Assembly (NCBI GenBank): GCA_000687655.1
Contig: JHWR01000008.1
Location: forward strand, 1-64,000
Source: Lachnospiraceae bacterium YSB2008
GTDB taxonomy: Bacteria; Bacillota; Clostridia; Lachnospirales; Lachnospiraceae
Length of the DNA stretch: 64,000 nucleotides
Direction: 5' to 3'
The notes beneath the pieces were generated by a model. The model was not told the origin of the DNA. It did not search any database and saw nothing but the letters and a program-made list of their open reading frames with translations. The translations under genes were made by a program, and so were the position numbers. Below are positions 1 through 64,000 of this stretch, one piece after another. Each line of letters starts with the position of its first letter. Positions within the stretch are counted from its first letter, which is position 1.

Positions 1-2
1 AT

Positions 3-266
3 GAAATAGGATATATGCCTATTGATCAGGATGCAGCAAATCTATTCTTTCAGCTAATTGCCAGAAGGTACGAAAAACACTGTACGATCATTACAACAAA
101 TATGCCTTTTTCAAAATGGGGAGAAATATTCGGTTCTCCAACATTGGCAAATGCAATCCTAGACCGATTGCTGCATCACTCATCTGTAATTTCAATAAAA
201 GGTCCGTCATACCGGCTTAAAGAGAAGCGAGCACTTCTTGAAGGCCAGGATGATGAACTGAGCTAA
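3..266 (+). CDS. istB: IstB-like ATP-binding protein, C-terminal part (cut by window edge)
   Basis: This is the C-terminal 87 residues of the AAA+ helper ATPase of IS21-family transposons, which regulates target choice by the IstA transposase. The frame is open to the first base: reading back from the first ATG gives EIGY before MPIDQD, matching the Walker B region of IstB (normally DEIGY). Further family hallmarks are a TTN sensor stretch (TIITTNMPFSKW) and the ILDRLLHHS helix near the end. The 3' end is intact, with stop TAA at 264-266, followed after a few bases by terminal-repeat-like sequence. Whether the whole gene is functional cannot be judged from this fragment. Confidence 0.9.
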   Translation, partial: EIGYMPIDQDAANLFFQLIARRYEKHCTIITTNMPFSKWGEIFGSPTLANAILDRLLHHSSVISIKGPSYRLKEKRALLEGQDDELS

Positions 267-272
267 GATAAT

Positions 273-309
273 TGTACATTTTTATTTTCCACTTTTTGTA
301 CATTTTTAT
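273..309 (+). repeat. Two direct copies of TGTACATTTTTAT at the IS21 end
   Basis: TGTACATTTTTAT occurs at 273-285 and again at 297-309, a 24-bp period. IS21-family elements carry multiple short repeats near each terminus that serve as transposase binding sites, and these lie directly behind istB, so they are most likely the right-end repeats. Confidence 0.65.
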
Positions 310-377
310 CTTGCAATTTACAGGTATTATTGAAAAGACAGTGTAAAGGTGAATTTTGTTATTAAGGAATAAGATAA

Positions 378-701
378 ATGATTAGTTTTGAAGAGTTTTC
401 TAATTTGTTTGATTCTATTGATGGAGAGCCTGAATTTGAAATATATTTCTATGGGTCAAATACTTCGTATATGATAATAAAGTATGATGATCACGTGTCA
501 TTCCAAAGGTGCGGATATAAGGATGGAAGTGGAGAATACAATTATCCTTCTTTGCTAGAATTGTATCAGACCGTATCAGTTGATGATGTTTGTCTTAAGA
601 GCAGTTGGAATAAGATAAAAACAATTATAGCAGATGCTTCATTTGATTTATCGGTACCGGAAGAATTGGAAGAATTTATTGATTCATATTCATTTGATTA
701 G
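378..701 (+). CDS. Small acidic protein of unknown function, immunity-like
   Basis: A 107-residue, strongly acidic, cytoplasmic-looking protein (no signal peptide or membrane segment). I do not recognise a named family. Its size, acidity, predicted alpha/beta make-up and position in a run of orphan genes next to a SUKH protein resemble immunity proteins of polymorphic-toxin or contact-dependent systems. The start is supported by an AAGGAA about 9 bases upstream of ATG 378. It is the first gene behind the IS21 remnant and is A+T-richer than the core genome from 4 kb on. No toxin gene accompanies it. Function is inferred from context only. Confidence 0.6.
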   Translation: MISFEEFSNLFDSIDGEPEFEIYFYGSNTSYMIIKYDDHVSFQRCGYKDGSGEYNYPSLLELYQTVSVDDVCLKSSWNKIKTIIADASFDLSVPEELEEFIDSYSFD

Positions 702-717
702 AGTTGTATAGGAGACA

Positions 718-1104
718 ATGTGTTATATGGGAAATTGGGGCAGCTTTGAATTTAATAATCCTTATGTTGGTGAACCAATTGAAACTGTTAATGGTATAGA
801 ATTACCCAAACAGTATCTTGATTTCATGGGGGAACATAATGGTGGAGAAGGAGATATTGGTGAAGCGTGGCTTGTATTGTTTCCTTTAGAGGGACTCGAG
901 GAAATTAACCATGACTATGAAACGGATAAGTATCTTCCTGGGCATATTATTATTGGATCTGATGGCGGTGACGAATTATATGGAGTAGATGAGAATGGGC
1001 AGTTCTTTAATGTTCCTGTGATGATTGAAGTAGAGTATGTTACATATTTTGGAACGAATATAGAATTATTGCCAGATGAGATAAATGCTTTTTGGAGTGA
1101 ATAG
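718..1104 (+). CDS. SMI1/KNR4 (SUKH) family protein, probable immunity protein
   Basis: A 128-residue SUKH-superfamily protein. Visible hallmarks are an early LPKQYLDFMGEHNGGEG segment (family pattern: LP..Y..F....NGG.G), a middle FPLEGLEEIN stretch, and a GSDGGDELYGVDENG stretch matching the conserved G.dGGGe.y.fd. SUKH proteins commonly neutralise nuclease or deaminase toxins of polymorphic secretion systems by binding them. Two starts are possible: ATG 718 lies only 3 bases from GGAG (711-714) and ATG 727 lies 12 bases from it; neither spacing is ideal. No toxin is encoded nearby, so its partner is unknown. Confidence 0.8.
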   Translation: MCYMGNWGSFEFNNPYVGEPIETVNGIELPKQYLDFMGEHNGGEGDIGEAWLVLFPLEGLEEINHDYETDKYLPGHIIIGSDGGDELYGVDENGQFFNVPVMIEVEYVTYFGTNIELLPDEINAFWSE

Positions 1105-1117
1105 GGCTAATATATAA

Positions 1118-1222
1118 CTTGGTAAGCAAAACAGAAATATTCTCTTATCGGATGATCCTACTTCAAAAGATTTTCTAGATAATATGTATTTGTATGTGGA
1201 AAGAATGATTACAAAAGTATAG
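1118..1222 (+). pseudogene. Decayed C-terminal tail of a lost gene
   Basis: Between two intact genes an open frame of 34 codons ends in TAG at 1220-1222 and encodes a protein-like tail containing DDPTSKDFLDNMYLYVERM. It has no start or ribosome site at its 5' end and begins just after a stop at 1115-1117. The residue composition, with paired acidic and aromatic residues, looks like a genuine helix rather than random translation. I read it as the remnant of another small orphan gene of the same array. A search for a full-length homologue ending in this sequence would settle it. Confidence 0.45.
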
Positions 1223-1248
1223 ACTTTGTGGTTTAGGTTGGTGGATTT

Positions 1249-1770
1249 ATGTCGGCTATATATAATGAATTTAAAAATATGGATAGTGAAACTGCATTTC
1301 TTGTAGGGGTTGTTTCTACTTTATCTGATCAGACGCTTTGTAGAATAATACCTCGTTATTGGGCTGTAGAAACAGATATTTTTAAAACTGATATGGAACA
1401 TCTGCTAACTACTGTTAAAACAAGATTAACGCACTATTTCCGAGGGGATGACAATCGTTTACTTGAATTGATTGAAAAACTAGAATTTGATGTTGGACTC
1501 AGCGAAATAAATTTTGAACAGATACTTCATTCGTTGTTTGATTCATATAAGGCAAACCATTCAAGTGAGGAATCTATATATATTAAAGAGTTTCTTGATG
1601 TAATAAGGTTTCAGATTGGAGATATTGAAGCAATTTATAGATTAACAAAGCCATTGGGCGAAAAGAGTTCTAGATGTTTTTCAGAGTTTTACACGTATAT
1701 TGTTTTCGATATTATATTTATTAAATATACTGATTATGTAGTCATGGTTGTTTTAGGATCAGATGAGTAG
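1249..1770 (+). CDS. Uncharacterised 173-residue protein in the immunity-like array
   Basis: No family recognised. The protein is predicted largely helical, acidic and soluble, with a short aromatic and hydrophobic stretch near the C-terminus (YTYIVFDIIFIKYTDY). A GGTGG lies about 7 bases before ATG 1249, supporting the start. The last codons overlap the next gene by 8 bases, so the two are probably translationally coupled. Like its neighbours it is A+T-rich and has no obvious toxin partner. An immunity role is suggested only by context, and a decayed effector domain is an alternative. Confidence 0.5.
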   Translation: MSAIYNEFKNMDSETAFLVGVVSTLSDQTLCRIIPRYWAVETDIFKTDMEHLLTTVKTRLTHYFRGDDNRLLELIEKLEFDVGLSEINFEQILHSLFDSYKANHSSEESIYIKEFLDVIRFQIGDIEAIYRLTKPLGEKSSRCFSEFYTYIVFDIIFIKYTDYVVMVVLGSDE

Positions 1771-2212
1771 AAAGAATAACATAAATATTGGTGACATTAT
1801 GAGTATAGGTATTGGAGCATATGCAAAGAAAATTGCTGAAGATGATAGTTCAGTAATATATGAATATGGTGGTTATAACTTAAATGATCCCAGATACAGA
1901 AATGAAGATCACATTTATGATGGGATTATCACAATTCAGAAAGATTGTTTTATTGAGCCTGAGATCCATGAAAAAGTGAAGAAGATGCCAAGTGGAAGGA
2001 AAAAGACCATCACTAAAAGGATTCTGGTTGAAGTACATTATGATGAAATGCTAACTGAAGGCCGGATTACTATAGAGAATTGTAGTAACTGCTGGCATAC
2101 AACTGAAGATGATTTGAAAGTGGATATTATGGCATGCCATTTGTTATTTTGGATTTTTCGGAGTTATCAGGAAGAGGGAGCAATACCGGGTTCCTATAGC
2201 TATAATGTTTAA
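1763..2212 (+). CDS. Uncharacterised 149-residue protein coupled to the upstream gene
   Basis: The start ATG (1763) lies inside the end of the preceding gene, with AGGATC just upstream, indicating translational coupling. The protein is soluble and mixed alpha/beta, with a basic loop (VKKMPSGRKKTITKRI) in the middle and aromatic residues towards the C-terminus. A C-x2-C-W arrangement is absent; only single cysteines (NCSNCW) occur. I do not recognise the family. Small coupled pairs are common in immunity-gene arrays. The sequence ends intact, and further downstream a decayed gene tail (2254-2415) follows. Confidence 0.5.
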   Translation: MSRKNNINIGDIMSIGIGAYAKKIAEDDSSVIYEYGGYNLNDPRYRNEDHIYDGIITIQKDCFIEPEIHEKVKKMPSGRKKTITKRILVEVHYDEMLTEGRITIENCSNCWHTTEDDLKVDIMACHLLFWIFRSYQEEGAIPGSYSYNV

Positions 2213-2253
2213 AAACATATTATATGAATAATACAGCGTTAAGGCGTCTATGA

Positions 2254-2415
2254 GTACTCTACTACAGGCTTCGTGAATTAGATTATGCGGAAAATCTGAT
2301 ATGGAGTATAACGTGCGAATTGTATCACCTGGATTATTGCATTTCAATGTATGATCCGGTAAACGATGATAAAATCATAAGGAAATTGAAAGAGTACGGT
2401 CTGTCTTTTGAATAG
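2254..2415 (+). pseudogene. Decayed C-terminal half of a lost gene
   Basis: An uninterrupted 53-codon frame starting right after a TGA (2251-2253) and ending in TAG (2413-2415) encodes a convincing protein tail with LRELDYAENLIWSI and SMYDPVNDDKIIRKLKEYGL. There is no start codon with a ribosome site; an in-frame stop truncates it upstream. Its final codons run into the ribosome binding site of the next gene (AGGGGA, 2414-2419), so the old gene probably once formed an operon with it. It is a second sign of gene erosion in this array. Identity unknown. Confidence 0.5.
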
Positions 2416-2425
2416 GGGAAGAAAA

Positions 2426-2989
2426 ATGTTTGATGATGATAAAACCGGAATAGTAATTGATACGTATCCATCCATCGCGGTAGTTGTAAAAGTTTTAAGA
2501 AAGTATACAAGGGATTCTATTCTTGATATAAAAAAACATGTTGAAAATGGTGAATTCGCTTTATCTTGCAGGTCTATTGATGATGCTGGTATCAAAATAA
2601 TAAAATGTTCAAATGAACTTAAGAAAAATAAAGTAACGGTAAAGGTTTATGAAGGTAATAATGAGGAATCTTTGCAGTATTTAAAGAATATGGTTCATTC
2701 ATATAGAACGACGGAGATCGAAACCGAGGCTGAAATGGAACTTGAAGCAGGTGATGTTGATATGCAGGCGCTTGAACCATTCAAACATTTATGGGAAGAG
2801 AATAGCGGGTTTGTAGTTTTGAAGGACGAATATGATTACTCCATATACAATCCTATAACGAAGCAATTTTGTTTGATTGAAGATGATGATTTTAATAATC
2901 AGGTTGCAGCTACGATGATTATGCATGGGTGCAAAGTCGTTGATGGAAAAGAGGAAATCGCCAAATTAATTAAGGAATCAAACAATTAG
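2426..2989 (+). CDS. Uncharacterised protein with an L7/L12-like N-terminal segment
   Basis: The start is set at ATG 2426, six bases behind AGGGGAA, rather than the in-frame TTG at 2408; this gives 187 residues. Residues about 12-70 (VVVKVLRKYT, then ILDIKKHVENGEF, IDDAGIKIIKCSNEL and VTVKVYEG) follow the helix-helix-strand pattern of the ribosomal protein L7/L12 C-terminal fold. This similarity is my own reading and not a database hit. An acidic linker (IETEAEMELEAGDVD) follows, then a second domain with HLWEENSGFVVLKDEYDYSIYN. Position in the immunity-like array suggests a related role, unproven. Confidence 0.5.
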   Translation: MFDDDKTGIVIDTYPSIAVVVKVLRKYTRDSILDIKKHVENGEFALSCRSIDDAGIKIIKCSNELKKNKVTVKVYEGNNEESLQYLKNMVHSYRTTEIETEAEMELEAGDVDMQALEPFKHLWEENSGFVVLKDEYDYSIYNPITKQFCLIEDDDFNNQVAATMIMHGCKVVDGKEEIAKLIKESNN

Positions 2990-3004
2990 GATAGTAAGAA
3001 TAAT

Positions 3005-3787
3005 ATGATGAGACCGCCTAGACTGCTTCGTGAAGAGCAGAAAAAATTGTTAAATGAATATTTTGCACAGTATCCTGATGATGAAAAACTGTACTACGAT
3101 GTGGATGAAGAGCGTCATGAAAACGCAAGAATGAAAAAGTGGCTGTATAAGCATGCTTCGGAGTTGCTTCAAAGATATTGGGACTACAGAGAGTGGATTG
3201 GTGACGAAGGGCAGCTTTGCGATGGAGAAGGAAATAACCTTCACACAAATAGTGATACACAGGATTTGATACAAGACTGGGATGTGAACGATGAAGGGTA
3301 TTGTGTGTTTCCGGGAACGGATACTCTTATCATAAATACGAATGGTAAGCCAATAAGAAATCCGGTGCTTGATTCGAAAGTTCAGGAATTATATTTGAAC
3401 GAAAGAGTGATCTGTGTCGCTGATATGGCAGCATTGGTTGTTACGCAGTTTCCGGAACAGAGGGATAAAATCAAGGAATCAATGGATCTTGATAATAAAC
3501 TGTTAGGCCATGTTTTTGCTGCTTATGCCATCTCGCAGCCGATGGAAGAACTATTTTTCAGTGACAAAGAGAAGTATAGAAAGTATTGTGAATTGATTGA
3601 AGAATTATGGCGCTATGGCGATGATGATGTTCAGAATATTATTGATGTAACCATACTTGAAGATTTGAACAACGGTAATCAGGAAGTGTGGAAAGGGTTA
3701 GGCGATTATTTTAGCGAAGATTTTAAGCATTATATAAATGATGAGCTGATTCATACGAATATTGCTATGCAAATTATACCTATTTAA
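3005..3787 (+). CDS. Uncharacterised 260-residue acidic protein, last gene of the island
   Basis: Two parts are apparent: residues about 1-120, charged and aromatic-rich (HASELLQRYWDYREWIGDEG), and residues about 120-260, predicted helical (LLGHVFAAYAISQPMEELFF, then ILEDLNNGNQEVWKGLGDYF). No transmembrane segment or signal peptide. The helical part recalls small domains of unknown function frequent in toxin-immunity neighbourhoods, but I cannot name a family with confidence. ATG 3005 and ATG 3008 are both possible; the ribosome site is weak (AGGA about 13 bases upstream). The gene is followed by a terminator before the housekeeping gene ychF. Confidence 0.5.
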   Translation: MMRPPRLLREEQKKLLNEYFAQYPDDEKLYYDVDEERHENARMKKWLYKHASELLQRYWDYREWIGDEGQLCDGEGNNLHTNSDTQDLIQDWDVNDEGYCVFPGTDTLIINTNGKPIRNPVLDSKVQELYLNERVICVADMAALVVTQFPEQRDKIKESMDLDNKLLGHVFAAYAISQPMEELFFSDKEKYRKYCELIEELWRYGDDDVQNIIDVTILEDLNNGNQEVWKGLGDYFSEDFKHYINDELIHTNIAMQIIPI

Positions 3788-3909
3788 CAGAGCTGCATTG
3801 AAGATAATCAATGTTTATTATATGTCTAACAAGTGAAGAGGTTTAATTGATGGGAAGTCGAAAAATGCATCAGGAAGGTTTCGAATTTCAATTATCGATG
3901 CAAAATACC

Positions 3910-3939
3910 GCCCAAAGGAGTGTTTGGCCTTTTTCTTTT
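3910..3939 (+). terminator. Probable rho-independent terminator ending the accessory island
   Basis: GCCcAAA (3910-3916, one bulged C) can pair with TTTGGC (3923-3928) around a 6-base loop, followed by a T-rich run interrupted by one C. It separates the island from the ychF promoter that begins in its T-tract. Confidence 0.5.
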
Positions 3940-3965
3940 GCAAAAACACAAAAATAGTGTAAAAT
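3938..3965 (+). promoter_or_regulatory. Sigma-A-type promoter for ychF-lgt
   Basis: TTGCAA (3938-3943) and TAAAAT (3960-3965) are spaced by 16 bp. The predicted start site is about 55 bases before the ychF start codon. Confidence 0.55.
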
Positions 3966-4028
3966 GGTAAAGGCTATGTGAAACATGGCGGGAAGAATTA
4001 CTGAAAAACAAGGAGATATAGGAAACAT

Positions 4029-5126
4029 ATGAAACTAGGAATCGTGGGGCTCCCTAACGTAGGAAAGTCCACCTTATTTAATTCACTTACAAAGGCAGGT
4101 GCAGAGTCTGCAAATTATCCATTCTGTACTATAGATCCGAATGTCGGCATCGTTGCCGTACCGGACGAGAGACTGGATGTTCTTACAAAGATGTACAATT
4201 CTGCAAAGACTACCCCTGCAGTTATAGAGTTCGTAGATATTGCCGGTCTTGTTAAGGGCGCTTCGAAAGGTGAGGGACTCGGCAACCAGTTCCTTTCTAA
4301 TATAAGAGAGACTGATGCTATAGTTCACGTTGTTCGTTGTTTCGAAGATGATGATGTAATTCACGTAGAAGGAACTGTTGATCCGATACGTGATATCGAG
4401 ACTATCAACTACGAGCTTATCCTTGCAGATATGGATGTTCTTGAAAGAAGGATAGCAAAGACTGTCCGTGTTGCAAGAAATGATAAGTCTGCTGCAAAGG
4501 AACTTGATATGCAGAACAGGATCAAGGATCATCTTGGTGAAGGTAAGCTTGCCAAGACTCTTGAGATTACAGACGAGGAAGAACTTGCCTGGTTCAAGGA
4601 GTACAATCTCCTTACTGCAAAGCCTGTTATCTTTGCTGCAAACATAAGTGAAGATGAGATGGCTGACGAAGGCGCTGACAATGAATATGTTAAGAAGGTA
4701 AGAGAATATGCAGCAGAAACAGACTGTGAGGTGTTCACAGTTTCTGCAAAAATGGAAGAGGAAATCTCAGAGCTTGATGATGATGAGAAGAAGGAATTTC
4801 TTGCTGACATGGGACTTACCGAGTCGGGTCTTGATAAGCTTATCAAGGCAAGTTACAAGCTCCTTGGTCTCATCAGTTATCTTACTGCAGGTGAAACAGA
4901 GTCCAGAGCATGGACTATAACAAAAGGTATGAAGGCACCTCAGGCAGCTGGAAAGATTCATTCTGATTTTGAACGCGGCTTCATCAAGGCGGAAGTCGTA
5001 AGCTACAAAGATCTTATCGAGAGCGGAACCATGCAGGTGGCAAAAGAGAAGGGCCTTGTCAGACAGGAAGGAAAGGAGTACGTTGTTCAGGATGGAGATG
5101 TAATACTCTTTAAGTTCAACGTGTAA
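4029..5126 (+). CDS. ychF: Redox-regulated ATPase/GTPase YchF (Obg-like)
   Basis: Universal Obg-family P-loop NTPase that prefers ATP and associates with ribosomes; implicated in stress responses and translation. Seen: Walker A GLPNVGKST at residues 7-15, the G2/G3 region with CTIDPNVG and DIAGLVKGASKGEGLGNQFL, and the C-terminal TGS-like domain (GFIKAEVVSYKDL ... QEGKEYVVQDGDVILFKFNV). At 365 residues it has normal family length. AGGAG lies about 12 bases before the ATG. Its neighbour lgt follows after 4 bases, so the two are one transcription unit from the promoter at 3938-3965. Confidence 0.97.
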   Translation: MKLGIVGLPNVGKSTLFNSLTKAGAESANYPFCTIDPNVGIVAVPDERLDVLTKMYNSAKTTPAVIEFVDIAGLVKGASKGEGLGNQFLSNIRETDAIVHVVRCFEDDDVIHVEGTVDPIRDIETINYELILADMDVLERRIAKTVRVARNDKSAAKELDMQNRIKDHLGEGKLAKTLEITDEEELAWFKEYNLLTAKPVIFAANISEDEMADEGADNEYVKKVREYAAETDCEVFTVSAKMEEEISELDDDEKKEFLADMGLTESGLDKLIKASYKLLGLISYLTAGETESRAWTITKGMKAPQAAGKIHSDFERGFIKAEVVSYKDLIESGTMQVAKEKGLVRQEGKEYVVQDGDVILFKFNV

Positions 5127-5130
5127 AGAT

Positions 5131-6039
5131 ATGGAAGGTATTTATTTCCCTGGATTACATATAAAATTCCCGAATATTCCGACCGGATTCAGAGTATTCG
5201 GTGTAGAGATAAGATTCTATGCCATAGCGGTATTCCTTGGGTTCGTGATTGCTTATCTGGTAGCAAAACGACTTGGTAAGAAAGAAGGACTTGATGAGGA
5301 ACTCTATCTGGATTTCTTCCTTGCGATGGTTATTCCTTCTATACTGGGTGCGAGAATCTACTATATATTATTCAGACTTGAGAATTACACCGGCGGTACA
5401 TTTAAGGAGAACCTCCTTGCTATGATCAATATCAGGCAGGGCGGACTTGCGGTGTACGGCGGACTTATAGCAGGAACCATAACGGCTGTAATTTTCTGCA
5501 AAAAGAAAAAGGTATCAGTCGGACGTTTTGCAGATACTGTGTTCCCGGGTGTTCTGATAGGACAGATGCTGGGACGCTGGGGCAATTTCTTCAACAGAGA
5601 AGCGTTCGGTTCATTTACAAAGAGCTTTATGAGAATGGCTATCCCGATGAACTTCTTCACGGACAAGGAGCAGAACTTTGCTTATCTTGCATCTGAGGGC
5701 GTTATATCAGAAAAGATGGTTCAGAATCTTGAAGTTGTAAATGGAGTGGGATGTATAACTGTATGGCCTACATTCCTTCTGGAAGGAATATGGTGCCTGA
5801 TTTCATTTATCATTCTTCTCTGGTACAGACAGAAGAAGAGATTTGATGGAGAGATAACACTTCTCTATGCAGCCCTCTATGGACTGGGAAGATGTGGAAT
5901 CGAAGCGCTCAGAACAGATTCACTTATGATAGGAAGTTTTAAGGTTTCACAGCTGCTTGCAGGAGCATGTTTTATCATATGTCTGGCCCTCATTATTATC
6001 CTTCGTAAGAAGGTAATGGATGAAAGGTGGAGGACTTGA
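5131..6039 (+). CDS. lgt: Prolipoprotein diacylglyceryl transferase Lgt
   Basis: Membrane enzyme that transfers diacylglycerol from phosphatidylglycerol to the lipobox cysteine of prolipoproteins; it would serve the lipoproteins encoded in this window (35614, 48147, 61752). Seen: about seven hydrophobic segments and the Lgt signature GRWGNFFNREAFG near residues 152-164. The loop that reads HGG in E. coli reads VYGGLIAG here; from memory Tyr at this site is usual in Clostridia, so I do not treat it as loss of function. The long loop between residues about 165 and 210 is normal for the family. Starts 4 bases after ychF. Confidence 0.96.
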   Translation: MEGIYFPGLHIKFPNIPTGFRVFGVEIRFYAIAVFLGFVIAYLVAKRLGKKEGLDEELYLDFFLAMVIPSILGARIYYILFRLENYTGGTFKENLLAMINIRQGGLAVYGGLIAGTITAVIFCKKKKVSVGRFADTVFPGVLIGQMLGRWGNFFNREAFGSFTKSFMRMAIPMNFFTDKEQNFAYLASEGVISEKMVQNLEVVNGVGCITVWPTFLLEGIWCLISFIILLWYRQKKRFDGEITLLYAALYGLGRCGIEALRTDSLMIGSFKVSQLLAGACFIICLALIIILRKKVMDERWRT

Positions 6040-6074
6040 CCTTAGGGTGGAGGAAATAACCTAAAAACTACATA

Positions 6075-6101
6075 TAGTATGGGAATGCGTTTCACATACT
6101 A
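6075..6101 (+). other. Hairpin in the lgt 3' region
   Basis: TAGTATG (6075-6081) and CATACTA (6095-6101) are perfect inverted repeats, with GGAA/TTTC able to extend the stem towards a TGCG loop. No T-run follows directly. It sits 10 bases before the true terminator and may stabilise the mRNA 3' end. Confidence 0.45.
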
Positions 6102-6110
6102 AATATAGAA

Positions 6111-6138
6111 GAATCGCCAAAAGGCGGTTCTTTTTTTG
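6111..6138 (+). terminator. Rho-independent terminator after ychF-lgt
   Basis: GAATCGCC, AAAA loop, GGCGGTTC, then seven Ts. The stem is 8 bp with one G-T pair. It isolates lgt from the division cluster. Confidence 0.9.
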
Positions 6139-6204
6139 TGCAAATTAACCAAAGGATTCCCAAAATAATTATGCAAACTTTTTTAATATTCCGTTAACAG
6201 GCGC

Positions 6205-6233
6205 TTGAAATCGTAAAAAATATGGTTTATTAT
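6205..6233 (+). promoter_or_regulatory. Sigma-A promoter of the mraZ division cluster
   Basis: TTGAAA (6205-6210), 17-bp spacer, TATTAT (6228-6233). The predicted start, about 6240, coincides with the first of the repeated AAGTGG motifs described separately. Confidence 0.8.
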
Positions 6234-6238
6234 AGACC

Positions 6239-6286
6239 CAAGTGGCGGAAAGTGGCACAAATTGGATTGTACTACCCACAAAGTGG
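6239..6286 (+). promoter_or_regulatory. Probable MraZ operator: 10-bp phased AAAGTGG repeats
   Basis: Seven-base motifs CAAGTGG (6239), AAAGTGG (6249), AAATTGG (6259) and AAAGTGG (6280) recur with 10-bp phasing, the last one base out of phase after a skipped turn. MraZ proteins bind tandem AAAGTG(T/G)-type or TGGG-type repeats upstream of their own gene (established for Mycoplasma and E. coli). The repeats lie at and behind the predicted transcription start and 27-74 bases before mraZ, so autorepression of the cluster is the natural reading. Confidence 0.75.
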
Positions 6287-6312
6287 AGGATTTTCAGAAA
6301 GGAGGAATAGTC

Positions 6313-6756
6313 ATGGCCAAGATAATGATGGGCACTTATTACCACAATATTGATTCCAAGGGCAGACTGATTGTTCCTTCAAAGCTGAGAGATAATCTCG
6401 GAAGCGAATTTGTAGTCACTAAAGGCCAGGATACCAATCTTTACATTTTCTCATATGAAGAGTGGAGCGGATTTGCTGAGAAGCTGAATTCACTTCCTAA
6501 CTCAAAGGAGTACAGAGCTGTTAAAAGATACTTCATGGGAAATGCAAGTTCAGTTGAGATCGATTCTCAGGGAAGAATCGTTATTCCTGCCAAGCTGAGG
6601 GAGGATGCAAAGATTGAGAAAGAAGTAGTTATAGTAGGTGCCGGCAACAAGGCTGAGATCTGGAGCGCTAAGCTTTGGGATGAGGCAGAACAGGAACCGG
6701 AATACACGCAGGAAGCTGTTAACGAACGTATTGATAAGCTTGGAATAAGCCTGTAG
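6313..6756 (+). CDS. mraZ: Transcriptional regulator MraZ
   Basis: AbrB-fold DNA-binding protein that forms ring-shaped oligomers and controls the division and cell-wall cluster. Two SpoVT/AbrB-like halves are visible: residues about 5-50 ([20 protein letters not shown]) and about 75-125 ([20 protein letters not shown]), each with the DSKGR/DSQGR motif. The start is ATG 6313 behind AAAGGAGG (spacing 8), giving 147 residues, the normal length; an upstream in-frame ATG at 6262 lies inside the operator repeats and is rejected. Followed by rsmH after 19 bases. Confidence 0.97.
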
Positions 6757-6775
6757 AGAAAATGGACTGCGTGAT

Positions 6776-7720
6776 ATGAAATTTGAACATGTTTCAGTTT
6801 TACTGAATGAAGTTATAGAGAATCTGAATATCAAGCCTGATGGAATATATGTGGACGGAACACTCGGTGGAGCAGGACACAGCTATGAGATAGCCAAAAG
6901 ACTGGGAAATGGCGGAAGGCTCATAGGTATAGACCAGGACAGAGACGCGATCAATGCAGCTACTGAAAGGCTGGCAGAGTTCGGGGATAAGGTCACAATA
7001 GTCAAGAGTAATTACTCAGAGATGGATATCATCCTGAGGGATCTTGGAATAGATAAGGTTGACGGTATCCTCCTCGACATCGGAGTTTCTTCCTTCCAGT
7101 TCGATAATCCTGAAAGGGGCTTCTCTTACAGAGAGGACGCGCCGCTGGATATGAGAATGGACAGGAATATGGGACTTTCCGCATACGATGTAATCAATCA
7201 GTATGACGAGAAAGATCTGATAAGGATATTCAGGGATTACGGCGAAGAAAGATTCGCAGTTCCTATAGCGAAAGCAATTGTCAAAAAGAGACAGGGCGGA
7301 CCTGTTGAGACGACATTTGAACTGAACGACATTATCAAGGATGCACTTCCGGCGAAAGAGAAAGCTAAGCCGGGACATCCGGCAAAGAAGGTTTACCAGG
7401 CACTCCGAATAGAAGTAAATGGAGAGCTTGATGTTCTGGAGAATTCTATAGATGGGATGATAGATCTCCTGAACGGCGGCGGACGCCTTGCCATCATAAC
7501 ATTCCACAGTCTTGAAGACAGGATAGTAAAGAACCTCTTCAAGAAGAACATGGATCCATGTATATGTCCACCGGAATTTCCGGTATGTACATGTGGAAGA
7601 AAGAGCAAGGGCTTCGTGGTAACCAGAAAACCTATAGTTCCTACAGAACAGGAACTCCTTAGAAATAGACGGGCAAAGAGTTCCAAACTCCGGATATTCG
7701 AAAGGAAGGTATATGACTAA
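6776..7720 (+). CDS. rsmH: 16S rRNA (cytosine-1402-N4)-methyltransferase RsmH
   Basis: S-adenosylmethionine-dependent methyltransferase acting on C1402 of 16S rRNA at the ribosomal P site (formerly MraW). Seen: N-terminal [16 protein letters not shown]-binding [10 protein letters not shown] at about residues 27-36, [15 protein letters not shown] at about 97, and the C-terminal [18 protein letters not shown] Cys-containing stretch ([17 protein letters not shown]) near residue 262 is typical of the family in Firmicutes. 314 residues, full length. It keeps its conserved position between mraZ and ftsL. Confidence 0.97.
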
Positions 7721-7753
7721 AAGGCTTGGGAAGGCTTTAAAGAGGGATAGGTT

Positions 7754-8305
7754 ATGCAGGAAAGAAGAAGACCAAGAAGAGAAATGTACTACGTAGACGG
7801 CAGTACAGTCAGAAAAACTGAATATTCAGCATATCCATCCAGAAGGTATGAGGAGTACCCATCTCGTAGAGAGAAGAGACGTACACTCACACGTGAGGAA
7901 GAGAGAAAGCTTGCCAAGAAGAGAAGAAACAGAGAGGCAAACAAGAAGCACATGACTAAGGTTGCCAAGAAGGCAGCTAAGTCACAGTCATTCGACTTTG
8001 CATATACAGTTCTTCTTCTTGTTGCATTTGGTGTAATGCTCGCTTCGTGCGTTTATATGCTCAGACTCGAAGGGCGAGTTAAGGAGCAGGAGAGCAACAT
8101 AACAAGGCTTTCCAGCGAACTCGACACTATCAAGTCCGATAATATGTCATATTCTGACTCGCTTTCGAATATGTATACTCTTGATGAGATATATAAGATT
8201 GCAACCAAAGAACTTGGAATGGTTTACAGCAGTAAGGGTCAGATCATATATTATGACAGTGCGAATGAGGACTATGTAACACAGTTCGAAGACGTACCGG
8301 ATTAA
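7754..8305 (+). CDS. ftsL: FtsL/DivIC-like cell division protein
   Basis: Single-pass membrane protein of the divisome, expected to act with FtsQ/DivIB and FtsW/PBP at the septum. Seen: a long basic, Arg/Lys-rich cytoplasmic N-terminus (residues about 1-77), one transmembrane segment (AYTVLLLVAFGVMLASCVYML, about 80-100), then a coiled coil (RVKEQESNITRLSSELDTIKSD). Sequence conservation of FtsL is poor, so the call rests on topology and on the position between rsmH and the class B PBP. At 183 residues it is longer than usual FtsL because of its N-terminal extension. AGGATAGGTT precedes the start ATG 7754. Confidence 0.85.
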   Translation: MQERRRPRREMYYVDGSTVRKTEYSAYPSRRYEEYPSRREKRRTLTREEERKLAKKRRNREANKKHMTKVAKKAAKSQSFDFAYTVLLLVAFGVMLASCVYMLRLEGRVKEQESNITRLSSELDTIKSDNMSYSDSLSNMYTLDEIYKIATKELGMVYSSKGQIIYYDSANEDYVTQFEDVPD

Positions 8306-8339
8306 AATAAAATGACCGGAAGAAGTGAGACTTTCGGAT

Positions 8340-10328
8340 ATGAAGAAGAAAAAGAAGAAAATCTTTTTACGTAGAATGAGAGGGCAACTCTCAGTAGTAA
8401 TGGTACTCCTGACATTTGCCCTTCTTTTTTTAGTTGGTAAGATCATATATATAAATGTAACGAACGGTGCAAAGTATAAGCAGAGGGTTCTGAGCCAGAA
8501 GAGGTACAGGAGTATATCTGTTCCGTATAAGCGCGGTGACATACTTGATACGAACGGAACCATTCTTGCAACAAGTAATAAGATTTATAATCTTGTTATA
8601 GAACCAAAGAATATTCTTGAAAGAGAAGCCAATAAGGATGCAACTGTTGAAGCGCTTGAGAAGTATTTCGACATAACTCCTGAGGAGATGAGTGAGTATC
8701 TGAAGGATTCCAATTCACAGTATAAGGTTATAAGAAAGAAACTCAATTATCCTGAAGTCAAGGCTTTCAATGAATACAGGGCAAATGACGCTGATGGCAA
8801 GAAGGTTATAGGCGTGTGGTTTGAAGAGGACTACGTAAGAGTTTACCCTTATAATGAGATGGCATGTCATCTGCTCGGATTTACAGTCAGTGGAAATGAA
8901 GGCCTAAGTGGTATCGAAGGATACTATAATGATGTGCTGAACGGTGAAGAGGGAAGAACCTACAGTTACCTCAATACGGATCTTAATCTTGAGAATAAGA
9001 CAGAAGCGCCTGTAAATGGACTGAGCCTCGTTACATCTCTGGATCTTGAAGTTCAGAAGATAGTTCAGAAAAATGCTGAAGAATATATGAAGCTCATTGA
9101 TACCAAGAATGTTTCAGTTCTTGTCATGAGACCGGATAACTGCGAGATTCTGGCAGTATATAATTCACATCAGTATAATCCGAATGAACCATATAATACT
9201 GACACCATAAGATATCAGTTTAAAAATGAAGAAACCGGAAATCCTATGACGGATGATGAATATGAAGCTGCACTTGCTTCTATGACTGACGCGGATAAGG
9301 TTGAACATCTCGAGGATGTATGGAGAGATTTCGCTGTAAGCGATAACTATGAGCCGGGTTCGACATATAAGACCTTTACTATTTCCGGTGCACTTGAAGA
9401 TAACAAGGTATCACTTGATGATCAGTTCTATTGCCAGGGATATCTGCAGGTAGCTGATGCTACCATAAGATGCCATCACACCTCAGGTCATGGAATGGTA
9501 ACTACAGTTCAGGCTCTTGAAAAGTCCTGTAACCCGGGACTTATGCAGATAGCAAAGAAGGAAGGAAGAGAAACCTTCGATAAGTACCAGAAGCTTTTCG
9601 GTTTCGGACAGAGGACCAATATTGATCTTAACGGTGAACCGGGTGCTGCAACACTAAAGTCTCTTGTATATGATGTTGATTCTCTGAATTCTGTTGAGCT
9701 TGCAACCTCATCATTCGGACAGGGTGTTACGGTTACGATGATGCAGCTTGGTACTGCTTTCTGCTCGGTTATAAACGGCGGTAATTATTATGAACCGCAT
9801 GTTGTAAGACAGATCATAGATTCCGATGGGAATGTAATAGAGAATCATAAGGATGTACTCGTTAGAAAGACAATATCTGAGGAAACCTCAAAGAATATGA
9901 GGGAGATGCTTCAGGGCGTTGTTACCGAGGGTACCGGCGGACTTGCAGCGGTGGATGGTTACTCCATAGGCGGCAAGACAGGAACGGCTGAGAAGATTCC
10001 GAGAGGTAACAGAAAGTATATCCTTTCATTTATAGGATTTGCACCGGTTGAGGATCCTCAGGTTGTAATCTACTGCCTCGTGGATGAACCGGATCCGGAC
10101 AATCCAAAATTCACAAGTACAGGTTGTATACTCTTCCATATGATAGCAGAGGATCTGCTTCCATATATGAATATCTATAAGACGGATTCTGATGATCCTG
10201 AGAGTGAAGGTGAGACAGAAATGCCTGTAGATATCTTCGCTACAGATACGGATGCTACACAGGACGATATCGGAGATACCGGAACGCTGAACGGAAACGG
10301 TGGCGAAACGGATGGAGCAACAAACTAA
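8340..10328 (+). CDS. Class B penicillin-binding protein (FtsI/PBP2-like transpeptidase)
   Basis: Septal peptidoglycan transpeptidase. Seen: Lys-rich N-terminus and transmembrane anchor (about residues 15-38), pedestal domain with RGDILDTNGTILATS, and a transpeptidase domain with the active-site S341-T-Y-K, the S396-C-N motif and K546-T-G. No PASTA domains, unlike SpoVD or many Firmicute division PBPs. The C-terminus is a Thr/Asp/Gly-rich tail (FATDTDATQDD) resembling linkers in other envelope proteins of this window. The start is uncertain: ATG 8340 lacks a clear ribosome site, and GTG 8325 is in frame 15 bases upstream. Sits between ftsL and murD, where mraY would often be found. Confidence 0.93.
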   Translation: MKKKKKKIFLRRMRGQLSVVMVLLTFALLFLVGKIIYINVTNGAKYKQRVLSQKRYRSISVPYKRGDILDTNGTILATSNKIYNLVIEPKNILEREANKDATVEALEKYFDITPEEMSEYLKDSNSQYKVIRKKLNYPEVKAFNEYRANDADGKKVIGVWFEEDYVRVYPYNEMACHLLGFTVSGNEGLSGIEGYYNDVLNGEEGRTYSYLNTDLNLENKTEAPVNGLSLVTSLDLEVQKIVQKNAEEYMKLIDTKNVSVLVMRPDNCEILAVYNSHQYNPNEPYNTDTIRYQFKNEETGNPMTDDEYEAALASMTDADKVEHLEDVWRDFAVSDNYEPGSTYKTFTISGALEDNKVSLDDQFYCQGYLQVADATIRCHHTSGHGMVTTVQALEKSCNPGLMQIAKKEGRETFDKYQKLFGFGQRTNIDLNGEPGAATLKSLVYDVDSLNSVELATSSFGQGVTVTMMQLGTAFCSVINGGNYYEPHVVRQIIDSDGNVIENHKDVLVRKTISEETSKNMREMLQGVVTEGTGGLAAVDGYSIGGKTGTAEKIPRGNRKYILSFIGFAPVEDPQVVIYCLVDEPDPDNPKFTSTGCILFHMIAEDLLPYMNIYKTDSDDPESEGETEMPVDIFATDTDATQDDIGDTGTLNGNGGETDGATN

Positions 10329-10345
10329 TATATAAGGAGAACCAC

Positions 10346-11698
10346 ATGTTTAAGAAAGTATGTGTGGCAGGTGCGGGAAAAAGCGGTAAAGCAGCAGCTG
10401 AGCTTCTTCTCCGTAACGGCATGGAAGTAACTATATTTGATCAGAATGAATCGCTTGATACGGAAAATGTAAAGAGTGATATCAAGGGCGGAGAGAGTGT
10501 CAGCTTTGTTCTCGGAGACTTAAGTGAGGAATTCCTCGGAGGGATAGACCTCTTTGTAATAAGTCCCGGCATCCCTGTTGATGCTGACTTCGTAAAAACG
10601 GTTGATAAGCTTAATATCCCGATATGGGGTGAGATAGAACTTGGCTATTTCTTCGCAAGAGGAACCATAGCCGCTATCACAGGCACGAATGGAAAGACAA
10701 CAACTACAACGCTTGTGGGGGAGATATTTAAAGCGTACAAAGATGACAGTATCGTAGTTGGAAATATCGGTATTCCATTCACAGAATACGCTGACAGATG
10801 TCCGGAAGGGACTCTTGTGGCTGCAGAGATCAGCAGCTTCCAGCTGGAGACTATCCATACCTTCAGACCTCACGTGTCAGCTATTCTGAACCTGACCCCC
10901 GATCATCTTAACAGACACTATACATTTGATAATTACGCGCGTATCAAATTTGATATTGCCCGTAATCAGACAGAGGATGACTTCGTTATTCTGAATCATG
11001 ATGACAGTGAAGTTGTTGCAAGAAGAGATCTTGTCAAGAATGCTAAGGTGGTATATTTCAGCCGACTTACAGAACTTGATGAGGGTGTCTTTGTCAAGAA
11101 TGGAAATGTAGTGGTCCGTGAAGACGGAAAGGAAACAGAAATTCTTCCTCTCAGCGAGGTTAAGATACTGGGAAGCCATAATGTAGAGAATGTACTTGCC
11201 GCAGCAGCTGTATGCTACTATATGGGAATCCCTGTTGATATCATAAGAGAAGTAACAGTTAATTTCCTCGGTGTTGAACACAGGATAGAATATGTAAGAA
11301 CACTGAACGGAGTTAAGTATTATAACGATTCAAAGGGAACTAATCCTGATGCGGCTATAAAGGGCATAGGAGCTATGCCGGGACCGACCTTCCTCATAGG
11401 CGGCGGTTATGATAAGAAGTCAGAATATGATGAATGGATCGATGCATTTGACGGTAAGGTCAAGGCTCTTGTACTTATAGGTGAGACTGCTGAGAAGATC
11501 GCAGAGACTGCAAGGGCTCACGGATTCACAGACATCGTATTTAAGGACAGCCTCAAAGAAGCTGTTGAATTTTGTCACGAGAACTCAGTAGATGGTGACA
11601 ATGTCCTGCTTTCTCCTGCATGTGCAAGCTGGGATATGTTCAAGAGCTACGAAGAGAGAGGACGTCTCTTTAAAGAATATGTAAATGAACTGATATAG
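10346..11698 (+). CDS. murD: UDP-N-acetylmuramoylalanine--D-glutamate ligase MurD
   Basis: Cytoplasmic Mur ligase adding D-Glu to UDP-MurNAc-L-Ala with ATP hydrolysis. Seen: N-terminal Rossmann segment (VCVAGAGKSGKAAAELL), ATP-binding GTNGKTTTT near residue 113, NLTPDHLNRH near 188, and the C-terminal domain with YYNDSKGTNPDAAIKG and LLSPACASWDMFKSYEERG. 450 residues, full length. AAGGAG lies about 9 bases before the ATG. Next in line is ftsW, 18 bases on. Confidence 0.97.
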   Translation: MFKKVCVAGAGKSGKAAAELLLRNGMEVTIFDQNESLDTENVKSDIKGGESVSFVLGDLSEEFLGGIDLFVISPGIPVDADFVKTVDKLNIPIWGEIELGYFFARGTIAAITGTNGKTTTTTLVGEIFKAYKDDSIVVGNIGIPFTEYADRCPEGTLVAAEISSFQLETIHTFRPHVSAILNLTPDHLNRHYTFDNYARIKFDIARNQTEDDFVILNHDDSEVVARRDLVKNAKVVYFSRLTELDEGVFVKNGNVVVREDGKETEILPLSEVKILGSHNVENVLAAAAVCYYMGIPVDIIREVTVNFLGVEHRIEYVRTLNGVKYYNDSKGTNPDAAIKGIGAMPGPTFLIGGGYDKKSEYDEWIDAFDGKVKALVLIGETAEKIAETARAHGFTDIVFKDSLKEAVEFCHENSVDGDNVLLSPACASWDMFKSYEERGRLFKEYVNELI

Positions 11699-11716
11699 AT
11701 AGTGGAGATTTGAACT

Positions 11717-12871
11717 TTGGCTGAAAGAGGAACTGAGGTAAAAAAGAATAAGAAGAGTCAGGTGATCCTGGTCAAGGGTACTTATTTTGATTACCCTCTG
11801 TTCTTTCTGGTAATCTTCCTTGTCGGATTCGGCCTTCTTATGGTTTACAGTTCAAGTTTCTATGAGGGAAGGATCAAGTACGGAAACAGTTCATTTTTCT
11901 TTACAAGACAATTGGTATTTGCGGGCGCCGGATTTATAGCCATGATGATAATATCCGTAATCCGTTATCAGTTTCTTCAGAAGCTGGTACATATCGGACT
12001 TATAGTCGGTGCTGCGTTCATGATTCTTCTTAGGGTTAAAGGTATAAGTAAGAACGGTTCGACAAGATGGCTTGAAGTGTTCGGTATCAGATTCCAGCCT
12101 TCGGAATTTGTTAAGATAATTCTCATAATTTATGTTGCATATCTTTTTACTAAGTATTCAGGAATGCTCCGTAAGTTCACGGACGAGCTGAAGATACTGA
12201 TAGTCCCGGGAATATTCGTAGTACTTATTGCTATTGAGAACCTGAGTTCTGCAATCATATGCTTCTCGATTATAGCCGTTATGTGGTTCGTTGCTACACC
12301 TAAGCCGCTGAAGGTTATTATACTCGGCGCGATAGGTATGGCAGGCCTTGTCGGAAGTATATTCCTGGTTGGTTATCGAAGTGACCGTATTGATGCGTGG
12401 CTTCATCCGGAAACGGCTAAGAATGGCTTCCAGGTTATGCAGTCGCTGTATGCAATCGGAAATGGAGGAATCTTCGGAAGAGGACTCGGCGGAAGTATAC
12501 AGAAGATGGGTTCTGTTCCTGAAGCATACAATGATATGATCTTCTCCATAATATGTGAAGAGCTCGGAATAGTCGGAGCGGCTGCGATAATAATCGTATT
12601 CATAATGCTGCTCTGGAGAATCCGTTTCATAGCTGAAAGTGCACCTGACAGATTCGGTTCATTTATCTGCGTAGGTGTTATTGCACATATAGGAGTTCAG
12701 GTCCTTGTAAATATCGGAGTTGTTACAAATACTATACCAAATACAGGTGTTACACTTCCGTTCATCAGTTACGGAGGTACCTCGCTGATGCTGCTTCTTG
12801 CGGAGATGGGAGTCATCTTCTCCATAACAAGACAGATCAGACCATACAGACCGAAAGTGGGCGAACAGTAA
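11717..12871 (+). CDS. ftsW: Peptidoglycan glycosyltransferase FtsW (SEDS family)
   Basis: Polytopic SEDS glycosyltransferase that polymerises lipid II and pairs with the class B PBP encoded upstream. Seen: about ten hydrophobic segments, the motif NGSTRWLEVFGIRFQPSEFVK near residues 115-135, and the C-terminal NTGVTLPFISYGGTSLM. A cytosolic charged N-terminus precedes the first membrane span. The start is TTG 11717, nine bases behind GGAG; no ATG is available close by. It could equally be called SpoVE or RodA by sequence alone, but the division-cluster position argues for FtsW. Confidence 0.94.
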   Translation: MAERGTEVKKNKKSQVILVKGTYFDYPLFFLVIFLVGFGLLMVYSSSFYEGRIKYGNSSFFFTRQLVFAGAGFIAMMIISVIRYQFLQKLVHIGLIVGAAFMILLRVKGISKNGSTRWLEVFGIRFQPSEFVKIILIIYVAYLFTKYSGMLRKFTDELKILIVPGIFVVLIAIENLSSAIICFSIIAVMWFVATPKPLKVIILGAIGMAGLVGSIFLVGYRSDRIDAWLHPETAKNGFQVMQSLYAIGNGGIFGRGLGGSIQKMGSVPEAYNDMIFSIICEELGIVGAAAIIIVFIMLLWRIRFIAESAPDRFGSFICVGVIAHIGVQVLVNIGVVTNTIPNTGVTLPFISYGGTSLMLLLAEMGVIFSITRQIRPYRPKVGEQ

Positions 12872-12874
12872 TAT

Positions 12875-13579
12875 ATGAAAAAATGGATAGTTCTGATCGT
12901 TATCGCGGCCATACTTCTTGGAGCGTTTATATATGTATCGACTTATCATCTCGATGAGATAGAAATAAGCGGATGCGTGTATTCTTCAGAGGATGAGGTC
13001 CGCGCTGCGATAGAGAATGAAGCAAAAATGAATAATTCGCTGTATCTTCTTCTGGCACTCAGAATGCATGATATCGAGAACGTTCCATTTGTATCCGGAA
13101 CAGATATTGAATTTGTCTCGAAGAATCATCTTCTTGTGACAGTTTATGAGAAACAGCTGGCAGGCTGTATTACATACATGGACAGCTATATTTACTTCGA
13201 TAATGAAGGAAATGTACTTGAATCAAGTCATGAACTTAAGGAAGGCGTTCCATGTATAGAAGGTCTTGATATAAGTAAATGGGAAAATGGACAGAAGCTT
13301 CCGATCAAGAACGAGAAGAAGTTTGACAGGATACTGAATATTACCCAGCTTATAGATAAGTACAGCCTTGAGATAGACAAGATTCTCTTTACGCCTGAGG
13401 ATGATATAATCTTTGTTCATAAGGATATCCGTATCGAGATAGGAGACGGTACATATCTTTCAGTACAGATGATGAATCTGGGCAGTATACTTGAAGGGCT
13501 TGAAGGGAAAAAAGGTACATTATATATGAAAGATTTCACAACAAGTACCAGCAGAGCCAGTTTTAAGGAAGAACACTGA
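12875..13579 (+). CDS. ftsQ: FtsQ/DivIB-like cell division protein
   Basis: Single-pass divisome protein with an extracytoplasmic POTRA domain. Seen: transmembrane segment at residues 4-23 (WIVLIVIAAILLGAFIYVST), POTRA-like region starting LDEIEISGCVYSSEDEVRAAIE, then an FtsQ beta domain (VTVYEKQLAGCITYMDSYIYF ... GNVLE). 234 residues, in the normal range for short Firmicute DivIB. It begins 3 bases after ftsW, so the two are cotranscribed. No terminator separates it from ftsZ, but a promoter is present in between. Confidence 0.88.
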   Translation: MKKWIVLIVIAAILLGAFIYVSTYHLDEIEISGCVYSSEDEVRAAIENEAKMNNSLYLLLALRMHDIENVPFVSGTDIEFVSKNHLLVTVYEKQLAGCITYMDSYIYFDNEGNVLESSHELKEGVPCIEGLDISKWENGQKLPIKNEKKFDRILNITQLIDKYSLEIDKILFTPEDDIIFVHKDIRIEIGDGTYLSVQMMNLGSILEGLEGKKGTLYMKDFTTSTSRASFKEEH

Positions 13580-13620
13580 TTAAAAAACACTTAAAATCGC
13601 ATAAAATAAGCAATTTCTAG

Positions 13621-13649
13621 TTGATTTATTTACATAAAACCTTTATGAT
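13621..13649 (+). promoter_or_regulatory. Promoter candidate for ftsZ
   Basis: TTGATT (13621-13626), 17-bp spacer, TATGAT (13644-13649) in a 139-base A+T-rich gap before ftsZ. It would let ftsZ be expressed above the level of the rest of the cluster. Confidence 0.6.
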
Positions 13650-13718
13650 ATATGAGGTTAATTGTATTTTAACGAGAAAGTTATGCAAAGTGAAGAATAA
13701 TATAAGGAGGAAGGAACC

Positions 13719-14948
13719 TTGCTTGAAATAAAATCAAATGATGAAAAGAACCCTGCAAGAATCCTGGTTATAGGTGTAGGTGGAGCAGGAAATAACGCTG
13801 TTAACAGAATGATCGATGAGAATGTTGAAGGTGTAGAGCTTATAGCTATCAATACTGATAAGCAGGCACTCTCGCTCAGCAGAGCAACAACAAAGATTCA
13901 GATCGGTGAGAAGCTGACAAAGGGACTTGGCGCAGGTGCTAAGCCTGAAATCGGTGCAAGTGCTGTTGAAGAAAACAGAGAAGAGATAAATGATATCATT
14001 AAGGATGCCGATATGGTATTCGTAACCTGCGGTATGGGTGGCGGAACCGGTACAGGTGCAGCTCCTATAGTAGCAGAGATAGCAAGGAACCTTGGAATAC
14101 TTACAGTAGGTGTTGTTACGAAGCCTTTCTCATTCGAAGGAAAGCCTCGTATGGCAAATGCTATGAATGGTATAGCTAAGCTTAGTGATAATGTTGATAC
14201 ACTCATAGTTATCCCTAATGACAAGCTCCTTCAGATATGTGACAAGAGAACAAGCATTCCTGATGCACTTAAGAAGGCAGATGAAGTTCTTCAGCAGGGT
14301 GTTCAGGGTGTTACAGATCTTATCAATAAGCCGGGTCTTATCAACCTCGACTTCGCAGATATCCAGACAGTTATGCGCGACAAGGGTATCGCTCATATCG
14401 GTATCGGTAAAGGAAGCGGAGATAACAAAGCAGTTGATGCTATCAAGTCTGCTATGGATTCACCACTTCTTGAGACAACAGTTGATGGCGCAACAGACAT
14501 CATCGTTAACTTCTCAGGTAACATCGGAATCGTTGAAGCATACGATGCTATCACATACCTTACAGAAGTTGCCGGCGAGAATGCAAATATTATCTTCGGT
14601 ACAGTTGATAATGATGTAGTTGGTGAAGATGTAAGCATTACAATCATTGCAACAGGACTTGAGCAGGATGCTAAGTCATCTGTAAGCATCAAGCCTACAG
14701 CAGTACATAATACAGTTGTTGCTCCTACACCTGCAGCTGAGCCTGCAACAGGAGTTAAGGCACCTTCATTTGGCGGAAGCACAAAGAAGGCTACACCGGT
14801 TCCACTCAGCCTCGGCGGAATAAAGGAACCTAAGGTTTCTGTTTCAGAACCTGCTCCGGCACCTGAAGAGAAGCCTCAGCCATCAGTAACACCTTCAAAG
14901 GAACAGAGTAATAATATTCAGATACCTGCATTCCTTCGCAAGGGTTAA
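13719..14948 (+). CDS. ftsZ: Cell division GTPase FtsZ
   Basis: Tubulin-like GTPase that builds the Z ring at midcell. Seen: N-terminal [18 protein letters not shown], the tubulin signature [10 protein letters not shown] near residue 107, the T7 loop region with [11 protein letters not shown], a Pro/Ala/Lys-rich linker from about 325, and the C-terminal conserved peptide [10 protein letters not shown] that docks FtsA/SepF-type partners. 409 residues. The start is TTG 13719 behind AAGGAGGAAGGAACC, an unusual start for such an abundant protein but with a very strong ribosome site. A terminator follows. Confidence 0.97.
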
Positions 14949-14961
14949 TAAGAAACTACTT

Positions 14962-14995
14962 ACAGCCTCTGATTATTCAGAGGCTGTTTTTTCGT
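14962..14995 (+). terminator. Strong rho-independent terminator after ftsZ
   Basis: Perfect 11-bp stem ACAGCCTCTGA / TCAGAGGCTGT with a TTAT loop, followed by a T-rich run. It closes the division cluster. Confidence 0.95.
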
Positions 14996-15028
14996 TATTT
15001 TTACTAAACTCAAGGGGGATATTCTTCC

Positions 15029-15057
15029 TTGTAATAGGGTGCTCATGATGATATAAT
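15029..15057 (+). promoter_or_regulatory. Sigma-A promoter for the glycosyltransferase operon
   Basis: TTGTAA (15029-15034), 17-bp spacer, perfect TATAAT (15052-15057). The predicted start site is about 15064, which bears on the start codon of the next gene. Confidence 0.75.
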
Positions 15058-15064
15058 CCGTAAT

Positions 15065-15886
15065 GTGTTTTTTTCGGAACATATAAAACGACGTATGTCG
15101 TATTTATCGGAGAATGATTTGGAACAGAGTATTGAAATAGAAGATATGATAAGCGTGGTCATACCATGCTTTCATAATAATGATACTATAAGACGTGCTG
15201 CGCAGTCTGCAGTTGAGCAGAACAAAGTGTCAGTTGAGGTCATAATCGTAGATAACGGAAGGACGCTGGATAGGTCGGTTCTTGATGGACTGGACGGGGT
15301 CAGGGTTCTTGACGTGCCGGATAATATAGGACCTTCGGGCGCCAGAAATGAAGGCGTAAAGAATGCTAATGGTGAATACATAGCATTTCTGGATGCGGAT
15401 GACTGGTGGGACAAAGACAAGCTCCGTAAACAGCTTAAGGTAATGAAGGAGTTTGATATAGAAGGTGAATCTCCTAAGATAGTCTTTACTGCCAGAGAGA
15501 TATATGATCAGAATGAAGTTGATACCGGTAAAATGGTTCCATGTGACAGGCTGGTAGGTTTCAAGAAGCTGCTCAGAAGTAACCAGATAAGCTGTTCCTC
15601 TGTTCTTATGAAAAGAGAGACTGCTCTTGCTTTTCCGATGCAGAGAGATGATATTCATGAGGACTACATTTGCTGGTTGAGTATACTGAAAGAAGGCGGA
15701 TATGCTTACGGAATAAATAAGCCGCTTCTTCTCTATACCGCGAGGAAAGACAGCAAATCAGGCAGCAAGCTGCATTCGGCTGCCATGACTTATGGTGTAT
15801 ATAAATATATGGGCATTCCATTTCCGGGCAGACTCATATATATGTGTACATATGCTTTAAATGGAATAAAGAAACATATTCTGTAG
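15065..15886 (+). CDS. Family 2 glycosyltransferase
   Basis: GT-A fold sugar transferase of unknown substrate, probably acting on a surface polysaccharide or teichoic-type polymer. Seen: MISVVIPCFHNNDTIRRA, the conserved GPSGARNEGV, and the DxD motif in AFLDADDWW. The start is doubtful: GTG 15065 is practically at the predicted +1 of the promoter, so either the mRNA is leaderless or translation starts at ATG 15095 or ATG 15146; the last one directly precedes the conserved SVVIPCF strand but has only a weak AGAAG. The C-terminus has a hydrophobic, basic tail. First gene of a unit running into the purine genes. Confidence 0.88.
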   Translation: MFFSEHIKRRMSYLSENDLEQSIEIEDMISVVIPCFHNNDTIRRAAQSAVEQNKVSVEVIIVDNGRTLDRSVLDGLDGVRVLDVPDNIGPSGARNEGVKNANGEYIAFLDADDWWDKDKLRKQLKVMKEFDIEGESPKIVFTAREIYDQNEVDTGKMVPCDRLVGFKKLLRSNQISCSSVLMKRETALAFPMQRDDIHEDYICWLSILKEGGYAYGINKPLLLYTARKDSKSGSKLHSAAMTYGVYKYMGIPFPGRLIYMCTYALNGIKKHIL

Positions 15887-15899
15887 ACAGGTGAAAGAT

Positions 15900-16916
15900 A
15901 TGGAAAATGATTATGGAAGGGAAAAGGCTATAATAGCCAAGATGAGGAATAATCTCGTTACGGCTCCAAATGCTCCTTTCTCAAGCGATAAAGTTGTTGT
16001 TAATAAGGAAGAAATGCTCGGGCTTCTCGAGAGCCTTGCTGAAGTTGTTGATACTGAACTGAAGACCTTCAGGGAGGTTTCCGACAAGAGGGCAAGGATA
16101 CTGAATGAGGCAAAGGCTGAGGCGGAAGAGATACGTTACGAAGCTGAAAAGAGTGCGAGCCGTATAAGAGTTACCAAGAGAAGACAGGACGAGGAGTTTC
16201 CTTTCAAGAAGAAGGATCTTACTGACGAGGAAGTAAGTGCTCTGCGTACTGCAAATGATATATATGGTGCGTCACTCATATATACTGACGAGATGCTTAC
16301 CGAGGTAGATCACCTTATCAATAATGCCTATGACAATATTGAAAGAGAATTCGACAGGGTACAGGCTACTCTTAAGGCAAAGATAAAGAGTATATCAGAG
16401 AATAAGAACGAGATCATGAACAACCTTCTTGATCTCAGTAATAATGACAGGTACAGCCAGATTCTTGAACTTGCAAATCTTCTTTCCAATGAGCTTTATC
16501 ATGAAAGAGAGAAGGCAAGACTTGAGGAGAGAGAAAGAATCAGTCAGCTTGAGTTCAAGATTACTGATGAAGACGGAGAGCTTTCGGTTGTTCCTGAGAA
16601 GAAACGTCGTCCTCCTATCAATCCGGACAGGACTGCAAAGAAGCTGTCGCGTGAGGAACTTAAGACCATAGGTGTGGAAACAAAGAAGGATGATGACAGA
16701 AAGCTTGTCAGCCGCAAGGATGGCGGTGAGGTAAGGCTTACACTTAATACAGATGACACTATATATAATAAGCCAAAGAAGAAGGCTGCAGAATCCGAAG
16801 AAGATGTAGTTGTTCTCTTTGACAGAGACAAGGAAGAGAAGTCTGCCGAAAACAAGGTTGAGAAAGCAGCAAAGAAAGAAACAGAGAACGAGGCCAAGAA
16901 AGAGACAGAGGAATGA
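15900..16916 (+). CDS. Coiled-coil protein of unknown function downstream of ftsZ
   Basis: 338 residues from ATG 15900, six bases behind AGGTG; an in-frame GTG at 15891 overlaps that ribosome site. Soluble and highly charged. Residues about 35-95 and 145-215 form coiled coils (ILNEAKAEAEEIRYEAEKSASRI), and the last 60 residues are a Lys/Glu-rich disordered tail. The first coil resembles the membrane-peripheral segments of DivIVA/GpsB-like or ATPase stator proteins, but no signature supports a name. A role in division or envelope scaffolding is suggested only by location 1 kb after ftsZ. The stop overlaps the next start (ATGA). Confidence 0.7.
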   Translation: MENDYGREKAIIAKMRNNLVTAPNAPFSSDKVVVNKEEMLGLLESLAEVVDTELKTFREVSDKRARILNEAKAEAEEIRYEAEKSASRIRVTKRRQDEEFPFKKKDLTDEEVSALRTANDIYGASLIYTDEMLTEVDHLINNAYDNIEREFDRVQATLKAKIKSISENKNEIMNNLLDLSNNDRYSQILELANLLSNELYHEREKARLEERERISQLEFKITDEDGELSVVPEKKRRPPINPDRTAKKLSREELKTIGVETKKDDDRKLVSRKDGGEVRLTLNTDDTIYNKPKKKAAESEEDVVVLFDRDKEEKSAENKVEKAAKKETENEAKKETEE

Positions 16917-17347
16917 ATTCAGAACCATATGTAAGAAAAATCAATTATTATGAGACAGACCAGATGCAGGTGGTTCATCATTCCAATTATGCGAGATTTC
17001 TGGAAGAATGCAGACTCTGGGTTATGGAGAAAGCGGGACTTCCATATGATCTTATGGAAGAAAAGGGAGTTATAATCCCTGTACTCACTTTAGACTGCGA
17101 ATTCATAGGAGCGGTCCATTTTGGAGATACCATAGAGATATATTCGCATGTGACCAAACTTACACCTGTAAGATTTTCACTCTGCTATGAAATATATGTA
17201 AATGGAACGCTTGTAAACAGAAGCAGAACCAGCCACGGATTTGTGGATACAGAGTTCAAGCCTATGAATATGAAGAAAAAATACCCGGATATGTATGAGA
17301 AGATGATGCAGCTTGTTGAACCGGAGTACGATATAAAGGAGAAGTAA
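16913..17347 (+). CDS. Acyl-CoA thioesterase, YbgC/4HBT family
   Basis: Hotdog-fold thioesterase of the 4-hydroxybenzoyl-CoA thioesterase family. Seen: YYETDQMQVVHHSNYARFLEECR near residues 11-33, with the catalytic-type Asp (D16) and the HHSNY motif, followed by hotdog strands (IPVLTLDCEFIGAVHFGD). 144 residues, the usual length for one domain. It starts within the stop codon of the previous gene and is followed by metF after 1 base, so it belongs to this operon. Substrate is unknown; short acyl-CoA or acyl-ACP derivatives are typical. Confidence 0.88.
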   Translation: MNSEPYVRKINYYETDQMQVVHHSNYARFLEECRLWVMEKAGLPYDLMEEKGVIIPVLTLDCEFIGAVHFGDTIEIYSHVTKLTPVRFSLCYEIYVNGTLVNRSRTSHGFVDTEFKPMNMKKKYPDMYEKMMQLVEPEYDIKEK

Positions 17348-17348
17348 G

Positions 17349-18200
17349 TTGTTAGTAAGAAATGGAAAGCAGATAGAGTTTTCATGTGAGGTATTTCCTC
17401 CAAAGAGAGATGATGAGATGTATGACATCTTTAAGACTCTTGATGCAATCAAAGAACTGGAACCTGATTTCGTGAGCGTTACCTATGGAGCAGGAGGAAG
17501 CAATAGCAAGAAGACCTCTACCATAGCTGCTTACATACAGAATATAAGTGATATGCGTTCACTGGCGCATATGACTGCAGTAGGTATGACAGGAGAAAAG
17601 CTTCAGGGCATGCTGGATGAGCTCAGCAGAAAAGCTGTTGATATGATCCTTGTTCTCAGAGGCGACCGCCCGAGAAACATGTCAGAAGAGGAGTTTGAGC
17701 AGAGAGAATACAGATACGCATCAAGCATAATTCCTGAGATTAAGCTCTTTGGTGATTTCAAGCTTTTCGGTGCATGCTATCCGGAGAAGCATCCTGAGTC
17801 ACCTACAGTTGAGAGCGATATAGCATATCTTAAGAATAAGGTTGATCTCGGTGTAGATGAGCTCATTACACAGATGTTCTTTGATAACAACAAGTTCTAT
17901 ACATTTATGGAGGAACTTGATAAGGCAGGAATAAAGGCACCTGTTCATGCAGGTATCATGCCTATTACCAAGGTCAATCAGCTTGGAACCAGTGTTTCAC
18001 TTTCAGGTTCATCCGTTCCGACTGAGCTTTCAAATCTGATAGCTAAGTACAGTGAGGATCCTGAAGGCATGAAGCAGGCAGGTATTGAGTATGCCATCAA
18101 GCAGGTTAACGACCTCATGAATAACGGAGTTTATGGAATACATCTTTACAGTATGAACAAATCGGATGTAACCAAAGCTATATATGACGCAATCGTGTAA
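17349..18200 (+). CDS. metF: Methylenetetrahydrofolate reductase MetF
   Basis: Flavin-dependent reductase that makes 5-methyl-THF for methionine synthesis. Seen: FSCEVFPPKRDDEM at about residues 10-23 (family EffPPk), SVTYGAGGS near 43, ILVLRGDRP near 99, and the C-terminal EYAIKQVNDLMNNGVYGIHLYSMN. 283 residues. Start TTG 17349 is seven bases from AAAGGAGAAG. Context with purine genes and a formyl-THF cyclo-ligase at 29.6 kb links it to one-carbon metabolism. Confidence 0.96.
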   Translation: MLVRNGKQIEFSCEVFPPKRDDEMYDIFKTLDAIKELEPDFVSVTYGAGGSNSKKTSTIAAYIQNISDMRSLAHMTAVGMTGEKLQGMLDELSRKAVDMILVLRGDRPRNMSEEEFEQREYRYASSIIPEIKLFGDFKLFGACYPEKHPESPTVESDIAYLKNKVDLGVDELITQMFFDNNKFYTFMEELDKAGIKAPVHAGIMPITKVNQLGTSVSLSGSSVPTELSNLIAKYSEDPEGMKQAGIEYAIKQVNDLMNNGVYGIHLYSMNKSDVTKAIYDAIV

Positions 18201-18246
18201 ATTGATTTGATAACTAATGATAACGTATATAAACAGGAGGAAAAAG

Positions 18247-19272
18247 ATGGATTACAAGAATGCAGGAGTAGACATCGAAGCAGGCTATAAGTCAGTAGAA
18301 CTTATGAAAGAACACATCGCAAAGACCATGAGAAGTGAGGTTCTTACGAATATCGGAGGATTCTCAGGCGCATTCTCAATGGCAGGTTTTAAGAACATGG
18401 AGAAGCCGACTCTCGTTTCAGGTACAGACGGAGTAGGTACGAAGATCAAGCTTGCATTCATTCTTGATAAGCATGATACAGTCGGTATTGACTGTGTTGC
18501 CATGTGTGTAAATGATATCGCATGCGCAGGTGCAGAGCCGCTCTTCTTCCTTGATTATATTGCATGCGGAAAGAATTATCCTGAGAAGATAGCTACTATC
18601 GTAAGTGGTGTAGCTAAGGGCTGTGAGCTTTCAGGTGCAACTCTCATAGGTGGAGAGACTGCAGAGCATCCGGGTCTCATGCCTGAGGATGAATATGATC
18701 TTGCAGGTTTTGCTGTAGGTATCGTTGATGAGAAGGAACTTATAACAGGTCAGAATATTAAAGCAGGGGATATTCTTATAGGTATCGCTTCAAGCGGCGT
18801 TCACAGTAACGGTTTTTCACTTGTAAGAAAGATTTTCGACATGAGTGAGGCATCTCTGAATAAGTATTATGATGAACTCGGCATGACTCTTGGCGAGAAG
18901 CTTCTCACACCTACAAGGATCTATGTGAAGGCTCTTAAGGCAGTTAAGGATGCAGGAGTTACTATCAAGGGAACAAGCCATATAACAGGTGGTGGATTCC
19001 AGGAGAACATCCCACGTATGCTTCCAAACGGAATAGTAGCAAAGGTTGAGAAGGCATCATATGAAGTGCCTGCAATCTTCAAGCTTATGGCAAGCGTAGG
19101 AAATGTAGAAGAGAGCATGATGTACAATACCTATAACATGGGTCTTGGTATGGTTCTTGCAGTTGATCCTGCTGATGCAGATAAGACTGTTGCAGCACTT
19201 AAGTCTGCAGGTGAAGAAGCATATATCATAGGTGAAGCAGCTGCAGGCGATAAAGGAGTTATCTTATGCTAA
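18247..19272 (+). CDS. purM: Phosphoribosylformylglycinamidine cyclo-ligase PurM (AIR synthetase)
   Basis: Fifth step of purine synthesis: FGAM + ATP to AIR. Seen: [20 protein letters not shown] at the N-terminus, [15 protein letters not shown] near residue 57, [23 protein letters not shown] near 86, and [23 protein letters not shown]. The start is ATG 18247 behind AGGAGG (spacing 5); an in-frame ATG at 18217 has no ribosome site. 341 residues, full length. Its last codons overlap purN by 7 bases. Confidence 0.97.
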
Positions 19273-19853
19273 GAGTTCTCGTGATGGTTTCCGGCGGCGG
19301 AACCAATCTTCAGGCTATTATTGACGGAGTGGCAAATGGAACGATAACCAATACTGAACTTGTCGGTGTCATAAGCAACAATTACGGAGTTAAGTCTTTG
19401 GAAAGAGCTGAAAAGGCAGGTATTCCTAACAGAGTTGTTTCTCCTAAAGACTATTCTGACAGAGAAAGCTTTAATCAGGCGCTCCTTGAGGCAGTCGATT
19501 CATTTACACCTGACCTCGTTGTACTTGCAGGCTTCCTTGTAGTTATACCTCCTGCAATGATAGATAAGTATGAGAACAGGATCATCAATATACATCCTTC
19601 ACTCATTCCATCATTCTGCGGAACAGGTTACTACGGACTTAAGGTTCATGAGGCTGCACTTGCACGAGGTGTTAAGATCAGCGGCGCAACAGTTCATTAT
19701 GTAGATAAGGGAACTGATACAGGTCCAATAATTCTTCAGAAGGCTGTTGAGGTTATGGAGGGTGATACACCGGAAGTGCTTCAGAGAAGGATCATGGAGC
19801 AGGCTGAGTGGAAAATTCTTCCGGCAGCTATAGATATGATCGCTAACAAGTAA
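19266..19853 (+). CDS. purN: Phosphoribosylglycinamide formyltransferase PurN
   Basis: Transfers formyl from 10-formyl-THF to GAR. Seen: [17 protein letters not shown] at the N-terminus, the catalytic [18 protein letters not shown] segment (Asn-His) near residue 107, and [19 protein letters not shown] near 140 with the catalytic Asp. 195 residues, family length. The start lies within the end of purM, implying coupled translation. purD follows. Confidence 0.97.
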
Positions 19854-19896
19854 TATAACCAATATGTATGCGGGTTAATGCATGAAAGGAATTGAT

Positions 19897-21168
19897 ATGA
19901 AAGTATTGATAGTAGGTGGCGGTGGACGTGAGCACGCCATAACATGGGCAGTAGCAAAGAGTAAGAGAGTTGAGAAGATATATGCAGCTCCCGGAAATGC
20001 AGGAATAGCTGAATTTGCTGAATGTGTAGATATATCTGTAATGGATGCGGAGAAGCTGGTAGCTTTCGCAAAGGAGAAGGAGATAGACTTCGTTATAGTT
20101 GCTCCTGATGATCCTCTTGCTGCAGGCGTTGCTGATGCTTTCCTTGATGCAGGTATCAAGACTTTCGGACCAAGGAAGAATGCTGCCATAATCGAGGCAT
20201 CCAAGGCGTTCTCCAAGGACCTTATGAAGAAATACAATATTCCATGTGCGGCTTCAGAAACATTTGACAGTGCAGAAGCAGCTCTTGAGTATCTTAAGAC
20301 ATCAAAGATTCCTGTAGTGCTTAAGGCAGACGGCCTTGCGCTCGGTAAGGGTGTTCTTATATGCAATACATTTGAAGAAGCTGAAGAAGGTATCAAGACT
20401 ATCATGCTTGATAAGAAGTTCGGTGATGCAGGTAATAAGGTAGTAATCGAGGAGTTCATGACAGGACGTGAGGTTTCAGTTCTCTGCTTCTCTGACGGAA
20501 CTACTATACTTCCTATGACATCTGCTCAGGATCATAAGAGAGCAGGTGACAATGATACCGGTCTCAATACAGGCGGTATGGGTACATTTTCACCCAGTCC
20601 TTTCTATACAGATGAGATTGCTAAGTTCTGTGAGGAAAATGTATATAAGCCAACCATAGCTGCAATGAAGGCTGAGGGAAGAGAATTTAAGGGAGTTCTT
20701 TTCGTTGGTCTTATGCTGACTCCTGATGGACCTAAGGTTCTGGAGTATAATGCACGTTTCGGTGATCCTGAGGCACAGGTTGTTATTCCACGTCTCAAGA
20801 ACGATATCATCGATGTTATGGAAGCTTGTGCAGACGGAACTCTTGATAAGGTTAATCTTGAGTTTGCTGATAACGCTGCAGTATGTGTTATGCTTGCATC
20901 AGACGGATATCCTCTGAGCTATCAGAAGGGATTTGAGATCAGAGGTCTTGATAATTTCAAGGGCAAAGACGGATACTATGTATTCCATTCAGGTACTAAG
21001 TTCAGTGACGGAAAGGTTGTTACTAACGGCGGACGTGTTATCGGTGTTACAGCTATAGGTGCTGACCTTGTTAGTGCAAGGAAGAATGCATATGAAGCAA
21101 CTGAATGGATTGATTTCGATAATAAATACATGAGACACGATATAGGTAAAGCTATAGACGAACAGTAA
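19897..21168 (+). CDS. purD: Phosphoribosylamine--glycine ligase PurD
   Basis: ATP-grasp enzyme joining glycine to phosphoribosylamine. Seen: VLIVGGGGREHAITWAVAKS at the N-terminus, the ATP-grasp core with PVVLKADGLALGKGVLIC, and EYNARFGDPEAQVVIPRL near residue 283. The start is ATG 19897, six bases from AAGGA; the in-frame ATG 19882 is rejected. 423 residues. purM-purN-purD form a compact unit; the other purine genes are not in the window. Confidence 0.97.
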   Translation: MKVLIVGGGGREHAITWAVAKSKRVEKIYAAPGNAGIAEFAECVDISVMDAEKLVAFAKEKEIDFVIVAPDDPLAAGVADAFLDAGIKTFGPRKNAAIIEASKAFSKDLMKKYNIPCAASETFDSAEAALEYLKTSKIPVVLKADGLALGKGVLICNTFEEAEEGIKTIMLDKKFGDAGNKVVIEEFMTGREVSVLCFSDGTTILPMTSAQDHKRAGDNDTGLNTGGMGTFSPSPFYTDEIAKFCEENVYKPTIAAMKAEGREFKGVLFVGLMLTPDGPKVLEYNARFGDPEAQVVIPRLKNDIIDVMEACADGTLDKVNLEFADNAAVCVMLASDGYPLSYQKGFEIRGLDNFKGKDGYYVFHSGTKFSDGKVVTNGGRVIGVTAIGADLVSARKNAYEATEWIDFDNKYMRHDIGKAIDEQ

Positions 21169-21207
21169 CATCTGTATTGATTACAGAAACAGTAGAGGTA
21201 GTTTGAC

Positions 21208-23706
21208 TTGTTAAAGGATAATTATACCGAAAAAAGTAAAGAGGCACTTGCGAAGGCTCGTGAGATCGCTATAAGTTCAAACTGTAATTACATCTGCAGT
21301 CAGCATATACTCATGGGGCTTTATCTCGCAAGGGGAACTGCAAAGAAGCTTCTTTCAAAGCATGATATAGATCTGCAGAAACTTGAGACCATGCTCGATA
21401 CAATGAGTTATTCTGAGGATGATTATTATCTGAGCGGTACCGATGATTATACCGACAGGGTAGTACGAATACTCGATCTTGCAGAGGTTGAGGCAAAAAG
21501 ACTCGGAATGAAGGAAATCGGAACAGAGCATATACTTCTTGCTATTATTAAGATGCCTGATTCTCTTGCATGTCAGATGCTTAATTCTGCAAAAGTAAGT
21601 ATGAAGAATCTTTATATAGATATACTTACTTCAAATGGAATTAATCTTAATACCGCAAGAAAAGATTATGCAGCATATACATCGGGAAAGCAGAAACCTC
21701 AGAAGAGTTCAACTCCTACTCTGGACAGATACAGCAGGGATCTTGTCAGGGATGCAAGGGAAGGACGTCTGGATCCTGTAATAGGCAGGGCGACTGAGAT
21801 TGAAAGGCTTATGCAGATTGTCTGCAGACGTATTAAGAACAATGCATGCCTTGTGGGTGAGCCGGGTGTAGGAAAGACAGCTGTAGTAGAAGGACTCGCA
21901 ACAAAAATCGCTGATGGAAGAGTTCCTTCAATACTCAGTGACAAGAGACTTCTTATGCTTGATCTTTCTGCAATGGTTGCAGGTTCAAAATACAGAGGTG
22001 AGTTTGAAGAGAGAATCAAAAAGACCATAGATGAAGTTAAAGCTGATGGCAATGTGATACTCTTCATAGATGAGCTTCATACACTGGTCGGTGCCGGTGG
22101 AGCTGAAGGTGCCATGGATGCATCTAATATACTGAAGCCTGCTCTCTCAAGAGGAGAGATACAGGTCATAGGTGCTACCACAAGAAATGAATACAGAAAG
22201 AGAATAGAGAAGGATGCCGCACTTGAAAGAAGGTTCCAGCCTATATATGTAGAGGAACCTGATGAAGAGGAGACATTCCGTATACTTAAGGGTATAGCTC
22301 CTAAGTATCAGGAGTTCCACGGAATAATGATAACTGATGAAGCAATTCATGCTGCCATAAGCTATTCCGTAAGATATATAAATGACAGATATCTGCCTGA
22401 TAAGGCTATAGATCTTATAGATGAAGCCTCTGCCAAGAAGAGACTCTCCAAGATGGGAGTTATGGAAGAGGTACGTGATGACAGAAAGTCCAGGATGGAC
22501 AGCCTTGAAGCATCTCTTGAAGATGCTCTCGCTGAAGGCGATATAGATAAGGCTACCGAACTGAATGCCGAGATAGAAGACATTCATGCAGAACTGGTGG
22601 CCGAGAGAAAGCAGGAAGCATCCAATGAGGAGGGGCTGTCTGAAAATGTATCGGATGACTGTATAACTGAGATAGATGTAGCTGAGGCTGTATCTGTCTG
22701 GACGAAGATTCCGGTATCTAAGGTTACAGAGAGTGAACAGGAGAGACTGAAGAATCTTGAGGATACTCTTCATAAGAGAGTCATCGGTCAGGAGGAGGCA
22801 GTATCAGCTGTTGCCAAAGCTATAAGAAGAGGAAGACTCGGACTTAAAGATCCGAAAAGACCTATCGGTTCATTTCTTTTCCTCGGTCCTACAGGTGTCG
22901 GAAAAACAGAGCTTTCAAAGGCGCTTGCAGAGGCACTTTTCCAGGATGAGAAGAAACTCATCCGTGTTGACATGTCTGAATATATGGAGAAGCACAGTGT
23001 ATCTAGAATGGTAGGCTCGCCTCCGGGATATGTCGGATATGATGAAGGCGGACAGCTGGCGGAAGAGGTAAGAAAGAATCCTTATTCAGTTATCCTCTTT
23101 GATGAGATTGAGAAGGCACATCCGGATGTGTTCAATGTGCTCCTTCAGGTTCTGGATGATGGTGTGATAACAGATTCACAGGGCAGGAAGGTTGATTTCA
23201 AGAACACGATAATCATAATGACCTCAAATGCAGGTGCAAAGAATATCATAGAGCCAAAGACTCTGGGATTTGTTTCTGCTGCGGAGGATACAGAGAAAGA
23301 TTATCAGAAGATGAAGGAAGGCGTCATGGAAGAGGTCAGAAACATCATGCGTCCTGAGTTCATCAACCGTATAGATGAGATTATGGTATTCAGGTCACTG
23401 ACCAAAGAGAATATCCATGATATCACGGATCTCATGATGAATGAGCTTGCCGGAAGAGCTGAGAAGAATCTCGGAATCAAACTCAGCTTCGATGACAAAG
23501 TTAAAGATTATATCTTCGATAAGGGCTATGACCGTAAATACGGTGCAAGACCGCTTAAGAGAACGATACAGAATGAGATAGAAGACGGGCTTGCAAAGGC
23601 TCTTCTGGACGGCGATGTTTCTGAAAACAGCAGCATATATGTGACTTTGGAAGAGACAGAAGAAGGTAAGACGGTTAAGTTCAAAACCAAAGCCGAAGAA
23701 GAATAA
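21208..23706 (+). CDS. clpC: ATP-dependent chaperone ClpC
   Basis: Hsp100 unfoldase that feeds ClpP and handles misfolded or regulatory proteins. Seen: two N-terminal Clp repeats ([14 protein letters not shown] ... [28 protein letters not shown] ... TEHILLAII), first Walker A GEPGVGKT near residue 217, a middle coiled segment ([21 protein letters not shown]) with a UVR-like stretch, and second Walker [10 protein letters not shown] near 559. 832 residues. TTG 21208 lies eight bases behind AGAGGT. The ctsR, mcsA and mcsB genes that often accompany clpC are absent here. Confidence 0.96.
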
Positions 23707-23710
23707 GACG

Positions 23711-23739
23711 TAGAAAAATAAAGTAAAATAAGTTATAAT
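23711..23739 (+). promoter_or_regulatory. Promoter candidate for the gene at 23785
   Basis: TAGAAA (23711-23716), 17-bp spacer, perfect TATAAT (23734-23739). The -35 is weak, but the same TAGAAA-N17-TATAAT arrangement appears upstream of argB. Confidence 0.5.
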
Positions 23740-23784
23740 AATATTACTCTGAGAAGAGAAAGATACATTTAGGAGGATAACCCA

Positions 23785-24198
23785 ATGGCAGTTATCGAAG
23801 AACTCATTCGTGAGGAAGAAACAGGAGCACTCAGCTTCGGTAATTACGAATTAGCTGAAAAGACAAAGCAGGATGGATTCATTTATAACGGAGACAGTTA
23901 TAAGATTAAGACATTCAATGAGATTACAAAGCTTGAGAAGAACGGAAACTTCGTATATGAATCTGTTCCGGGAACCACGGTACATGATTTCATGGCAAAT
24001 GATCAGAAGGTAATGCTCAAGGTTGAAGGTAAGGAGGATGCATCAGTAACTCTTGAACTTGAGCCTGAGAAGGAGTACAAGGTTCACATCGATGGCGTTT
24101 ATGTAGGCAAGATGCTTGCAAATCTTGGCGGAAAGATCAATCTTTCGGTTGAACTGGGAGATGGAAAGACTGTAGAGATAGTCATCGAGAAGCAGTAA
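23785..24198 (+). CDS. Small conserved Lachnospiraceae protein of unknown function
   Basis: 137-residue, acidic, predicted all-beta protein. I recall similar proteins across Lachnospiraceae, some labelled endosialidase in databases, a name the sequence does not support: no catalytic motif or signal peptide is seen. The first half contains SFGNYELAEKTKQDGFIYNGDSYKIKTF and the second half EPEKEYKVHIDGVYVGKM, suggesting two beta units. It has an ideal ribosome site (AGGAGGATAACCC before ATG), its own promoter and a strong terminator, so it is probably a well-expressed monocistronic gene between clpC and radA. Confidence 0.75.
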   Translation: MAVIEELIREEETGALSFGNYELAEKTKQDGFIYNGDSYKIKTFNEITKLEKNGNFVYESVPGTTVHDFMANDQKVMLKVEGKEDASVTLELEPEKEYKVHIDGVYVGKMLANLGGKINLSVELGDGKTVEIVIEKQ

Positions 24199-24225
24199 TA
24201 CATATGGTTTATGAATTCTATAATC

Positions 24226-24255
24226 CGGGGGAGAAATTGCTTCTCCCCCGTTTTT
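24226..24255 (+). terminator. Strong rho-independent terminator after the 23785 gene
   Basis: Perfect 10-bp stem CGGGGGAGAA / TTCTCCCCCG with a 5-base loop and TTTTT. It lies only 4 bases upstream of the radA ribosome site, and no promoter is obvious between it and radA, so radA would depend on read-through or on an undetected promoter. Confidence 0.95.
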
Positions 24256-24274
24256 ACTAGGAAAGGGTCTTAGC

Positions 24275-25633
24275 GTGGCAAAGGGAAAAAACATTTTCTT
24301 CTGTACTGAATGCGGATATGAATCTGCCAAATGGATGGGACAGTGTCCGGGATGTAAAGGGTGGAATACTTTCTCTGAAGAGAAGGTAGTTACAAAGAAG
24401 TCCGGAAATGTAAGGCTTGCTGACAGGGTAGAAGCAAAGAAGATCACAGAGGTAAAAAGTGAAGATGAAGTAAGACTCATGACTCATATAGATGAGCTGG
24501 ACAGAGTTCTGGGTGGCGGAATCGTAAAGGGTTCACTGGTTCTTATCGGTGGTGATCCCGGTATCGGTAAATCGACACTCCTCCTTCAGATGTGCAGTCA
24601 TCTTGTGAAGGATAATGTTAAGGTTCTGTATGTGTCAGGTGAGGAATCTCTGTCTCAGATCATGATGCGTGGAAGAAGACTGAATGCATATGATGATAAT
24701 CTTCTGCTTCTTTGTGATAACGATCTTAGCAATATAGAGGATAAGATAGAAAAGTATGAATCAGAAGTTGTTATAGTCGATTCTATTCAGACTATAGCTG
24801 CACCTGATATAGATAATGCTCCGGGAACCGTAACACAGGTAAGAGAGGTTACGTCCAGGCTTCTTAAGCTTGCCAAGACTCATAATACAGCTATATTCAT
24901 AGTGGGTCATGTTACTAAGGACGGTCAGGTTGCCGGACCGAGAACTCTTGAGCACATGGTTGATTCGGTGCTCTATTTTGAAGGAGATGAAAGCGAAGGA
25001 GTAAGACTTCTTCGTGCGGTAAAGAACCGTTTCGGCTCAACAAATGAGATAGGTGTTTTCAATATGACCGGTGAAGGCCTGGAGGAGGTAACCAATCCTT
25101 CTCAGATGTTCCTGAACGGAAGGCCGGAGGAGGTTCCGGGTTCTGTTGTTATCGCGACCATGGAGGGCACTAGGTCTGTGCTGGTTGAGCTTCAGGCACT
25201 TGTAGCTGATACCAGCTTCAATATGCCGAGACGTACATCTGTCGGAGTAGACTATAACAGAGTGAATCTCCTTATTGCAGTTCTTGAAAAAAGAGCAGGT
25301 ATTTATCTTGGAAGCTATGACTGCTACGTGAATATAGCAGGAGGGCTTAAGCTGGCTGATCCGGCATCAGATCTCGGAGTAGCAATGGCCATAGTTTCAA
25401 GCTTCAAGAATAAGCCTGTGCCGAGTTCCGTAGCCATCATAGGTGAAGTCGGACTCGCCGGTGAGATAAGAGGTGTAACAAGTGCTCCGAGGAGAGTCAC
25501 GGAAGCCGAGAAGATGGGATTTAAGAAGATAGTAGTTCCTATTTCCAATAAGTCCAAAGATCTGGATAAGGCGGGAATAGATATAATATATGTTAAAAAT
25601 ATCGGCGATGCCATACAGAAAATCTTTGTATAG
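24275..25633 (+). CDS. radA: DNA repair protein RadA (Sms)
   Basis: RecA-like, Lon-like ATPase that promotes branch migration in recombination. Seen: a zinc finger with C10, C13, C24 and C27, Walker A GGDPGIGKST near residue 92, the RadA-specific KNRFG motif near 250, and the C-terminal Lon-like domain (LADPASDLGVAMAIVSSF). 452 residues. GTG 24275 lies eight bases behind AGGAAAGG. Upstream terminator only 20 bases away; downstream an ABC-F gene after 18 bases. Confidence 0.97.
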   Translation: MAKGKNIFFCTECGYESAKWMGQCPGCKGWNTFSEEKVVTKKSGNVRLADRVEAKKITEVKSEDEVRLMTHIDELDRVLGGGIVKGSLVLIGGDPGIGKSTLLLQMCSHLVKDNVKVLYVSGEESLSQIMMRGRRLNAYDDNLLLLCDNDLSNIEDKIEKYESEVVIVDSIQTIAAPDIDNAPGTVTQVREVTSRLLKLAKTHNTAIFIVGHVTKDGQVAGPRTLEHMVDSVLYFEGDESEGVRLLRAVKNRFGSTNEIGVFNMTGEGLEEVTNPSQMFLNGRPEEVPGSVVIATMEGTRSVLVELQALVADTSFNMPRRTSVGVDYNRVNLLIAVLEKRAGIYLGSYDCYVNIAGGLKLADPASDLGVAMAIVSSFKNKPVPSSVAIIGEVGLAGEIRGVTSAPRRVTEAEKMGFKKIVVPISNKSKDLDKAGIDIIYVKNIGDAIQKIFV

Positions 25634-25651
25634 CATCAAAGGAAGAAATGA

Positions 25652-27649
25652 TTGAGTAGACTGCAAATGCTGTTATCGTGTCAGAACATAGCTCTCTCGT
25701 TTGGAGACAGAGAGGTGCTTACAAAGATTAATTTTAATATTGAGGATAAAGAAAAGGCTGCCATCATAGGTATAAACGGAGCCGGAAAGACAACCCTTCT
25801 TTCAGTCATAATGGGAAGTCTTACACCGGACAGCGGGGCAGTGGTAAAATCCCCTGATATTTCGATAGGATATCTGTCCCAGCATCAGGATATCATGTTT
25901 GATAATACTGTATATGCTGAGATGTTCGAGGCAAAACGATACATTATCGATATAGAAAAGAGACTCCGTGAGCTTGAAGAACTCATGAAGGATAAGACCG
26001 GTGAAGAACTTGAGAAGATCCTTTCGGAATATAACCGCCTTCAGACTAAGTTTGATAATGAGTCAGGTTATGCATATGAGTCTGAGATACAGGGAGTACT
26101 TACCGGTCTTGGTTTTGATAAAGAGGATTATGACAGGCATATAAGCACTCTGTCCGGAGGACAGAAGATGAGGATAGCGCTTGGACGTATTCTTCTTACT
26201 CATCCTGATCTCATCATACTTGATGAGCCAACGAACCATCTGGATATATCATCACTTACCTGGCTGGAAGGCTTCCTTTCAAGCTACAAAGGTGCGGTGC
26301 TCCTGGTCAGCCATGACAGATACTTTATTGATAAGATAGTAGATAAGATCATAGAGATCGATCAGGGCGTTTCGACTGTCTTCAAGGGAAGCTACAGCTA
26401 CTATTCCGAAGAGAAGGCGAAGATGCGAGAGGCTGCATACCGGGCTTACATGAACCAGCAGGCGGTTATAAAGCATGAACAGGAAGTTATTACGAAGCTG
26501 AAGAGCTTCAACCGTGAAAAGAGTATCAAGCGTGCTGAGAGCCGTGAGAAGATGCTCGACAAGATGGAAGTCATTGATAAGCCGACTGAAGTGAATACTG
26601 ATATGAGGCTTTCACTTACTCCGAATGTTCAGTCAGGTGAGGATGTACTTCTGGTTGAACATCTTAAGAAGTCTTTCGGTGATAACACTCTTTATGAAGA
26701 CATAAATATTGACATTAAGAGAGGAGAACATGTTGCCCTTATAGGTGGAAATGGAACGGGCAAGACGACTCTTCTTAAGATTATAGACAGGCTTATTCCA
26801 AAGGATGAAGGAAGCATTAAGCTTGGTTCACGTGTTAAGATCGGTTATTTTGATCAGGAACATAAGAACCTTTCCATGGATAAGACCATATTTGAAGAGC
26901 TTTCCGATGCATTTCCGGATCTGGGAAATACAAAGATCAGAAATATCCTTGCGGCGTTTCTCTTTACAGGAGATGATGTGTTTAAGCGGATAGGAGACCT
27001 CTCGGGTGGTGAACAGGGACGTGTTTCCCTTGCAAAGCTTATGCTGTCGCCGGCAAATTTCCTGATACTTGATGAGCCTACGAATCATCTCGACATACAG
27101 TCGAAGGAGATACTTGAGGAAGCTATAAGAAATTATACAGGCACCCTTCTCTATGTAAGCCATGACAGATATTTTGTGAATCGTACGGCTACAAGGATCA
27201 TAGAACTCAGGAACAGGGTTCTGACTAACTATATCGGCGACTATGATTTCTATGAAGAGCATAGGGATGAATACTATCTTGTGCAGAACGGAGATAATCC
27301 GCTGGCAGCTCCTGATGCGGCACTGACCAGAGCGGGCTTCACCAAGATTACCGACAGGAGCTCAGGAGACACTCTCGAAGATGCGGGAAGTGCTCCTTCC
27401 ATGACATCTTCAAAAGAACAGTATCTGGCACAGAAGGAAGCGCAGGCTGCAGAGCGTAAAAGACAGAATGCTCTCCGTCGGACTGAAGAAGAGATAGAGA
27501 GCCTTGAGGCCAGACTGTCTGAGATAGATGCTGAGATAAGTCTTCCGGAAAACGGAACCAATATAGGGCTTCTTACCCAGCTTACACGAGAACAGGAAGA
27601 ACTGACTGCAAAGCTGGAAGAGCTTTATGAAAAGTGGGGAGAATTTTAA
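25652..27649 (+). CDS. ABC-F family ATPase (YdiF/Uup-like)
   Basis: Soluble protein with two ABC ATPase domains and no membrane part; ABC-F proteins act on ribosomes, in translation or antibiotic protection. Seen: Walker A GINGAGKTTLL near residue 40 and GGNGTGKTTLL near 366, signatures LSGGQKMR and LSGGEQGR, Walker B LIILDEPTNHLD and FLILDEPTNHLD, and a linker between the domains (about 235-320) rich in charged residues. The C-terminus is a coiled coil (EEIESLEARLSEIDAEI). 665 residues from TTG 25652 behind AAAGGAAG; ATG 25667 is an alternative. Ends 2 bases before the MraY-like gene. Confidence 0.94.
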   Translation: MSRLQMLLSCQNIALSFGDREVLTKINFNIEDKEKAAIIGINGAGKTTLLSVIMGSLTPDSGAVVKSPDISIGYLSQHQDIMFDNTVYAEMFEAKRYIIDIEKRLRELEELMKDKTGEELEKILSEYNRLQTKFDNESGYAYESEIQGVLTGLGFDKEDYDRHISTLSGGQKMRIALGRILLTHPDLIILDEPTNHLDISSLTWLEGFLSSYKGAVLLVSHDRYFIDKIVDKIIEIDQGVSTVFKGSYSYYSEEKAKMREAAYRAYMNQQAVIKHEQEVITKLKSFNREKSIKRAESREKMLDKMEVIDKPTEVNTDMRLSLTPNVQSGEDVLLVEHLKKSFGDNTLYEDINIDIKRGEHVALIGGNGTGKTTLLKIIDRLIPKDEGSIKLGSRVKIGYFDQEHKNLSMDKTIFEELSDAFPDLGNTKIRNILAAFLFTGDDVFKRIGDLSGGEQGRVSLAKLMLSPANFLILDEPTNHLDIQSKEILEEAIRNYTGTLLYVSHDRYFVNRTATRIIELRNRVLTNYIGDYDFYEEHRDEYYLVQNGDNPLAAPDAALTRAGFTKITDRSSGDTLEDAGSAPSMTSSKEQYLAQKEAQAAERKRQNALRRTEEEIESLEARLSEIDAEISLPENGTNIGLLTQLTREQEELTAKLEELYEKWGEF

Positions 27650-27651
27650 AC

Positions 27652-29610
27652 ATGTTGTATGAATCATTAATATCAAATATGCCACGAATATGTGTAGACT
27701 TGATAGGAGCTCTCATAGCAGGGGCTCTTACATTTGTAAAATTCAAAAAACCTGCAGGATTCCTGCCTATAGACGGCGGAAAGAAGGTAGAGACACCGGA
27801 CGGTCAGATAGTGGTCATCAATGATAAGTCTGCAGGAAAAGCAACAGGAGTCGGAGTCATATTCATAACGCTGTTCCTTCTTGTATCGCTTCATCTGGTT
27901 CAGCCGTCTATAGAGATGTTTCTTTATCTTGCACTTATGTTTGCAATAATGCTTACAGGTTATCTGGATGATAAATCAAGTACACCTTGGGGAGAGTATA
28001 CTAAGGGAATACTCGATCTGGTTCTTGCTGTTGCATCTGCAGTAGTATTCCTCATATTTAATTCTTCGGATATCGTATTCTTTGGCAATACATTTCATAT
28101 GCCAAAGGTAATATATGGAATTCTTGCAGTTATCCTTATATGGGCATCCATAAATGTAACGAACTGTTCAGACGGTGTCGACGGTCTTTGCGGCAGCGTT
28201 ACTGTTATAGAACTTATAGGATATGCACTTCTTTTCTGGAAGGAGATTAAGCTCTGGAATGATTTCGGAATAATCCTTATCGGAGCGCTGATTGCATATC
28301 TTTATTATAACTGGAACCCGAGCAAGGTCCTCATGGGAGATGCAGGTTCAAGACCTATCGGTTATATTCTGGCAATGATAGCCATGGCTTCAGGTCATCC
28401 TTTCATTTTCCTTATCATGTCACTTGTATTTATATTTGACGGTGGTGTAGGACTTATTAAGGTTGCTGTCATAAGATTCCTGAAGAAGCCTTTCCTTGAG
28501 AAGATACATTTCCCATTCCATGATCACCTGAGAAAAGGTAAGGGATGGGCACCGAAGAAGGTTGCTATATTCTTTGCAGGATGTGAGGTTGTAATGGTAC
28601 TTGTTGCAGCGCTCCTTCTGACTATTTTCAGAGTTCCTGTTCAGAAGTCTGAACCGACAACGGAACCTGTTACAATTGTTGAGACAGCAACTGCATCTGA
28701 TACCGATCCGGCTACAGCAACAGATTCTGAGCCTGAGGAAGCTGAACCTGAGAAGGATGAGAAACTCTGCCATCTGAAGGATGTTACAGACCTGAAAATG
28801 AATGTCTCAGCTAAGAAGCTCTGTCAGGCAGGCATAAAGGTTACTGATGAGCTCCGTGAAGTTATGAAGCCGGGAACAATTTTTGAGATTGAATATGAAT
28901 GCGAGAAGCCTGTATGGCTTGTAAATGTAAACAGTGAAGATAATCCTAATCCTAAGGGTACATGGCTCAGAGCCATAGATCAGAAAACATATGAAACTGT
29001 AGGAACTGTATCTGAGGATAACAAGGTTGTTCAGTATACTTATGAGCAGCTGGCGGCGTTCTGGGGTGACGGCTGGGAAGAAACCATAACCGATTTCCAG
29101 GCAGAGGGAGCTACAGACTGGAAGGTTACCAGTGTTAAAGTAGGTAAGGACACAGGTTACAGACATCTTAAGGATGTAAAAGAGTTTAAGGAATATAAGA
29201 CCTCGTCCGATGCATGGGCACCTGTCGGCGCAGATGTTTCAGATGATATGAGAAAACTCCTGAAGCCGGGAACCGTCATTGAGATAGAATATAAGGCTGA
29301 CGAACCTGTATGGCTTATCGACATAAGCGGAGATAAGGAACCTAATCCTCTCGGCGGATGGCTGAGAGCTATTGAGCAGGATACATTTGAAACATCAGGT
29401 GCGCTTAATGAGAATCGTACGGTAGTTCAGTACAGCTACGAGGAACTGACAAAGTTCTGGGGAGAAGGTTGGGAGAAGACTATCGAAACTCTTAAGATTG
29501 AAGGTAAGTCAAGCTGGAAGGTTACAGGTTTCAGGATAGGAACTCCGATACCTATGGCTGTTGATCTTGCTACTGAGACAGACGCGGCATCTGAAACTGA
29601 TGCAGAATAG
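27652..29610 (+). CDS. mraY: MraY-type phospho-MurNAc-pentapeptide transferase with a duplicated C-terminal domain
   Basis: Polyprenyl-phosphate N-acetylhexosamine-1-phosphate transferase family; MraY makes lipid I. Seen in residues 1-335: about ten hydrophobic segments, GYLDDKSS (Asp-Asp motif), NVTNCSDGVDGL (family NLTDGLDGL), VLMGDAGSRPIG (MGDTGSLALG) and FPFHDHLRKGKGWAPKKV in place of PLHHHFE.KGW, so the His triplet reads H-D-H. An Asp/Thr/Glu linker (about 332-373) leads to two homologous 130-residue domains (from 374 and 505). MraY C-termini face outside, so the domains should be extracellular. Start ATG 27652 is preferred over GTG 27634. It is probably the genome's displaced mraY; a specialised paralogue is possible. 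Confidence 0.82.
   Translation: MLYESLISNMPRICVDLIGALIAGALTFVKFKKPAGFLPIDGGKKVETPDGQIVVINDKSAGKATGVGVIFITLFLLVSLHLVQPSIEMFLYLALMFAIMLTGYLDDKSSTPWGEYTKGILDLVLAVASAVVFLIFNSSDIVFFGNTFHMPKVIYGILAVILIWASINVTNCSDGVDGLCGSVTVIELIGYALLFWKEIKLWNDFGIILIGALIAYLYYNWNPSKVLMGDAGSRPIGYILAMIAMASGHPFIFLIMSLVFIFDGGVGLIKVAVIRFLKKPFLEKIHFPFHDHLRKGKGWAPKKVAIFFAGCEVVMVLVAALLLTIFRVPVQKSEPTTEPVTIVETATASDTDPATATDSEPEEAEPEKDEKLCHLKDVTDLKMNVSAKKLCQAGIKVTDELREVMKPGTIFEIEYECEKPVWLVNVNSEDNPNPKGTWLRAIDQKTYETVGTVSEDNKVVQYTYEQLAAFWGDGWEETITDFQAEGATDWKVTSVKVGKDTGYRHLKDVKEFKEYKTSSDAWAPVGADVSDDMRKLLKPGTVIEIEYKADEPVWLIDISGDKEPNPLGGWLRAIEQDTFETSGALNENRTVVQYSYEELTKFWGEGWEKTIETLKIEGKSSWKVTGFRIGTPIPMAVDLATETDAASETDAE
28771..29550 (+). 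repeat. Tandem duplicated 130-residue domain in the MraY C-terminus
   Basis: Copy 1 starts at 28771 with HLKDVTDLK and copy 2 at 29164 with HLKDVKEFK. Both contain MKPGT/LKPGT, EIEY, PVWL, NPKGTWLRAI/NPLGGWLRAI, VVQYTYEQL/VVQYSYEEL, FWGDGW/FWGEGW and WKVTS/WKVTG in the same order. The conserved aromatic residues suggest a beta-sandwich ligand-binding module; I cannot assign a named family. Confidence 0.9.
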
Positions 29611-29633
29611 TTTTCTTTTGAATAGAGAAAAAG

Positions 29634-30197
29634 ATGGACAAAAAAGAAATACGAAAAGAAATACTTGAAAAAAGAAAAGCCTTATCTAAAGAAGAGGTTT
29701 ACATAATATCTCAAAAGATATGCGAGAACATCATGGGACTTGATGCATATCAGGAGGCAGAAGATATACTTCTTTACAATGCCATAAGAAATGAAGTGGA
29801 TATGAGACCACTTTCAGAAAGAGCTCTTTCTGACGGAAAGAGAGTTTTCTTTCCGAGAGTAATGGATAAGGAGCATATGAATTTCTATGAGGTCAGGGGA
29901 CTTCTTGCTGTCGGTTCATTTGGCATAGAGGAACCGCCTGCTGATCCTACGCTCATATATTCCGGAGAGGGCAAAAAGACGCTTCTTGTTATGCCGGGTA
30001 TTGTGTTTGATGTAAATAGGAACCGTATTGGATACGGTGGCGGATACTACGACAGATTCCTTGCAGAATTTGAAAATCCCGACATGACGGTTATTGCTGC
30101 ATCTTACGAGCTTCAGGTTATGGAAGATGAGATTCCACATGAGGTTCATGATATACAGCCATCCGCTGTAATAACTGAGTCACGGACAATCCTTTAG
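29634..30197 (+). CDS. 5-formyltetrahydrofolate cyclo-ligase
   Basis: Converts 5-formyl-THF to 5,10-methenyl-THF with ATP, returning stored folate to the one-carbon pool used by purN and metF in this window. Seen: basic N-terminus with KKEIRKEILEKRKALS, VFFPRVMDKEHMNFYEV near residue 69, and the signature NRIGYGGGYYDRFLA near 130. 187 residues, full length. The start ATG 29634 follows an A-rich stretch with AGAGAAAAAG. Adjacent genes are unrelated in function, suggesting simple clustering. Confidence 0.95.
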   Translation: MDKKEIRKEILEKRKALSKEEVYIISQKICENIMGLDAYQEAEDILLYNAIRNEVDMRPLSERALSDGKRVFFPRVMDKEHMNFYEVRGLLAVGSFGIEEPPADPTLIYSGEGKKTLLVMPGIVFDVNRNRIGYGGGYYDRFLAEFENPDMTVIAASYELQVMEDEIPHEVHDIQPSAVITESRTIL

Positions 30198-30251
30198 TGG
30201 CACATATTTGTTGAAAAGAGAAGCACTCTCGCTGTTTGAAAAGGAGACAGT

Positions 30252-31352
30252 ATGGCAAATATAATGGAATACATGGATTGGCGTGGGGATGTTCCGTTCT
30301 CCATGGATCCATTCAATGAAGTTGATAATCTTATACTGGCGCAGATGAGTTACACAGACTTCGATGGTTTCATAGCTGATAATGAATCGAAAAGTATCAG
30401 AACTGTAAGTGAGGCATACTTTAATAAGCATACTGTGGAGGAGATTGAAGGACGCGATACATTTTACAGACTTGCTCCTCTTGTTATGAAAAAGGCATCG
30501 GAGACGAAACGCTTCGGCGATATCATGATCGAGAATTATATAAATGTGCTGGACGTTGATAAGGAAGAACAGATGGCGGCCGTTACATTTACGATTCCGG
30601 GATATATATCATATGTAGCTTTCAGAGGAACAGACAATACTCTGGTCGGCTGGAAAGAGGATTTCAACTTAAGCTATATGCTGGAGACACCGGGTCAGAA
30701 AAGAGCAGTACGATATCTGAATGAACAGTACAAAAGAAAAGATGAGAAGATCATAGTTGGAGGTCACTCCAAGGGCGGCAATTTCGCCGTGTATGCGGGC
30801 GCTTTCTCTGATGATGAAATCAAAGAGAAGATCATAAAGATATATACCAATGACGGGCCGGGCTTCAGAAGAGAGGTGCTTGGTTCAAAAGAATACCAGG
30901 GAATACTTGACCGTATAGAGAGTATAATTCCTGAAGAGTCCATGGTCGGCATACTTCTTGAGAATTCCTTTGGAAGTAAAATAGTTAAGAGCAGCGCAAG
31001 AGGAATCAATCAGCATGATCCTATGACCTGGCAGGTATATGTTAACAAGTTTTTTGAGGTAGAGAATCTTGCGGGCAAAAGTCGCTTCATGAATGAAACA
31101 GTAAGTAACTGGCTGAGCGAGCTTGATGACGAAAAGAGAGCCCGATTCATAGATATTGTGTTTTCAGTTCTTTCTGCAACCGGGGCTGAAACGCTCGAAG
31201 AGGTTACAGGTTCGGGTGTCAAAGGACTCTCTCAGAGTATCAAATTGCTGGCCGGACTTCCTAAGGAAGAACAAGCAGAATTCACGGATATGCTTAAGAA
31301 ACTTGTGGCTACCGGAGGCGGCCTTATCTTTGATAAAATAAGAAAAAAATAA
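30252..31352 (+). CDS. DUF2974 (Mbeg1-like) alpha/beta hydrolase
   Basis: Lipase-like protein of unknown substrate, common in Firmicutes. Seen: YVAFRGTDNTLVGWKEDFN near residues 119-137 (family FRGTD...GWkeDf) and the nucleophile elbow GGHSKGGN near 172-179, with S175 intact. The C-terminal third (about 230-366) is helical and variable. No signal peptide, so it should be cytoplasmic. AAAAGGAGACAGT precedes ATG 30252, a strong site. It ends before the nrdR promoter. Confidence 0.88.
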   Translation: MANIMEYMDWRGDVPFSMDPFNEVDNLILAQMSYTDFDGFIADNESKSIRTVSEAYFNKHTVEEIEGRDTFYRLAPLVMKKASETKRFGDIMIENYINVLDVDKEEQMAAVTFTIPGYISYVAFRGTDNTLVGWKEDFNLSYMLETPGQKRAVRYLNEQYKRKDEKIIVGGHSKGGNFAVYAGAFSDDEIKEKIIKIYTNDGPGFRREVLGSKEYQGILDRIESIIPEESMVGILLENSFGSKIVKSSARGINQHDPMTWQVYVNKFFEVENLAGKSRFMNETVSNWLSELDDEKRARFIDIVFSVLSATGAETLEEVTGSGVKGLSQSIKLLAGLPKEEQAEFTDMLKKLVATGGGLIFDKIRKK

Positions 31353-31381
31353 TTGCCAATGATGTACTATTGGGGTACACT
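31353..31381 (+). promoter_or_regulatory. Sigma-A promoter for nrdR
   Basis: TTGCCA (31353-31358), 17-bp spacer, TACACT (31376-31381). It overlaps a candidate NrdR box at its -10 element. Confidence 0.6.
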
Positions 31382-31392
31382 AGATGTAGTAT
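31377..31392 (+). promoter_or_regulatory. Candidate NrdR box (autoregulation)
   Basis: ACACTAGATGTAGTAT matches the known NrdR-box pattern acaCwAtATaTwGtgt at 13 of 16 positions and overlaps the -10 of the nrdR promoter. A partial second copy, GATGTACTAT at 31361-31370, repeats GATGTAGTAT (31383-31392) 22 bp upstream. NrdR boxes usually occur in pairs on one helix face. Confidence 0.5.
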
Positions 31393-31422
31393 GTAATTTT
31401 GGGAAAGAAGAGGTTTATTTTT

Positions 31423-31872
31423 ATGAAATGTCCATTCTGTGGTGAAGACAGTACCAGCGTTATAGATTCAAGACCGGCAGATGACAACACTTCCATAAGA
31501 AGAAGGAGACAGTGTGACTCCTGCGGAAAGCGCTTCACAACTTATGAGAAGGTTGAAAATGTACCGATCATGGTCATCAAGAAGGATAAGACAAGGGAAG
31601 CTTATGACAGAAGCAAGATCGTTCAGGGTCTTGTCAGAAGCTGTCACAAGAGACCTGTGTCTATGGAAGATATAGAAAGATGTGTAGACAAGATTGAGGC
31701 AGAAATCTTCAATCTTGGAACCAGAGAAGTTGAGTCCAGCGTTATCGGTGCTATAGTCATGGATAAGATAAAGGGACTTGATGAAGTTGCATATGTCAGA
31801 TTTGCGTCAGTCTACAGAGAGTTCAAGGACGTGAATACTTTCATGGACGAGCTTAAGAAGCTCCTTAAGTAA
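31423..31872 (+). CDS. nrdR: Transcriptional repressor NrdR
   Basis: Zn-ribbon plus ATP-cone repressor of ribonucleotide reductase genes. Seen: [17 protein letters not shown] with CxxC, a second CxxC in [17 protein letters not shown], then the ATP-cone ([24 protein letters not shown]). The start is set at ATG 31423 because the family begins MKCPFC; AGAGGT lies about 10 bases upstream. 149 residues. No nrd genes are in the window, so its targets lie elsewhere apart from possible self-control. Confidence 0.97.
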
Positions 31873-31885
31873 GGCGGTAAACCCA

Positions 31886-32506
31886 GTGGAGAATATCCTG
31901 CAAAGACTGTCAGTGGGCGGAACTGATGAGGTAGTTATCAAGAAGTCCAGATTCATAGGGGTCACGGAACCGGTCAGTACTGTTGAAGAGGCTATGAGTT
32001 TTGTGAACAGCGTAAAGAAGACACATTACGATGCAAGGCATAATTGCTTTGCTTATTCGGTGGGGCTTTCAGAGAAACAGGTCAGGTATTCTGATGACGG
32101 GGAACCCGGTGGAACAGCCGGTAAGCCTATACTCAGTGTAATTGAAGGCGCTGACGTAAGAAATATAGTTATAGTGGTTACAAGGTACTTCGGCGGGGTT
32201 CTGCTCGGAACGGGCGGACTTGTCCGGGCATATACAGATGCTGCCAAGGCAGCACTGGCAAAGTCGAGTATTGAATCAGTCAGACCGCTTACGGTCGTTG
32301 AACTTACATTTGCATATAAGGATGTCGGGAAGGTGGACCGACAGTTAAGTGAAGCCGGTATTATGGGGCCGGAGACCGAATTTATGGAAAATGTAAAGTA
32401 CAGGGTAAAGGTTCCTGATGAAATATATGAGAGTTTTTCAAAGGAACTCCTGAATCTGCTTAACGGTCAGATTGATATAAAGGATATCGGACATATTGTC
32501 GGATAG
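31886..32506 (+). CDS. YigZ/IMPACT family protein
   Basis: Conserved cytoplasmic protein of the IMPACT (UPF0029) family, thought to be linked to translation or nucleic-acid binding. Seen: [28 protein letters not shown], the hallmark [16 protein letters not shown] near residue 70, and [20 protein letters not shown] near 96; a C-terminal ferredoxin-like domain follows. 206 residues. GTG 31886 is 13 bases after nrdR. Physiological role is unsettled. Confidence 0.93.
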
Positions 32507-32514
32507 GGGGTTAT

Positions 32515-34005
32515 ATGGACAGAGCAGCATCAAGCAGAAATAAGAGTAAGAATATGCTTGCTTTCCAGATACTCATAATCATGGCTGTTGCCAAGATTCC
32601 TCAGCTCATTCTTGGAAATGACAGGGATGATCTGTTCTGGGTATTCATAGGAATGATAGCGTTCTATATTGCACTTAATATAGTGATATTCATGGTGAAG
32701 CCTGAGTCGGACACCATGAAATACATCTCGGTTATTGGCTATGCAATCCTTTCGGGTATAATGGTTTTCCTTCAGGATAACATGGCATATGGGTTTTCAT
32801 TGCTCATACCTATAGCACTCTCGATAGTATATCTGGATGAGATGTTGATCATAGTTACCGGAGTTATCGCAGGCATTTCATTTTTCGTTAAGACATTCAT
32901 TCTTATTCAGTCGGGTGGCTTTGATAACGGCAAGAGCTGGATTTCAGTAAGTATTTTCCTCGTTCTTTTCGTTGTTGCAGTTGTCATGGCAGTAAAGCTT
33001 ATCAATAAATATATTGAGATCGACAGGCAGGAGCTTGAATACCATACACAATTTCAGGAGATTGCAGCAGCAAACATGAAGAAGGTTGTTGATAACGGCA
33101 ACCTGCATATAGAAACTCTTCAGGGCATGATGGATAAGTTTGAGGATGCCACTGAGGAAGTTACAAAGTCAGTTGACGCCATTTCAATGGGCGTAAATGA
33201 TTCTGTTGAGAATATGGAGAATTCTACAAATATGACTCAGCAGATTCAGGATGTTATAGATGACCTTATCGATGTTAAGGACAATACGCTTGTTTCTGTT
33301 GACAGCGCCGTTGCCAAGACAGAGGTCGGTCGTGATATCATAGACCGTCTTAAGACCAAGTCTCAGGATATAGCGATAGTAAATCAGGATGTTACCAAGG
33401 TTTCGGAGGAACTGTCCGAAAGAGTATCATCTGCTGAAGAGATAACACGTATCATTTATCAGATTTCAAGCCAGACAAACCTGCTTGCTCTGAATGCTTC
33501 CATAGAGGCAGCGAGAGCCGGTGAACAGGGAAGAGGCTTTGCCGTAGTTGCAGATGAGATCAGAAATCTTGCTGATGATACAAGAAACTCTATCGACAGT
33601 ATTACGGAAATACTTCAGGGCGTTACGGCACTTGCGGCCAGGACGTCAGATCTTATCAAGCAGAGTGTTGACGCTGTGCTTGAAGAGAACAAATATATAG
33701 AGCAGGCAAATGAATCGTTCAGTGACATTTCCAATGTTGTTGATGAACTTCACACAGATATGAAGAAGCTTGATGAACTGTCAGGCGTTCTCGATGCTTC
33801 GAATAACTCGATCATCGACAATCTTGCAAATCAGCAGGCTGCAAGTGAGGAGATAGCAGCAAATGCAGAATCCTCAGCAGCACTTTCAAGAAGCAATCTT
33901 GAGGAACTCAAGGAAGTAATCATAGAACTGAATGAGATCGTTGATATACTCGGATCTCTCAGGGACGCTGACTCAGATTCACTCTTTAATGCCGGCAATC
34001 AGTAA
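32515..34005 (+). CDS. Methyl-accepting chemotaxis protein with a membrane-embedded sensor
   Basis: Chemoreceptor that would control CheA, implying a chemotactic, probably flagellated cell. Seen: six hydrophobic segments in residues about 16-165 with no sizeable extracellular sensor domain, no clear HAMP, a long coiled coil, and the signalling hairpin tip [41 protein letters not shown] near residues 315-355. 496 residues. Its membrane-only input suggests it senses a membrane, energy or intracellular cue rather than a soluble ligand. The last residues lack a CheR-docking pentapeptide. Confidence 0.94.
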
Positions 34006-34034
34006 ACAGACGATTTAGGAGTGATTTTCAGAAT

Positions 34035-35186
34035 ATGAATAATTATACGCTTGTTGCCCAGGATGGCAGAGCAAAGAGCGGGACTTTCGTTACACCTCAT
34101 GGTGTTATTGAGACTCCTGTATTCATGAATGTTGGAACAGCCGCGGCTATAAAAGGAGCCGTGGCTACTTCTGATTTAGAAGAGATTAAAACAAGCATCA
34201 TGCTTTGTAATACATATCATCTTCATGTAAGACCCGGAGATGAGATAGTTAAGAAGCTTGGTGGTTTACATAAGTTCACAGACTGGAAGAGACCCATTCT
34301 TACGGATTCGGGTGGATTCCAGGTTTATTCACTGGCAAAGCTCAGGAACATAAAGGAAGAGGGCGTTACATTTAACAGCCATATAGATGGAAGGAAGATA
34401 TTCATGGGACCGGAGGAGAGCATGAATATCCAGTCCAATCTGGCATCTACCATAGCCATGGCTTTCGATGAGTGCCCGCCTGCCAAGGCAGACAGAAAGT
34501 ATATCACTACATCAGTAGACAGAACCTACAGATGGCTGCTCAGGTGTAAGGACAGGATGGAAGAGCTGAACAAACTCCCTGATACTATTAATAAAGAACA
34601 GATGCTGTTCGGAATCAATCAGGGTGGAGTTATAGATGATATACGTATTGACCATGCAAAGAGGATAAGCGAGCTGGAACTTCCGGGATATGCAGTCGGC
34701 GGACTTGCTGTAGGGGAAAGCCACGAGGAGATGTATCATATACTTGATGTTACTGTGCCGCATCTTCCACTTGATAAACCGACTTACCTCATGGGTGTCG
34801 GAACACCTGAGAATATTCTTGAAGCTGTCGACAGAGGAGTGGATTTCTTCGACTGCGTATATCCTTCAAGAAATGGCCGACATGGTCAGTTATATACCAA
34901 TCATGGTAAGATCAACATAAAGAATAAGAAGTATGAACTGGATGAAAGACCTATAGCAGATGACTGTGACTGCCCTGTGTGCAGAAGGTATTCCAGGGCT
35001 TATATAAGGCATCTTTTAAAGGCAGATGAAATGCTGGGCATGAGATTTTGTGTCTTGCATAATCTGTACTTTTATAATAATATGTTACAGGAAATTCGGG
35101 AGGCTATCCGTGAGCACAGGTTTGCGGAGTATAAGAGGATGCGCCTCGATGGTTTCAAACAAGAGATGGAAAAGGAGAATCAGTAA
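34035..35186 (+). CDS. tgt: tRNA-guanine transglycosylase Tgt
   Basis: Exchanges G34 of GUN-anticodon tRNAs for preQ1 in queuosine synthesis; queA at 45 kb performs the following step. Seen: TPVFMNVGTAAAIKGA, ILTDSGGFQVYSLAKLR near residue 90 with the catalytic Asp, GINQGGV, and the zinc site CDCPVCRRYSRAYIRHL near residue 315. 383 residues. AGGAG lies about 16 bases upstream of the ATG. tgt-yajC adjacency is a common bacterial arrangement, seen here with 0 bases between. Confidence 0.97.
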   Translation: MNNYTLVAQDGRAKSGTFVTPHGVIETPVFMNVGTAAAIKGAVATSDLEEIKTSIMLCNTYHLHVRPGDEIVKKLGGLHKFTDWKRPILTDSGGFQVYSLAKLRNIKEEGVTFNSHIDGRKIFMGPEESMNIQSNLASTIAMAFDECPPAKADRKYITTSVDRTYRWLLRCKDRMEELNKLPDTINKEQMLFGINQGGVIDDIRIDHAKRISELELPGYAVGGLAVGESHEEMYHILDVTVPHLPLDKPTYLMGVGTPENILEAVDRGVDFFDCVYPSRNGRHGQLYTNHGKINIKNKKYELDERPIADDCDCPVCRRYSRAYIRHLLKADEMLGMRFCVLHNLYFYNNMLQEIREAIREHRFAEYKRMRLDGFKQEMEKENQ

Positions 35187-35621
35187 ATGAATTTTGTAGG
35201 TTTAATACTTAATGCGGCTGCTGCTGCAGGACAGGACGGACAGACAGGACAGGCAGGCAGCTCAAGCATTATAATGATGGTTATCTTCTGGGCAATACTT
35301 ATAGCAGGACTTTATTTCCTCATGATAAAGCCTCAGAAGAAGCAGGCTAAGCAGCAGGAAGATATGCAGAATTCTCTGGAGCCTGGTGACAGCATCATGA
35401 CAACAAGTGGATTCTACGGAACAGTTCTCGATGTTGAAGAAGATACTGTAATCGTTGAGTTCGGTAATAACAAGAACTGCCGTATTCCTATGCACAGAAA
35501 GGCTATCGCAGAGGTAGAGAAGGCAGGAACAGCTGTAGCAGGTAAGGAAAAGGAAGAAGAATCTTCAGATTCTGATAAGAAGAAAAAGGATAAAAAGGAA
35601 AAGAAGGAAAAGGATGCGTAG
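35187..35621 (+). CDS. yajC: Preprotein translocase accessory subunit YajC
   Basis: Small single-pass membrane protein associated with SecDF. Seen: a short Ala/Gly/Gln N-terminus, one membrane segment (SIIMMVIFWAILIAGLYFLMI, about residues 27-47), then KPQKKQAKQQEDMQNSLEPGD and GFYGTVLDVEEDTVIVEFGNN, the standard YajC region. The C-terminus is an unusually long Lys/Glu/Asp tail. Its ATG follows the tgt stop directly, and its end overlaps the next lipoprotein gene by 8 bases. Confidence 0.93.
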   Translation: MNFVGLILNAAAAAGQDGQTGQAGSSSIIMMVIFWAILIAGLYFLMIKPQKKQAKQQEDMQNSLEPGDSIMTTSGFYGTVLDVEEDTVIVEFGNNKNCRIPMHRKAIAEVEKAGTAVAGKEKEEESSDSDKKKKDKKEKKEKDA

Positions 35622-36396
35622 AAGTTTAAGAAAGAAAATTTCATATGTACTTCTGATAGGCTTGATCATGACAGCTCTTACCGGCTGTTTAGATAAAGAA
35701 AAGGATGAACCGTACGTTTCACCAAACTTCCAGAATCCGGATGATAAGGTGGAATCCACAGCAGGTGACGCTAAGGATGTAGACGAGCTTATGGGTAAGG
35801 CTACAACCGGTGATGCCAAGTTTGATGAGAGCAAGGTTAATACGGCATCGTTTGGTGATGCTGAGGCTAAATACGGCGACAGGACCAAGATGATAAGCGG
35901 ATTCATTGATGGTAATACATATTACAATTATCAGATGGATCTTAAGATCACAACAAATGGTGATACATGGCGTATTTATGATGCTGAGAAGACTGCTGAG
36001 GTTACAGGTGTTGAGCAGAGTGATATCGAAGCTTTCTGGAATGGCTCGATGAGCCCTTATGAGCAGGAGATATCTTACTGTGCAATAATCCATAATTATG
36101 ATACAGCGTCAAGCATAATAGTTTCTTATTTTAATCCTAAGTCATACAGAATAGTGGATATGTCTCCTGAGTATTATCTGGAGATTACAAAGAAGCAGTA
36201 TGAGGGTGCGGAGCTTTCAAATGTAGAGTTCCTCAATCAGACTTATGCACTTCTTGATATTCCGGCTTCTGAGACAAGAGGAAGACAGCTTCAGTACGTT
36301 ATAGAGAAAGATGATCTGTACTTCATTATAACTATAACGCTCAAGGAAGATATGTCACTTGAGGAAGCTATGAACGTTATTTCAACGGCATATTAA
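35614..36396 (+). CDS. Lipoprotein of unknown function
   Basis: 260 residues with a basic N-terminus, a hydrophobic signal segment and lipobox LTGC (Cys at about residue 25), so it should be anchored on the outer face of the membrane by Lgt. The mature protein has an Asp/Lys-rich spacer with repeated (T)GDAK motifs (STAGDAKD, TTGDAKF, SFGDAEA) and then a globular part with YNYQMDLKITTNGDTWRIYD. No family recognised. It overlaps yajC by 8 bases, so it is translationally coupled to a Sec-associated gene. Confidence 0.75.
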   Translation: MRRSLRKKISYVLLIGLIMTALTGCLDKEKDEPYVSPNFQNPDDKVESTAGDAKDVDELMGKATTGDAKFDESKVNTASFGDAEAKYGDRTKMISGFIDGNTYYNYQMDLKITTNGDTWRIYDAEKTAEVTGVEQSDIEAFWNGSMSPYEQEISYCAIIHNYDTASSIIVSYFNPKSYRIVDMSPEYYLEITKKQYEGAELSNVEFLNQTYALLDIPASETRGRQLQYVIEKDDLYFIITITLKEDMSLEEAMNVISTAY

Positions 36397-36414
36397 GATT
36401 AGGGGGTGTTACTT

Positions 36415-37434
36415 TTGGAGAAGATTCACGAGACAGTTGTCAATAGTAATGTAAATGTAGGAAAGGCTGCCATCATAGGATGTGGCTTCGTTGGTTCATC
36501 AACAGCTTTCGCTCTTATGGAAAGCGGACTTTTCAAAGAACTTGTTCTTATAGATTATGATCACGCAAAGGCTGAAGGTGAGGCTATGGATATAAGCCAT
36601 GGCATTCCATTTTCAAAGCCTATGGAAGTATATGCAGGTGACTATGATGATATAGCTGATGCAGCTATCATTATCATTACTGCAGGTGCTGCGCAGAAGC
36701 CGGGCGAGACAAGACTCCAGCTGGTGCAGAAGAATGTTGCCATAATGAAGAGCATCATTCCTGAGATCGTAAAGAGAAAATGCGAAGGCGTGCTTCTTAT
36801 AGTATCGAACCCTGTAGATATACTTACTTATGCAGCTCAGAAGCTTTCAGGCTTCCCTGTTGAGAGAGTTATCGGTTCAGGTACTGTACTTGATACTGCA
36901 AGACTGAAATATATGCTCGGTGAGCATCTTGACGTTGACAGCAGAACAATACATGCATTTATCATCGGTGAGCATGGAGACAGTGAGCTCGCTGCATGGA
37001 GCAGTGCTACTGTATCAGGTGTGCCGCTTTCAAGATTCTGTGAGATGAGAGGTCATTTCAATCATGATGAATCTGAAAGACACATTCAGGAGATGGTAAA
37101 GAACAGCGCATATGAGATCATAAACAGAAAGAAGGCAACTTACTACGGTGTTGCCATGGCTGTAAGACGTATATGTGAGGTTATTATCCGTGATGAGAAG
37201 TCTATACTTTCTGTATCTAGCCTTATGCAGGGTGAGTATGGTCTGTCAGATATCTGTCTTTCAATGCCTTCAATAGTAGGTGCAAACGGTGTTGAGGAGA
37301 AGATTCCTGTATCACTTGATCAGGAAGAAATTACAAAGCTTATGCAGTCAGCAGCTGCTCTTAAAGAAATAGCTGCAACACTTGACCTTTCAATGCCTGA
37401 GATTGAAAACGGCGCAGACGGAAGTGAAGAGTAA
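36415..37434 (+). CDS. ldh: L-lactate dehydrogenase
   Basis: NAD-dependent enzyme reducing pyruvate to L-lactate. Seen: Rossmann segment AAIIGCGFVGSSTAFAL, TAGAAQKPGETRLQLVQKN with the substrate-loop Gln-Lys-Pro-Gly-Glu-Thr-Arg, IVSNPVDILTY, and the catalytic GEHGDSELAAWS (His) near residue 186. Start TTG 36415 is eight bases behind AGGGGG; a GTG at 36406 is in frame but inside that ribosome site. The C-terminus carries about 15 extra acidic residues. A fermentative, lactate-producing metabolism fits. Confidence 0.95.
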   Translation: MEKIHETVVNSNVNVGKAAIIGCGFVGSSTAFALMESGLFKELVLIDYDHAKAEGEAMDISHGIPFSKPMEVYAGDYDDIADAAIIIITAGAAQKPGETRLQLVQKNVAIMKSIIPEIVKRKCEGVLLIVSNPVDILTYAAQKLSGFPVERVIGSGTVLDTARLKYMLGEHLDVDSRTIHAFIIGEHGDSELAAWSSATVSGVPLSRFCEMRGHFNHDESERHIQEMVKNSAYEIINRKKATYYGVAMAVRRICEVIIRDEKSILSVSSLMQGEYGLSDICLSMPSIVGANGVEEKIPVSLDQEEITKLMQSAAALKEIAATLDLSMPEIENGADGSEE

Positions 37435-38189
37435 TGAAATTCGTATCATGGAATGTAAATGGAATAAGAGCCTGTGTAAATAAAGGTTTTATCGATTCAT
37501 TTAATGAAATGGACGCTGATATCTTCTGTATCCAGGAAAGTAAGATGCAGGAGGGACAGCTGAAGATGGATCTTCCGGGATATCACCAGTACTGGAATTT
37601 TGCCAAGAGAAAAGGATATTCAGGTACCGCGATATTTACAAAGAAGGAACCGCTTCAGGTCATAAATGGAATGGGCTTAGAGGAGCATGATCAGGAAGGA
37701 AGACTTATCACTCTTGATATGGGTGATTATTACTTCATTACTGTATACGTTCCTAATTCCCAGAATGAACTTAAGAGACTTGATTATAGAATGAGCTGGG
37801 AAGATGATTTCCGTGCATATGTATCCAAGCTTGACAGTGAGAAGCCTGTCATAATATGCGGTGATATGAATGTTGCTCATGAGGAGATAGATCTTAAGAA
37901 TCCTGCTACGAACCATATGAGTGCAGGTTTCTCTGATGAGGAGAGAGCAAAGATGACTGAACTCCTTGGGGCAGGTTTCACAGATTCATTCAGATATCTG
38001 TATCCTGACACAGTAGATGCTTATTCATGGTGGTCATACAGAATGAAAGCCAGAGAGAGGAATGTCGGCTGGCGTATAGATTATTTCCTTGTATCAGATC
38101 GTATAGCAGAAAAGATAGAAGATTCTAAGATTCTTCCGGACGTTATGGGATCGGATCATTGTCCGGTTGAACTCGATATAACATTGTAA
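37434..38189 (+). CDS. xth: Exodeoxyribonuclease III / AP endonuclease
   Basis: Class II AP endonuclease of the exonuclease III family in base-excision repair. Seen: FVSWNVNGIRACVNKGF, FCIQESKMQEG (catalytic Glu), YFITVYVPNSQNELKRLDYR, VIICGDMNVAHEEIDLKNP (Asp/Asn) and the final GSDHCPVELDI (Asp-His). 251 residues, family length. Its ATG overlaps the ldh stop (TAATG). A terminator lies 60 bases downstream. Confidence 0.97.
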   Translation: MKFVSWNVNGIRACVNKGFIDSFNEMDADIFCIQESKMQEGQLKMDLPGYHQYWNFAKRKGYSGTAIFTKKEPLQVINGMGLEEHDQEGRLITLDMGDYYFITVYVPNSQNELKRLDYRMSWEDDFRAYVSKLDSEKPVIICGDMNVAHEEIDLKNPATNHMSAGFSDEERAKMTELLGAGFTDSFRYLYPDTVDAYSWWSYRMKARERNVGWRIDYFLVSDRIAEKIEDSKILPDVMGSDHCPVELDITL

Positions 38190-38221
38190 ATGATGTTAAT
38201 AGAATCTTTAGGAAATATGGT

Positions 38222-38250
38222 TTGACAACGCTAATCATAATAATTATACT
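38222..38250 (+). promoter_or_regulatory. Near-consensus sigma-A promoter overlapping a terminator
   Basis: Perfect TTGACA (38222-38227), 17-bp spacer, TATACT (38245-38250). The -10 overlaps the first bases of the terminator stem that follows, so the transcript would start inside the left arm. It probably drives the acyl-CoA ligase and fabF. Confidence 0.8.
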
Positions 38251-38283
38251 AGACGTAGTTTTCAAAACTACGTCTAGTTTTTT
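38248..38283 (+). terminator. Terminator after xth
   Basis: ACTAGACGTAGTTTT (38248-38262) and AAAACTACGTCTAGT (38264-38278) form a 15-bp perfect inverted repeat around one base, followed by a T-run. Effective loop size is larger after opening the A-T pairs. Confidence 0.92.
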
Positions 38284-38324
38284 GACGCGGAATCAACGTT
38301 TTAAAGAGCTTTAGGGAGTCTGAC

Positions 38325-40019
38325 ATGGGTTTAGAGTGGAAAGATGAAGAAGGAGTAGCCGGTAAATATATATCATCGCAAAAAGATGAAAAAGGCGCGC
38401 TTCATGATATAAAGTTTAAGGATACGGAGAAGTTTAACTTTGCATTTGACATTGTCGATGTCCTTGCAAAGAAATGTCCTGATAAGACAGCTATGCTTCA
38501 TATCTCCAAGGATGGAAAAGAGAGAAGACTTACCTTCAGGGATATGATGGTATATTCGAACAAGATAGCAAACTATCTTCAGTTTCTTGGTATTAAGAAA
38601 GGGGACAGAGTACTTCTGGTCCTTAAAAGGCATTATCAGTTCTGGTTTACTATCCTTGCGCTTCACAAGATAGGCGCTATAGCAATACCTGCATCATTCC
38701 TTCTTACCAGAAAAGATTTCGAATACCGTTTTAAGGCCGCTGATGTTAATGCAGTAGTGGTTACATCAGATGGCGAGGTTTCAAAAGAGATAGATAAGGC
38801 ACTTCGTAACTATGATGGCATGAAAGTGAAGATCATGGTCGGTGCAAGTAAGCCGGGCTGGAGTTCACTCAATAAAGAGATCAAGTATTTCTCACAGCAT
38901 TTTAATAGGAGTGCGGCATCTGCAGGCGGCGATGACCCTATGCTTATGTTCTTTACTTCAGGAACTACAGCATATCCTAAGATCGCCATGCATAATTTCA
39001 AATATCCGCTTGGGCACTATATAACAGCCAAGTACTGGCATCAGGTTGATCCTGAAGGCATTCATCTTGCCATAAGCGATACCGGATGGGGCAAGGCTCT
39101 CTGGGGCAAGCTCTATGGACAGTGGCTCTGTGAAGCAGCAGTGTTTACATATGATTACGATGATTTCTATGCGAAAGAGATCCTTTCGATGATGGAGAAG
39201 TATAAGATTACTACATTCTGTGCACCACCTACAGTATACAGAGTCATGGTTCATCTTGACCTCTCAAAGTATGATCTTTCAGCTCTTCAGAATGTTACAA
39301 CTGCGGGAGAAGCTCTTAATCCAGAGATATTCTATAAGTTTAAGAAGGCAACAGGACTTAATATCATGGAAGGCTTCGGTCAGACAGAGACTACCCTTAC
39401 AGTATGTAATCTTAAGGGAACAAAACCTAAGCCTGGTTCCATGGGTAAACCAAGCCCTGCTTATGATATAAGCATCATGAGACCTGACGGAACTATATGT
39501 GATGTAAATGAAACGGGAGAGGTTGTAGTAAACTATTCAAAGGGCTTCCCGAACGGCCTTTTCATGGGATATTACCTGGATGATGAAAAGACTATTTCAG
39601 TCATGCATGATGGATTTTATCATACCGGAGATACGGCTTATGTGGACAACGATGGCTATTTGTGGTATGTTGGGAGGGTTGACGACATCATCAAGTCAGC
39701 CGGTTACAGAGTCGGTCCATTTGAAATTGAGAATGAGATAATGAAGCTTCCTTATGTTCTGGAGTGCGCTGTTACGAGCGTGCCTGATAAGATCAGAGGA
39801 CAGGCTATCAAGGCAACTATCGTTCTTACGGATGGAACTGAGAAGACAGAGGAGCGTAGGAAGGATGTCATGAAATTCCTTCGTGCCAATCTTGCTTCAT
39901 ACAAGAGACCTAAGCTGGTTGAATTTGTTGATGAGTTACCAAAGACTACCAGTGGAAAGGTCCGTCGTGCAGAAGTAAGAGAAAACGACTGGAACAAGGG
40001 AAGAGGAAATGCAGAATAA
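38325..40019 (+). CDS. AMP-forming acyl-CoA synthetase (medium-chain/acetyl-CoA synthetase-like)
   Basis: ANL-superfamily ligase activating a carboxylic acid to acyl-AMP and then acyl-CoA. Seen: FTSGTTAYPKIAMH near residues 210-223 (P-loop), GFGQTETTLTV near 345, TGDTAYVDNDGYLWYVGRVDDIIKSAGYRVGPFEIE near 430-465, and the C-terminal catalytic Lys region LPKTTSGKVRRAE. 564 residues. The overall form is closest to medium-chain or acetate-type ligases; the substrate cannot be told by eye. It overlaps fabF by 11 bases, so the two probably work together. Confidence 0.9.
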   Translation: MGLEWKDEEGVAGKYISSQKDEKGALHDIKFKDTEKFNFAFDIVDVLAKKCPDKTAMLHISKDGKERRLTFRDMMVYSNKIANYLQFLGIKKGDRVLLVLKRHYQFWFTILALHKIGAIAIPASFLLTRKDFEYRFKAADVNAVVVTSDGEVSKEIDKALRNYDGMKVKIMVGASKPGWSSLNKEIKYFSQHFNRSAASAGGDDPMLMFFTSGTTAYPKIAMHNFKYPLGHYITAKYWHQVDPEGIHLAISDTGWGKALWGKLYGQWLCEAAVFTYDYDDFYAKEILSMMEKYKITTFCAPPTVYRVMVHLDLSKYDLSALQNVTTAGEALNPEIFYKFKKATGLNIMEGFGQTETTLTVCNLKGTKPKPGSMGKPSPAYDISIMRPDGTICDVNETGEVVVNYSKGFPNGLFMGYYLDDEKTISVMHDGFYHTGDTAYVDNDGYLWYVGRVDDIIKSAGYRVGPFEIENEIMKLPYVLECAVTSVPDKIRGQAIKATIVLTDGTEKTEERRKDVMKFLRANLASYKRPKLVEFVDELPKTTSGKVRRAEVRENDWNKGRGNAE

Positions 40020-41268
40020 AGAAAAAGTGGTTATTACAGGACTCGGAGCAGTTACACCTCTGGGAACAGGAGTGGATAAGTTCTGGGATAACCTCATAGC
40101 GGGCAAATCAGGTATTGCAACCATTACCAAGTTTGACGTTACAGATCTTCCGGTGCAGTTTGCCGGGGAGGTAAAGGATTTCAATCCTGAAGATTACATG
40201 GATAAGAAACAGGCCCGTGAGATGGAGACCTTCATGCAGTATGGATTTGCTGCAGCAGACGAAGCAATGAAAAATGCAGGTCTCACTATGGATGAAAACG
40301 GAGAGTATCCTATTCCAAGAGCAAGGATAGGTGTTGTATTCGGAACAGTATTTGCAGGTATCGCAAATGTAGCTGATTCCCAGGACAAGCTTTCAACAGG
40401 AAGAGCAAGCCGTATAAATCCAAGATTCATAACAAAGATAATCGGTAATATAGGCGCTGCCCAGATAGCTATAGCTAAGAAACTTCAGGGGCCGAGCCTT
40501 ACAGTTTCAACAGCATGTTCATCAGGTATTGATGCAATCACAACAGGTAACATGCTAATAGAATCAGATATGGCAGATATTGTTATCTGCGTTGGTGCAG
40601 AAGCAGCTAACTGTCCGCTTACAATAGAGGGACTTTCAGCACTCCATGCACTTTCACACAGAAATGATGAACCTGAAACAGCAAGCCGTCCATTTGACGT
40701 TGACAGAGACGGATTCGTTATGGGCGAGGGAAGCGGAGCTGTTATCATAGAGAAGCTTTCCGTAGCAGAGAAGAGAGGCGCTAAAATCCGTGCTGAACTG
40801 CTCGGCTGCTCAAATGGAACAGACGGTTTCCATGTTACAAGTCCTCATCCGGATGGAATAGGTGCAGTAGCTACCATGAAGGGTGCTATGGAGGCAGCCG
40901 GTATTGAGGCGACATCAGTTGACTACATAAACGCACACGGAACCTCAACACCTAAGGGAGACACCATAGAGGTTAAGGCTATAAAGAGCCTCTTCGGAGA
41001 TCATGCGAAGAAGCTGGCTGTTTCTTCAACAAAGGCTTCCATGGGACATCTTATGGGTGCCGGCGGAGTTGTAGAGACTATCGTCTGTGTCAAAGCCGTA
41101 GAGGAAGATATCCTTCCACCTACAATAAATCAGTTCACACCTGATCCTGAGTGTGACCTCGACTTCGTACCTAACGAAGCAAGAAAGAGTGAAGTAAACA
41201 TCGCAATGTGTAATGCCTTCGGATTCGGGGGACAGAACGCAAGCGTGCTTGTTGGAAAATATAAATAA
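40009..41268 (+). CDS. fabF: 3-oxoacyl-ACP synthase II (KAS II)
   Basis: Condensing enzyme of fatty-acid synthesis. Seen: VVITGLGAVTPLGTGVDKFW at the N-terminus, catalytic Cys in TVSTACSSGIDAI near residue 168, His in NAHGTSTPKGD near 310 and His in KASMGHLMGAGG near 347; the triad is complete. 419 residues. It stands away from other fab genes, coupled to an acyl-CoA ligase, so it may be a second KAS with a dedicated substrate. AAGGGA lies about 6 bases before the ATG. Confidence 0.92.
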   Translation: MQNKEKVVITGLGAVTPLGTGVDKFWDNLIAGKSGIATITKFDVTDLPVQFAGEVKDFNPEDYMDKKQAREMETFMQYGFAAADEAMKNAGLTMDENGEYPIPRARIGVVFGTVFAGIANVADSQDKLSTGRASRINPRFITKIIGNIGAAQIAIAKKLQGPSLTVSTACSSGIDAITTGNMLIESDMADIVICVGAEAANCPLTIEGLSALHALSHRNDEPETASRPFDVDRDGFVMGEGSGAVIIEKLSVAEKRGAKIRAELLGCSNGTDGFHVTSPHPDGIGAVATMKGAMEAAGIEATSVDYINAHGTSTPKGDTIEVKAIKSLFGDHAKKLAVSSTKASMGHLMGAGGVVETIVCVKAVEEDILPPTINQFTPDPECDLDFVPNEARKSEVNIAMCNAFGFGGQNASVLVGKYK

Positions 41269-41273
41269 AATAC

Positions 41274-41301
41274 TTGCACTTTAGAGCGTTTGTGCTAGAA
41301 T
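41274..41301 (+). promoter_or_regulatory. Promoter of the pheST T-box leader
   Basis: TTGCAC (41274-41279), 16-bp spacer, TAGAAT (41296-41301), giving a start near 41308, about 300 bases before pheS. Confidence 0.65.
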
Positions 41302-41307
41302 AGTGCC

Positions 41308-41585
41308 TGTATTTTTTATAAGTAAATGCATTGATGGTGCACAAAGCATATGAGAAATCCGAACAGAGAGGCAGTGTCATCGGCTGGAAGCCTGCCGGGA
41401 AAGCTCTTATGTCATATTCACACCGGAGCAGTTCTTCTGAAATTAATAGTAGGGAGAAACGTGTATGGCGCGTCAGTCCATAATGAGAGCCGTAGCTTAT
41501 GATAGATATAAAAGAGCTTCGGAATTAGGGTGGTACCGCGGATTTATTCGTCCCTTCGCACTTGTTGTGTGAAGGGACTTTTTTT
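41308..41585 (+). ncRNA. T-box riboswitch (phenylalanine specifier) controlling pheST
   Basis: The 338-base gap before pheS holds a complete T-box leader: stem I with the distal GGCTGGAAGCCTGCC region near 41381-41397, the candidate specifier UUC (Phe) in GCAGTTCTTCTGAA near 41430, the 14-base T-box core AGGGTGGTACCGCG at 41527-41540, and a terminator hairpin at 41550-41585. Uncharged tRNA-Phe would pair with the specifier and the T-box, favouring the antiterminator and transcription of pheS and pheT. The Phe assignment agrees with the downstream genes. Exact stem borders are approximate. Confidence 0.95.
41550..41585 (+). terminator. T-box attenuator terminator
   Basis: GTCCCTTC (41550-41557) pairs with GAAGGGAC (41571-41578), followed by seven Ts. 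It lies at the end of the T-box leader and competes with the antiterminator that includes the ACCGCGG segment. Confidence 0.93.
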
Positions 41586-41606
41586 CATTAACCAGGAGGA
41601 AAAGAA

Positions 41607-42626
41607 ATGGGAAAAACATTAGAGGAGATCAGAAAAGAGGCGGCTGAGAAGATCAGCTCATCAGCTACGGTTGAAGCTCTTGATGAGATCAGGGTATCTA
41701 TTCTCGGTAAGAAGGGTGAACTGACTCAGATTCTTAAGAGCATGAAGGACATCGCACCTGAGGAACGTCCAAAGGTAGGACAGATGGTAAATGAAGTGCG
41801 AGCTATGCTTGAGGAAAACATTGAAGCTAAGAAGAAAGAGCTTAACAGAAAGCTTCTTACAGAAAAAATGAAGAGAGAGACTATAGATGTTACTCTTCCG
41901 GGAACAAAACTTATGAGAGGTCATAAGCATCCTAACCAGATAGCCCTTGAGGACCTTGAGAAGGTATTCATTGGTATGGGTTATGAGGTTGTTGAAGGAC
42001 CTGAGGTTGAATTTGACCGTTATAATTTCGAGCTTCTGAACATACCTGCAAATCACCCTGCAAAGGATGAGCAGGATACATTTTATATTACAAAGGATAT
42101 ACTCCTTCGTACCCAGACTTCTTCAGTACAGGCAAGAATCATGGAACAGGGTAAGCTTCCTATCAAGATCATATCACCGGGAAGAGTATTCCGTTCTGAT
42201 GAAGTTGATGCTACACATTCACCTTCATTCCATCAGGTTGAGGGCCTGGTTGTAGACAAAGGCATTACAATGGCTGATCTTAAAGGAACACTTGATCAGT
42301 TTGCAAAGAATTTCTTCGGACCTGAGACAAAGACTAAGCTGCGTCCGCATCACTTCCCATTTACAGAGCCGTCAGCAGAGGTTGATGTAACATGTTTCAA
42401 GTGCCATGGTAAGGGCTGTTCAGTATGTAAGGGCTCAGGCTGGATAGAGATTCTCGGATGCGGTATGGTTCATCCTCACGTTCTTGAAATGTGTGGCATA
42501 GATCCGAATGAGTATTCAGGTTTTGCGTTCGGTATAGGACTTGAGAGAGTTGCACTCCTTAAGTACGAGATAGATGACATGAGACTTCTGTATGAGAATG
42601 ATATAAGATTCTTAAAGCAGTTCTAG
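41607..42626 (+). CDS. pheS: Phenylalanyl-tRNA synthetase alpha subunit
   Basis: Catalytic subunit of the alpha2-beta2 class II synthetase. Seen: N-terminal coiled coil (residues about 1-85), motif 2-like RVFRSDEVDATHSPSFHQVEGL near residue 195, PFTEPSAEVDVTC near 250, and motif 3 GFAFGIGLERVALLKYEIDDMRLL at the end. A CFKCHGKGCSVCKGSGW stretch (four Cys) near 260 is normal in Firmicutes. 339 residues. AGGAGGAAAAGAA precedes the ATG. Expression is controlled by the T-box upstream. Confidence 0.98.
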   Translation: MGKTLEEIRKEAAEKISSSATVEALDEIRVSILGKKGELTQILKSMKDIAPEERPKVGQMVNEVRAMLEENIEAKKKELNRKLLTEKMKRETIDVTLPGTKLMRGHKHPNQIALEDLEKVFIGMGYEVVEGPEVEFDRYNFELLNIPANHPAKDEQDTFYITKDILLRTQTSSVQARIMEQGKLPIKIISPGRVFRSDEVDATHSPSFHQVEGLVVDKGITMADLKGTLDQFAKNFFGPETKTKLRPHHFPFTEPSAEVDVTCFKCHGKGCSVCKGSGWIEILGCGMVHPHVLEMCGIDPNEYSGFAFGIGLERVALLKYEIDDMRLLYENDIRFLKQF

Positions 42627-42642
42627 GAAAGGAGAGAGAAAG

Positions 42643-45075
42643 ATGAATACACCTATTTCATGGATAAAAGCATATGTTCCTGATCTTGATGTTGAACCTC
42701 AGGAATTCGTTGATAAGATTACTCTTTCCGGATCTCACGTTGAGAATTATGTAAGATACGATAAGAATCTTGAGAAGATAGTAGTCGGAAAGATACTTGA
42801 GATCAAGAAGCACCCTGATGCTGACAAGCTGGTTGTCTGCCAGGTAGATGTTGGGGAGGATGCTCCGATTCAGATAGTTACAGGTGCTCCAAATTTAAAA
42901 GAGGGAGATCTTGTTCCTACTGTTCTTGATGGTGGACGTGTAGCCGGCGGTCATGACGGCGGAGAACTTCCTCCTGAAGGAATCAAGATTAAGAAGGGTA
43001 AGCTCAGAGGAGTTGAGTCCTTTGGTATGATGTGTGCTATAGAAGAACTCGGTTCATCAAGAGATATGTATCCGGAAGCTCCGGAAGACGGCGTTTATAT
43101 CTTCCCTGAAGATTCAGAAGTTAAGCCGGGTGATGATGCTGTAAAGGCTCTCGGTCTTGATGATGTAAATGTAGAGTATGAGATTACTTCAAACAGAGTT
43201 GACTGCTTCTCAATTATCGGTATGGCAAGAGAAGCTGCCGTTACATTTGACCTTCCATTTTATCCTCCTGTTGTTGAGGTTAAGGAAGAAGGAACTGAGA
43301 AATCATCTGATTATATCGATGTTGAGATTCAGGCTCCTGATCTTTGCAAGAGATATATCGGACGTGTTGTTAAGGATATCAAGATTGGACCTTCACCAAA
43401 ATGGATGCAGCAGAGACTTCGTGCTCAGGGCATACGTTCCATTAACAATATAGTTGATATAACAAACTATATCATGGAAGAATACGGTCAGCCTATGCAT
43501 GCTTTCGACCTGTCCACTATTGCAGGTAATAAGATTATCGTAAAGAGAGCGCAGGATGGCGAGAAGTTTGTAACTCTTGACGGTCAGGAGAGAACACTCG
43601 ACAGCGATATGCTTATGATATGTGATGCTGAGAAGCCGGTAGCGCTTGCAGGTATCATGGGTGGTGAGAATTCCATGGTAACAGAAGGTATGACTACACT
43701 TCTTTTCGAAGCAGCTACATTTGACGGAACAAATATAAGACTTTCTTCAAAGAGAGTAGGTCTTCGTACTGAGAGCTCAAGTACTTTTGAGAAGGGACTT
43801 GATCCTAACCTTGCTGAGGAAGCTATCAACCGTGCATGCCAGCTCGTAGAAGAGATGGGCGCCGGTACAGTTCTTAAGGGAATGGTTGATGTTTATCCTG
43901 AACCTGTTTCAGCATGGACACTTCCATTTGAGCCTGAAAAGATGAACGCTCTTCTCGGAACAGATATTCCTGCAGAGAAGATGCTTTACATTTTCGACAG
44001 ACTCGGACTTAAGATTGATGATGCAAAGACTACACTTACTATTCCTACATACAGACAGGATCTTCGCTGCATGGCTGATCTTGCTGAGGAAGTTGCAAGA
44101 TTCTATGGATATGACAATATACCTACGACTCTTCCGGGAACCAATGCAGGTATCGGTGGAGTTCAGTACAGTGAGTTTATAGCAGATATTACAAGAAACA
44201 TAGTTCTCGCAAATGGATTCTCACAGGGTATGAGCTATTCATTTGAAAGTCCAAAGGTATTTGATAAGCTTCTTATCCCTGAGGACAGTGAATATCGTAA
44301 TGCTGTTAAGATAAGCAATCCTCTTGGTGAGGACTTCAGTATAATGAGAACAGTATCCTTAAATGGAATGCTCACTTCGCTTGCTACGAATTACAACAGA
44401 CGTAACAAGAATGTAAGACTTTTCGAACTGGGAAATGTTTATATTCCTAAGAGCCTTCCTTTGACAGAGCTTCCGGAAGAGAAGAATACTCTGACACTTG
44501 CTATGTATGGTGATGGCGATTTCTTCACTATGAAGGGTGTTGTTGAAGAGATAACTGAGAAGCTTGGTTTTGCTAAGAATGTAGATTATGTACCTGTATC
44601 TGAGTATCCATTCCTTCATCCAGGCAGACAGGCTAAGGTTATGCTCGGTGACAAACTTTTGGGTTATATAGGACAGATACATCCTGAAGTTGTAATGAAC
44701 TATGACATGAAGGGCGATGTTTACGCAGCAGTTCTTGATATGCCGGCAATTACTAAGTTCGCTGACTTCAATATCAAGTATGTTGGTGTAACCAAGTTCC
44801 CTGGAAGTACAAGAGATCTTTCACTTCTCTGTGATAAGAGTGTATTTGTTGGACAGATTGAGAAGATCATATCAAAGAGCGCAGGTAAGCTTCTTGAAGA
44901 GATCAAGCTCTTCGATGTTTATGAAGGCGAGCGCATTGCTGCCGACAAGAAGTCTGTTGCATTTTCACTTCTTTTCAGAGCTCCTGACAGAACTCTTTCA
45001 GATGCAGAAGTTAATGCTGCAGTTGAGAAGATACTTAAGGCTCTGTCTGCAGAGGGTATCGAATTAAGGGCATAA
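42643..45075 (+). CDS. pheT: Phenylalanyl-tRNA synthetase beta subunit
   Basis: Editing and tRNA-binding subunit. Seen: N-terminal tRNA-binding OB domain ([25 protein letters not shown]) near residues 45-70, B3/B4 editing region with [21 protein letters not shown]5 domain, catalytic-like core ([10 protein letters not shown]) and the C-terminal anticodon-binding ferredoxin-like fold ([23 protein letters not shown]). 810 residues, full length. It starts 16 bases after pheS with AAAGGAGAG, one operon with queA behind it. Confidence 0.98.
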
Positions 45076-45076
45076 T

Positions 45077-46102
45077 ATGAATGTACATGATTTTTACTAC
45101 GACCTTCCGGAAGAACTGATAGCTCAGGATCCGCTCGAGAAGAGAAGTGATTCAAGGCTTATGGTTCTTAACCGGGAGGAAGGAACTATAGAACATAAGA
45201 AATTCAGTGATATTATTGATTATCTGAATCCCGGTGACTGCCTGGTCATAAATGAAACGAAGGTTATACCGGCAAGACTTCTTGGTGTTAAGAAGGATAC
45301 CGGAGCTGCTATAGAAGTGCTTCTCCTTAAGAACAAAGGTGATAACACATGGGAGACTCTGGTTAAGCCCGGAAAGAAGATGAAGGTCGGCGCAGAAGTT
45401 GTCTTCGGAGACGGTATACTGACAGGAGTTGTTACTGATGTTGTTGAAGAAGGTAACCGTCTGATAAAGTTTTCTTATGACGGTATATGGGAAGAGATAC
45501 TGGACAGTCTCGGCGAGATGCCTCTTCCGCCTTACATTACTCATAAGCTTAAGGATAAGGACAGATATCAGACTGTATACGCAAAGAATTCAGGTTCGGC
45601 TGCAGCGCCTACTGCAGGGCTTCATTTTACGAAAGAACTCCTTCACGATATAGAAGAGAAGGGGATAAAGATAGCGAGAGTTACTCTTCATGTCGGACTG
45701 GGAACTTTCCGTCCGGTCAAGGTAGAGAATCTTGAAGAACATCACATGCACAGTGAATTCTATATGATAGATGAAACTGCGGCATCGATAATCAATGAAA
45801 CTAAGAAAAGCGGAGGCAGAGTTATATCTGTCGGTACTACAAGTACAAGAACGCTTGAATCGGTCGCAAAGCCGGATGGAACTGTAGAGGCCTGCAGTGG
45901 ATGGACACAGATTTTCATCTATCCGGGTTATGAGTTTAAATGTATCGATTCTCTTATTACTAATTTCCATCTTCCGGAATCCACGCTCATTATGCTGGTA
46001 TCGTCTCTTTATTCAAGAGAGAAGATTCTGGAAGCTTATAAAATTGCAGTAGAAGAACGTTATAGATTCTTTTCATTTGGCGATGCAATGTTTATAATGT
46101 AA
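45077..46102 (+). CDS. queA: S-adenosylmethionine:tRNA ribosyltransferase-isomerase QueA
   Basis: Transfers the ribosyl part of SAM to preQ1-modified tRNA, forming epoxyqueuosine, after Tgt (34 kb) has acted. Seen: [50 protein letters not shown] near residue 173, [10 protein letters not shown] and [16 protein letters not shown] near the end. 341 residues. The ATG is 1 base after pheT, so it is probably co-expressed with the T-box controlled operon, which would tie queuosine synthesis to phenylalanine status. Confidence 0.97.
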
Positions 46103-46131
46103 TAGGAAATTTTATCACTTGAGTTTTTGAT

Positions 46132-47949
46132 ATGAAGAACATTAAAGACAGTATAAAACTATTCAGGTATAACAGGAGGAGGGTTCTTCTTTTTGAAGGA
46201 TTACTCCTTCTGGTTTCGTATGCCGTTTTTATGCCTGTTTTCTATATGCTCTTCAATCTTTCAATCAAATGGTCAGGGCTCAGGTATATAACAAAGGAGA
46301 ATATCGTTAAGTATTTCAAATCTCCGGTTCTGTATCTGTTTCTTCTGATAGTCATGGTACTGGCAGCATTTCTGTTTCTTCTGAATGTATCCGGAATAAT
46401 ATATGCGTATGATGCTGCAAATGAAATGAAAAGGCTCAGTCCATTTCGTATTCTTATTCGTGGATTCAGAAATGCAGTAAGAATATTCAGGCCAAGGAAC
46501 TGGCTTCTGATACCTTATATGCTCTGTCTGTTCCCGGTTGCCGGTATAGCATTTGCTTCGGCTACATATCTTAATATAGGTATACCGCCATATCTTCAGC
46601 AGTTGCTTAAGCTGTCAAAGCTTTCACTGACTGTGATCGGTGCCGTTTACGTGGTACTTTCATTTCTGGTAATGGCATCTATCTATACCATATATGAGTT
46701 TTCGCTTAAGAGAGAATCCTTTATTACTTCCGTAAAGCTCGGAGCGGCTGCTATGAAGAAAGAGAAGTTCAGAAACTTCCTGCTTATCGTGGTCTGGAAT
46801 CTGGCTGTGTTCCTTTTGGTTATATTCTTAAATGGAGAGCTCCTTAATGTACTCAGACGGCTTGCCGAGAAATACATATCATCAGGTAGTGCCGTAACTG
46901 CGGTTTACAGTCTTATTGATATGTTTAACTTCGTGACGGTACTTCTTCTGGTACTGATCGCACTCCCTTTGAACTTCGCAGTTATCAGTAATTCATACTA
47001 TAATCTTAATCCGAATAAAGAGGGCATACCTAATATAGATTCTCTGGACTATTATGCTTTCAGGCTTAGTGGAAAAAAGGGAAGAAGAATAATGGCCATT
47101 ATTATAATCGCTGCACTTCTTCTGGATGCGGGTTATATGCTGCTGAGTATGAAAGGGGTTCTTTCTCTCAATATAGTTAGATTTGATACAGCTGCTGTTA
47201 CTGCCCACAGAGGAGCTGCGGAATCAACTCCTGAGAATACGCTTATTGCATTTCGGAAGGCAATAGATGAGGGCGCAGATTTTATAGAGCTGGATGTAAG
47301 GCAGACTCAGGACGGCGAGATAGTGGTAATGCATGATGAGAGTCTGAAACGTACATGTGGTGTTAAGGGAAAGGTTGGAAATAAAAACCTGGACGAGATT
47401 AAGGAATTGAGCGCCGGGGCATGGTTCGGGAAGAAGTTCAGGGATGAAAAAGTTCCTACACTCAGGGAAGCGCTCGATCTCATAGGGCATGATGCGGTTA
47501 TCAATATAGAACTTAAACCGGCGAAGACCGATGAAGATCTGGTTGAACGTGTCATAGCTATGGTAAAAGAATATGAGATTGAAGATAATGTTGTTATCGC
47601 ATGTACCTCGTCAAAGGTTTTGCAAAAAGTAAAAGAGCTGGCACCTGAGCTTAAAACGGTTTACATAATGCAGGTTGCCTGGGGCGACTTTTATAACATG
47701 GACTATGTTGATGTATATAGCATCAAGTATATATATGTGACTCGTGAAATGGTAAGAAGGATCCATAAGGAAGGTAAGGAAGTATACGTCTGGACTGTAG
47801 ATGACAGAAAAGTCATTGAGCAGATGATGCTTAAGGATGTGGATAATATCATAACGAACAGACCGAAGTTTGTGAGAGAAACTATGGCTTCGCTCTATGA
47901 AGAAGGAACACTTTATGATATCATACAAACATACGTCACCGGTCAGTAA
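46132..47949 (+). CDS. Membrane-anchored glycerophosphodiester phosphodiesterase
   Basis: Two-part protein: residues about 1-345 form a membrane domain with roughly eight hydrophobic segments (GDPD-associated membrane domain type), and residues about 355-600 a GDPD TIM barrel. Catalytic features are visible: TAHRGAAESTPENTLIAF (His-Arg and Glu), FIELDVRQTQDGEIVVMHDESL (Glu-Leu-Asp and His), and the late INIELKP. It should hydrolyse glycerophosphodiesters from lipids or teichoic acids at the membrane. 605 residues. No good ribosome site precedes ATG 46132. Its stop codon lies within the first arm of the large inverted repeat that follows. Confidence 0.92.
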   Translation: MKNIKDSIKLFRYNRRRVLLFEGLLLLVSYAVFMPVFYMLFNLSIKWSGLRYITKENIVKYFKSPVLYLFLLIVMVLAAFLFLLNVSGIIYAYDAANEMKRLSPFRILIRGFRNAVRIFRPRNWLLIPYMLCLFPVAGIAFASATYLNIGIPPYLQQLLKLSKLSLTVIGAVYVVLSFLVMASIYTIYEFSLKRESFITSVKLGAAAMKKEKFRNFLLIVVWNLAVFLLVIFLNGELLNVLRRLAEKYISSGSAVTAVYSLIDMFNFVTVLLLVLIALPLNFAVISNSYYNLNPNKEGIPNIDSLDYYAFRLSGKKGRRIMAIIIIAALLLDAGYMLLSMKGVLSLNIVRFDTAAVTAHRGAAESTPENTLIAFRKAIDEGADFIELDVRQTQDGEIVVMHDESLKRTCGVKGKVGNKNLDEIKELSAGAWFGKKFRDEKVPTLREALDLIGHDAVINIELKPAKTDEDLVERVIAMVKEYEIEDNVVIACTSSKVLQKVKELAPELKTVYIMQVAWGDFYNMDYVDVYSIKYIYVTREMVRRIHKEGKEVYVWTVDDRKVIEQMMLKDVDNIITNRPKFVRETMASLYEEGTLYDIIQTYVTGQ

Positions 47950-48010
47950 GGAATAAATATGTAGACATGGTCACTTGTGACCAAATGTCTGACATATTTA
48001 TTCCTTACTG
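47944..48010 (+). ncRNA. Long hairpin at the GDPD stop codon
   Basis: CAGTAAGGAATAAATATGT (47944-47962) and ACATATTTATTCCTTACTG (47992-48010) are a perfect 19-bp inverted repeat. Inside, AGACAT/ATGTCT and GGTCAC/GTGACC extend the pairing by 12 bp, with a 2-base bulge and a central TT. The first arm includes the TAA stop of the GDPD gene. There is no T-run, so it is not a classical terminator. TTACTG at its end can alternatively pair with CAGTAA at 48125-48130. Confidence 0.7.
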
Positions 48011-48130
48011 GAACAGTAGACGTTCTCTCCAAGTATCGCTGAACAGAAGCTGCGTAGCAGCGGCATACGCCGAAGGCGGATGGTTCAGCGACTACAGGGA
48101 GAACGCCGCTGACCGGTGACCGGTCAGTAA
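48005..48130 (+). ncRNA. Branched structured RNA or repeat element between GDPD and amidase-like genes
   Basis: Nested inverted repeats fit one branched fold: TTACTG (48005-48010) with CAGTAA (48125-48130), CGTTCTCTC (48021-48029) with GGGAGAACG (48097-48105), TCGCTGAAC (48036-48044) with GTTCAGCGA (48083-48091), and within it two short hairpins GCTGC-GTA-GCAGC (48049-48061) and CGCC-GAA-GGCG (48068-48078). No reading frame of note. The 12-bp ACCGGTCAGTAA at 48119-48130 also occurs at 47938-47949, so the whole 47.94-48.13 kb segment is bracketed by direct repeats, as an inserted element would be. Confidence 0.6.
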
Positions 48131-48146
48131 TTAGTAGGAGAGCGTT

Positions 48147-49166
48147 TTGACATTTTGTAAGAGAACAAAACTGAATATTTGTATAATAGCGTTACTGGTT
48201 GTAGTTTTTATGGTGTCGGGTTGTGGGAGCAGTTCGAAGACTAAGGCTACTGCGACGGATGCTACTGTGAACACTAAGTCTCACAGAGAGGATTTTACAG
48301 CCAAGTCAGATTACGTGAAGACTGTTGAGAATGATGTAGAGGTTCATGTTCTTCCTGACGAGAATTCGGATGTATATATCACTCTTGTGAAGGGTGTTGA
48401 TCTTAATAGGACCGGCTATACATCAGACTGGACAGAAGTCCTTATCAATGGAGGATATTATTACATTCCGAGCAGCCTCGTAACCAAAACTGAGATCAAG
48501 TGGGCTACTGAAACAGATGCAGCAGGAATGAATTATACTATTTTCATAGATCCGGCCAAGCAGCTGATCATCAATACGGACAGGGAGAATATTTCTCCTG
48601 ATACTAATATCGGAACTAAGATGAAGATGACTCAGGGCGGTGTTGGTGCTGCAACAGGTGCCTTTGAATATGAAGTTAATCTTCAGGTTGCTGAGGTTCT
48701 CGAGGATGAGCTTTCCAAGAGAGGATATAAGGTCATACTGTCAAGAGAGACCAATAATGTAAATATCAGTAACGCTGAGAGAGCAAAGATGGCAAATAAA
48801 GCCGGGGCGGATATATTCATCAGAATTGATGCACCTGTGCTTTCAAATGGAGAGACTTCCGGGATTCTCGGGTTTGTTACGACTGCGACAAATCCTCATT
48901 CCGGTAAAAACTACCAGAACAGCTATCTGCTTTCCTATGCGATAGTTGAATCCATTTGCAGTAAGACCAATCTTACGCCTATAGGAGTCTATGAGACGGA
49001 CTATATGACTGTTCTTAATTATTGTGATATGCCTGCAACTGTTATAGATGTAGGTTTTCTTTCGAACATTAATGATGACACAAATCTTTCGTCAGCAAAT
49101 TATAAGAGTTTGCTGGCTGTAAAGATTGCAGATGCTATAGATAAGTACTTTGCGGAGAAGAGATAG
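48147..49166 (+). CDS. Amidase_3-like lipoprotein with replaced catalytic residues
   Basis: Start TTG 48147 behind AGGAG. Signal segment and lipobox VSGC (Cys about residue 26), a Thr/Ala/Asp linker, an SH3-like region (about 55-110), then an N-acetylmuramoyl-L-alanine amidase (Amidase_3) fold from about 130. Expected zinc ligands and catalytic Glu are changed: IDPGHGG reads IDPAKQ, the SIHAN site reads RIDAP, and the late E.GFLSN reads IDVGFLSN; only the middle Glu region (EYEVNLQVAEVLEDEL) looks normal. It probably binds peptidoglycan without cleaving it. 339 residues. ATETDA-type linkers recur in other envelope proteins here. Confidence 0.82.
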   Translation: MTFCKRTKLNICIIALLVVVFMVSGCGSSSKTKATATDATVNTKSHREDFTAKSDYVKTVENDVEVHVLPDENSDVYITLVKGVDLNRTGYTSDWTEVLINGGYYYIPSSLVTKTEIKWATETDAAGMNYTIFIDPAKQLIINTDRENISPDTNIGTKMKMTQGGVGAATGAFEYEVNLQVAEVLEDELSKRGYKVILSRETNNVNISNAERAKMANKAGADIFIRIDAPVLSNGETSGILGFVTTATNPHSGKNYQNSYLLSYAIVESICSKTNLTPIGVYETDYMTVLNYCDMPATVIDVGFLSNINDDTNLSSANYKSLLAVKIADAIDKYFAEKR

Positions 49167-49175
49167 GGGGTAGAA

Positions 49176-49646
49176 ATGTCGGAGTTTAACGTGAATTTTG
49201 ATGCGGCAGCGCTCTTTGGCAGCGGCGATATTGATGGCCTTATAAAGTGTATTTCAGATAAAGCAAATGGAATTGATTCCATTTTTATGCTGGAAGATAC
49301 ACTTGCACTTAAGAAAACAGGAAAGTATTCTGATGATGCTCCGGTGATGGCGGCTGCTATGAAGATCAAGCCTATCCTGAGTATAGATTCCGAAGGGGAA
49401 TTCGTTACAGTTTCCAAACAGAGAGGTGTAAACTTTGCGCTTCAGTACATGGCAGATAAAGTGTCCGGAAATCTGGGAGATAAAACAAAGGTTTTGATCT
49501 GTCATGCAAATGTACCGGAGAAGGCATCGACACTTAAAGAGCTTATTGCAGAGAAGTGCTCACAGGCAGAAATAAGTGTCGTTACATTTTCAGATGATAT
49601 ATCTGAAAAATTTGGCAAGGGTGCGGTTGCTGTGTTATATTTTTAA
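49176..49646 (+). CDS. Free-standing DegV-like C-terminal domain
   Basis: 156 residues resembling only the second half of DegV fatty-acid-binding proteins: IFMLEDTLALKKTGKYSD corresponds to the LeyLkrGGRIs region, MKIKPILSIDSEGEFVTVSKQRG to the IKPIL...G.l....K.RG region, followed by the NFALQYMADKV helix and a final sheet. The N-terminal DegV domain that helps hold the fatty acid is missing; instead about 35 novel residues precede. The start ATG 49176 has an AGGGGG seven bases upstream and the frame is intact, so it is translated rather than an obvious relic. It lies 9 bases after the amidase-like gene. Confidence 0.7.
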   Translation: MSEFNVNFDAAALFGSGDIDGLIKCISDKANGIDSIFMLEDTLALKKTGKYSDDAPVMAAAMKIKPILSIDSEGEFVTVSKQRGVNFALQYMADKVSGNLGDKTKVLICHANVPEKASTLKELIAEKCSQAEISVVTFSDDISEKFGKGAVAVLYF

Positions 49647-49662
49647 ATAGGTTTACGAGATG

Positions 49663-49698
49663 AGCAGAGACAGCTGAAAGGTTATCTCTGCTTGTTTT
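49663..49698 (+). terminator. Probable terminator after the DegV-like gene
   Basis: AGCAGAGA (49663-49670) pairs perfectly with TCTCTGCT (49685-49692) around a 14-base loop, followed by TGTTTT. The loop is long and the T-run short, so strength is uncertain. Confidence 0.55.
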
Positions 49699-49762
49699 GT
49701 ATAAGTGGACACTGTGTTTTCTGTTTTTATTGAGGTCAAAAAAGTTTAGTGGGGGATTCTTT

Positions 49763-52700
49763 ATGTTGAAGAAAATGATGAAAAGGGTGATTGCAGTAAC
49801 TCTGGCTGTTACTTTTGTGCTGATGTTTATGCCTCCGGAAATGTTAGGAGGATTCGGCAGAGTTTTTGCGAAAACCAGGAAGGTTTATCTTACACCCGGT
49901 CAGGATTATAACATATCAAATGCTGATAAGAATACCATCGTCTATATAAATGATGACACTGCCGGACCGGAGGGCAGGAGTACGGTAACACTTCGGGGAA
50001 GCAGCACTTATGTATGGGTGCATATTGAGCTCTCCAGTGAAAAGACGGTTATTGTAAGGTTGGCAGACGGACTGAATATAGCTCCGGGTTCTGACAGTGC
50101 ATATGGCACCGGTGGATACTGGGATACTCTCGGCTGGAGCCGCTCGGGCATATACATAGATGAAACAGAATGCTCCGGTGGTACTGTTGTTCTGATGTCT
50201 GAAAAAGGCGCGACTGTTAATATTGATTCGTACAGGAATCCGTTCCCTGTATATATGCCGGTTCCTGCTATTATGAAAAATGATAATAAAACGACTCTTG
50301 TATTTGAAACAGAGGACATGAATGATCCGGGGACTATCATAGCCAGACCAACAAGCGGAGACGGAACGGTAGCTATAGGAGCTTTCGGACATGGAGTTTT
50401 GGGAGTGGCTTCTTCAAGCTATACAGTAGGAAAGATGATCTTCCATTCCGGAAACATTGAGGCCTACGGTCTTGATGACGGACCGGGTATAGGTGCATAC
50501 GAATACTCACATGTGGATGATATAGATTTCACAGGTGCTCACGTTATAGCAAAGGCCGGAAATGCACGTGATACACGTACTGTGATGGGCTCTGCCGGAA
50601 TAGGTACGTCTTACAGAGGTAATGTAGGAAGTATAACAATATCGGCCGGTTATGTAGAAGCATGGGGACAGGGCTCTATGAATGATCCGCTTGGATGGTC
50701 GCTTGTACGATTGCTGGATACCTGCGGAGTTGGTATAGGTGGCGGATGGTTTCAGAGCAATGTGGGCGAGATAAAGATAACAGGCGGTACAGTCCGTGCT
50801 CATGGCGGATCGTGTTACGAAGGTGATTCTGAATCACCCTCCATATCAGGCTGTGGTATAGGTACAACAGTCAGTATATACGGAAAAGGCACAGGAGGTA
50901 CTGCTGATAAGATAACGATAACCGGAGGGGATATAGAGGCTTATGGAGGACACCGCACGGCCGGAATTGGGGGATGCGTAAAGGAGATAGAGATTGCTCC
51001 GGCTAAGCCCGATACAAATCTAAAAATAGTTGCCGCAATTGATGAAAAGAAAGCAAGAAACGGATCAAAGCATTCACTGGGATCCGGTATAGGTATATGT
51101 GATAATATCGTCAGAAGCGGGTATCCGGGGAAAATTACTATATCCGGAGGTGATATTACAGCTACTGCAGGTCATATAGGTGATGACAGACGTATTGGTG
51201 ACAGAGATCATTTCTATGGTTCGGGAATAGGGCCGAACAATTATGGTAAGGTTGAGTCTATCAGTATAACGGGTGGTAAGATAAATGCTGTTGGTGGTTG
51301 GAACAGCCCCGGCATAGGCGGTCCGAATTTCTGTGAAGACGGATCACGTGGAAATGTTGGAAGTATACATATATCAGGCGGAACTGTTACTGCAACGAAG
51401 GCAACCTTTAATGGACGTGACGGAGACGGAGTCCCTGTCAGCGGTATAGGTGGATATGAGACCGGTGATTCTGACAGGACGGATATCAGAATAACCGGAG
51501 GAAGTGTTATATCTGAAGGTTCGGATTATGCCATAGGATATGATGCTGACGGTCAGCCTGAGAATTCTGCCGGTGACATATTATATGGAACTATCTTCAA
51601 ATTCAAACCGGATTTCGGAGAATGGGAAAAACTCGATACATTTACTTTTGATCCGGCTCTCAGCTATGATTACGGACTTAAAGATGTATATTCCAAGAAA
51701 GGCCTTGGTGGAGAGGCTGATAATAATATAGTAGAATTCTGGCTCCCGAAGAGTGGTTCGAATGGCTATAAATGCCTGACTGAATCAAAAGATCATACAT
51801 ATATGTCGGTTAATCCGGAAAAAGTTGAAGCCGGAGATACAACAACCCTCTTTGCCTGCACGGAGATAACATATGTAAATAAGGTGTCCGGCAAAAAATA
51901 CAATGGATTCGGTATATTTGGGGAACAGACACTGAGTATAGATCCGGCTCCAACAGCTACACATAGGTATAAATTTGACAGTTATGTAGACGAGAACGGC
52001 ACAAAGGTGGCCTATGGGTCGGTCGGTGATACAGAACTCACACTTAACCCGGATACGGAATATGTGGATGATTTCAAATGGAATGCTAAACACGGTAAGC
52101 TGAATCTTTATCTGAACCTTGAACGGACACATTACGTGGTTAAGTATGATCCTAATAAGCCTGAAAACGCCAGCAATGATGTTGAAGGAACTATGGAAGA
52201 CAGCACCATTCCTGTTGAGGGAGTAAATCATGTAAGACAGAATGAATACTCTCTGAAAGGCTGGGAGTTTAAGGGCTGGTATCTGAACCCTGAGGGAACC
52301 GGACAAAAAATAGCAGATCAGGGAGAAATCATTTATGATGACTGGGATACAGTTACCTTATATGCACATTGGGAGCCGAGAACGTATACGGTTACGTTTA
52401 CTCATGCTGCATCTGAGGGAACCGGTGATCCATATACTCAGGACTTTGTATATGATCAGCCTCAGGCACTGCTGCCGAATACATTTACTTATGATGGACA
52501 TGAGTTCATTGGTTGGGAAGTAATCGGTCAGCTCGGAAGCTATTATATTAATGAGGCAGTAGTAAACGATCTCTGTTATGTACAGGATGATGGAAGTGTT
52601 GTAGGTAAGACTCTGGAAGCTGAATGGATTGAAGTGGATCAGCTTAATCTTATAATTATAAATAATGATCACTTCGTTACAGATGCGGAACCTACAAATA

Positions 52701-54487
52701 TTACGCTTAAGGTTGGCGATAATCCGATATTAGCAACCTTTACGAAAGAGTATTGGGGATATAAGGTAAACAATATTCCGGCAGGAACATATAATGTAGC
52801 TTTTTCAAATACATTGATGAATTACACAGCTCAGGAGCCTGTTGTTGTTGAAGATGGGGTAACGAGTACTTACATCTGGTACTATTATTCCGTAACAGCA
52901 CGGGGCGATGGTCATTGTGCGCCTATGTTGGTCAGAGGGATCGTTGAGGCAAATAAGTGGAATTATGTTCCAGATAAGACAACTATCAGACTCAGGGCTC
53001 ATCCGGCGGTCGGATATAAGTTCGATAAATATACAACAATAGGAGTAGCTCCTACATGGGAGGACAATGACAGAACTAAGGCTGAGCAGAATATAACTGT
53101 TAATGGTGAATGTGTAATACAGGCTAATACTGTACCTATAAACTATAAAGTGTCCTTTGATAAGAATCAGCCTGATAATGCTACAAATAATGTTGAAGGC
53201 AGCATGGATGACATGGATTTCATCTATGATGAAGAACAGGAGCTTATTGAGAATGGTTTTTCATTGAAACACTGGAAGTTTACCGGATGGAATACCAAGA
53301 AAGACGGCAGCGGTACGGCACTTACGGATAAGGAGTCTGCTAAGAATCTTTCGACTACTGATGGAGGAACGGCTGTCCTCTATGCTCAGTGGGAGCCGGA
53401 AAACTATACAGTATATTACAGTGCGACAGAGGCTACTTCAGGTATTATGCTTCCGCAAACAATAAAATATGATAATCATGATACATTGTCTCATAATTAC
53501 TATGAAAGAACTGACTGGCATTTTACGGGCTGGAATACTGAGCCGCATGGTGGCGGAACTGCTTACGAAGACGGTCAGGATGTTTTCAATATTACTGAAA
53601 ATAAAAATGTAACGCTTTATGCTCAGTGGGAACATGATTATTATACTGTGAAGTTTGATAAGAATGCTGCGACAGCTATCGGTGAGATGGATGATGAAGC
53701 AATTTGGACGAACAGCCATTACCATATTCCACTTAATACCTATACTAATCCGGGATACACATTTGTTTCATGGAATACAAAGCCGGACGGAAGCGGAACG
53801 GAATACACTGATGGAGAGGCTATAGAGAATGCTGCAGCTAAGGATGAAACACTGACTCTGTATGCACAGTGGAAAGCAAATAAGTACGTCGTTACATTTG
53901 ATCCGAATTCAGGCGAAGGAACGATGGATGACCAGGACTTCGTATATGATGTACCTCAGGAGCTTTCTGAGAATACCTTTACCAAAGAGCATTTTGTATT
54001 CAAGGGATGGAATACAAGGGACGATGGTACCGGAGAATCATTTGAAGATAAGGAAAAAGTTGAAAATCTTACAACTAATCCGGATCAGACATTTACCCTT
54101 TTTGCTCAGTGGGAGCTTGAGACACATACAATAAGTTATGACCTGAACGGAGGTACGCTCTTTGGTCAGACTGGAATAGTTGAGGCTCATTACAGCTATG
54201 GAGATACAGTAATGCTTCCGGAACCTACCAGAGAAGGATACGATTTCGATTACTGGGAAGGAAGTAAGTATTATGCCGGTGACGCGTATACTGTAACAGA
54301 AGATCATACATTGAAAGCTATATGGAAGGAGTCAAAGGGTGAAAAGACCGATGACAAGGATGATGGCGGACACAATGTAAAGACAGGAGATGAGACAAAT
54401 GTAGTCTTATGGTTCGGTCTTCTGGCTGTATCAATGGCAGGAATTGTTGGTGTAATATTCTTCAGAAAGAAAAGAAAAATTAAATAG
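49763..54487 (+). CDS. Giant cell-surface protein with beta-helix-like and InlB-type repeats, sortase-type anchor
   Basis: 1574 residues from ATG 49763 (GGGGGA seven bases upstream). Order: signal peptide (about 1-38, ending RVFA), a Gly-rich region of about 500 residues with recurring GxITISGGxIxAxGG and AGIGG strands that looks like a parallel beta-helix, a spacer domain, then about seven Flg_new/InlB-B-type modules (about 790-1520), each ending in patterns such as TLYAQWEP, and a C-terminal anchor VKTGDETN + hydrophobic stretch + RKKRKIK resembling a sortase signal with a K-T-G-D motif. Probably an adhesin or carbohydrate-interacting protein. No enzyme motif seen. Confidence 0.85.
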   Translation: MLKKMMKRVIAVTLAVTFVLMFMPPEMLGGFGRVFAKTRKVYLTPGQDYNISNADKNTIVYINDDTAGPEGRSTVTLRGSSTYVWVHIELSSEKTVIVRLADGLNIAPGSDSAYGTGGYWDTLGWSRSGIYIDETECSGGTVVLMSEKGATVNIDSYRNPFPVYMPVPAIMKNDNKTTLVFETEDMNDPGTIIARPTSGDGTVAIGAFGHGVLGVASSSYTVGKMIFHSGNIEAYGLDDGPGIGAYEYSHVDDIDFTGAHVIAKAGNARDTRTVMGSAGIGTSYRGNVGSITISAGYVEAWGQGSMNDPLGWSLVRLLDTCGVGIGGGWFQSNVGEIKITGGTVRAHGGSCYEGDSESPSISGCGIGTTVSIYGKGTGGTADKITITGGDIEAYGGHRTAGIGGCVKEIEIAPAKPDTNLKIVAAIDEKKARNGSKHSLGSGIGICDNIVRSGYPGKITISGGDITATAGHIGDDRRIGDRDHFYGSGIGPNNYGKVESISITGGKINAVGGWNSPGIGGPNFCEDGSRGNVGSIHISGGTVTATKATFNGRDGDGVPVSGIGGYETGDSDRTDIRITGGSVISEGSDYAIGYDADGQPENSAGDILYGTIFKFKPDFGEWEKLDTFTFDPALSYDYGLKDVYSKKGLGGEADNNIVEFWLPKSGSNGYKCLTESKDHTYMSVNPEKVEAGDTTTLFACTEITYVNKVSGKKYNGFGIFGEQTLSIDPAPTATHRYKFDSYVDENGTKVAYGSVGDTELTLNPDTEYVDDFKWNAKHGKLNLYLNLERTHYVVKYDPNKPENASNDVEGTMEDSTIPVEGVNHVRQNEYSLKGWEFKGWYLNPEGTGQKIADQGEIIYDDWDTVTLYAHWEPRTYTVTFTHAASEGTGDPYTQDFVYDQPQALLPNTFTYDGHEFIGWEVIGQLGSYYINEAVVNDLCYVQDDGSVVGKTLEAEWIEVDQLNLIIINNDHFVTDAEPTNITLKVGDNPILATFTKEYWGYKVNNIPAGTYNVAFSNTLMNYTAQEPVVVEDGVTSTYIWYYYSVTARGDGHCAPMLVRGIVEANKWNYVPDKTTIRLRAHPAVGYKFDKYTTIGVAPTWEDNDRTKAEQNITVNGECVIQANTVPINYKVSFDKNQPDNATNNVEGSMDDMDFIYDEEQELIENGFSLKHWKFTGWNTKKDGSGTALTDKESAKNLSTTDGGTAVLYAQWEPENYTVYYSATEATSGIMLPQTIKYDNHDTLSHNYYERTDWHFTGWNTEPHGGGTAYEDGQDVFNITENKNVTLYAQWEHDYYTVKFDKNAATAIGEMDDEAIWTNSHYHIPLNTYTNPGYTFVSWNTKPDGSGTEYTDGEAIENAAAKDETLTLYAQWKANKYVVTFDPNSGEGTMDDQDFVYDVPQELSENTFTKEHFVFKGWNTRDDGTGESFEDKEKVENLTTNPDQTFTLFAQWELETHTISYDLNGGTLFGQTGIVEAHYSYGDTVMLPEPTREGYDFDYWEGSKYYAGDAYTVTEDHTLKAIWKESKGEKTDDKDDGGHNVKTGDETNVVLWFGLLAVSMAGIVGVIFFRKKRKIK
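52128..54330 (+). repeat. About seven Flg_new (InlB B-repeat type) protein modules
   Basis: Modules of 70-90 residues, recognisable by openings such as YVVKYDPN, YKVSFDKN, YTVKFDKN and YVVTFDPN, a central (F/W)xGWxT or GWY turn, and closings LYAHWEP, LYAQWEP, LYAQWEH, LYAQWKA, LFAQWEL and LKAIWKE. A different 160-residue stretch (about 52640-53130) interrupts the series between modules 2 and 3. Confidence 0.8.
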
Positions 54488-54510
54488 CAGGTAATCACCT
54501 ATTAGATTTA

Positions 54511-54553
54511 CGGCTCGGAATGTGGCAGAAATGCCCGTTCTGAGCCGTTTTTC
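54511..54553 (+). terminator. Terminator after the giant surface protein
   Basis: CGGCTCGGAA (54511-54520) pairs with TTCTGAGCCG (54538-54547, one G-T pair), with a smaller GGCAGAAATGCC hairpin in the loop, then TTTTT. Confidence 0.9.
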
Positions 54554-54606
54554 TGCACAATTTATGTACTTTATTTTGTGCAATCTGCTTCAAAAGTGTG
54601 AAAAAG

Positions 54607-54635
54607 TTGACAAAAGTGTTACGAAGTGATAGTAT
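54607..54635 (+). promoter_or_regulatory. Sigma-A promoter of the SH3/SleB hydrolase gene
   Basis: Perfect TTGACA (54607-54612), 17-bp spacer, TAGTAT (54630-54635). The predicted start is about 54642, leaving a leader of about 60 bases. Confidence 0.85.
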
Positions 54636-54641
54636 ACGTCC

Positions 54642-54658
54642 GTAACAAAAACGTAACA
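54642..54658 (-). promoter_or_regulatory. WalR-type box at the predicted transcription start
   Basis: On the + strand GTAACA-N5-GTAACA; on the - strand TGTTAC-GTTTT-TGTTAC, an exact match to the WalR/YycF consensus TGTWAH-N5-TGTWAH. It begins at the predicted +1 of the promoter, a position where WalR represses rather than activates in Bacillus. Downstream is a cell-wall hydrolase, the classic WalR target class. Confidence 0.65.
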
Positions 54659-54703
54659 TTTGTATTTATATTTTAAAAAGTTTTAACTTTTAGGTGATAA
54701 TTA

Positions 54704-56131
54704 ATGAGTAATCGTACTAAGTATAAGCTTAGAAAAGCAAAGCTTTCATTTAGGAAAAATGTACTTTCTGAAGGATTATCAGTAAGAAATATACTTGCAG
54801 TTCTTACGATCGTAGCACTTACATTTATCTGTGGTTTTTCAGTAATGGTCGCAAAGGAGAATATCCAGAATGACCTTGCAAAAGCTCCTAAGAAGGAAGC
54901 TGTAAAGGAAGTAACAACAGAAGAAGTTAAGAAAGCTGAAGCAGAGCCGGAAACGGAAGCTGTAACATATGAGATAGAACTTGAAGAGACAGAGATGCTT
55001 GATTCAGAGCTTCTCAGTGCAAACCTTGAAAGCATGGAAGGTGCTGCTCCTGATAAAGAGGCAGTTGAGAATAAGAATCTAACAGCTTCACTCGACGAGG
55101 GTGAGTTCGTAGTAACAGTAGATGCACTTAATATCAGAGAATCAGCAAGTAAGGATTCTGAAATAGTTGGTCATATTTATAAGGGTATGACCGGTAAGGT
55201 AGAAGATGATTCTGATTCAGAATGGATCGAGATCAAATCCGGTGATGTTACAGGATTTGTAAAGAAAGAGTATATATCTCTTGAAGCAGATGAGAGCATC
55301 ATATCACATCTTGCAACAGTAACTGCTGACAATGTAAATATCAGAAGTCAGGCTAATTCAAACAGCAATATTATATGTACTGCAAAGAACGGAGAAGTTT
55401 ATCCTGCAGTTTCAGACTCTGATTCAGAGTGGAGCGAGGTAGTTCTTCCGGATGGTTCTAAGGCATACATCAATAATTCATATCTTGAGATAGCTGAAGG
55501 TAAGGCAAATGCTGTATCATCTGATGATGTGGCTGTATTTGGCACAAAATGTGCAGAGTATGCAGCAGCAAATGCAAAGCCTGAAGAGAAGGATGATACA
55601 GAAACAGCTAAAAATGATGTGACAGGATCTACAACAGAAGCACCAAAGGGAAATACAAATACAACTGAGAAGAAGCAGGAGACTACTACAGCAGCTCCTA
55701 CAGAAGCTACTACTCAGGCGCCTGCAACAACACAGGCTCCTACAACAGAAGCAACAACGCAGGCTCCTACATCAGCTTCAGCTTCTGATTTCGAACTGAT
55801 ATGTGCAGTTGTTTATTCAGAGAGCGGTCATGAGTCATACGAAGGCCAGCTCGCAGTTGCAAATGTTATACTTAACAGACTTCGCTCAGGAAGATGGGGA
55901 GGTTCTATAAGAGACGTCCTTTATGCTCCTAACCAGTTCTCATGTGTAAACGGAGCAAGATTCAAGAATGCTCTTGGAGGAAATGTTCCATCTACTACAT
56001 CACAGGCTGTTCAGGCAGCTCTTAACGGAAACAATAACATTGGTAACTTCATGTCATTCAGACCTACATGGTACCTTGATCCAAATTCACTCAGTAATTG
56101 CAAGGTTATAGGTAACCACGTATTCTTCTAA
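54704..56131 (+). CDS. Cell-wall hydrolase with two SH3 domains and a SleB/CwlJ-type domain
   Basis: 475 residues: basic N-terminus, one transmembrane or signal segment (about 28-50), acidic spacer, two bacterial SH3 domains (about 138-195 with ALNIRESASKDSEIVG; about 205-265 with NVNIRSQANSNSNII), a long Thr/Ala/Pro/Gln linker (about 300-362), and a C-terminal Hydrolase_2 domain (LICAVVYSESGHESYEGQLAVANVILNR) with the catalytic-type Glu in YSESGHESYEGQ. SleB/CwlJ domains cleave cortex or cell-wall peptidoglycan; in this family they also serve vegetative cells. The promoter and WalR-type box suggest wall-stress control. Confidence 0.9.
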   Translation: MSNRTKYKLRKAKLSFRKNVLSEGLSVRNILAVLTIVALTFICGFSVMVAKENIQNDLAKAPKKEAVKEVTTEEVKKAEAEPETEAVTYEIELEETEMLDSELLSANLESMEGAAPDKEAVENKNLTASLDEGEFVVTVDALNIRESASKDSEIVGHIYKGMTGKVEDDSDSEWIEIKSGDVTGFVKKEYISLEADESIISHLATVTADNVNIRSQANSNSNIICTAKNGEVYPAVSDSDSEWSEVVLPDGSKAYINNSYLEIAEGKANAVSSDDVAVFGTKCAEYAAANAKPEEKDDTETAKNDVTGSTTEAPKGNTNTTEKKQETTTAAPTEATTQAPATTQAPTTEATTQAPTSASASDFELICAVVYSESGHESYEGQLAVANVILNRLRSGRWGGSIRDVLYAPNQFSCVNGARFKNALGGNVPSTTSQAVQAALNGNNNIGNFMSFRPTWYLDPNSLSNCKVIGNHVFF

Positions 56132-56154
56132 ATGAATAATTAATGAAATATCCG

Positions 56155-56183
56155 GCGGGGAATCAAGCGATTCCCCGCTTTTA
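56155..56183 (+). terminator. Terminator after the hydrolase; target of the group II intron
   Basis: Perfect 10-bp stem GCGGGGAATC / GATTCCCCGC with an AAGC loop, then TTTTA. The intron begins within 3-4 bases of its T-run. Confidence 0.95.
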
Positions 56184-56185
56184 TA

Positions 56186-58043
56186 GTTTGCGCGCCATGG
56201 GCGCGCTCTAATGGGTGAAAGTCCCGAACACGCCCAGATAGTGGGAAGTGTATAGCTGAACAGCAAGGGTGTCCATCGTGAGGTGGAATCTGAAGGAAGC
56301 TGTAAGCAAATCTCCGGTCCGACGGACAGAAATCACATATAAGGCTAGGCTACGAGAGATAAGTTGGCTATAAGCAACGAAGTCTAATAACTATCACATT
56401 TGTAGTAGCAGAGTAGATGTGGCGGATATATGGAGAGAAAGAGCGTGCACCTTAAGCGTGGAGGTCTCACAGAGGTTCCATTAGCCTAGTAACAACGAAC
56501 TGTGAGAAGTCAGCCGAGCCCATAGTAGTGAAGAAATCTCTGTAATGGAGATGGAGCGAAGGGGTGAACAATCAATAAGTTTGAGTATGTCTCGTGTTGC
56601 AGAAATGACAACATCTGCCGTAACCAATCGGGTAAAAGGTGGTCAAATCAAGCGAGACGGAAAGGAAAGAACGCATGGACACAAGTAGTCTAATGGAGCA
56701 GATACTATCTAGTGATAATCTCAATAGAGCATATCTGCAAGTCGTACGAAACAAAGGTGCGGAGGGAGTGGACGGAATGAAGTACACAGAACTCAAAGAA
56801 CATCTTGAAAAGAACGGCGATGTCATCAAGGAACAGTTGAGGACAAGAAAGTATAAACCTCAGCCAGTACGAAGAGTGGAGATACCAAAGCCTGATGGCG
56901 GTGTCAGAAACCTAGGAGTACCAACAGTAACAGACAGATTCATACAACAAGCCATTGCACAGGTTTTAACACCAATCTATGAGGAACAATTTCATGACCA
57001 CAGTTACGGATTCAGACCTAATAGATGTGCACAGCAAGCAATCCTAACAGCGCTTGATATGATGAATGACGGTAATGATTGGATTGTAGATATTGACTTG
57101 GAAAAGTTCTTTGACACAGTGAACCATGACAAACTTATGACTATCATAGGTAGAACTATAAAAGATGGAGATGTTATTTCTATCGTTAGAAAATACCTAG
57201 TCAGTGGAATCATGATTGATGATGAGTACGAGGACTCGATAGTGGGAACACCACAAGGAGGAAACCTCTCGCCATTATTGGCAAACATCATGCTGAATGA
57301 ACTTGATAAAGAAATGGAAAAGCGAGGGCTTAACTTTGTAAGATACGCAGATGATTGTATCATCATGGTTGGTAGTGAAATGTCTGCTAATAGAGTCATG
57401 AGAAATATCTCTCGATTCATTGAGGAGAAACTGGGTCTCAAGGTCAACATGACCAAGAGTAAAGTGGACAAACCACAAGGACTTAAATATCTTGGATTTG
57501 GATTCTACTTTGATTCAAGGGCACATCAGTTTAAGGCAAAACCACATGCAAAATCAGTAGCAAAGTTTAAGAAGAGAATGAAAGAACTCACTAGCCGTAG
57601 TTGGGGCGTTAGCAACAGTTATAAGGTGGGAAAGCTCAATCAGCTCATCAGAGGTTGGATAAACTACTTCAAGATAGGTAGTATGAAAACACTTTGCAAG
57701 GAAATGGACTCAAGAATTCGTTTTAGATTGCGTATGTGTATTTGGAAACATTGGAAAACTCCACAGAATCGTATAAAGAATTTGATGAAGCTTGGAGTTG
57801 ATAAAGACACGGCTTGGATTACAGCCTATACGGGCAAGAGGATAGCCTACGTATGTCAACTAAGAGTAATGAACTTTGCGATAAACAAAGAAAGACTAAC
57901 CCGCTTTGGATTAGTCTCAATGTTAGATTACTACACCGAAAGATGTGTTACTTGTTAAGTTGATTGAACCGCCGTATACGGAACCGTACGTACGGTGGTG
58001 TGAGAGGTCGGGAAAATTTATTTAATTTTCCCTCCTACTCGAT
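56186..58043 (+). mobile_element. Group II intron (class IIC type) with maturase
   Basis: 5' end near 56186 with GTTTGCGCGCC (GUGYG-like), then the domain I sequences GGGTGAAAGTCCCGAACACG. The maturase lies in domain IV. At the 3' end domain V (about 57966-57999, ACCGCCGTATACGGAACCGT, GTACGGTGGT) is followed by TGTGAGAGG and the domain VI hairpin (GGTCGGGAAAATT/AATTTTCCC) with the end at CTCGAT, about 58043. Total about 1858 nt. Position directly behind a rho-independent terminator and a maturase without an endonuclease domain are both hallmarks of class IIC introns. It separates the hydrolase gene from the arg operon, without breaking a gene. All parts look intact. Confidence 0.92.
56675..57958 (+). 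CDS. ltrA: Group II intron reverse transcriptase/maturase (MarathonRT-like)
   Basis: 427 residues from ATG 56675 (AAAGGAAAG upstream); an in-frame ATG at 56639 lies in intron domain sequence. Seen: RT blocks with KPQPVRRVEIPKPDGGVRNL, the catalytic FVRYADDCIIMV (YADD) near residue 223, GTPQGGNLSPLLANIML, the maturase X/thumb domain GWINYFKIGSMKTLCKEM, and no HNH endonuclease. From memory it matches the Eubacterium rectale intron maturase known as MarathonRT almost residue for residue over the first 330 positions, diverging near the C-terminus. It is needed for splicing and retrohoming of the surrounding intron. Confidence 0.96.
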   Translation: MDTSSLMEQILSSDNLNRAYLQVVRNKGAEGVDGMKYTELKEHLEKNGDVIKEQLRTRKYKPQPVRRVEIPKPDGGVRNLGVPTVTDRFIQQAIAQVLTPIYEEQFHDHSYGFRPNRCAQQAILTALDMMNDGNDWIVDIDLEKFFDTVNHDKLMTIIGRTIKDGDVISIVRKYLVSGIMIDDEYEDSIVGTPQGGNLSPLLANIMLNELDKEMEKRGLNFVRYADDCIIMVGSEMSANRVMRNISRFIEEKLGLKVNMTKSKVDKPQGLKYLGFGFYFDSRAHQFKAKPHAKSVAKFKKRMKELTSRSWGVSNSYKVGKLNQLIRGWINYFKIGSMKTLCKEMDSRIRFRLRMCIWKHWKTPQNRIKNLMKLGVDKDTAWITAYTGKRIAYVCQLRVMNFAINKERLTRFGLVSMLDYYTERCVTC

Positions 58044-58073
58044 TGCGGATAGGAATAAAAATTCATAAAAAAA

Positions 58074-58147
58074 TGAATAAAATGCATAAAATATGAATAT
58101 AATGCACAATAATGAATATTATAGAAATAATACTTGCATAATATTCA
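58074..58147 (+). promoter_or_regulatory. Phased TGnAtA motif array upstream of argC (probable ArgR operator)
   Basis: TGAATA (58074), TGCATA (58083), TGAATA (58094), TGCACA (58103), TGAATA (58113) and TGCATA (58135), with TATTCA at 58142, recur at roughly 10-bp steps in a very A+T-rich 80-bp tract that runs into the argC promoter. ArgR/AhrC binds palindromic TGAAT-W4-ATTCA boxes; here the half-sites are mostly in direct orientation. Regulation by arginine through ArgR is the best reading given the downstream arg genes. Confidence 0.55.
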
Positions 58148-58161
58148 TTTGATAGTATAAT
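58134..58161 (+). promoter_or_regulatory. Sigma-A promoter of argC-argJ-argB
   Basis: TTGCAT (58134-58139), 16-bp spacer, perfect TATAAT (58156-58161). The -35 element is part of one TGCATA motif, so a bound repressor would block polymerase. Confidence 0.75.
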
Positions 58162-58189
58162 AGTGGAAGTTGTTATTTAATAAGAAGCT

Positions 58190-58223
58190 TCACATCCCAC
58201 GCCTGTCGCGGCGTTTGTTGTGA
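58190..58223 (+). other. Leader hairpin of the arg operon
   Basis: TCACA (58190-58194) with TGTGA (58219-58223) and ACGCC (58199-58203) with GGCGT (58210-58214) form a two-part hairpin in the 5' leader, about 35 bases before the argC start. No T-run, so it is not a terminator; function unknown. Confidence 0.45.
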
Positions 58224-58259
58224 GTTGCATGCTATATAACATAATAGGAGATATAAAAA

Positions 58260-59393
58260 ATGATAAAAGCAGGAATTATCGGGTCAACAGGATATGCAGG
58301 ACAGGAATTAGTCAGAATACTTCTTATGCATAAGGATGTAGAGATAGTATGGTATGGTTCACACAGCTATGTTGATAAGAACTACAGTGATGTGTATGGA
58401 AATATGTTCAATATAGTTGATGCGAAATGTCTCGATGACAACCTTGATGAACTCTGTAAGCAGGCAGATGTAATATTTACAGCCACTCCACAGGGATATC
58501 TCGCCGGTGTATTGAACGAGACAATACTTAATAACTCAAAGGTTATCGATCTTTCTGCTGACTTCAGACTTAAGAATAAAGATACTTATGAGAAGTGGTA
58601 TAAGATAGAGCATAAGGCTCCTCAGTTTATAGAGGAAGCAGTATATGGTCTCTGTGAACTCAACAGAGATAACATCAAAGGCGCAAGGCTTATAGCAAAC
58701 CCTGGATGTTACACGACTACTTCGATACTTTCGCTTTATCCTCTCGTAAGAGAGCATATGATAGATGTAGACAGCATCATAGTTGATGCAAAGTCAGGAA
58801 CCTCAGGAGCAGGAAGAGGTGCCAAGGTGGCAAATCTTTACTGTGAAGTTAATGAGAGTATCAAACCATATGGAGTTATGACTCACAGACATACGCCTGA
58901 AATAGCTGAGCAGCTCGGTTATGCTTATATGGCAGGCCTTTACGATAATCTCGATGTTCCTGAGAAGGATGCAGATCTCTTTACCATAGGACAGAAGCAG
59001 TTTAAGGAAGGTACACCTGACAGCAGTGCTCTTGACCTTCTCTTTACACCACACCTCGTTCCTATGAACAGAGGTATTCTTGCAACCTGTTATGCTCGTC
59101 TTACAGACAGCTTCACATATGATGATGTAAGAAATGCATATGATAAGTATTATAAAGATGAATTCTTTGTACGAGTTCTTAACAAGGGTGTTATGCCTGA
59201 AACAAGATGGGTTGAAGGCAGCAATTACTTTGATGTGAATTTCGTGGTTGATGATGAAAAACAGAAGATCATAGTATGCGGAGCTCTTGATAATGTAGTC
59301 AAAGGGGCAGCAGGACAGGCAGTTCAGAACATGAACCTACTCTTCGACCTTCCGGAGAACGAAGGACTTAAGATGCCTCCTGTATTCCCATAA
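58260..59393 (+). CDS. argC: N-acetyl-gamma-glutamyl-phosphate reductase ArgC
   Basis: NADPH-dependent third step of arginine synthesis. Seen: IIGSTGYAGQELVRIL at the N-terminus, ATPQGYLAGVL, catalytic Cys in ANPGCYTTTSIL near residue 148, DAKSGTSGAGRGAK near 178, and THRHTPEI near 205 with the catalytic His. 377 residues, slightly longer than typical. AGGAGAT precedes the ATG by 8 bases. First gene of argC-argJ-argB. Confidence 0.97.
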   Translation: MIKAGIIGSTGYAGQELVRILLMHKDVEIVWYGSHSYVDKNYSDVYGNMFNIVDAKCLDDNLDELCKQADVIFTATPQGYLAGVLNETILNNSKVIDLSADFRLKNKDTYEKWYKIEHKAPQFIEEAVYGLCELNRDNIKGARLIANPGCYTTTSILSLYPLVREHMIDVDSIIVDAKSGTSGAGRGAKVANLYCEVNESIKPYGVMTHRHTPEIAEQLGYAYMAGLYDNLDVPEKDADLFTIGQKQFKEGTPDSSALDLLFTPHLVPMNRGILATCYARLTDSFTYDDVRNAYDKYYKDEFFVRVLNKGVMPETRWVEGSNYFDVNFVVDDEKQKIIVCGALDNVVKGAAGQAVQNMNLLFDLPENEGLKMPPVFP

Positions 59394-59451
59394 AGATAAT
59401 AATCATCGAGCAATCTGATTTTGCAGAGTTTGTATATGAAAGGGATTAATA

Positions 59452-60681
59452 ATGAGTATTAATGTTATAAATGGAGGAATTGCCTCCCCAATAGGTTTTC
59501 AGGCAGCAGGCGTTGAGGCAGCTGTAAAATATCAGAACAGAAAGGATATGGCTATTATATATTCAGAACAGCCATGTGTCGCAGCCGGTACATTTACAAG
59601 TAATGTTGTAAAAGCAGCTCCGGTAAAGTGGGATATGAAGCTGGTTGAAGAATCACCATTCGTTCAGGCAGTAATAGTCAATACCGGAATAGCAAATGCA
59701 GGAACAGGCAGGGAAGGCATGGAATTCTGTGAGAAGACAGCTGAGAAGGCAGGAGAGCTTCTCGGGATTCCCAAAGAGGCGGTACTTGTAGGTTCGACAG
59801 GTGTTATCGGAGCTCAGCTTCCTATGGATAGGATTCTTGCAGGCGTTGAGAAGCTTGTTAATGCAAAGGAACACAGTGTATCAGCAGGAACAGATGCTTC
59901 AAAGGCTATCATGACAACTGATACAGTAAATAAAGAACTTGCAGTAACTATAGATATAGCAGGCGTAAATGTAACGCTCGGTGCCATGAGCAAGGGCTCA
60001 GGAATGATTCATCCAAATATGTGCACCATGCTCGGATATATTACAACAGATGCTGTTATCAGTAAGGAAGCACTGACAGCAATCCTTAAAGAAGATGTAG
60101 TTGATACTTACAATATGATATCCGTTGACGGTGATACATCAACAAACGACACACTTCTTATAATGGCAAATGGAATGGCAGGTAATCCGGAGATTAAGCC
60201 GGGAACACCTGAATATGAGGAGTTCAAAGCAGCGGTACATTTCATAAATGAAACTCAGGCTAAGCGTCTCGCAGGAGATGGTGAAGGTGCTAAGGCTCTT
60301 GTAGAGTGTCATGTAATAAATGCTGCTTCAAAGGAAGATGCAAGAACACTTGCTAAGTCAGTTATATGCTCAAGTCTTACAAAGGCTGCAGTATTCGGCC
60401 ATGATGCAAACTGGGGCAGAATACTCTGTGCACTCGGTTATTCAGGTGCCAAGTTTGACCCTGAAGATATGGAGCTATATTACGAAGCGGCCGACAAGAA
60501 GATACTCATATATAAAAATGGAATGGATGCCGGATACAGTGAGGAAGAGGCTGCAGAGATACTTTCCCAGCCTGAAGTCCGCATAATCGCAGATATGCAC
60601 ATGGGTGATTTTGAGGCAACAGCATGGGGCTGTGATCTTACTTACGATTATGTGAAGATCAACGCGGACTATCGTTCATAA
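59452..60681 (+). CDS. argJ: Glutamate N-acetyltransferase / amino-acid acetyltransferase ArgJ
   Basis: Bifunctional or ornithine-recycling acetyltransferase giving N-acetylglutamate and ornithine. Seen: GGIASPIGFQAAGVEAAVK at the N-terminus and the self-cleavage and catalytic site MCTMLGYITTDAVIS near residue 186, with the Thr nucleophile before Met-Leu-Gly; the family ending YVKINADYRS is intact. 409 residues. The cyclic pathway explains the absence of argA. AGGGATTAAT precedes the ATG. Confidence 0.97.
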   Translation: MSINVINGGIASPIGFQAAGVEAAVKYQNRKDMAIIYSEQPCVAAGTFTSNVVKAAPVKWDMKLVEESPFVQAVIVNTGIANAGTGREGMEFCEKTAEKAGELLGIPKEAVLVGSTGVIGAQLPMDRILAGVEKLVNAKEHSVSAGTDASKAIMTTDTVNKELAVTIDIAGVNVTLGAMSKGSGMIHPNMCTMLGYITTDAVISKEALTAILKEDVVDTYNMISVDGDTSTNDTLLIMANGMAGNPEIKPGTPEYEEFKAAVHFINETQAKRLAGDGEGAKALVECHVINAASKEDARTLAKSVICSSLTKAAVFGHDANWGRILCALGYSGAKFDPEDMELYYEAADKKILIYKNGMDAGYSEEEAAEILSQPEVRIIADMHMGDFEATAWGCDLTYDYVKINADYRS

Positions 60682-60693
60682 TATAAGTAAATG

Positions 60694-60722
60694 TAGAAAA
60701 AAAGGTACTTTTATACTATAAT
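60694..60722 (+). promoter_or_regulatory. Promoter candidate before argB
   Basis: TAGAAA (60694-60699), 17-bp spacer, perfect TATAAT (60717-60722). The -35 is weak; the gap between argJ and argB is 67 bases and no terminator is present, so it would be a secondary internal promoter. Confidence 0.45.
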
Positions 60723-60748
60723 GAAAGATTGAAAAGAAAGGTATAGAC

Positions 60749-61660
60749 ATGAAAGTTGAGGAATATGCTATGACCAATAATGATCAGATGGAAGTTGTAC
60801 TTGCAAAGGCGCAGACACTTAGTGAGGCTCTCCCATATATACAGAAGTTCAACGGGGCAAAGATAGTAGTAAAGTATGGCGGAAGCGCAATGCTTGATGA
60901 TAATCTCAAGTTCAATGTCATAAGAGATGTTGCTCTTCTTAAGCTCATCGGAATGAAGCCTATAGTAGTTCATGGTGGTGGTAAGGAGATCAGCGCAATA
61001 CTTAAGAAGTTTGGAAAGGAATCAGAATTCGTAAATGGACTCAGAGTTACAGATGAAGAAACTTTGGATGTAGCAGAAATGGTTCTCTCAAAAGTTAACA
61101 AGAGTCTGGTTGCCATGATGACAAGTCTCGGACTTAAGGCGGTCGGCATAAGTGGTAAGGATGCAGGGCTTCTCAAGGTTAAGCAGAAGTTTTCAGATGG
61201 TAAGGATATAGGATATGTAGGAGAGGTTACTGAATCTAACAGTGAGCTCCTTGATACTCTTATCGAGCATGATTTTATCCCTGTTATAGCTCCTATAGGA
61301 CTTGGTGAAGAAGATAATCATGGTTACAATATAAATGCTGATGACTGTGCATGTGCTATAGCTACAGCAGTAAATGCAGAGAAGCTGGTATTCCTTACAG
61401 ATATCGAGGGAGTATTCGTTGATCCTTCAGATAAGAAGACTCTTATTTCGGAAATGGATATACATGAAGCTCAGCAGTTCATAGATAAGGGCGTTGTAGG
61501 CGGCGGAATGATGCCAAAGCTTCAGAACTGTATAGAAGCTATGAAAAATGGTGTATCCCGTGTTCATATTCTTGACGGAAGAGTAGAACATTGTCTCCTT
61601 CTTGAGTTCTTTACTGAGAAGGGTATCGGTACAGCAATTCTTAAGGAAGCTTTATTCTAA
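60749..61660 (+). CDS. argB: Acetylglutamate kinase ArgB
   Basis: Phosphorylates N-acetylglutamate; second step of the pathway. Seen: [13 protein letters not shown] near residue 39, [15 protein letters not shown] near 72 (both nucleotide or substrate-binding), [29 protein letters not shown] near 195-225, and the C-terminal [26 protein letters not shown]. The N-terminal helix ahead of the core is the type associated with arginine-sensitive hexamers, so feedback inhibition is plausible. 303 residues. argD and argF, often next, are absent here. Confidence 0.97.
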
Positions 61661-61666
61661 AAGTAA

Positions 61667-61695
61667 TTGAATAATAAGGCATAATCTTATAAAAT
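61667..61695 (+). promoter_or_regulatory. Promoter candidate for the ComEA-like gene
   Basis: TTGAAT (61667-61672), 17-bp spacer, TAAAAT (61690-61695), in the 91-base gap after argB. A second -10 (TAGAAT, 61695-61700) is also possible. Confidence 0.5.
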
Positions 61696-61751
61696 AGAAT
61701 CTGGTATCGTGTTTGTATATAGACTTCTAATTGTAATGAGGAGGTTTATAT

Positions 61752-62378
61752 ATGAAACGTGTTATTTGGCTTTTAGCATTTTCTGTTATCGTTTTCATTT
61801 CCGGCTGTGGTCAGTCTCCGGATGTTACAGTATTCAGAGAGCAGTCGACAGCAGAGGAGAATGACAGCGAGGATGCAACCAGTGACGGGAGTGTTACCGT
61901 TTCGCAGAATGATAAGGAATCATTTATGGAAGTATATATATGCGGTGCGGTAAAGAACCCGGGTGTATATGAACTGCCGGAGGGAAGCATAGTAGATGAT
62001 GCACTGAAGCTGGCAGGAGGAACTCTTCCAGAGGCAGAGAGAGATTATATCAATCTTGCGGCAAGGCTTTCTGATGGAGATATGATTTATTTTCCGTATG
62101 CATCGGAATCAGATGCAGAAGCTGATGTACATACAGGCAGGACAGATTCAAAAACTGCTGCCGGAAATGGTAACCGGGAGATTGATGATAAGGTAGATAT
62201 CAATGCCGCGAGCAAAGAGGAGCTTATGACCCTGCCGGGAATAGGTGAGTCAAAAGCGTCAGCCATAGTAGATTACAGAGAGAAGGAAGGACCTTTCTCT
62301 GATATAGAAGATATCAAGAAAGTAAACGGAATAGGTGAAAAGCTGTTTGACAGGATTAAGGATTTGATCCGTGTTTAA
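61752..62378 (+). CDS. ComEA-like DNA-binding lipoprotein
   Basis: 208 residues: signal peptide with lipobox ISGC (Cys at about residue 19), an acidic Ser/Asp/Glu spacer, an SLBB-type domain (about 60-115: VYICGAVKNPGVYELPEGSIVDDALKLAGG) and a C-terminal helix-hairpin-helix pair (about 145-208: VDINAASKEELMTLPGIGESKASAIVDYR, then GIGEKLFDRIKDLI). ComEA binds incoming DNA in natural transformation; most homologues have a transmembrane anchor, this one a lipid anchor. No comEC or comEB beside it. AGGAGG precedes the ATG by 9 bases. Confidence 0.9.
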   Translation: MKRVIWLLAFSVIVFISGCGQSPDVTVFREQSTAEENDSEDATSDGSVTVSQNDKESFMEVYICGAVKNPGVYELPEGSIVDDALKLAGGTLPEAERDYINLAARLSDGDMIYFPYASESDAEADVHTGRTDSKTAAGNGNREIDDKVDINAASKEELMTLPGIGESKASAIVDYREKEGPFSDIEDIKKVNGIGEKLFDRIKDLIRV

Positions 62379-62403
62379 ATGTAGCGAAAGAGGTTGTTGA
62401 TCT

Positions 62404-63093
62404 ATGAAGAAAGTTCTTGTAGTAGATGATGAGAAGAGCATAGTAAAGGGACTTAAGTTCAGCCTTGAGCAGGACGACATGAGTGTTGATACTGCAAGTG
62501 ATGGAGAGATGGCTGTAAACAAGATACGTGAGAATTCATATGATGTTATACTTCTTGACGTCATGCTTCCTAAGTTCACAGGACTTGAGGTTTGCCAGAT
62601 GGTGAGAGAGTTTTCTGACGTACCGATCATCATGCTTACGGCAAAAGGCGAGGATATGGACAAGATACTCGGCCTTGAATATGGTGCAGACGATTATATT
62701 ACAAAGCCGTTCAATATTCTTGAAGTTAAGGCAAGAATCAAAGCCATCATGCGCAGAAGCAGTAAGACAGAAACTGACAAGAGCAGAGATGGAAGTGTTA
62801 TAGAGATAAATGGACTGCGTCTTGAATGTGACAGCAGAAGAGTTTTCATAGATAATGTAGAGGCAAGTCTGACAGCAAAAGAGTTTGACCTTCTTCTCCT
62901 TCTTATATCTAATCCGAATAAGGTCTACAGCAGGGATGAACTTCTGGAGACTATCTGGGGAACATCTTATCCTGGTGATGCCAGAACAGTTGATGTTCAT
63001 GTAAGAAGACTCAGAGAGAAGATTGAAAGCCAGCCGGCAAATCCGAAATTCATTCATACCAAGTGGGGCATAGGATATTATTTCAGAGGCTGA
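62404..63093 (+). CDS. OmpR-family response regulator, WalR/PhoP-like
   Basis: 229 residues: receiver domain with acidic pocket D8-D9, phospho-acceptor D52 (ILLDVMLP) and Lys about 102 (YITKPFN), then a winged-helix domain from about 130 (LTAKEFDLLLLLISNPNKVYSRDELLETIWG ... TVDVHVRRLREKIE ... TKWGIGYYF). The recognition-helix region TVDVHVRRLREK matches WalR/YycF from memory. No histidine kinase gene is next to it, so it is an orphan in this window. A WalR-type box lies 7.7 kb upstream in front of a wall hydrolase. Confidence 0.92.
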   Translation: MKKVLVVDDEKSIVKGLKFSLEQDDMSVDTASDGEMAVNKIRENSYDVILLDVMLPKFTGLEVCQMVREFSDVPIIMLTAKGEDMDKILGLEYGADDYITKPFNILEVKARIKAIMRRSSKTETDKSRDGSVIEINGLRLECDSRRVFIDNVEASLTAKEFDLLLLLISNPNKVYSRDELLETIWGTSYPGDARTVDVHVRRLREKIESQPANPKFIHTKWGIGYYFRG

Positions 63094-63101
63094 GATGTCA
63101 T

Positions 63102-64000
63102 ATGAAGAAGAGACAGAGAGATGCGTACTTCTCTGAAGTCAGAGAGATGGTATCTATTCCTGAATATGTAAATGACAGAGCAGATATACCGTCATGGGTA
63201 TCTGCTATGTTTTTCGTTGACGAGATTAAGCTTGACGGGAATCTCTGTTATTATATAAGACCGAGAAAAGACTTTAACGGCGAATACATTTTTTATATTT
63301 ACGACAGTGGTTATATCCATGATATAGAGAAGCCGGAGCTTAAGTTCATACTTGATCTGGCTGCCATGAGCGGGAAGGGAGTATTCATCCCATGTTATCC
63401 GCTAGCGCCAAAATACAGATATGACGATGTGGCAGAATTTCTGAGGCAGGCATACAGAGATTACTGTAAATCTTTTGGTTCGGGAGAACTTGTAGTTGTT
63501 GCGAGCGGTGTGGGTGCAGGTATAGCATTTTATTTCATGCAGAAGATCTGGGAATATGGTCTCAGAGTTGCTGATAAGCTCATCCTGATATCTCCTATAC
63601 TGGATGATGAATACCTTCCGAGTGAAGATACAGAGGACTATGCTGATTACTGCAAGGATATTACTGTATGCGCAGGTGAAAGAAGCAGATACAGAAGTGA
63701 GCTCTGGGATCTTAATTCAAGGCTGACGGACGAAGGCCTTGATATGAAGCTCTTTGAGTACAGAGATATGGAACATGACTTCTACCTGCATAGGAGAAGA
63801 AAAACTACTCTTCATATGAAGAGGATTCTTACTGACCTCATAACCGGAGGTAAAGAATCTGCTATCAGTGATCATATGTATGAGATAAAAAGAAGAGGAG
63901 ATATAACCAAGAGATATCCTGAAGTATTTACTGATGACAAGGCTGTTCGATTCATTTCCAAGAGCAAGCTTTTCTCTAAGATGAAAAAGAGAGTGAATCA
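63102..64000 (+). CDS. Alpha/beta-hydrolase-fold (HSL-like) protein lacking catalytic residues, cut by window end
   Basis: ATG 63102, 8 bases after the regulator gene; at least 299 codons, open to the window end. The pattern follows hormone-sensitive-lipase-type esterases: PCYPLAPKYRYDD (family YrLAPE), elbow SGVGAG at 135-140 where GDSAGG is expected, and a late MEHDFYLH (family HgF). The nucleophile Ser is replaced by Val-137, and the GxRD Asp site reads GERS, so only His remains; the oxyanion HGG motif reads YDSGYIH. Probably a non-hydrolytic member. C-terminal region beyond 240 is helical and basic. Confidence 0.7.
   Translation, partial: MKKRQRDAYFSEVREMVSIPEYVNDRADIPSWVSAMFFVDEIKLDGNLCYYIRPRKDFNGEYIFYIYDSGYIHDIEKPELKFILDLAAMSGKGVFIPCYPLAPKYRYDDVAEFLRQAYRDYCKSFGSGELVVVASGVGAGIAFYFMQKIWEYGLRVADKLILISPILDDEYLPSEDTEDYADYCKDITVCAGERSRYRSELWDLNSRLTDEGLDMKLFEYRDMEHDFYLHRRRKTTLHMKRILTDLITGGKESAISDHMYEIKRRGDITKRYPEVFTDDKAVRFISKSKLFSKMKKRVN

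Follow-up and report, generated by a model that had tools for sequence, protein, structure and literature searches.

A Divergent MraY-Type Transferase Carrying Two CBM65-like Domains Predicted to Lie Outside the Membrane

Introduction

MraY is an essential antibiotic target and is usually regarded as a bare membrane enzyme. In the 64,000-nucleotide stretch of DNA analyzed here (the window), an open reading frame at 27652-29610 encodes an MraY-type transferase that is followed by two further domains. What are these domains, where did they come from, and what might they do for the enzyme? The initial annotation knew of no described MraY with such an appendage. Among the papers listed from a literature that takes in few subscription papers, there was likewise no described case of MraY with a carbohydrate-binding module, a fusion or extracellular domain, or CBM65.

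MurJ, the flippase for lipid II, is also known as MviN. MviN of Mycobacterium tuberculosis is described as an essential peptidoglycan-synthesis protein with pseudokinase and carbohydrate-binding domains (PMC12599244). This is the nearest known parallel, since a carbohydrate-binding domain is likewise attached to a peptidoglycan-synthesis protein. MviN is not a relative of the protein studied here and differs from it in the protein and domains involved; its pseudokinase domain is described as recruiting an inhibitory partner (PMC12599244).

Results

The Fused Gene and Its Product

The open reading frame starts with an ATG at 27652 and remains open to the stop codon at 29610, giving a protein of 652 amino acids (P0001; the genome of the window is denoted G000). 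Its features are as follows.

27652..28626, + strand: MraY-type transferase domain, residues 1-325, ten predicted membrane helices
27967..27972, + strand: Asp106-Asp107, presumably active-site residues as in known MraY (sequence)
28153..28188, + strand: NVTNCSDGVDGL motif, residues 168-179 (sequence)
28333..28350, + strand: MGDAGS motif, residues 228-233 (sequence)
28513..28536, + strand: PFHDHLRK, residues 288-295, PIHHHFE in most canonical genus-mates (locus comparison)
28627..28773, + strand: acidic and Thr-rich linker, residues 326-374, mostly low model confidence
28795..29145, + strand: CBM65-like repeat 1, residues 382-498, Leu390 in place of the family's invariant Trp
29188..29541, + strand: CBM65-like repeat 2, residues 513-630, Pro524 in place of the family's invariant Gln
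29542..29607, + strand: tail ending TDAE, model confidence low from residue 636

The motifs named in the initial annotation are all present: Asp-Asp at residues 106-107, NCSDGVDGL at 171-179, and MGDAGS at 228-233. The pLDDT of the linker falls below 50 at residues 330-352 and 354-369. The two C-terminal domains had been called homologous, and they are: 117 and 118 amino acids in length, with starts 131 residues apart, both score above the cut-off of the same Pfam family (CBM65_1).

An artefact of frame or assembly was rejected. A full-length protein that is 99% identical to P0001 and yet distinct from it (P0002) was found, in a cluster of three member sequences on two contigs that may include the window's own. 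A second full-length fusion (P0003, 772 amino acids, three repeats, 46% identity to P0001) is encoded by another species, G023. An assembly accident is unlikely because both of these proteins carry the fusion in full. A recent foreign origin of the array was likewise rejected on base composition: the GC3 of the repeats (0.42-0.43; 0.36 for the MraY part) lies within the range of five other genes of the window (0.35-0.44), and therefore nothing foreign is visible.

Identity of the Repeats

P0001 scores 56.6 bits against PF18259 (CBM65_1; curated cut-off 25), and in the genome search the two domains score 39.1 and 29.5 bits individually, both above that cut-off. The predicted structures of the repeats adopt the CBM65 fold. 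With Foldseek alone, galectins rank above CBM65 by E-value, and in a second structural comparison CBM65 ranks first. No CBM65 match appeared in sequence searches of solved structures. The closest solved relatives are CBM65A and CBM65B of Eubacterium cellulosolvens Cel5A (4afm, 2ypj, 4ba6), where the likeness consists of the Pfam family and the predicted fold, at 12-16% identity in structural alignments. The Cel5A modules are attached to an endoglucanase, whereas the repeats of P0001 are attached to a membrane transferase.

CBM65A and CBM65B bind xyloglucan and beta-glucan (PMC10992016), and binding by CBM65A requires W55, Q106, and Q110 (PMC4954948). The suggestion in the initial annotation that the repeats could bind wall glycan gains plausibility because they match CBM65; it is weakened by the partial loss, in each fused repeat, of a Trp/Gln pair that is described below.

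A Lipoprotein with the Same Repeats

CBM65_1 was detected in 15 of the 61 genomes of the genus. Thirteen encode a three-repeat lipoprotein of about 640 amino acids, which in G013 is broken up by contig ends, and the other two encode the fusions. In the wider family, a CBM65 match occurs in 29 of the 397 genomes sampled, including G000 and G022. The lipoprotein, found in Lachnospiraceae-named and related records, carries the same repeats, with identity reaching 61% in the case of repeat 1, and its lipobox would place it at the outer face of the membrane like the array of P0001. Among the matches listed, source-named database entries annotate this three-CBM65 lipoprotein as hypothetical.

Twenty-six loci were examined (6 from the genus and 20 from among the 29 CBM65-positive genomes of the family), and the lipoprotein open reading frame was found by profile in 23 of them, the others being L200, L213, and L217. 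None of these 23 open reading frames contains an MGDAGS string. Recurrent neighbors on the same strand encode ABC permeases, a solute-binding protein, NHL, Yip1, and DUF5696 proteins, and a GH130 phosphorylase, with Pfam names taken from L146 alone. At L144-L149, L198, L199, L201-L212, and L214-L216, the block comprises NHL, Yip1, DUF5696, two ABC permeases, the three-CBM65 lipoprotein, a solute-binding protein, DUF624, and GH130. The family names of these neighbors suggest that the block imports a glycan. The DUF5696 marker occurs in 14 of the 61 genus genomes, namely the 13 with the lipoprotein and the fragmented G073, where a contig ends inside the start of a lipoprotein. It was not found in G000 (E 1e-20), G012, or G023.

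The lipoprotein is absent from both fused genomes. In P0001, the lipobox and N-terminal domain of the lipoprotein are replaced by MraY, and neither the gene block nor its DUF5696 marker accompanies the gene. Judging by their relatedness, the repeats of P0001 probably derive from a glycan-capture lipoprotein of this type.

Ninety lipoprotein repeats share eight invariant columns. G15, W45, and W119 are retained in all five fused repeats and W61, R63, and E114 in four, whereas the pair W11 and Q13 is intact in 0 of 5 compared with 90 of 90 in the lipoproteins. Each P0001 repeat has lost one member of the pair (L390 and P524); the three P0003 repeats have lost one or both, with Ala, Leu, and Asn/Thr in their place. 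A Fisher test gives p 1.7e-8 for related and hand-picked repeats, and no conclusion rests on this value; no significance is claimed for the loss because the five fused repeats are not independent samples. The Trp/Gln pair may be part of the binding site. Counting along the aligned ranges, which is suggestive only and is not a residue-level alignment, places W55 of CBM65A within about 3 residues of W11 and equally near Q13.

The Transferase Belongs to a Divergent MraY Branch

P0001 scores 102.2 bits against PF00953 (curated cut-off 27), 82.7 bits against the MraY equivalog model TIGR00445 (cut-off 192.05), and 47.9 bits against the WecA model, lower than with the MraY model. Since it falls below the equivalog cut-off, it is described as a divergent MraY. 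Proteins of the same branch score similarly with TIGR00445 (G012 77.6, P0003 75.9, G002 49.1, P0009 87.2); a Treponemataceae protein scores 129.6, and two canonical genus-mates score 297.1 and 253.8. Five solved-structure sequences were matched by P0001, all of them MraY. Asp-Asp 106-107, DGxDG 174-178, and GDxGS 229-233 are in place, and the model has the MraY fold with ten membrane helices. Formation of lipid I would be the expected reaction of this branch. Compared with MraY of known structure (5jnq, 4j72, 8g01), P0001 differs in its divergent sequence below the equivalog cut-off, in its H-D-H motif, in a gene that lies outside the dcw cluster, and in the 327 residues past helix 10 that hold the two CBM65 domains.

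The altered His triplet pointed out in the initial annotation is real (H-D-H, residues 290-292) but is not specific to this gene. Among the 41 divergent loci, 25 have HDH, 11 HDE, and 5 HDQ, so that HD[HEQ] occurs in 41 of 41 and a peculiarity of the P0001 gene was ruled out. The 14 canonical, dcw-type loci have HHH (10) or HLS (4). The dcw-type MraY proteins with HLS for HHH are those of G017, G065, G078, and G082 (L138, L118, L139, and L143), which also lack the usual [FLM]MGDxGS string. Another divergent MraY, P0008 (485 amino acids), has an N-terminal stretch with two CxxC pairs by eye; this may be an effect of the start site or of a fusion.

The Only MraY-Type Gene Found in the Genome

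Genome G000 (2.69 Mb, 29 contigs, 100% complete) contains a single PF00953 match; a search for a second, canonical mraY thus found none. There are six PF08245 (Mur-ligase-type) matches, one of which resembles folate synthase by eye, and one PF04101 (MurG-type) match. The dcw cluster at 6262-14948 of the window comprises mraZ, rsmH, an ftsL-like gene, an FtsI/SpoVD-type transpeptidase gene, murD, ftsW, an ftsQ-like gene, and ftsZ. Of these, ftsL and ftsQ are named by position, and both the transpeptidase and ftsW score below their cut-offs. The features at the expected mraY site and around the fused gene are as follows.

8325..10328, + strand: transpeptidase (SpoVD/FtsI type) of dcw, best NCBIfam TIGR02214, 449 bits, cut-off 688
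10329..10345, no strand: mraY site of canonical genus-mates, empty in G000
10346..11698, + strand: murD, TIGR01087, 410.8 bits, cut-off 211.95
25652..27649, + strand: ABC-F ATPase gene directly upstream of the fused gene, 2 bases apart, NF000355, 478 bits
29634..30197, + strand: 5-formyltetrahydrofolate cyclo-ligase gene directly downstream, TIGR02727, 151.7 bits

In G000, murD follows the transpeptidase gene after 17 bases, and no mraY lies in the interval. Thirty murD loci were examined, drawn from the 58 genomes with a murD match. In all nine canonical-type genomes mraY lies directly upstream of murD; at the other 21 loci, including G000, ftsI lies upstream of murD without mraY. Two of these 21 (G001 and G021) belong to genomes without any PF00953 match, and one belongs to G067, which has both types; mraY is absent from dcw at 18 of 18 divergent-type murD loci, with G067 not counted.

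PF00953 was detected in 56 of the 61 genus genomes, once in each except for two matches in G067 (78% complete, 5% contamination), which holds one canonical and one divergent MraY. No match was found in the remaining five (G001, G011, G019, G020, and G021). G019 is 95% complete, yet without a PF00953 match. Typing by identity to the MraY part of P0001 assigned 55 of the 57 proteins, including the window's own and leaving out the fragmented G073 and G033, to 41 divergent and 14 canonical forms. Apart from G067, the canonical mraY in dcw and the divergent mraY at another site take each other's place across the genus. The dcw gene is missing where the divergent type occurs, and the divergent mraY therefore stands in for it across much of the genus.

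Predicted Topology

In the full-length model, ten helices span the membrane; the active-site motifs share one side, and the repeats, which follow helix 10, lie on the opposite one. Twelve Lys/Arg residues occur in the loops taken as inner and 3 in those taken as outer. Both lines of evidence agree with the outward placement proposed in the initial annotation, and a cytoplasmic location of the repeats is not supported. The C-terminus and repeats of P0001 are thus predicted to lie outside the membrane.

Rarity and History of the Fusion

Two of the 41 divergent MraY loci of the genus are fused, those of G000 and G023. The MraY of the closest relative, G012, is 73% identical and encoded at the same locus, and it is unfused, ending after helix 10; the next gene starts within a few bases by eye, leaving no room for a remnant, and the G012 genome has no CBM65 match. 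The mraY gene occupies the same site, between the ABC-F and cyclo-ligase genes, in G000, G012, and G023. No fusion beyond P0001/P0002 and P0003 was found among 43 and 38 matches and the best 120 of 189; in two of the three protein sets searched, roughly 8000 best candidates were scored, and Pfam annotation was used. A scan of genome contigs gave 21 loci, of which L002 alone is close (57%, residues 1-322).

The MraY tree joins G000 with G012 at 100/96 and G023 with this pair at 100/97. The repeat tree was built from 95 repeats (90 from 30 chosen lipoproteins and 5 fused) and 118 columns. The P0003 repeats fall among the lipoproteins of the genus and the P0001 repeats with the P0005/P0006 type, separated by a 100/100 branch; placements within these groups rest on the 118 columns and on long branches. 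The branches of the fused repeats measure 0.51-0.97 against a median of 0.082. The array thus occupies the same position on the same gene in both species despite the different descent of its repeats.

Two independent fusions are possible, and the 100/100 branch between the two sets of repeats argues for them. Against them, the likeness of the P0001 and P0003 linkers was reached by 0.001 of 2000 shuffles (linker ends chosen by eye; 0.024-0.978 for ten lipoprotein linkers as a control, 500 shuffles each), and both tails end in TDAE. One ancestral fusion followed by repeat exchange and by loss in G012 fits as well. At 28801-28839, repeat 1 of P0001 shares NVSAxKLxQAGxK with repeat 2 of P0003, and in these two the Trp is replaced by Lys-Leu, as in no lipoprotein repeat. 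Over columns 1-38 these two repeats are no more alike (identity 0.54) than background comparisons of one lipoprotein type with the other, which average 0.50 and reach 0.78. If the fusions did arise independently, the MraY-CBM65 pairing would have been selected twice.

Discussion

We tentatively favor the reading that the sole MraY-type transferase found in this genome carries its outward CBM65 array as a docking module near an envelope glycan or a partner protein. The array would hold lipid I synthesis at that glycan or partner or report on it; its ligand would have changed from that of the lipoprotein, so that the array would position or sense for the enzyme. The single PF00953 match in G000, the empty dcw site, the predicted topology, the CBM65 match, and the relatedness of the repeats to a lipoprotein whose gene-block marker is missing from G000 are consistent with this reading, as are the presence of the array at one place in both fused species with repeats of different descent and the pattern of change, in which G15, W45, and W119 persist and the W11/Q13 pair does not. 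The transferase activity, however, is deduced for a branch that misses the MraY equivalog cut-off, and G012 manages without the array. The erosion of invariant residues and the long branches would equally fit a loss of use. A tolerated passenger is possible and nearly as likely as a docking module: because the C-terminus of MraY opens outside the membrane, reading on in frame into the repeats of a lipoprotein would be harmless, and these repeats would now be decaying. Its rarity (2 of 41 divergent loci, with the 73% identical relative lacking it at the same locus), the break of the pair in all five fused repeats, and an array of two repeats in P0001, where P0003 and the 30 lipoproteins have three, all suit a passenger. 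A frame kept intact in two species, the three fully retained residues, a mean model confidence of 90.7, and an array present in both species from two different origins do not.

It is unlikely that MraY simply displays the array as a borrowed anchor, with the repeats capturing plant beta-glycans as the lipoprotein would. The xyloglucan and beta-glucan binding of CBM65A/B (PMC10992016), the same membrane face implied by the lipobox, and the lack of the lipoprotein in the fused genomes would accord with such a role, which is made less likely because the uptake block was not found: its marker is missing from both fused genomes, and the conserved Trp/Gln pair is broken in every fused repeat. Least probable is a different polyprenyl-phosphate sugar-phosphate transferase whose array serves another surface polymer. 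Such an enzyme would leave G000 with no other PF00953 protein found, and it sits poorly with the replacement of one type by the other across the genus (G067 excepted), with the lack of a dcw mraY at the 18 divergent-type murD loci (G067 not counted), and with the lower WecA score.

Returning to the docking module, tethering of lipid I synthesis to the wall or the divisome, as proposed in the initial annotation, might be one form of it. A more far-reaching version, which we regard as doubtful, is that lipid I synthesis is controlled from outside, a retuned CBM65 array reading or gripping the cell's own envelope glycan and so placing or throttling the first membrane step. An outward array of glycan-binding type on MraY would make the placing or sensing of wall-precursor synthesis from outside the membrane testable, and the array-less G012, at the same locus, is a natural control. 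The genus also shows that mraY is absent from dcw where the divergent type sits elsewhere.

Two other open reading frames of the window were recorded. The one at 49697-54487 encodes 1596 amino acids with a signal-like stretch near the start. The one at 56639-57958 encodes 439 amino acids and resembles the reverse transcriptase of a group II intron.
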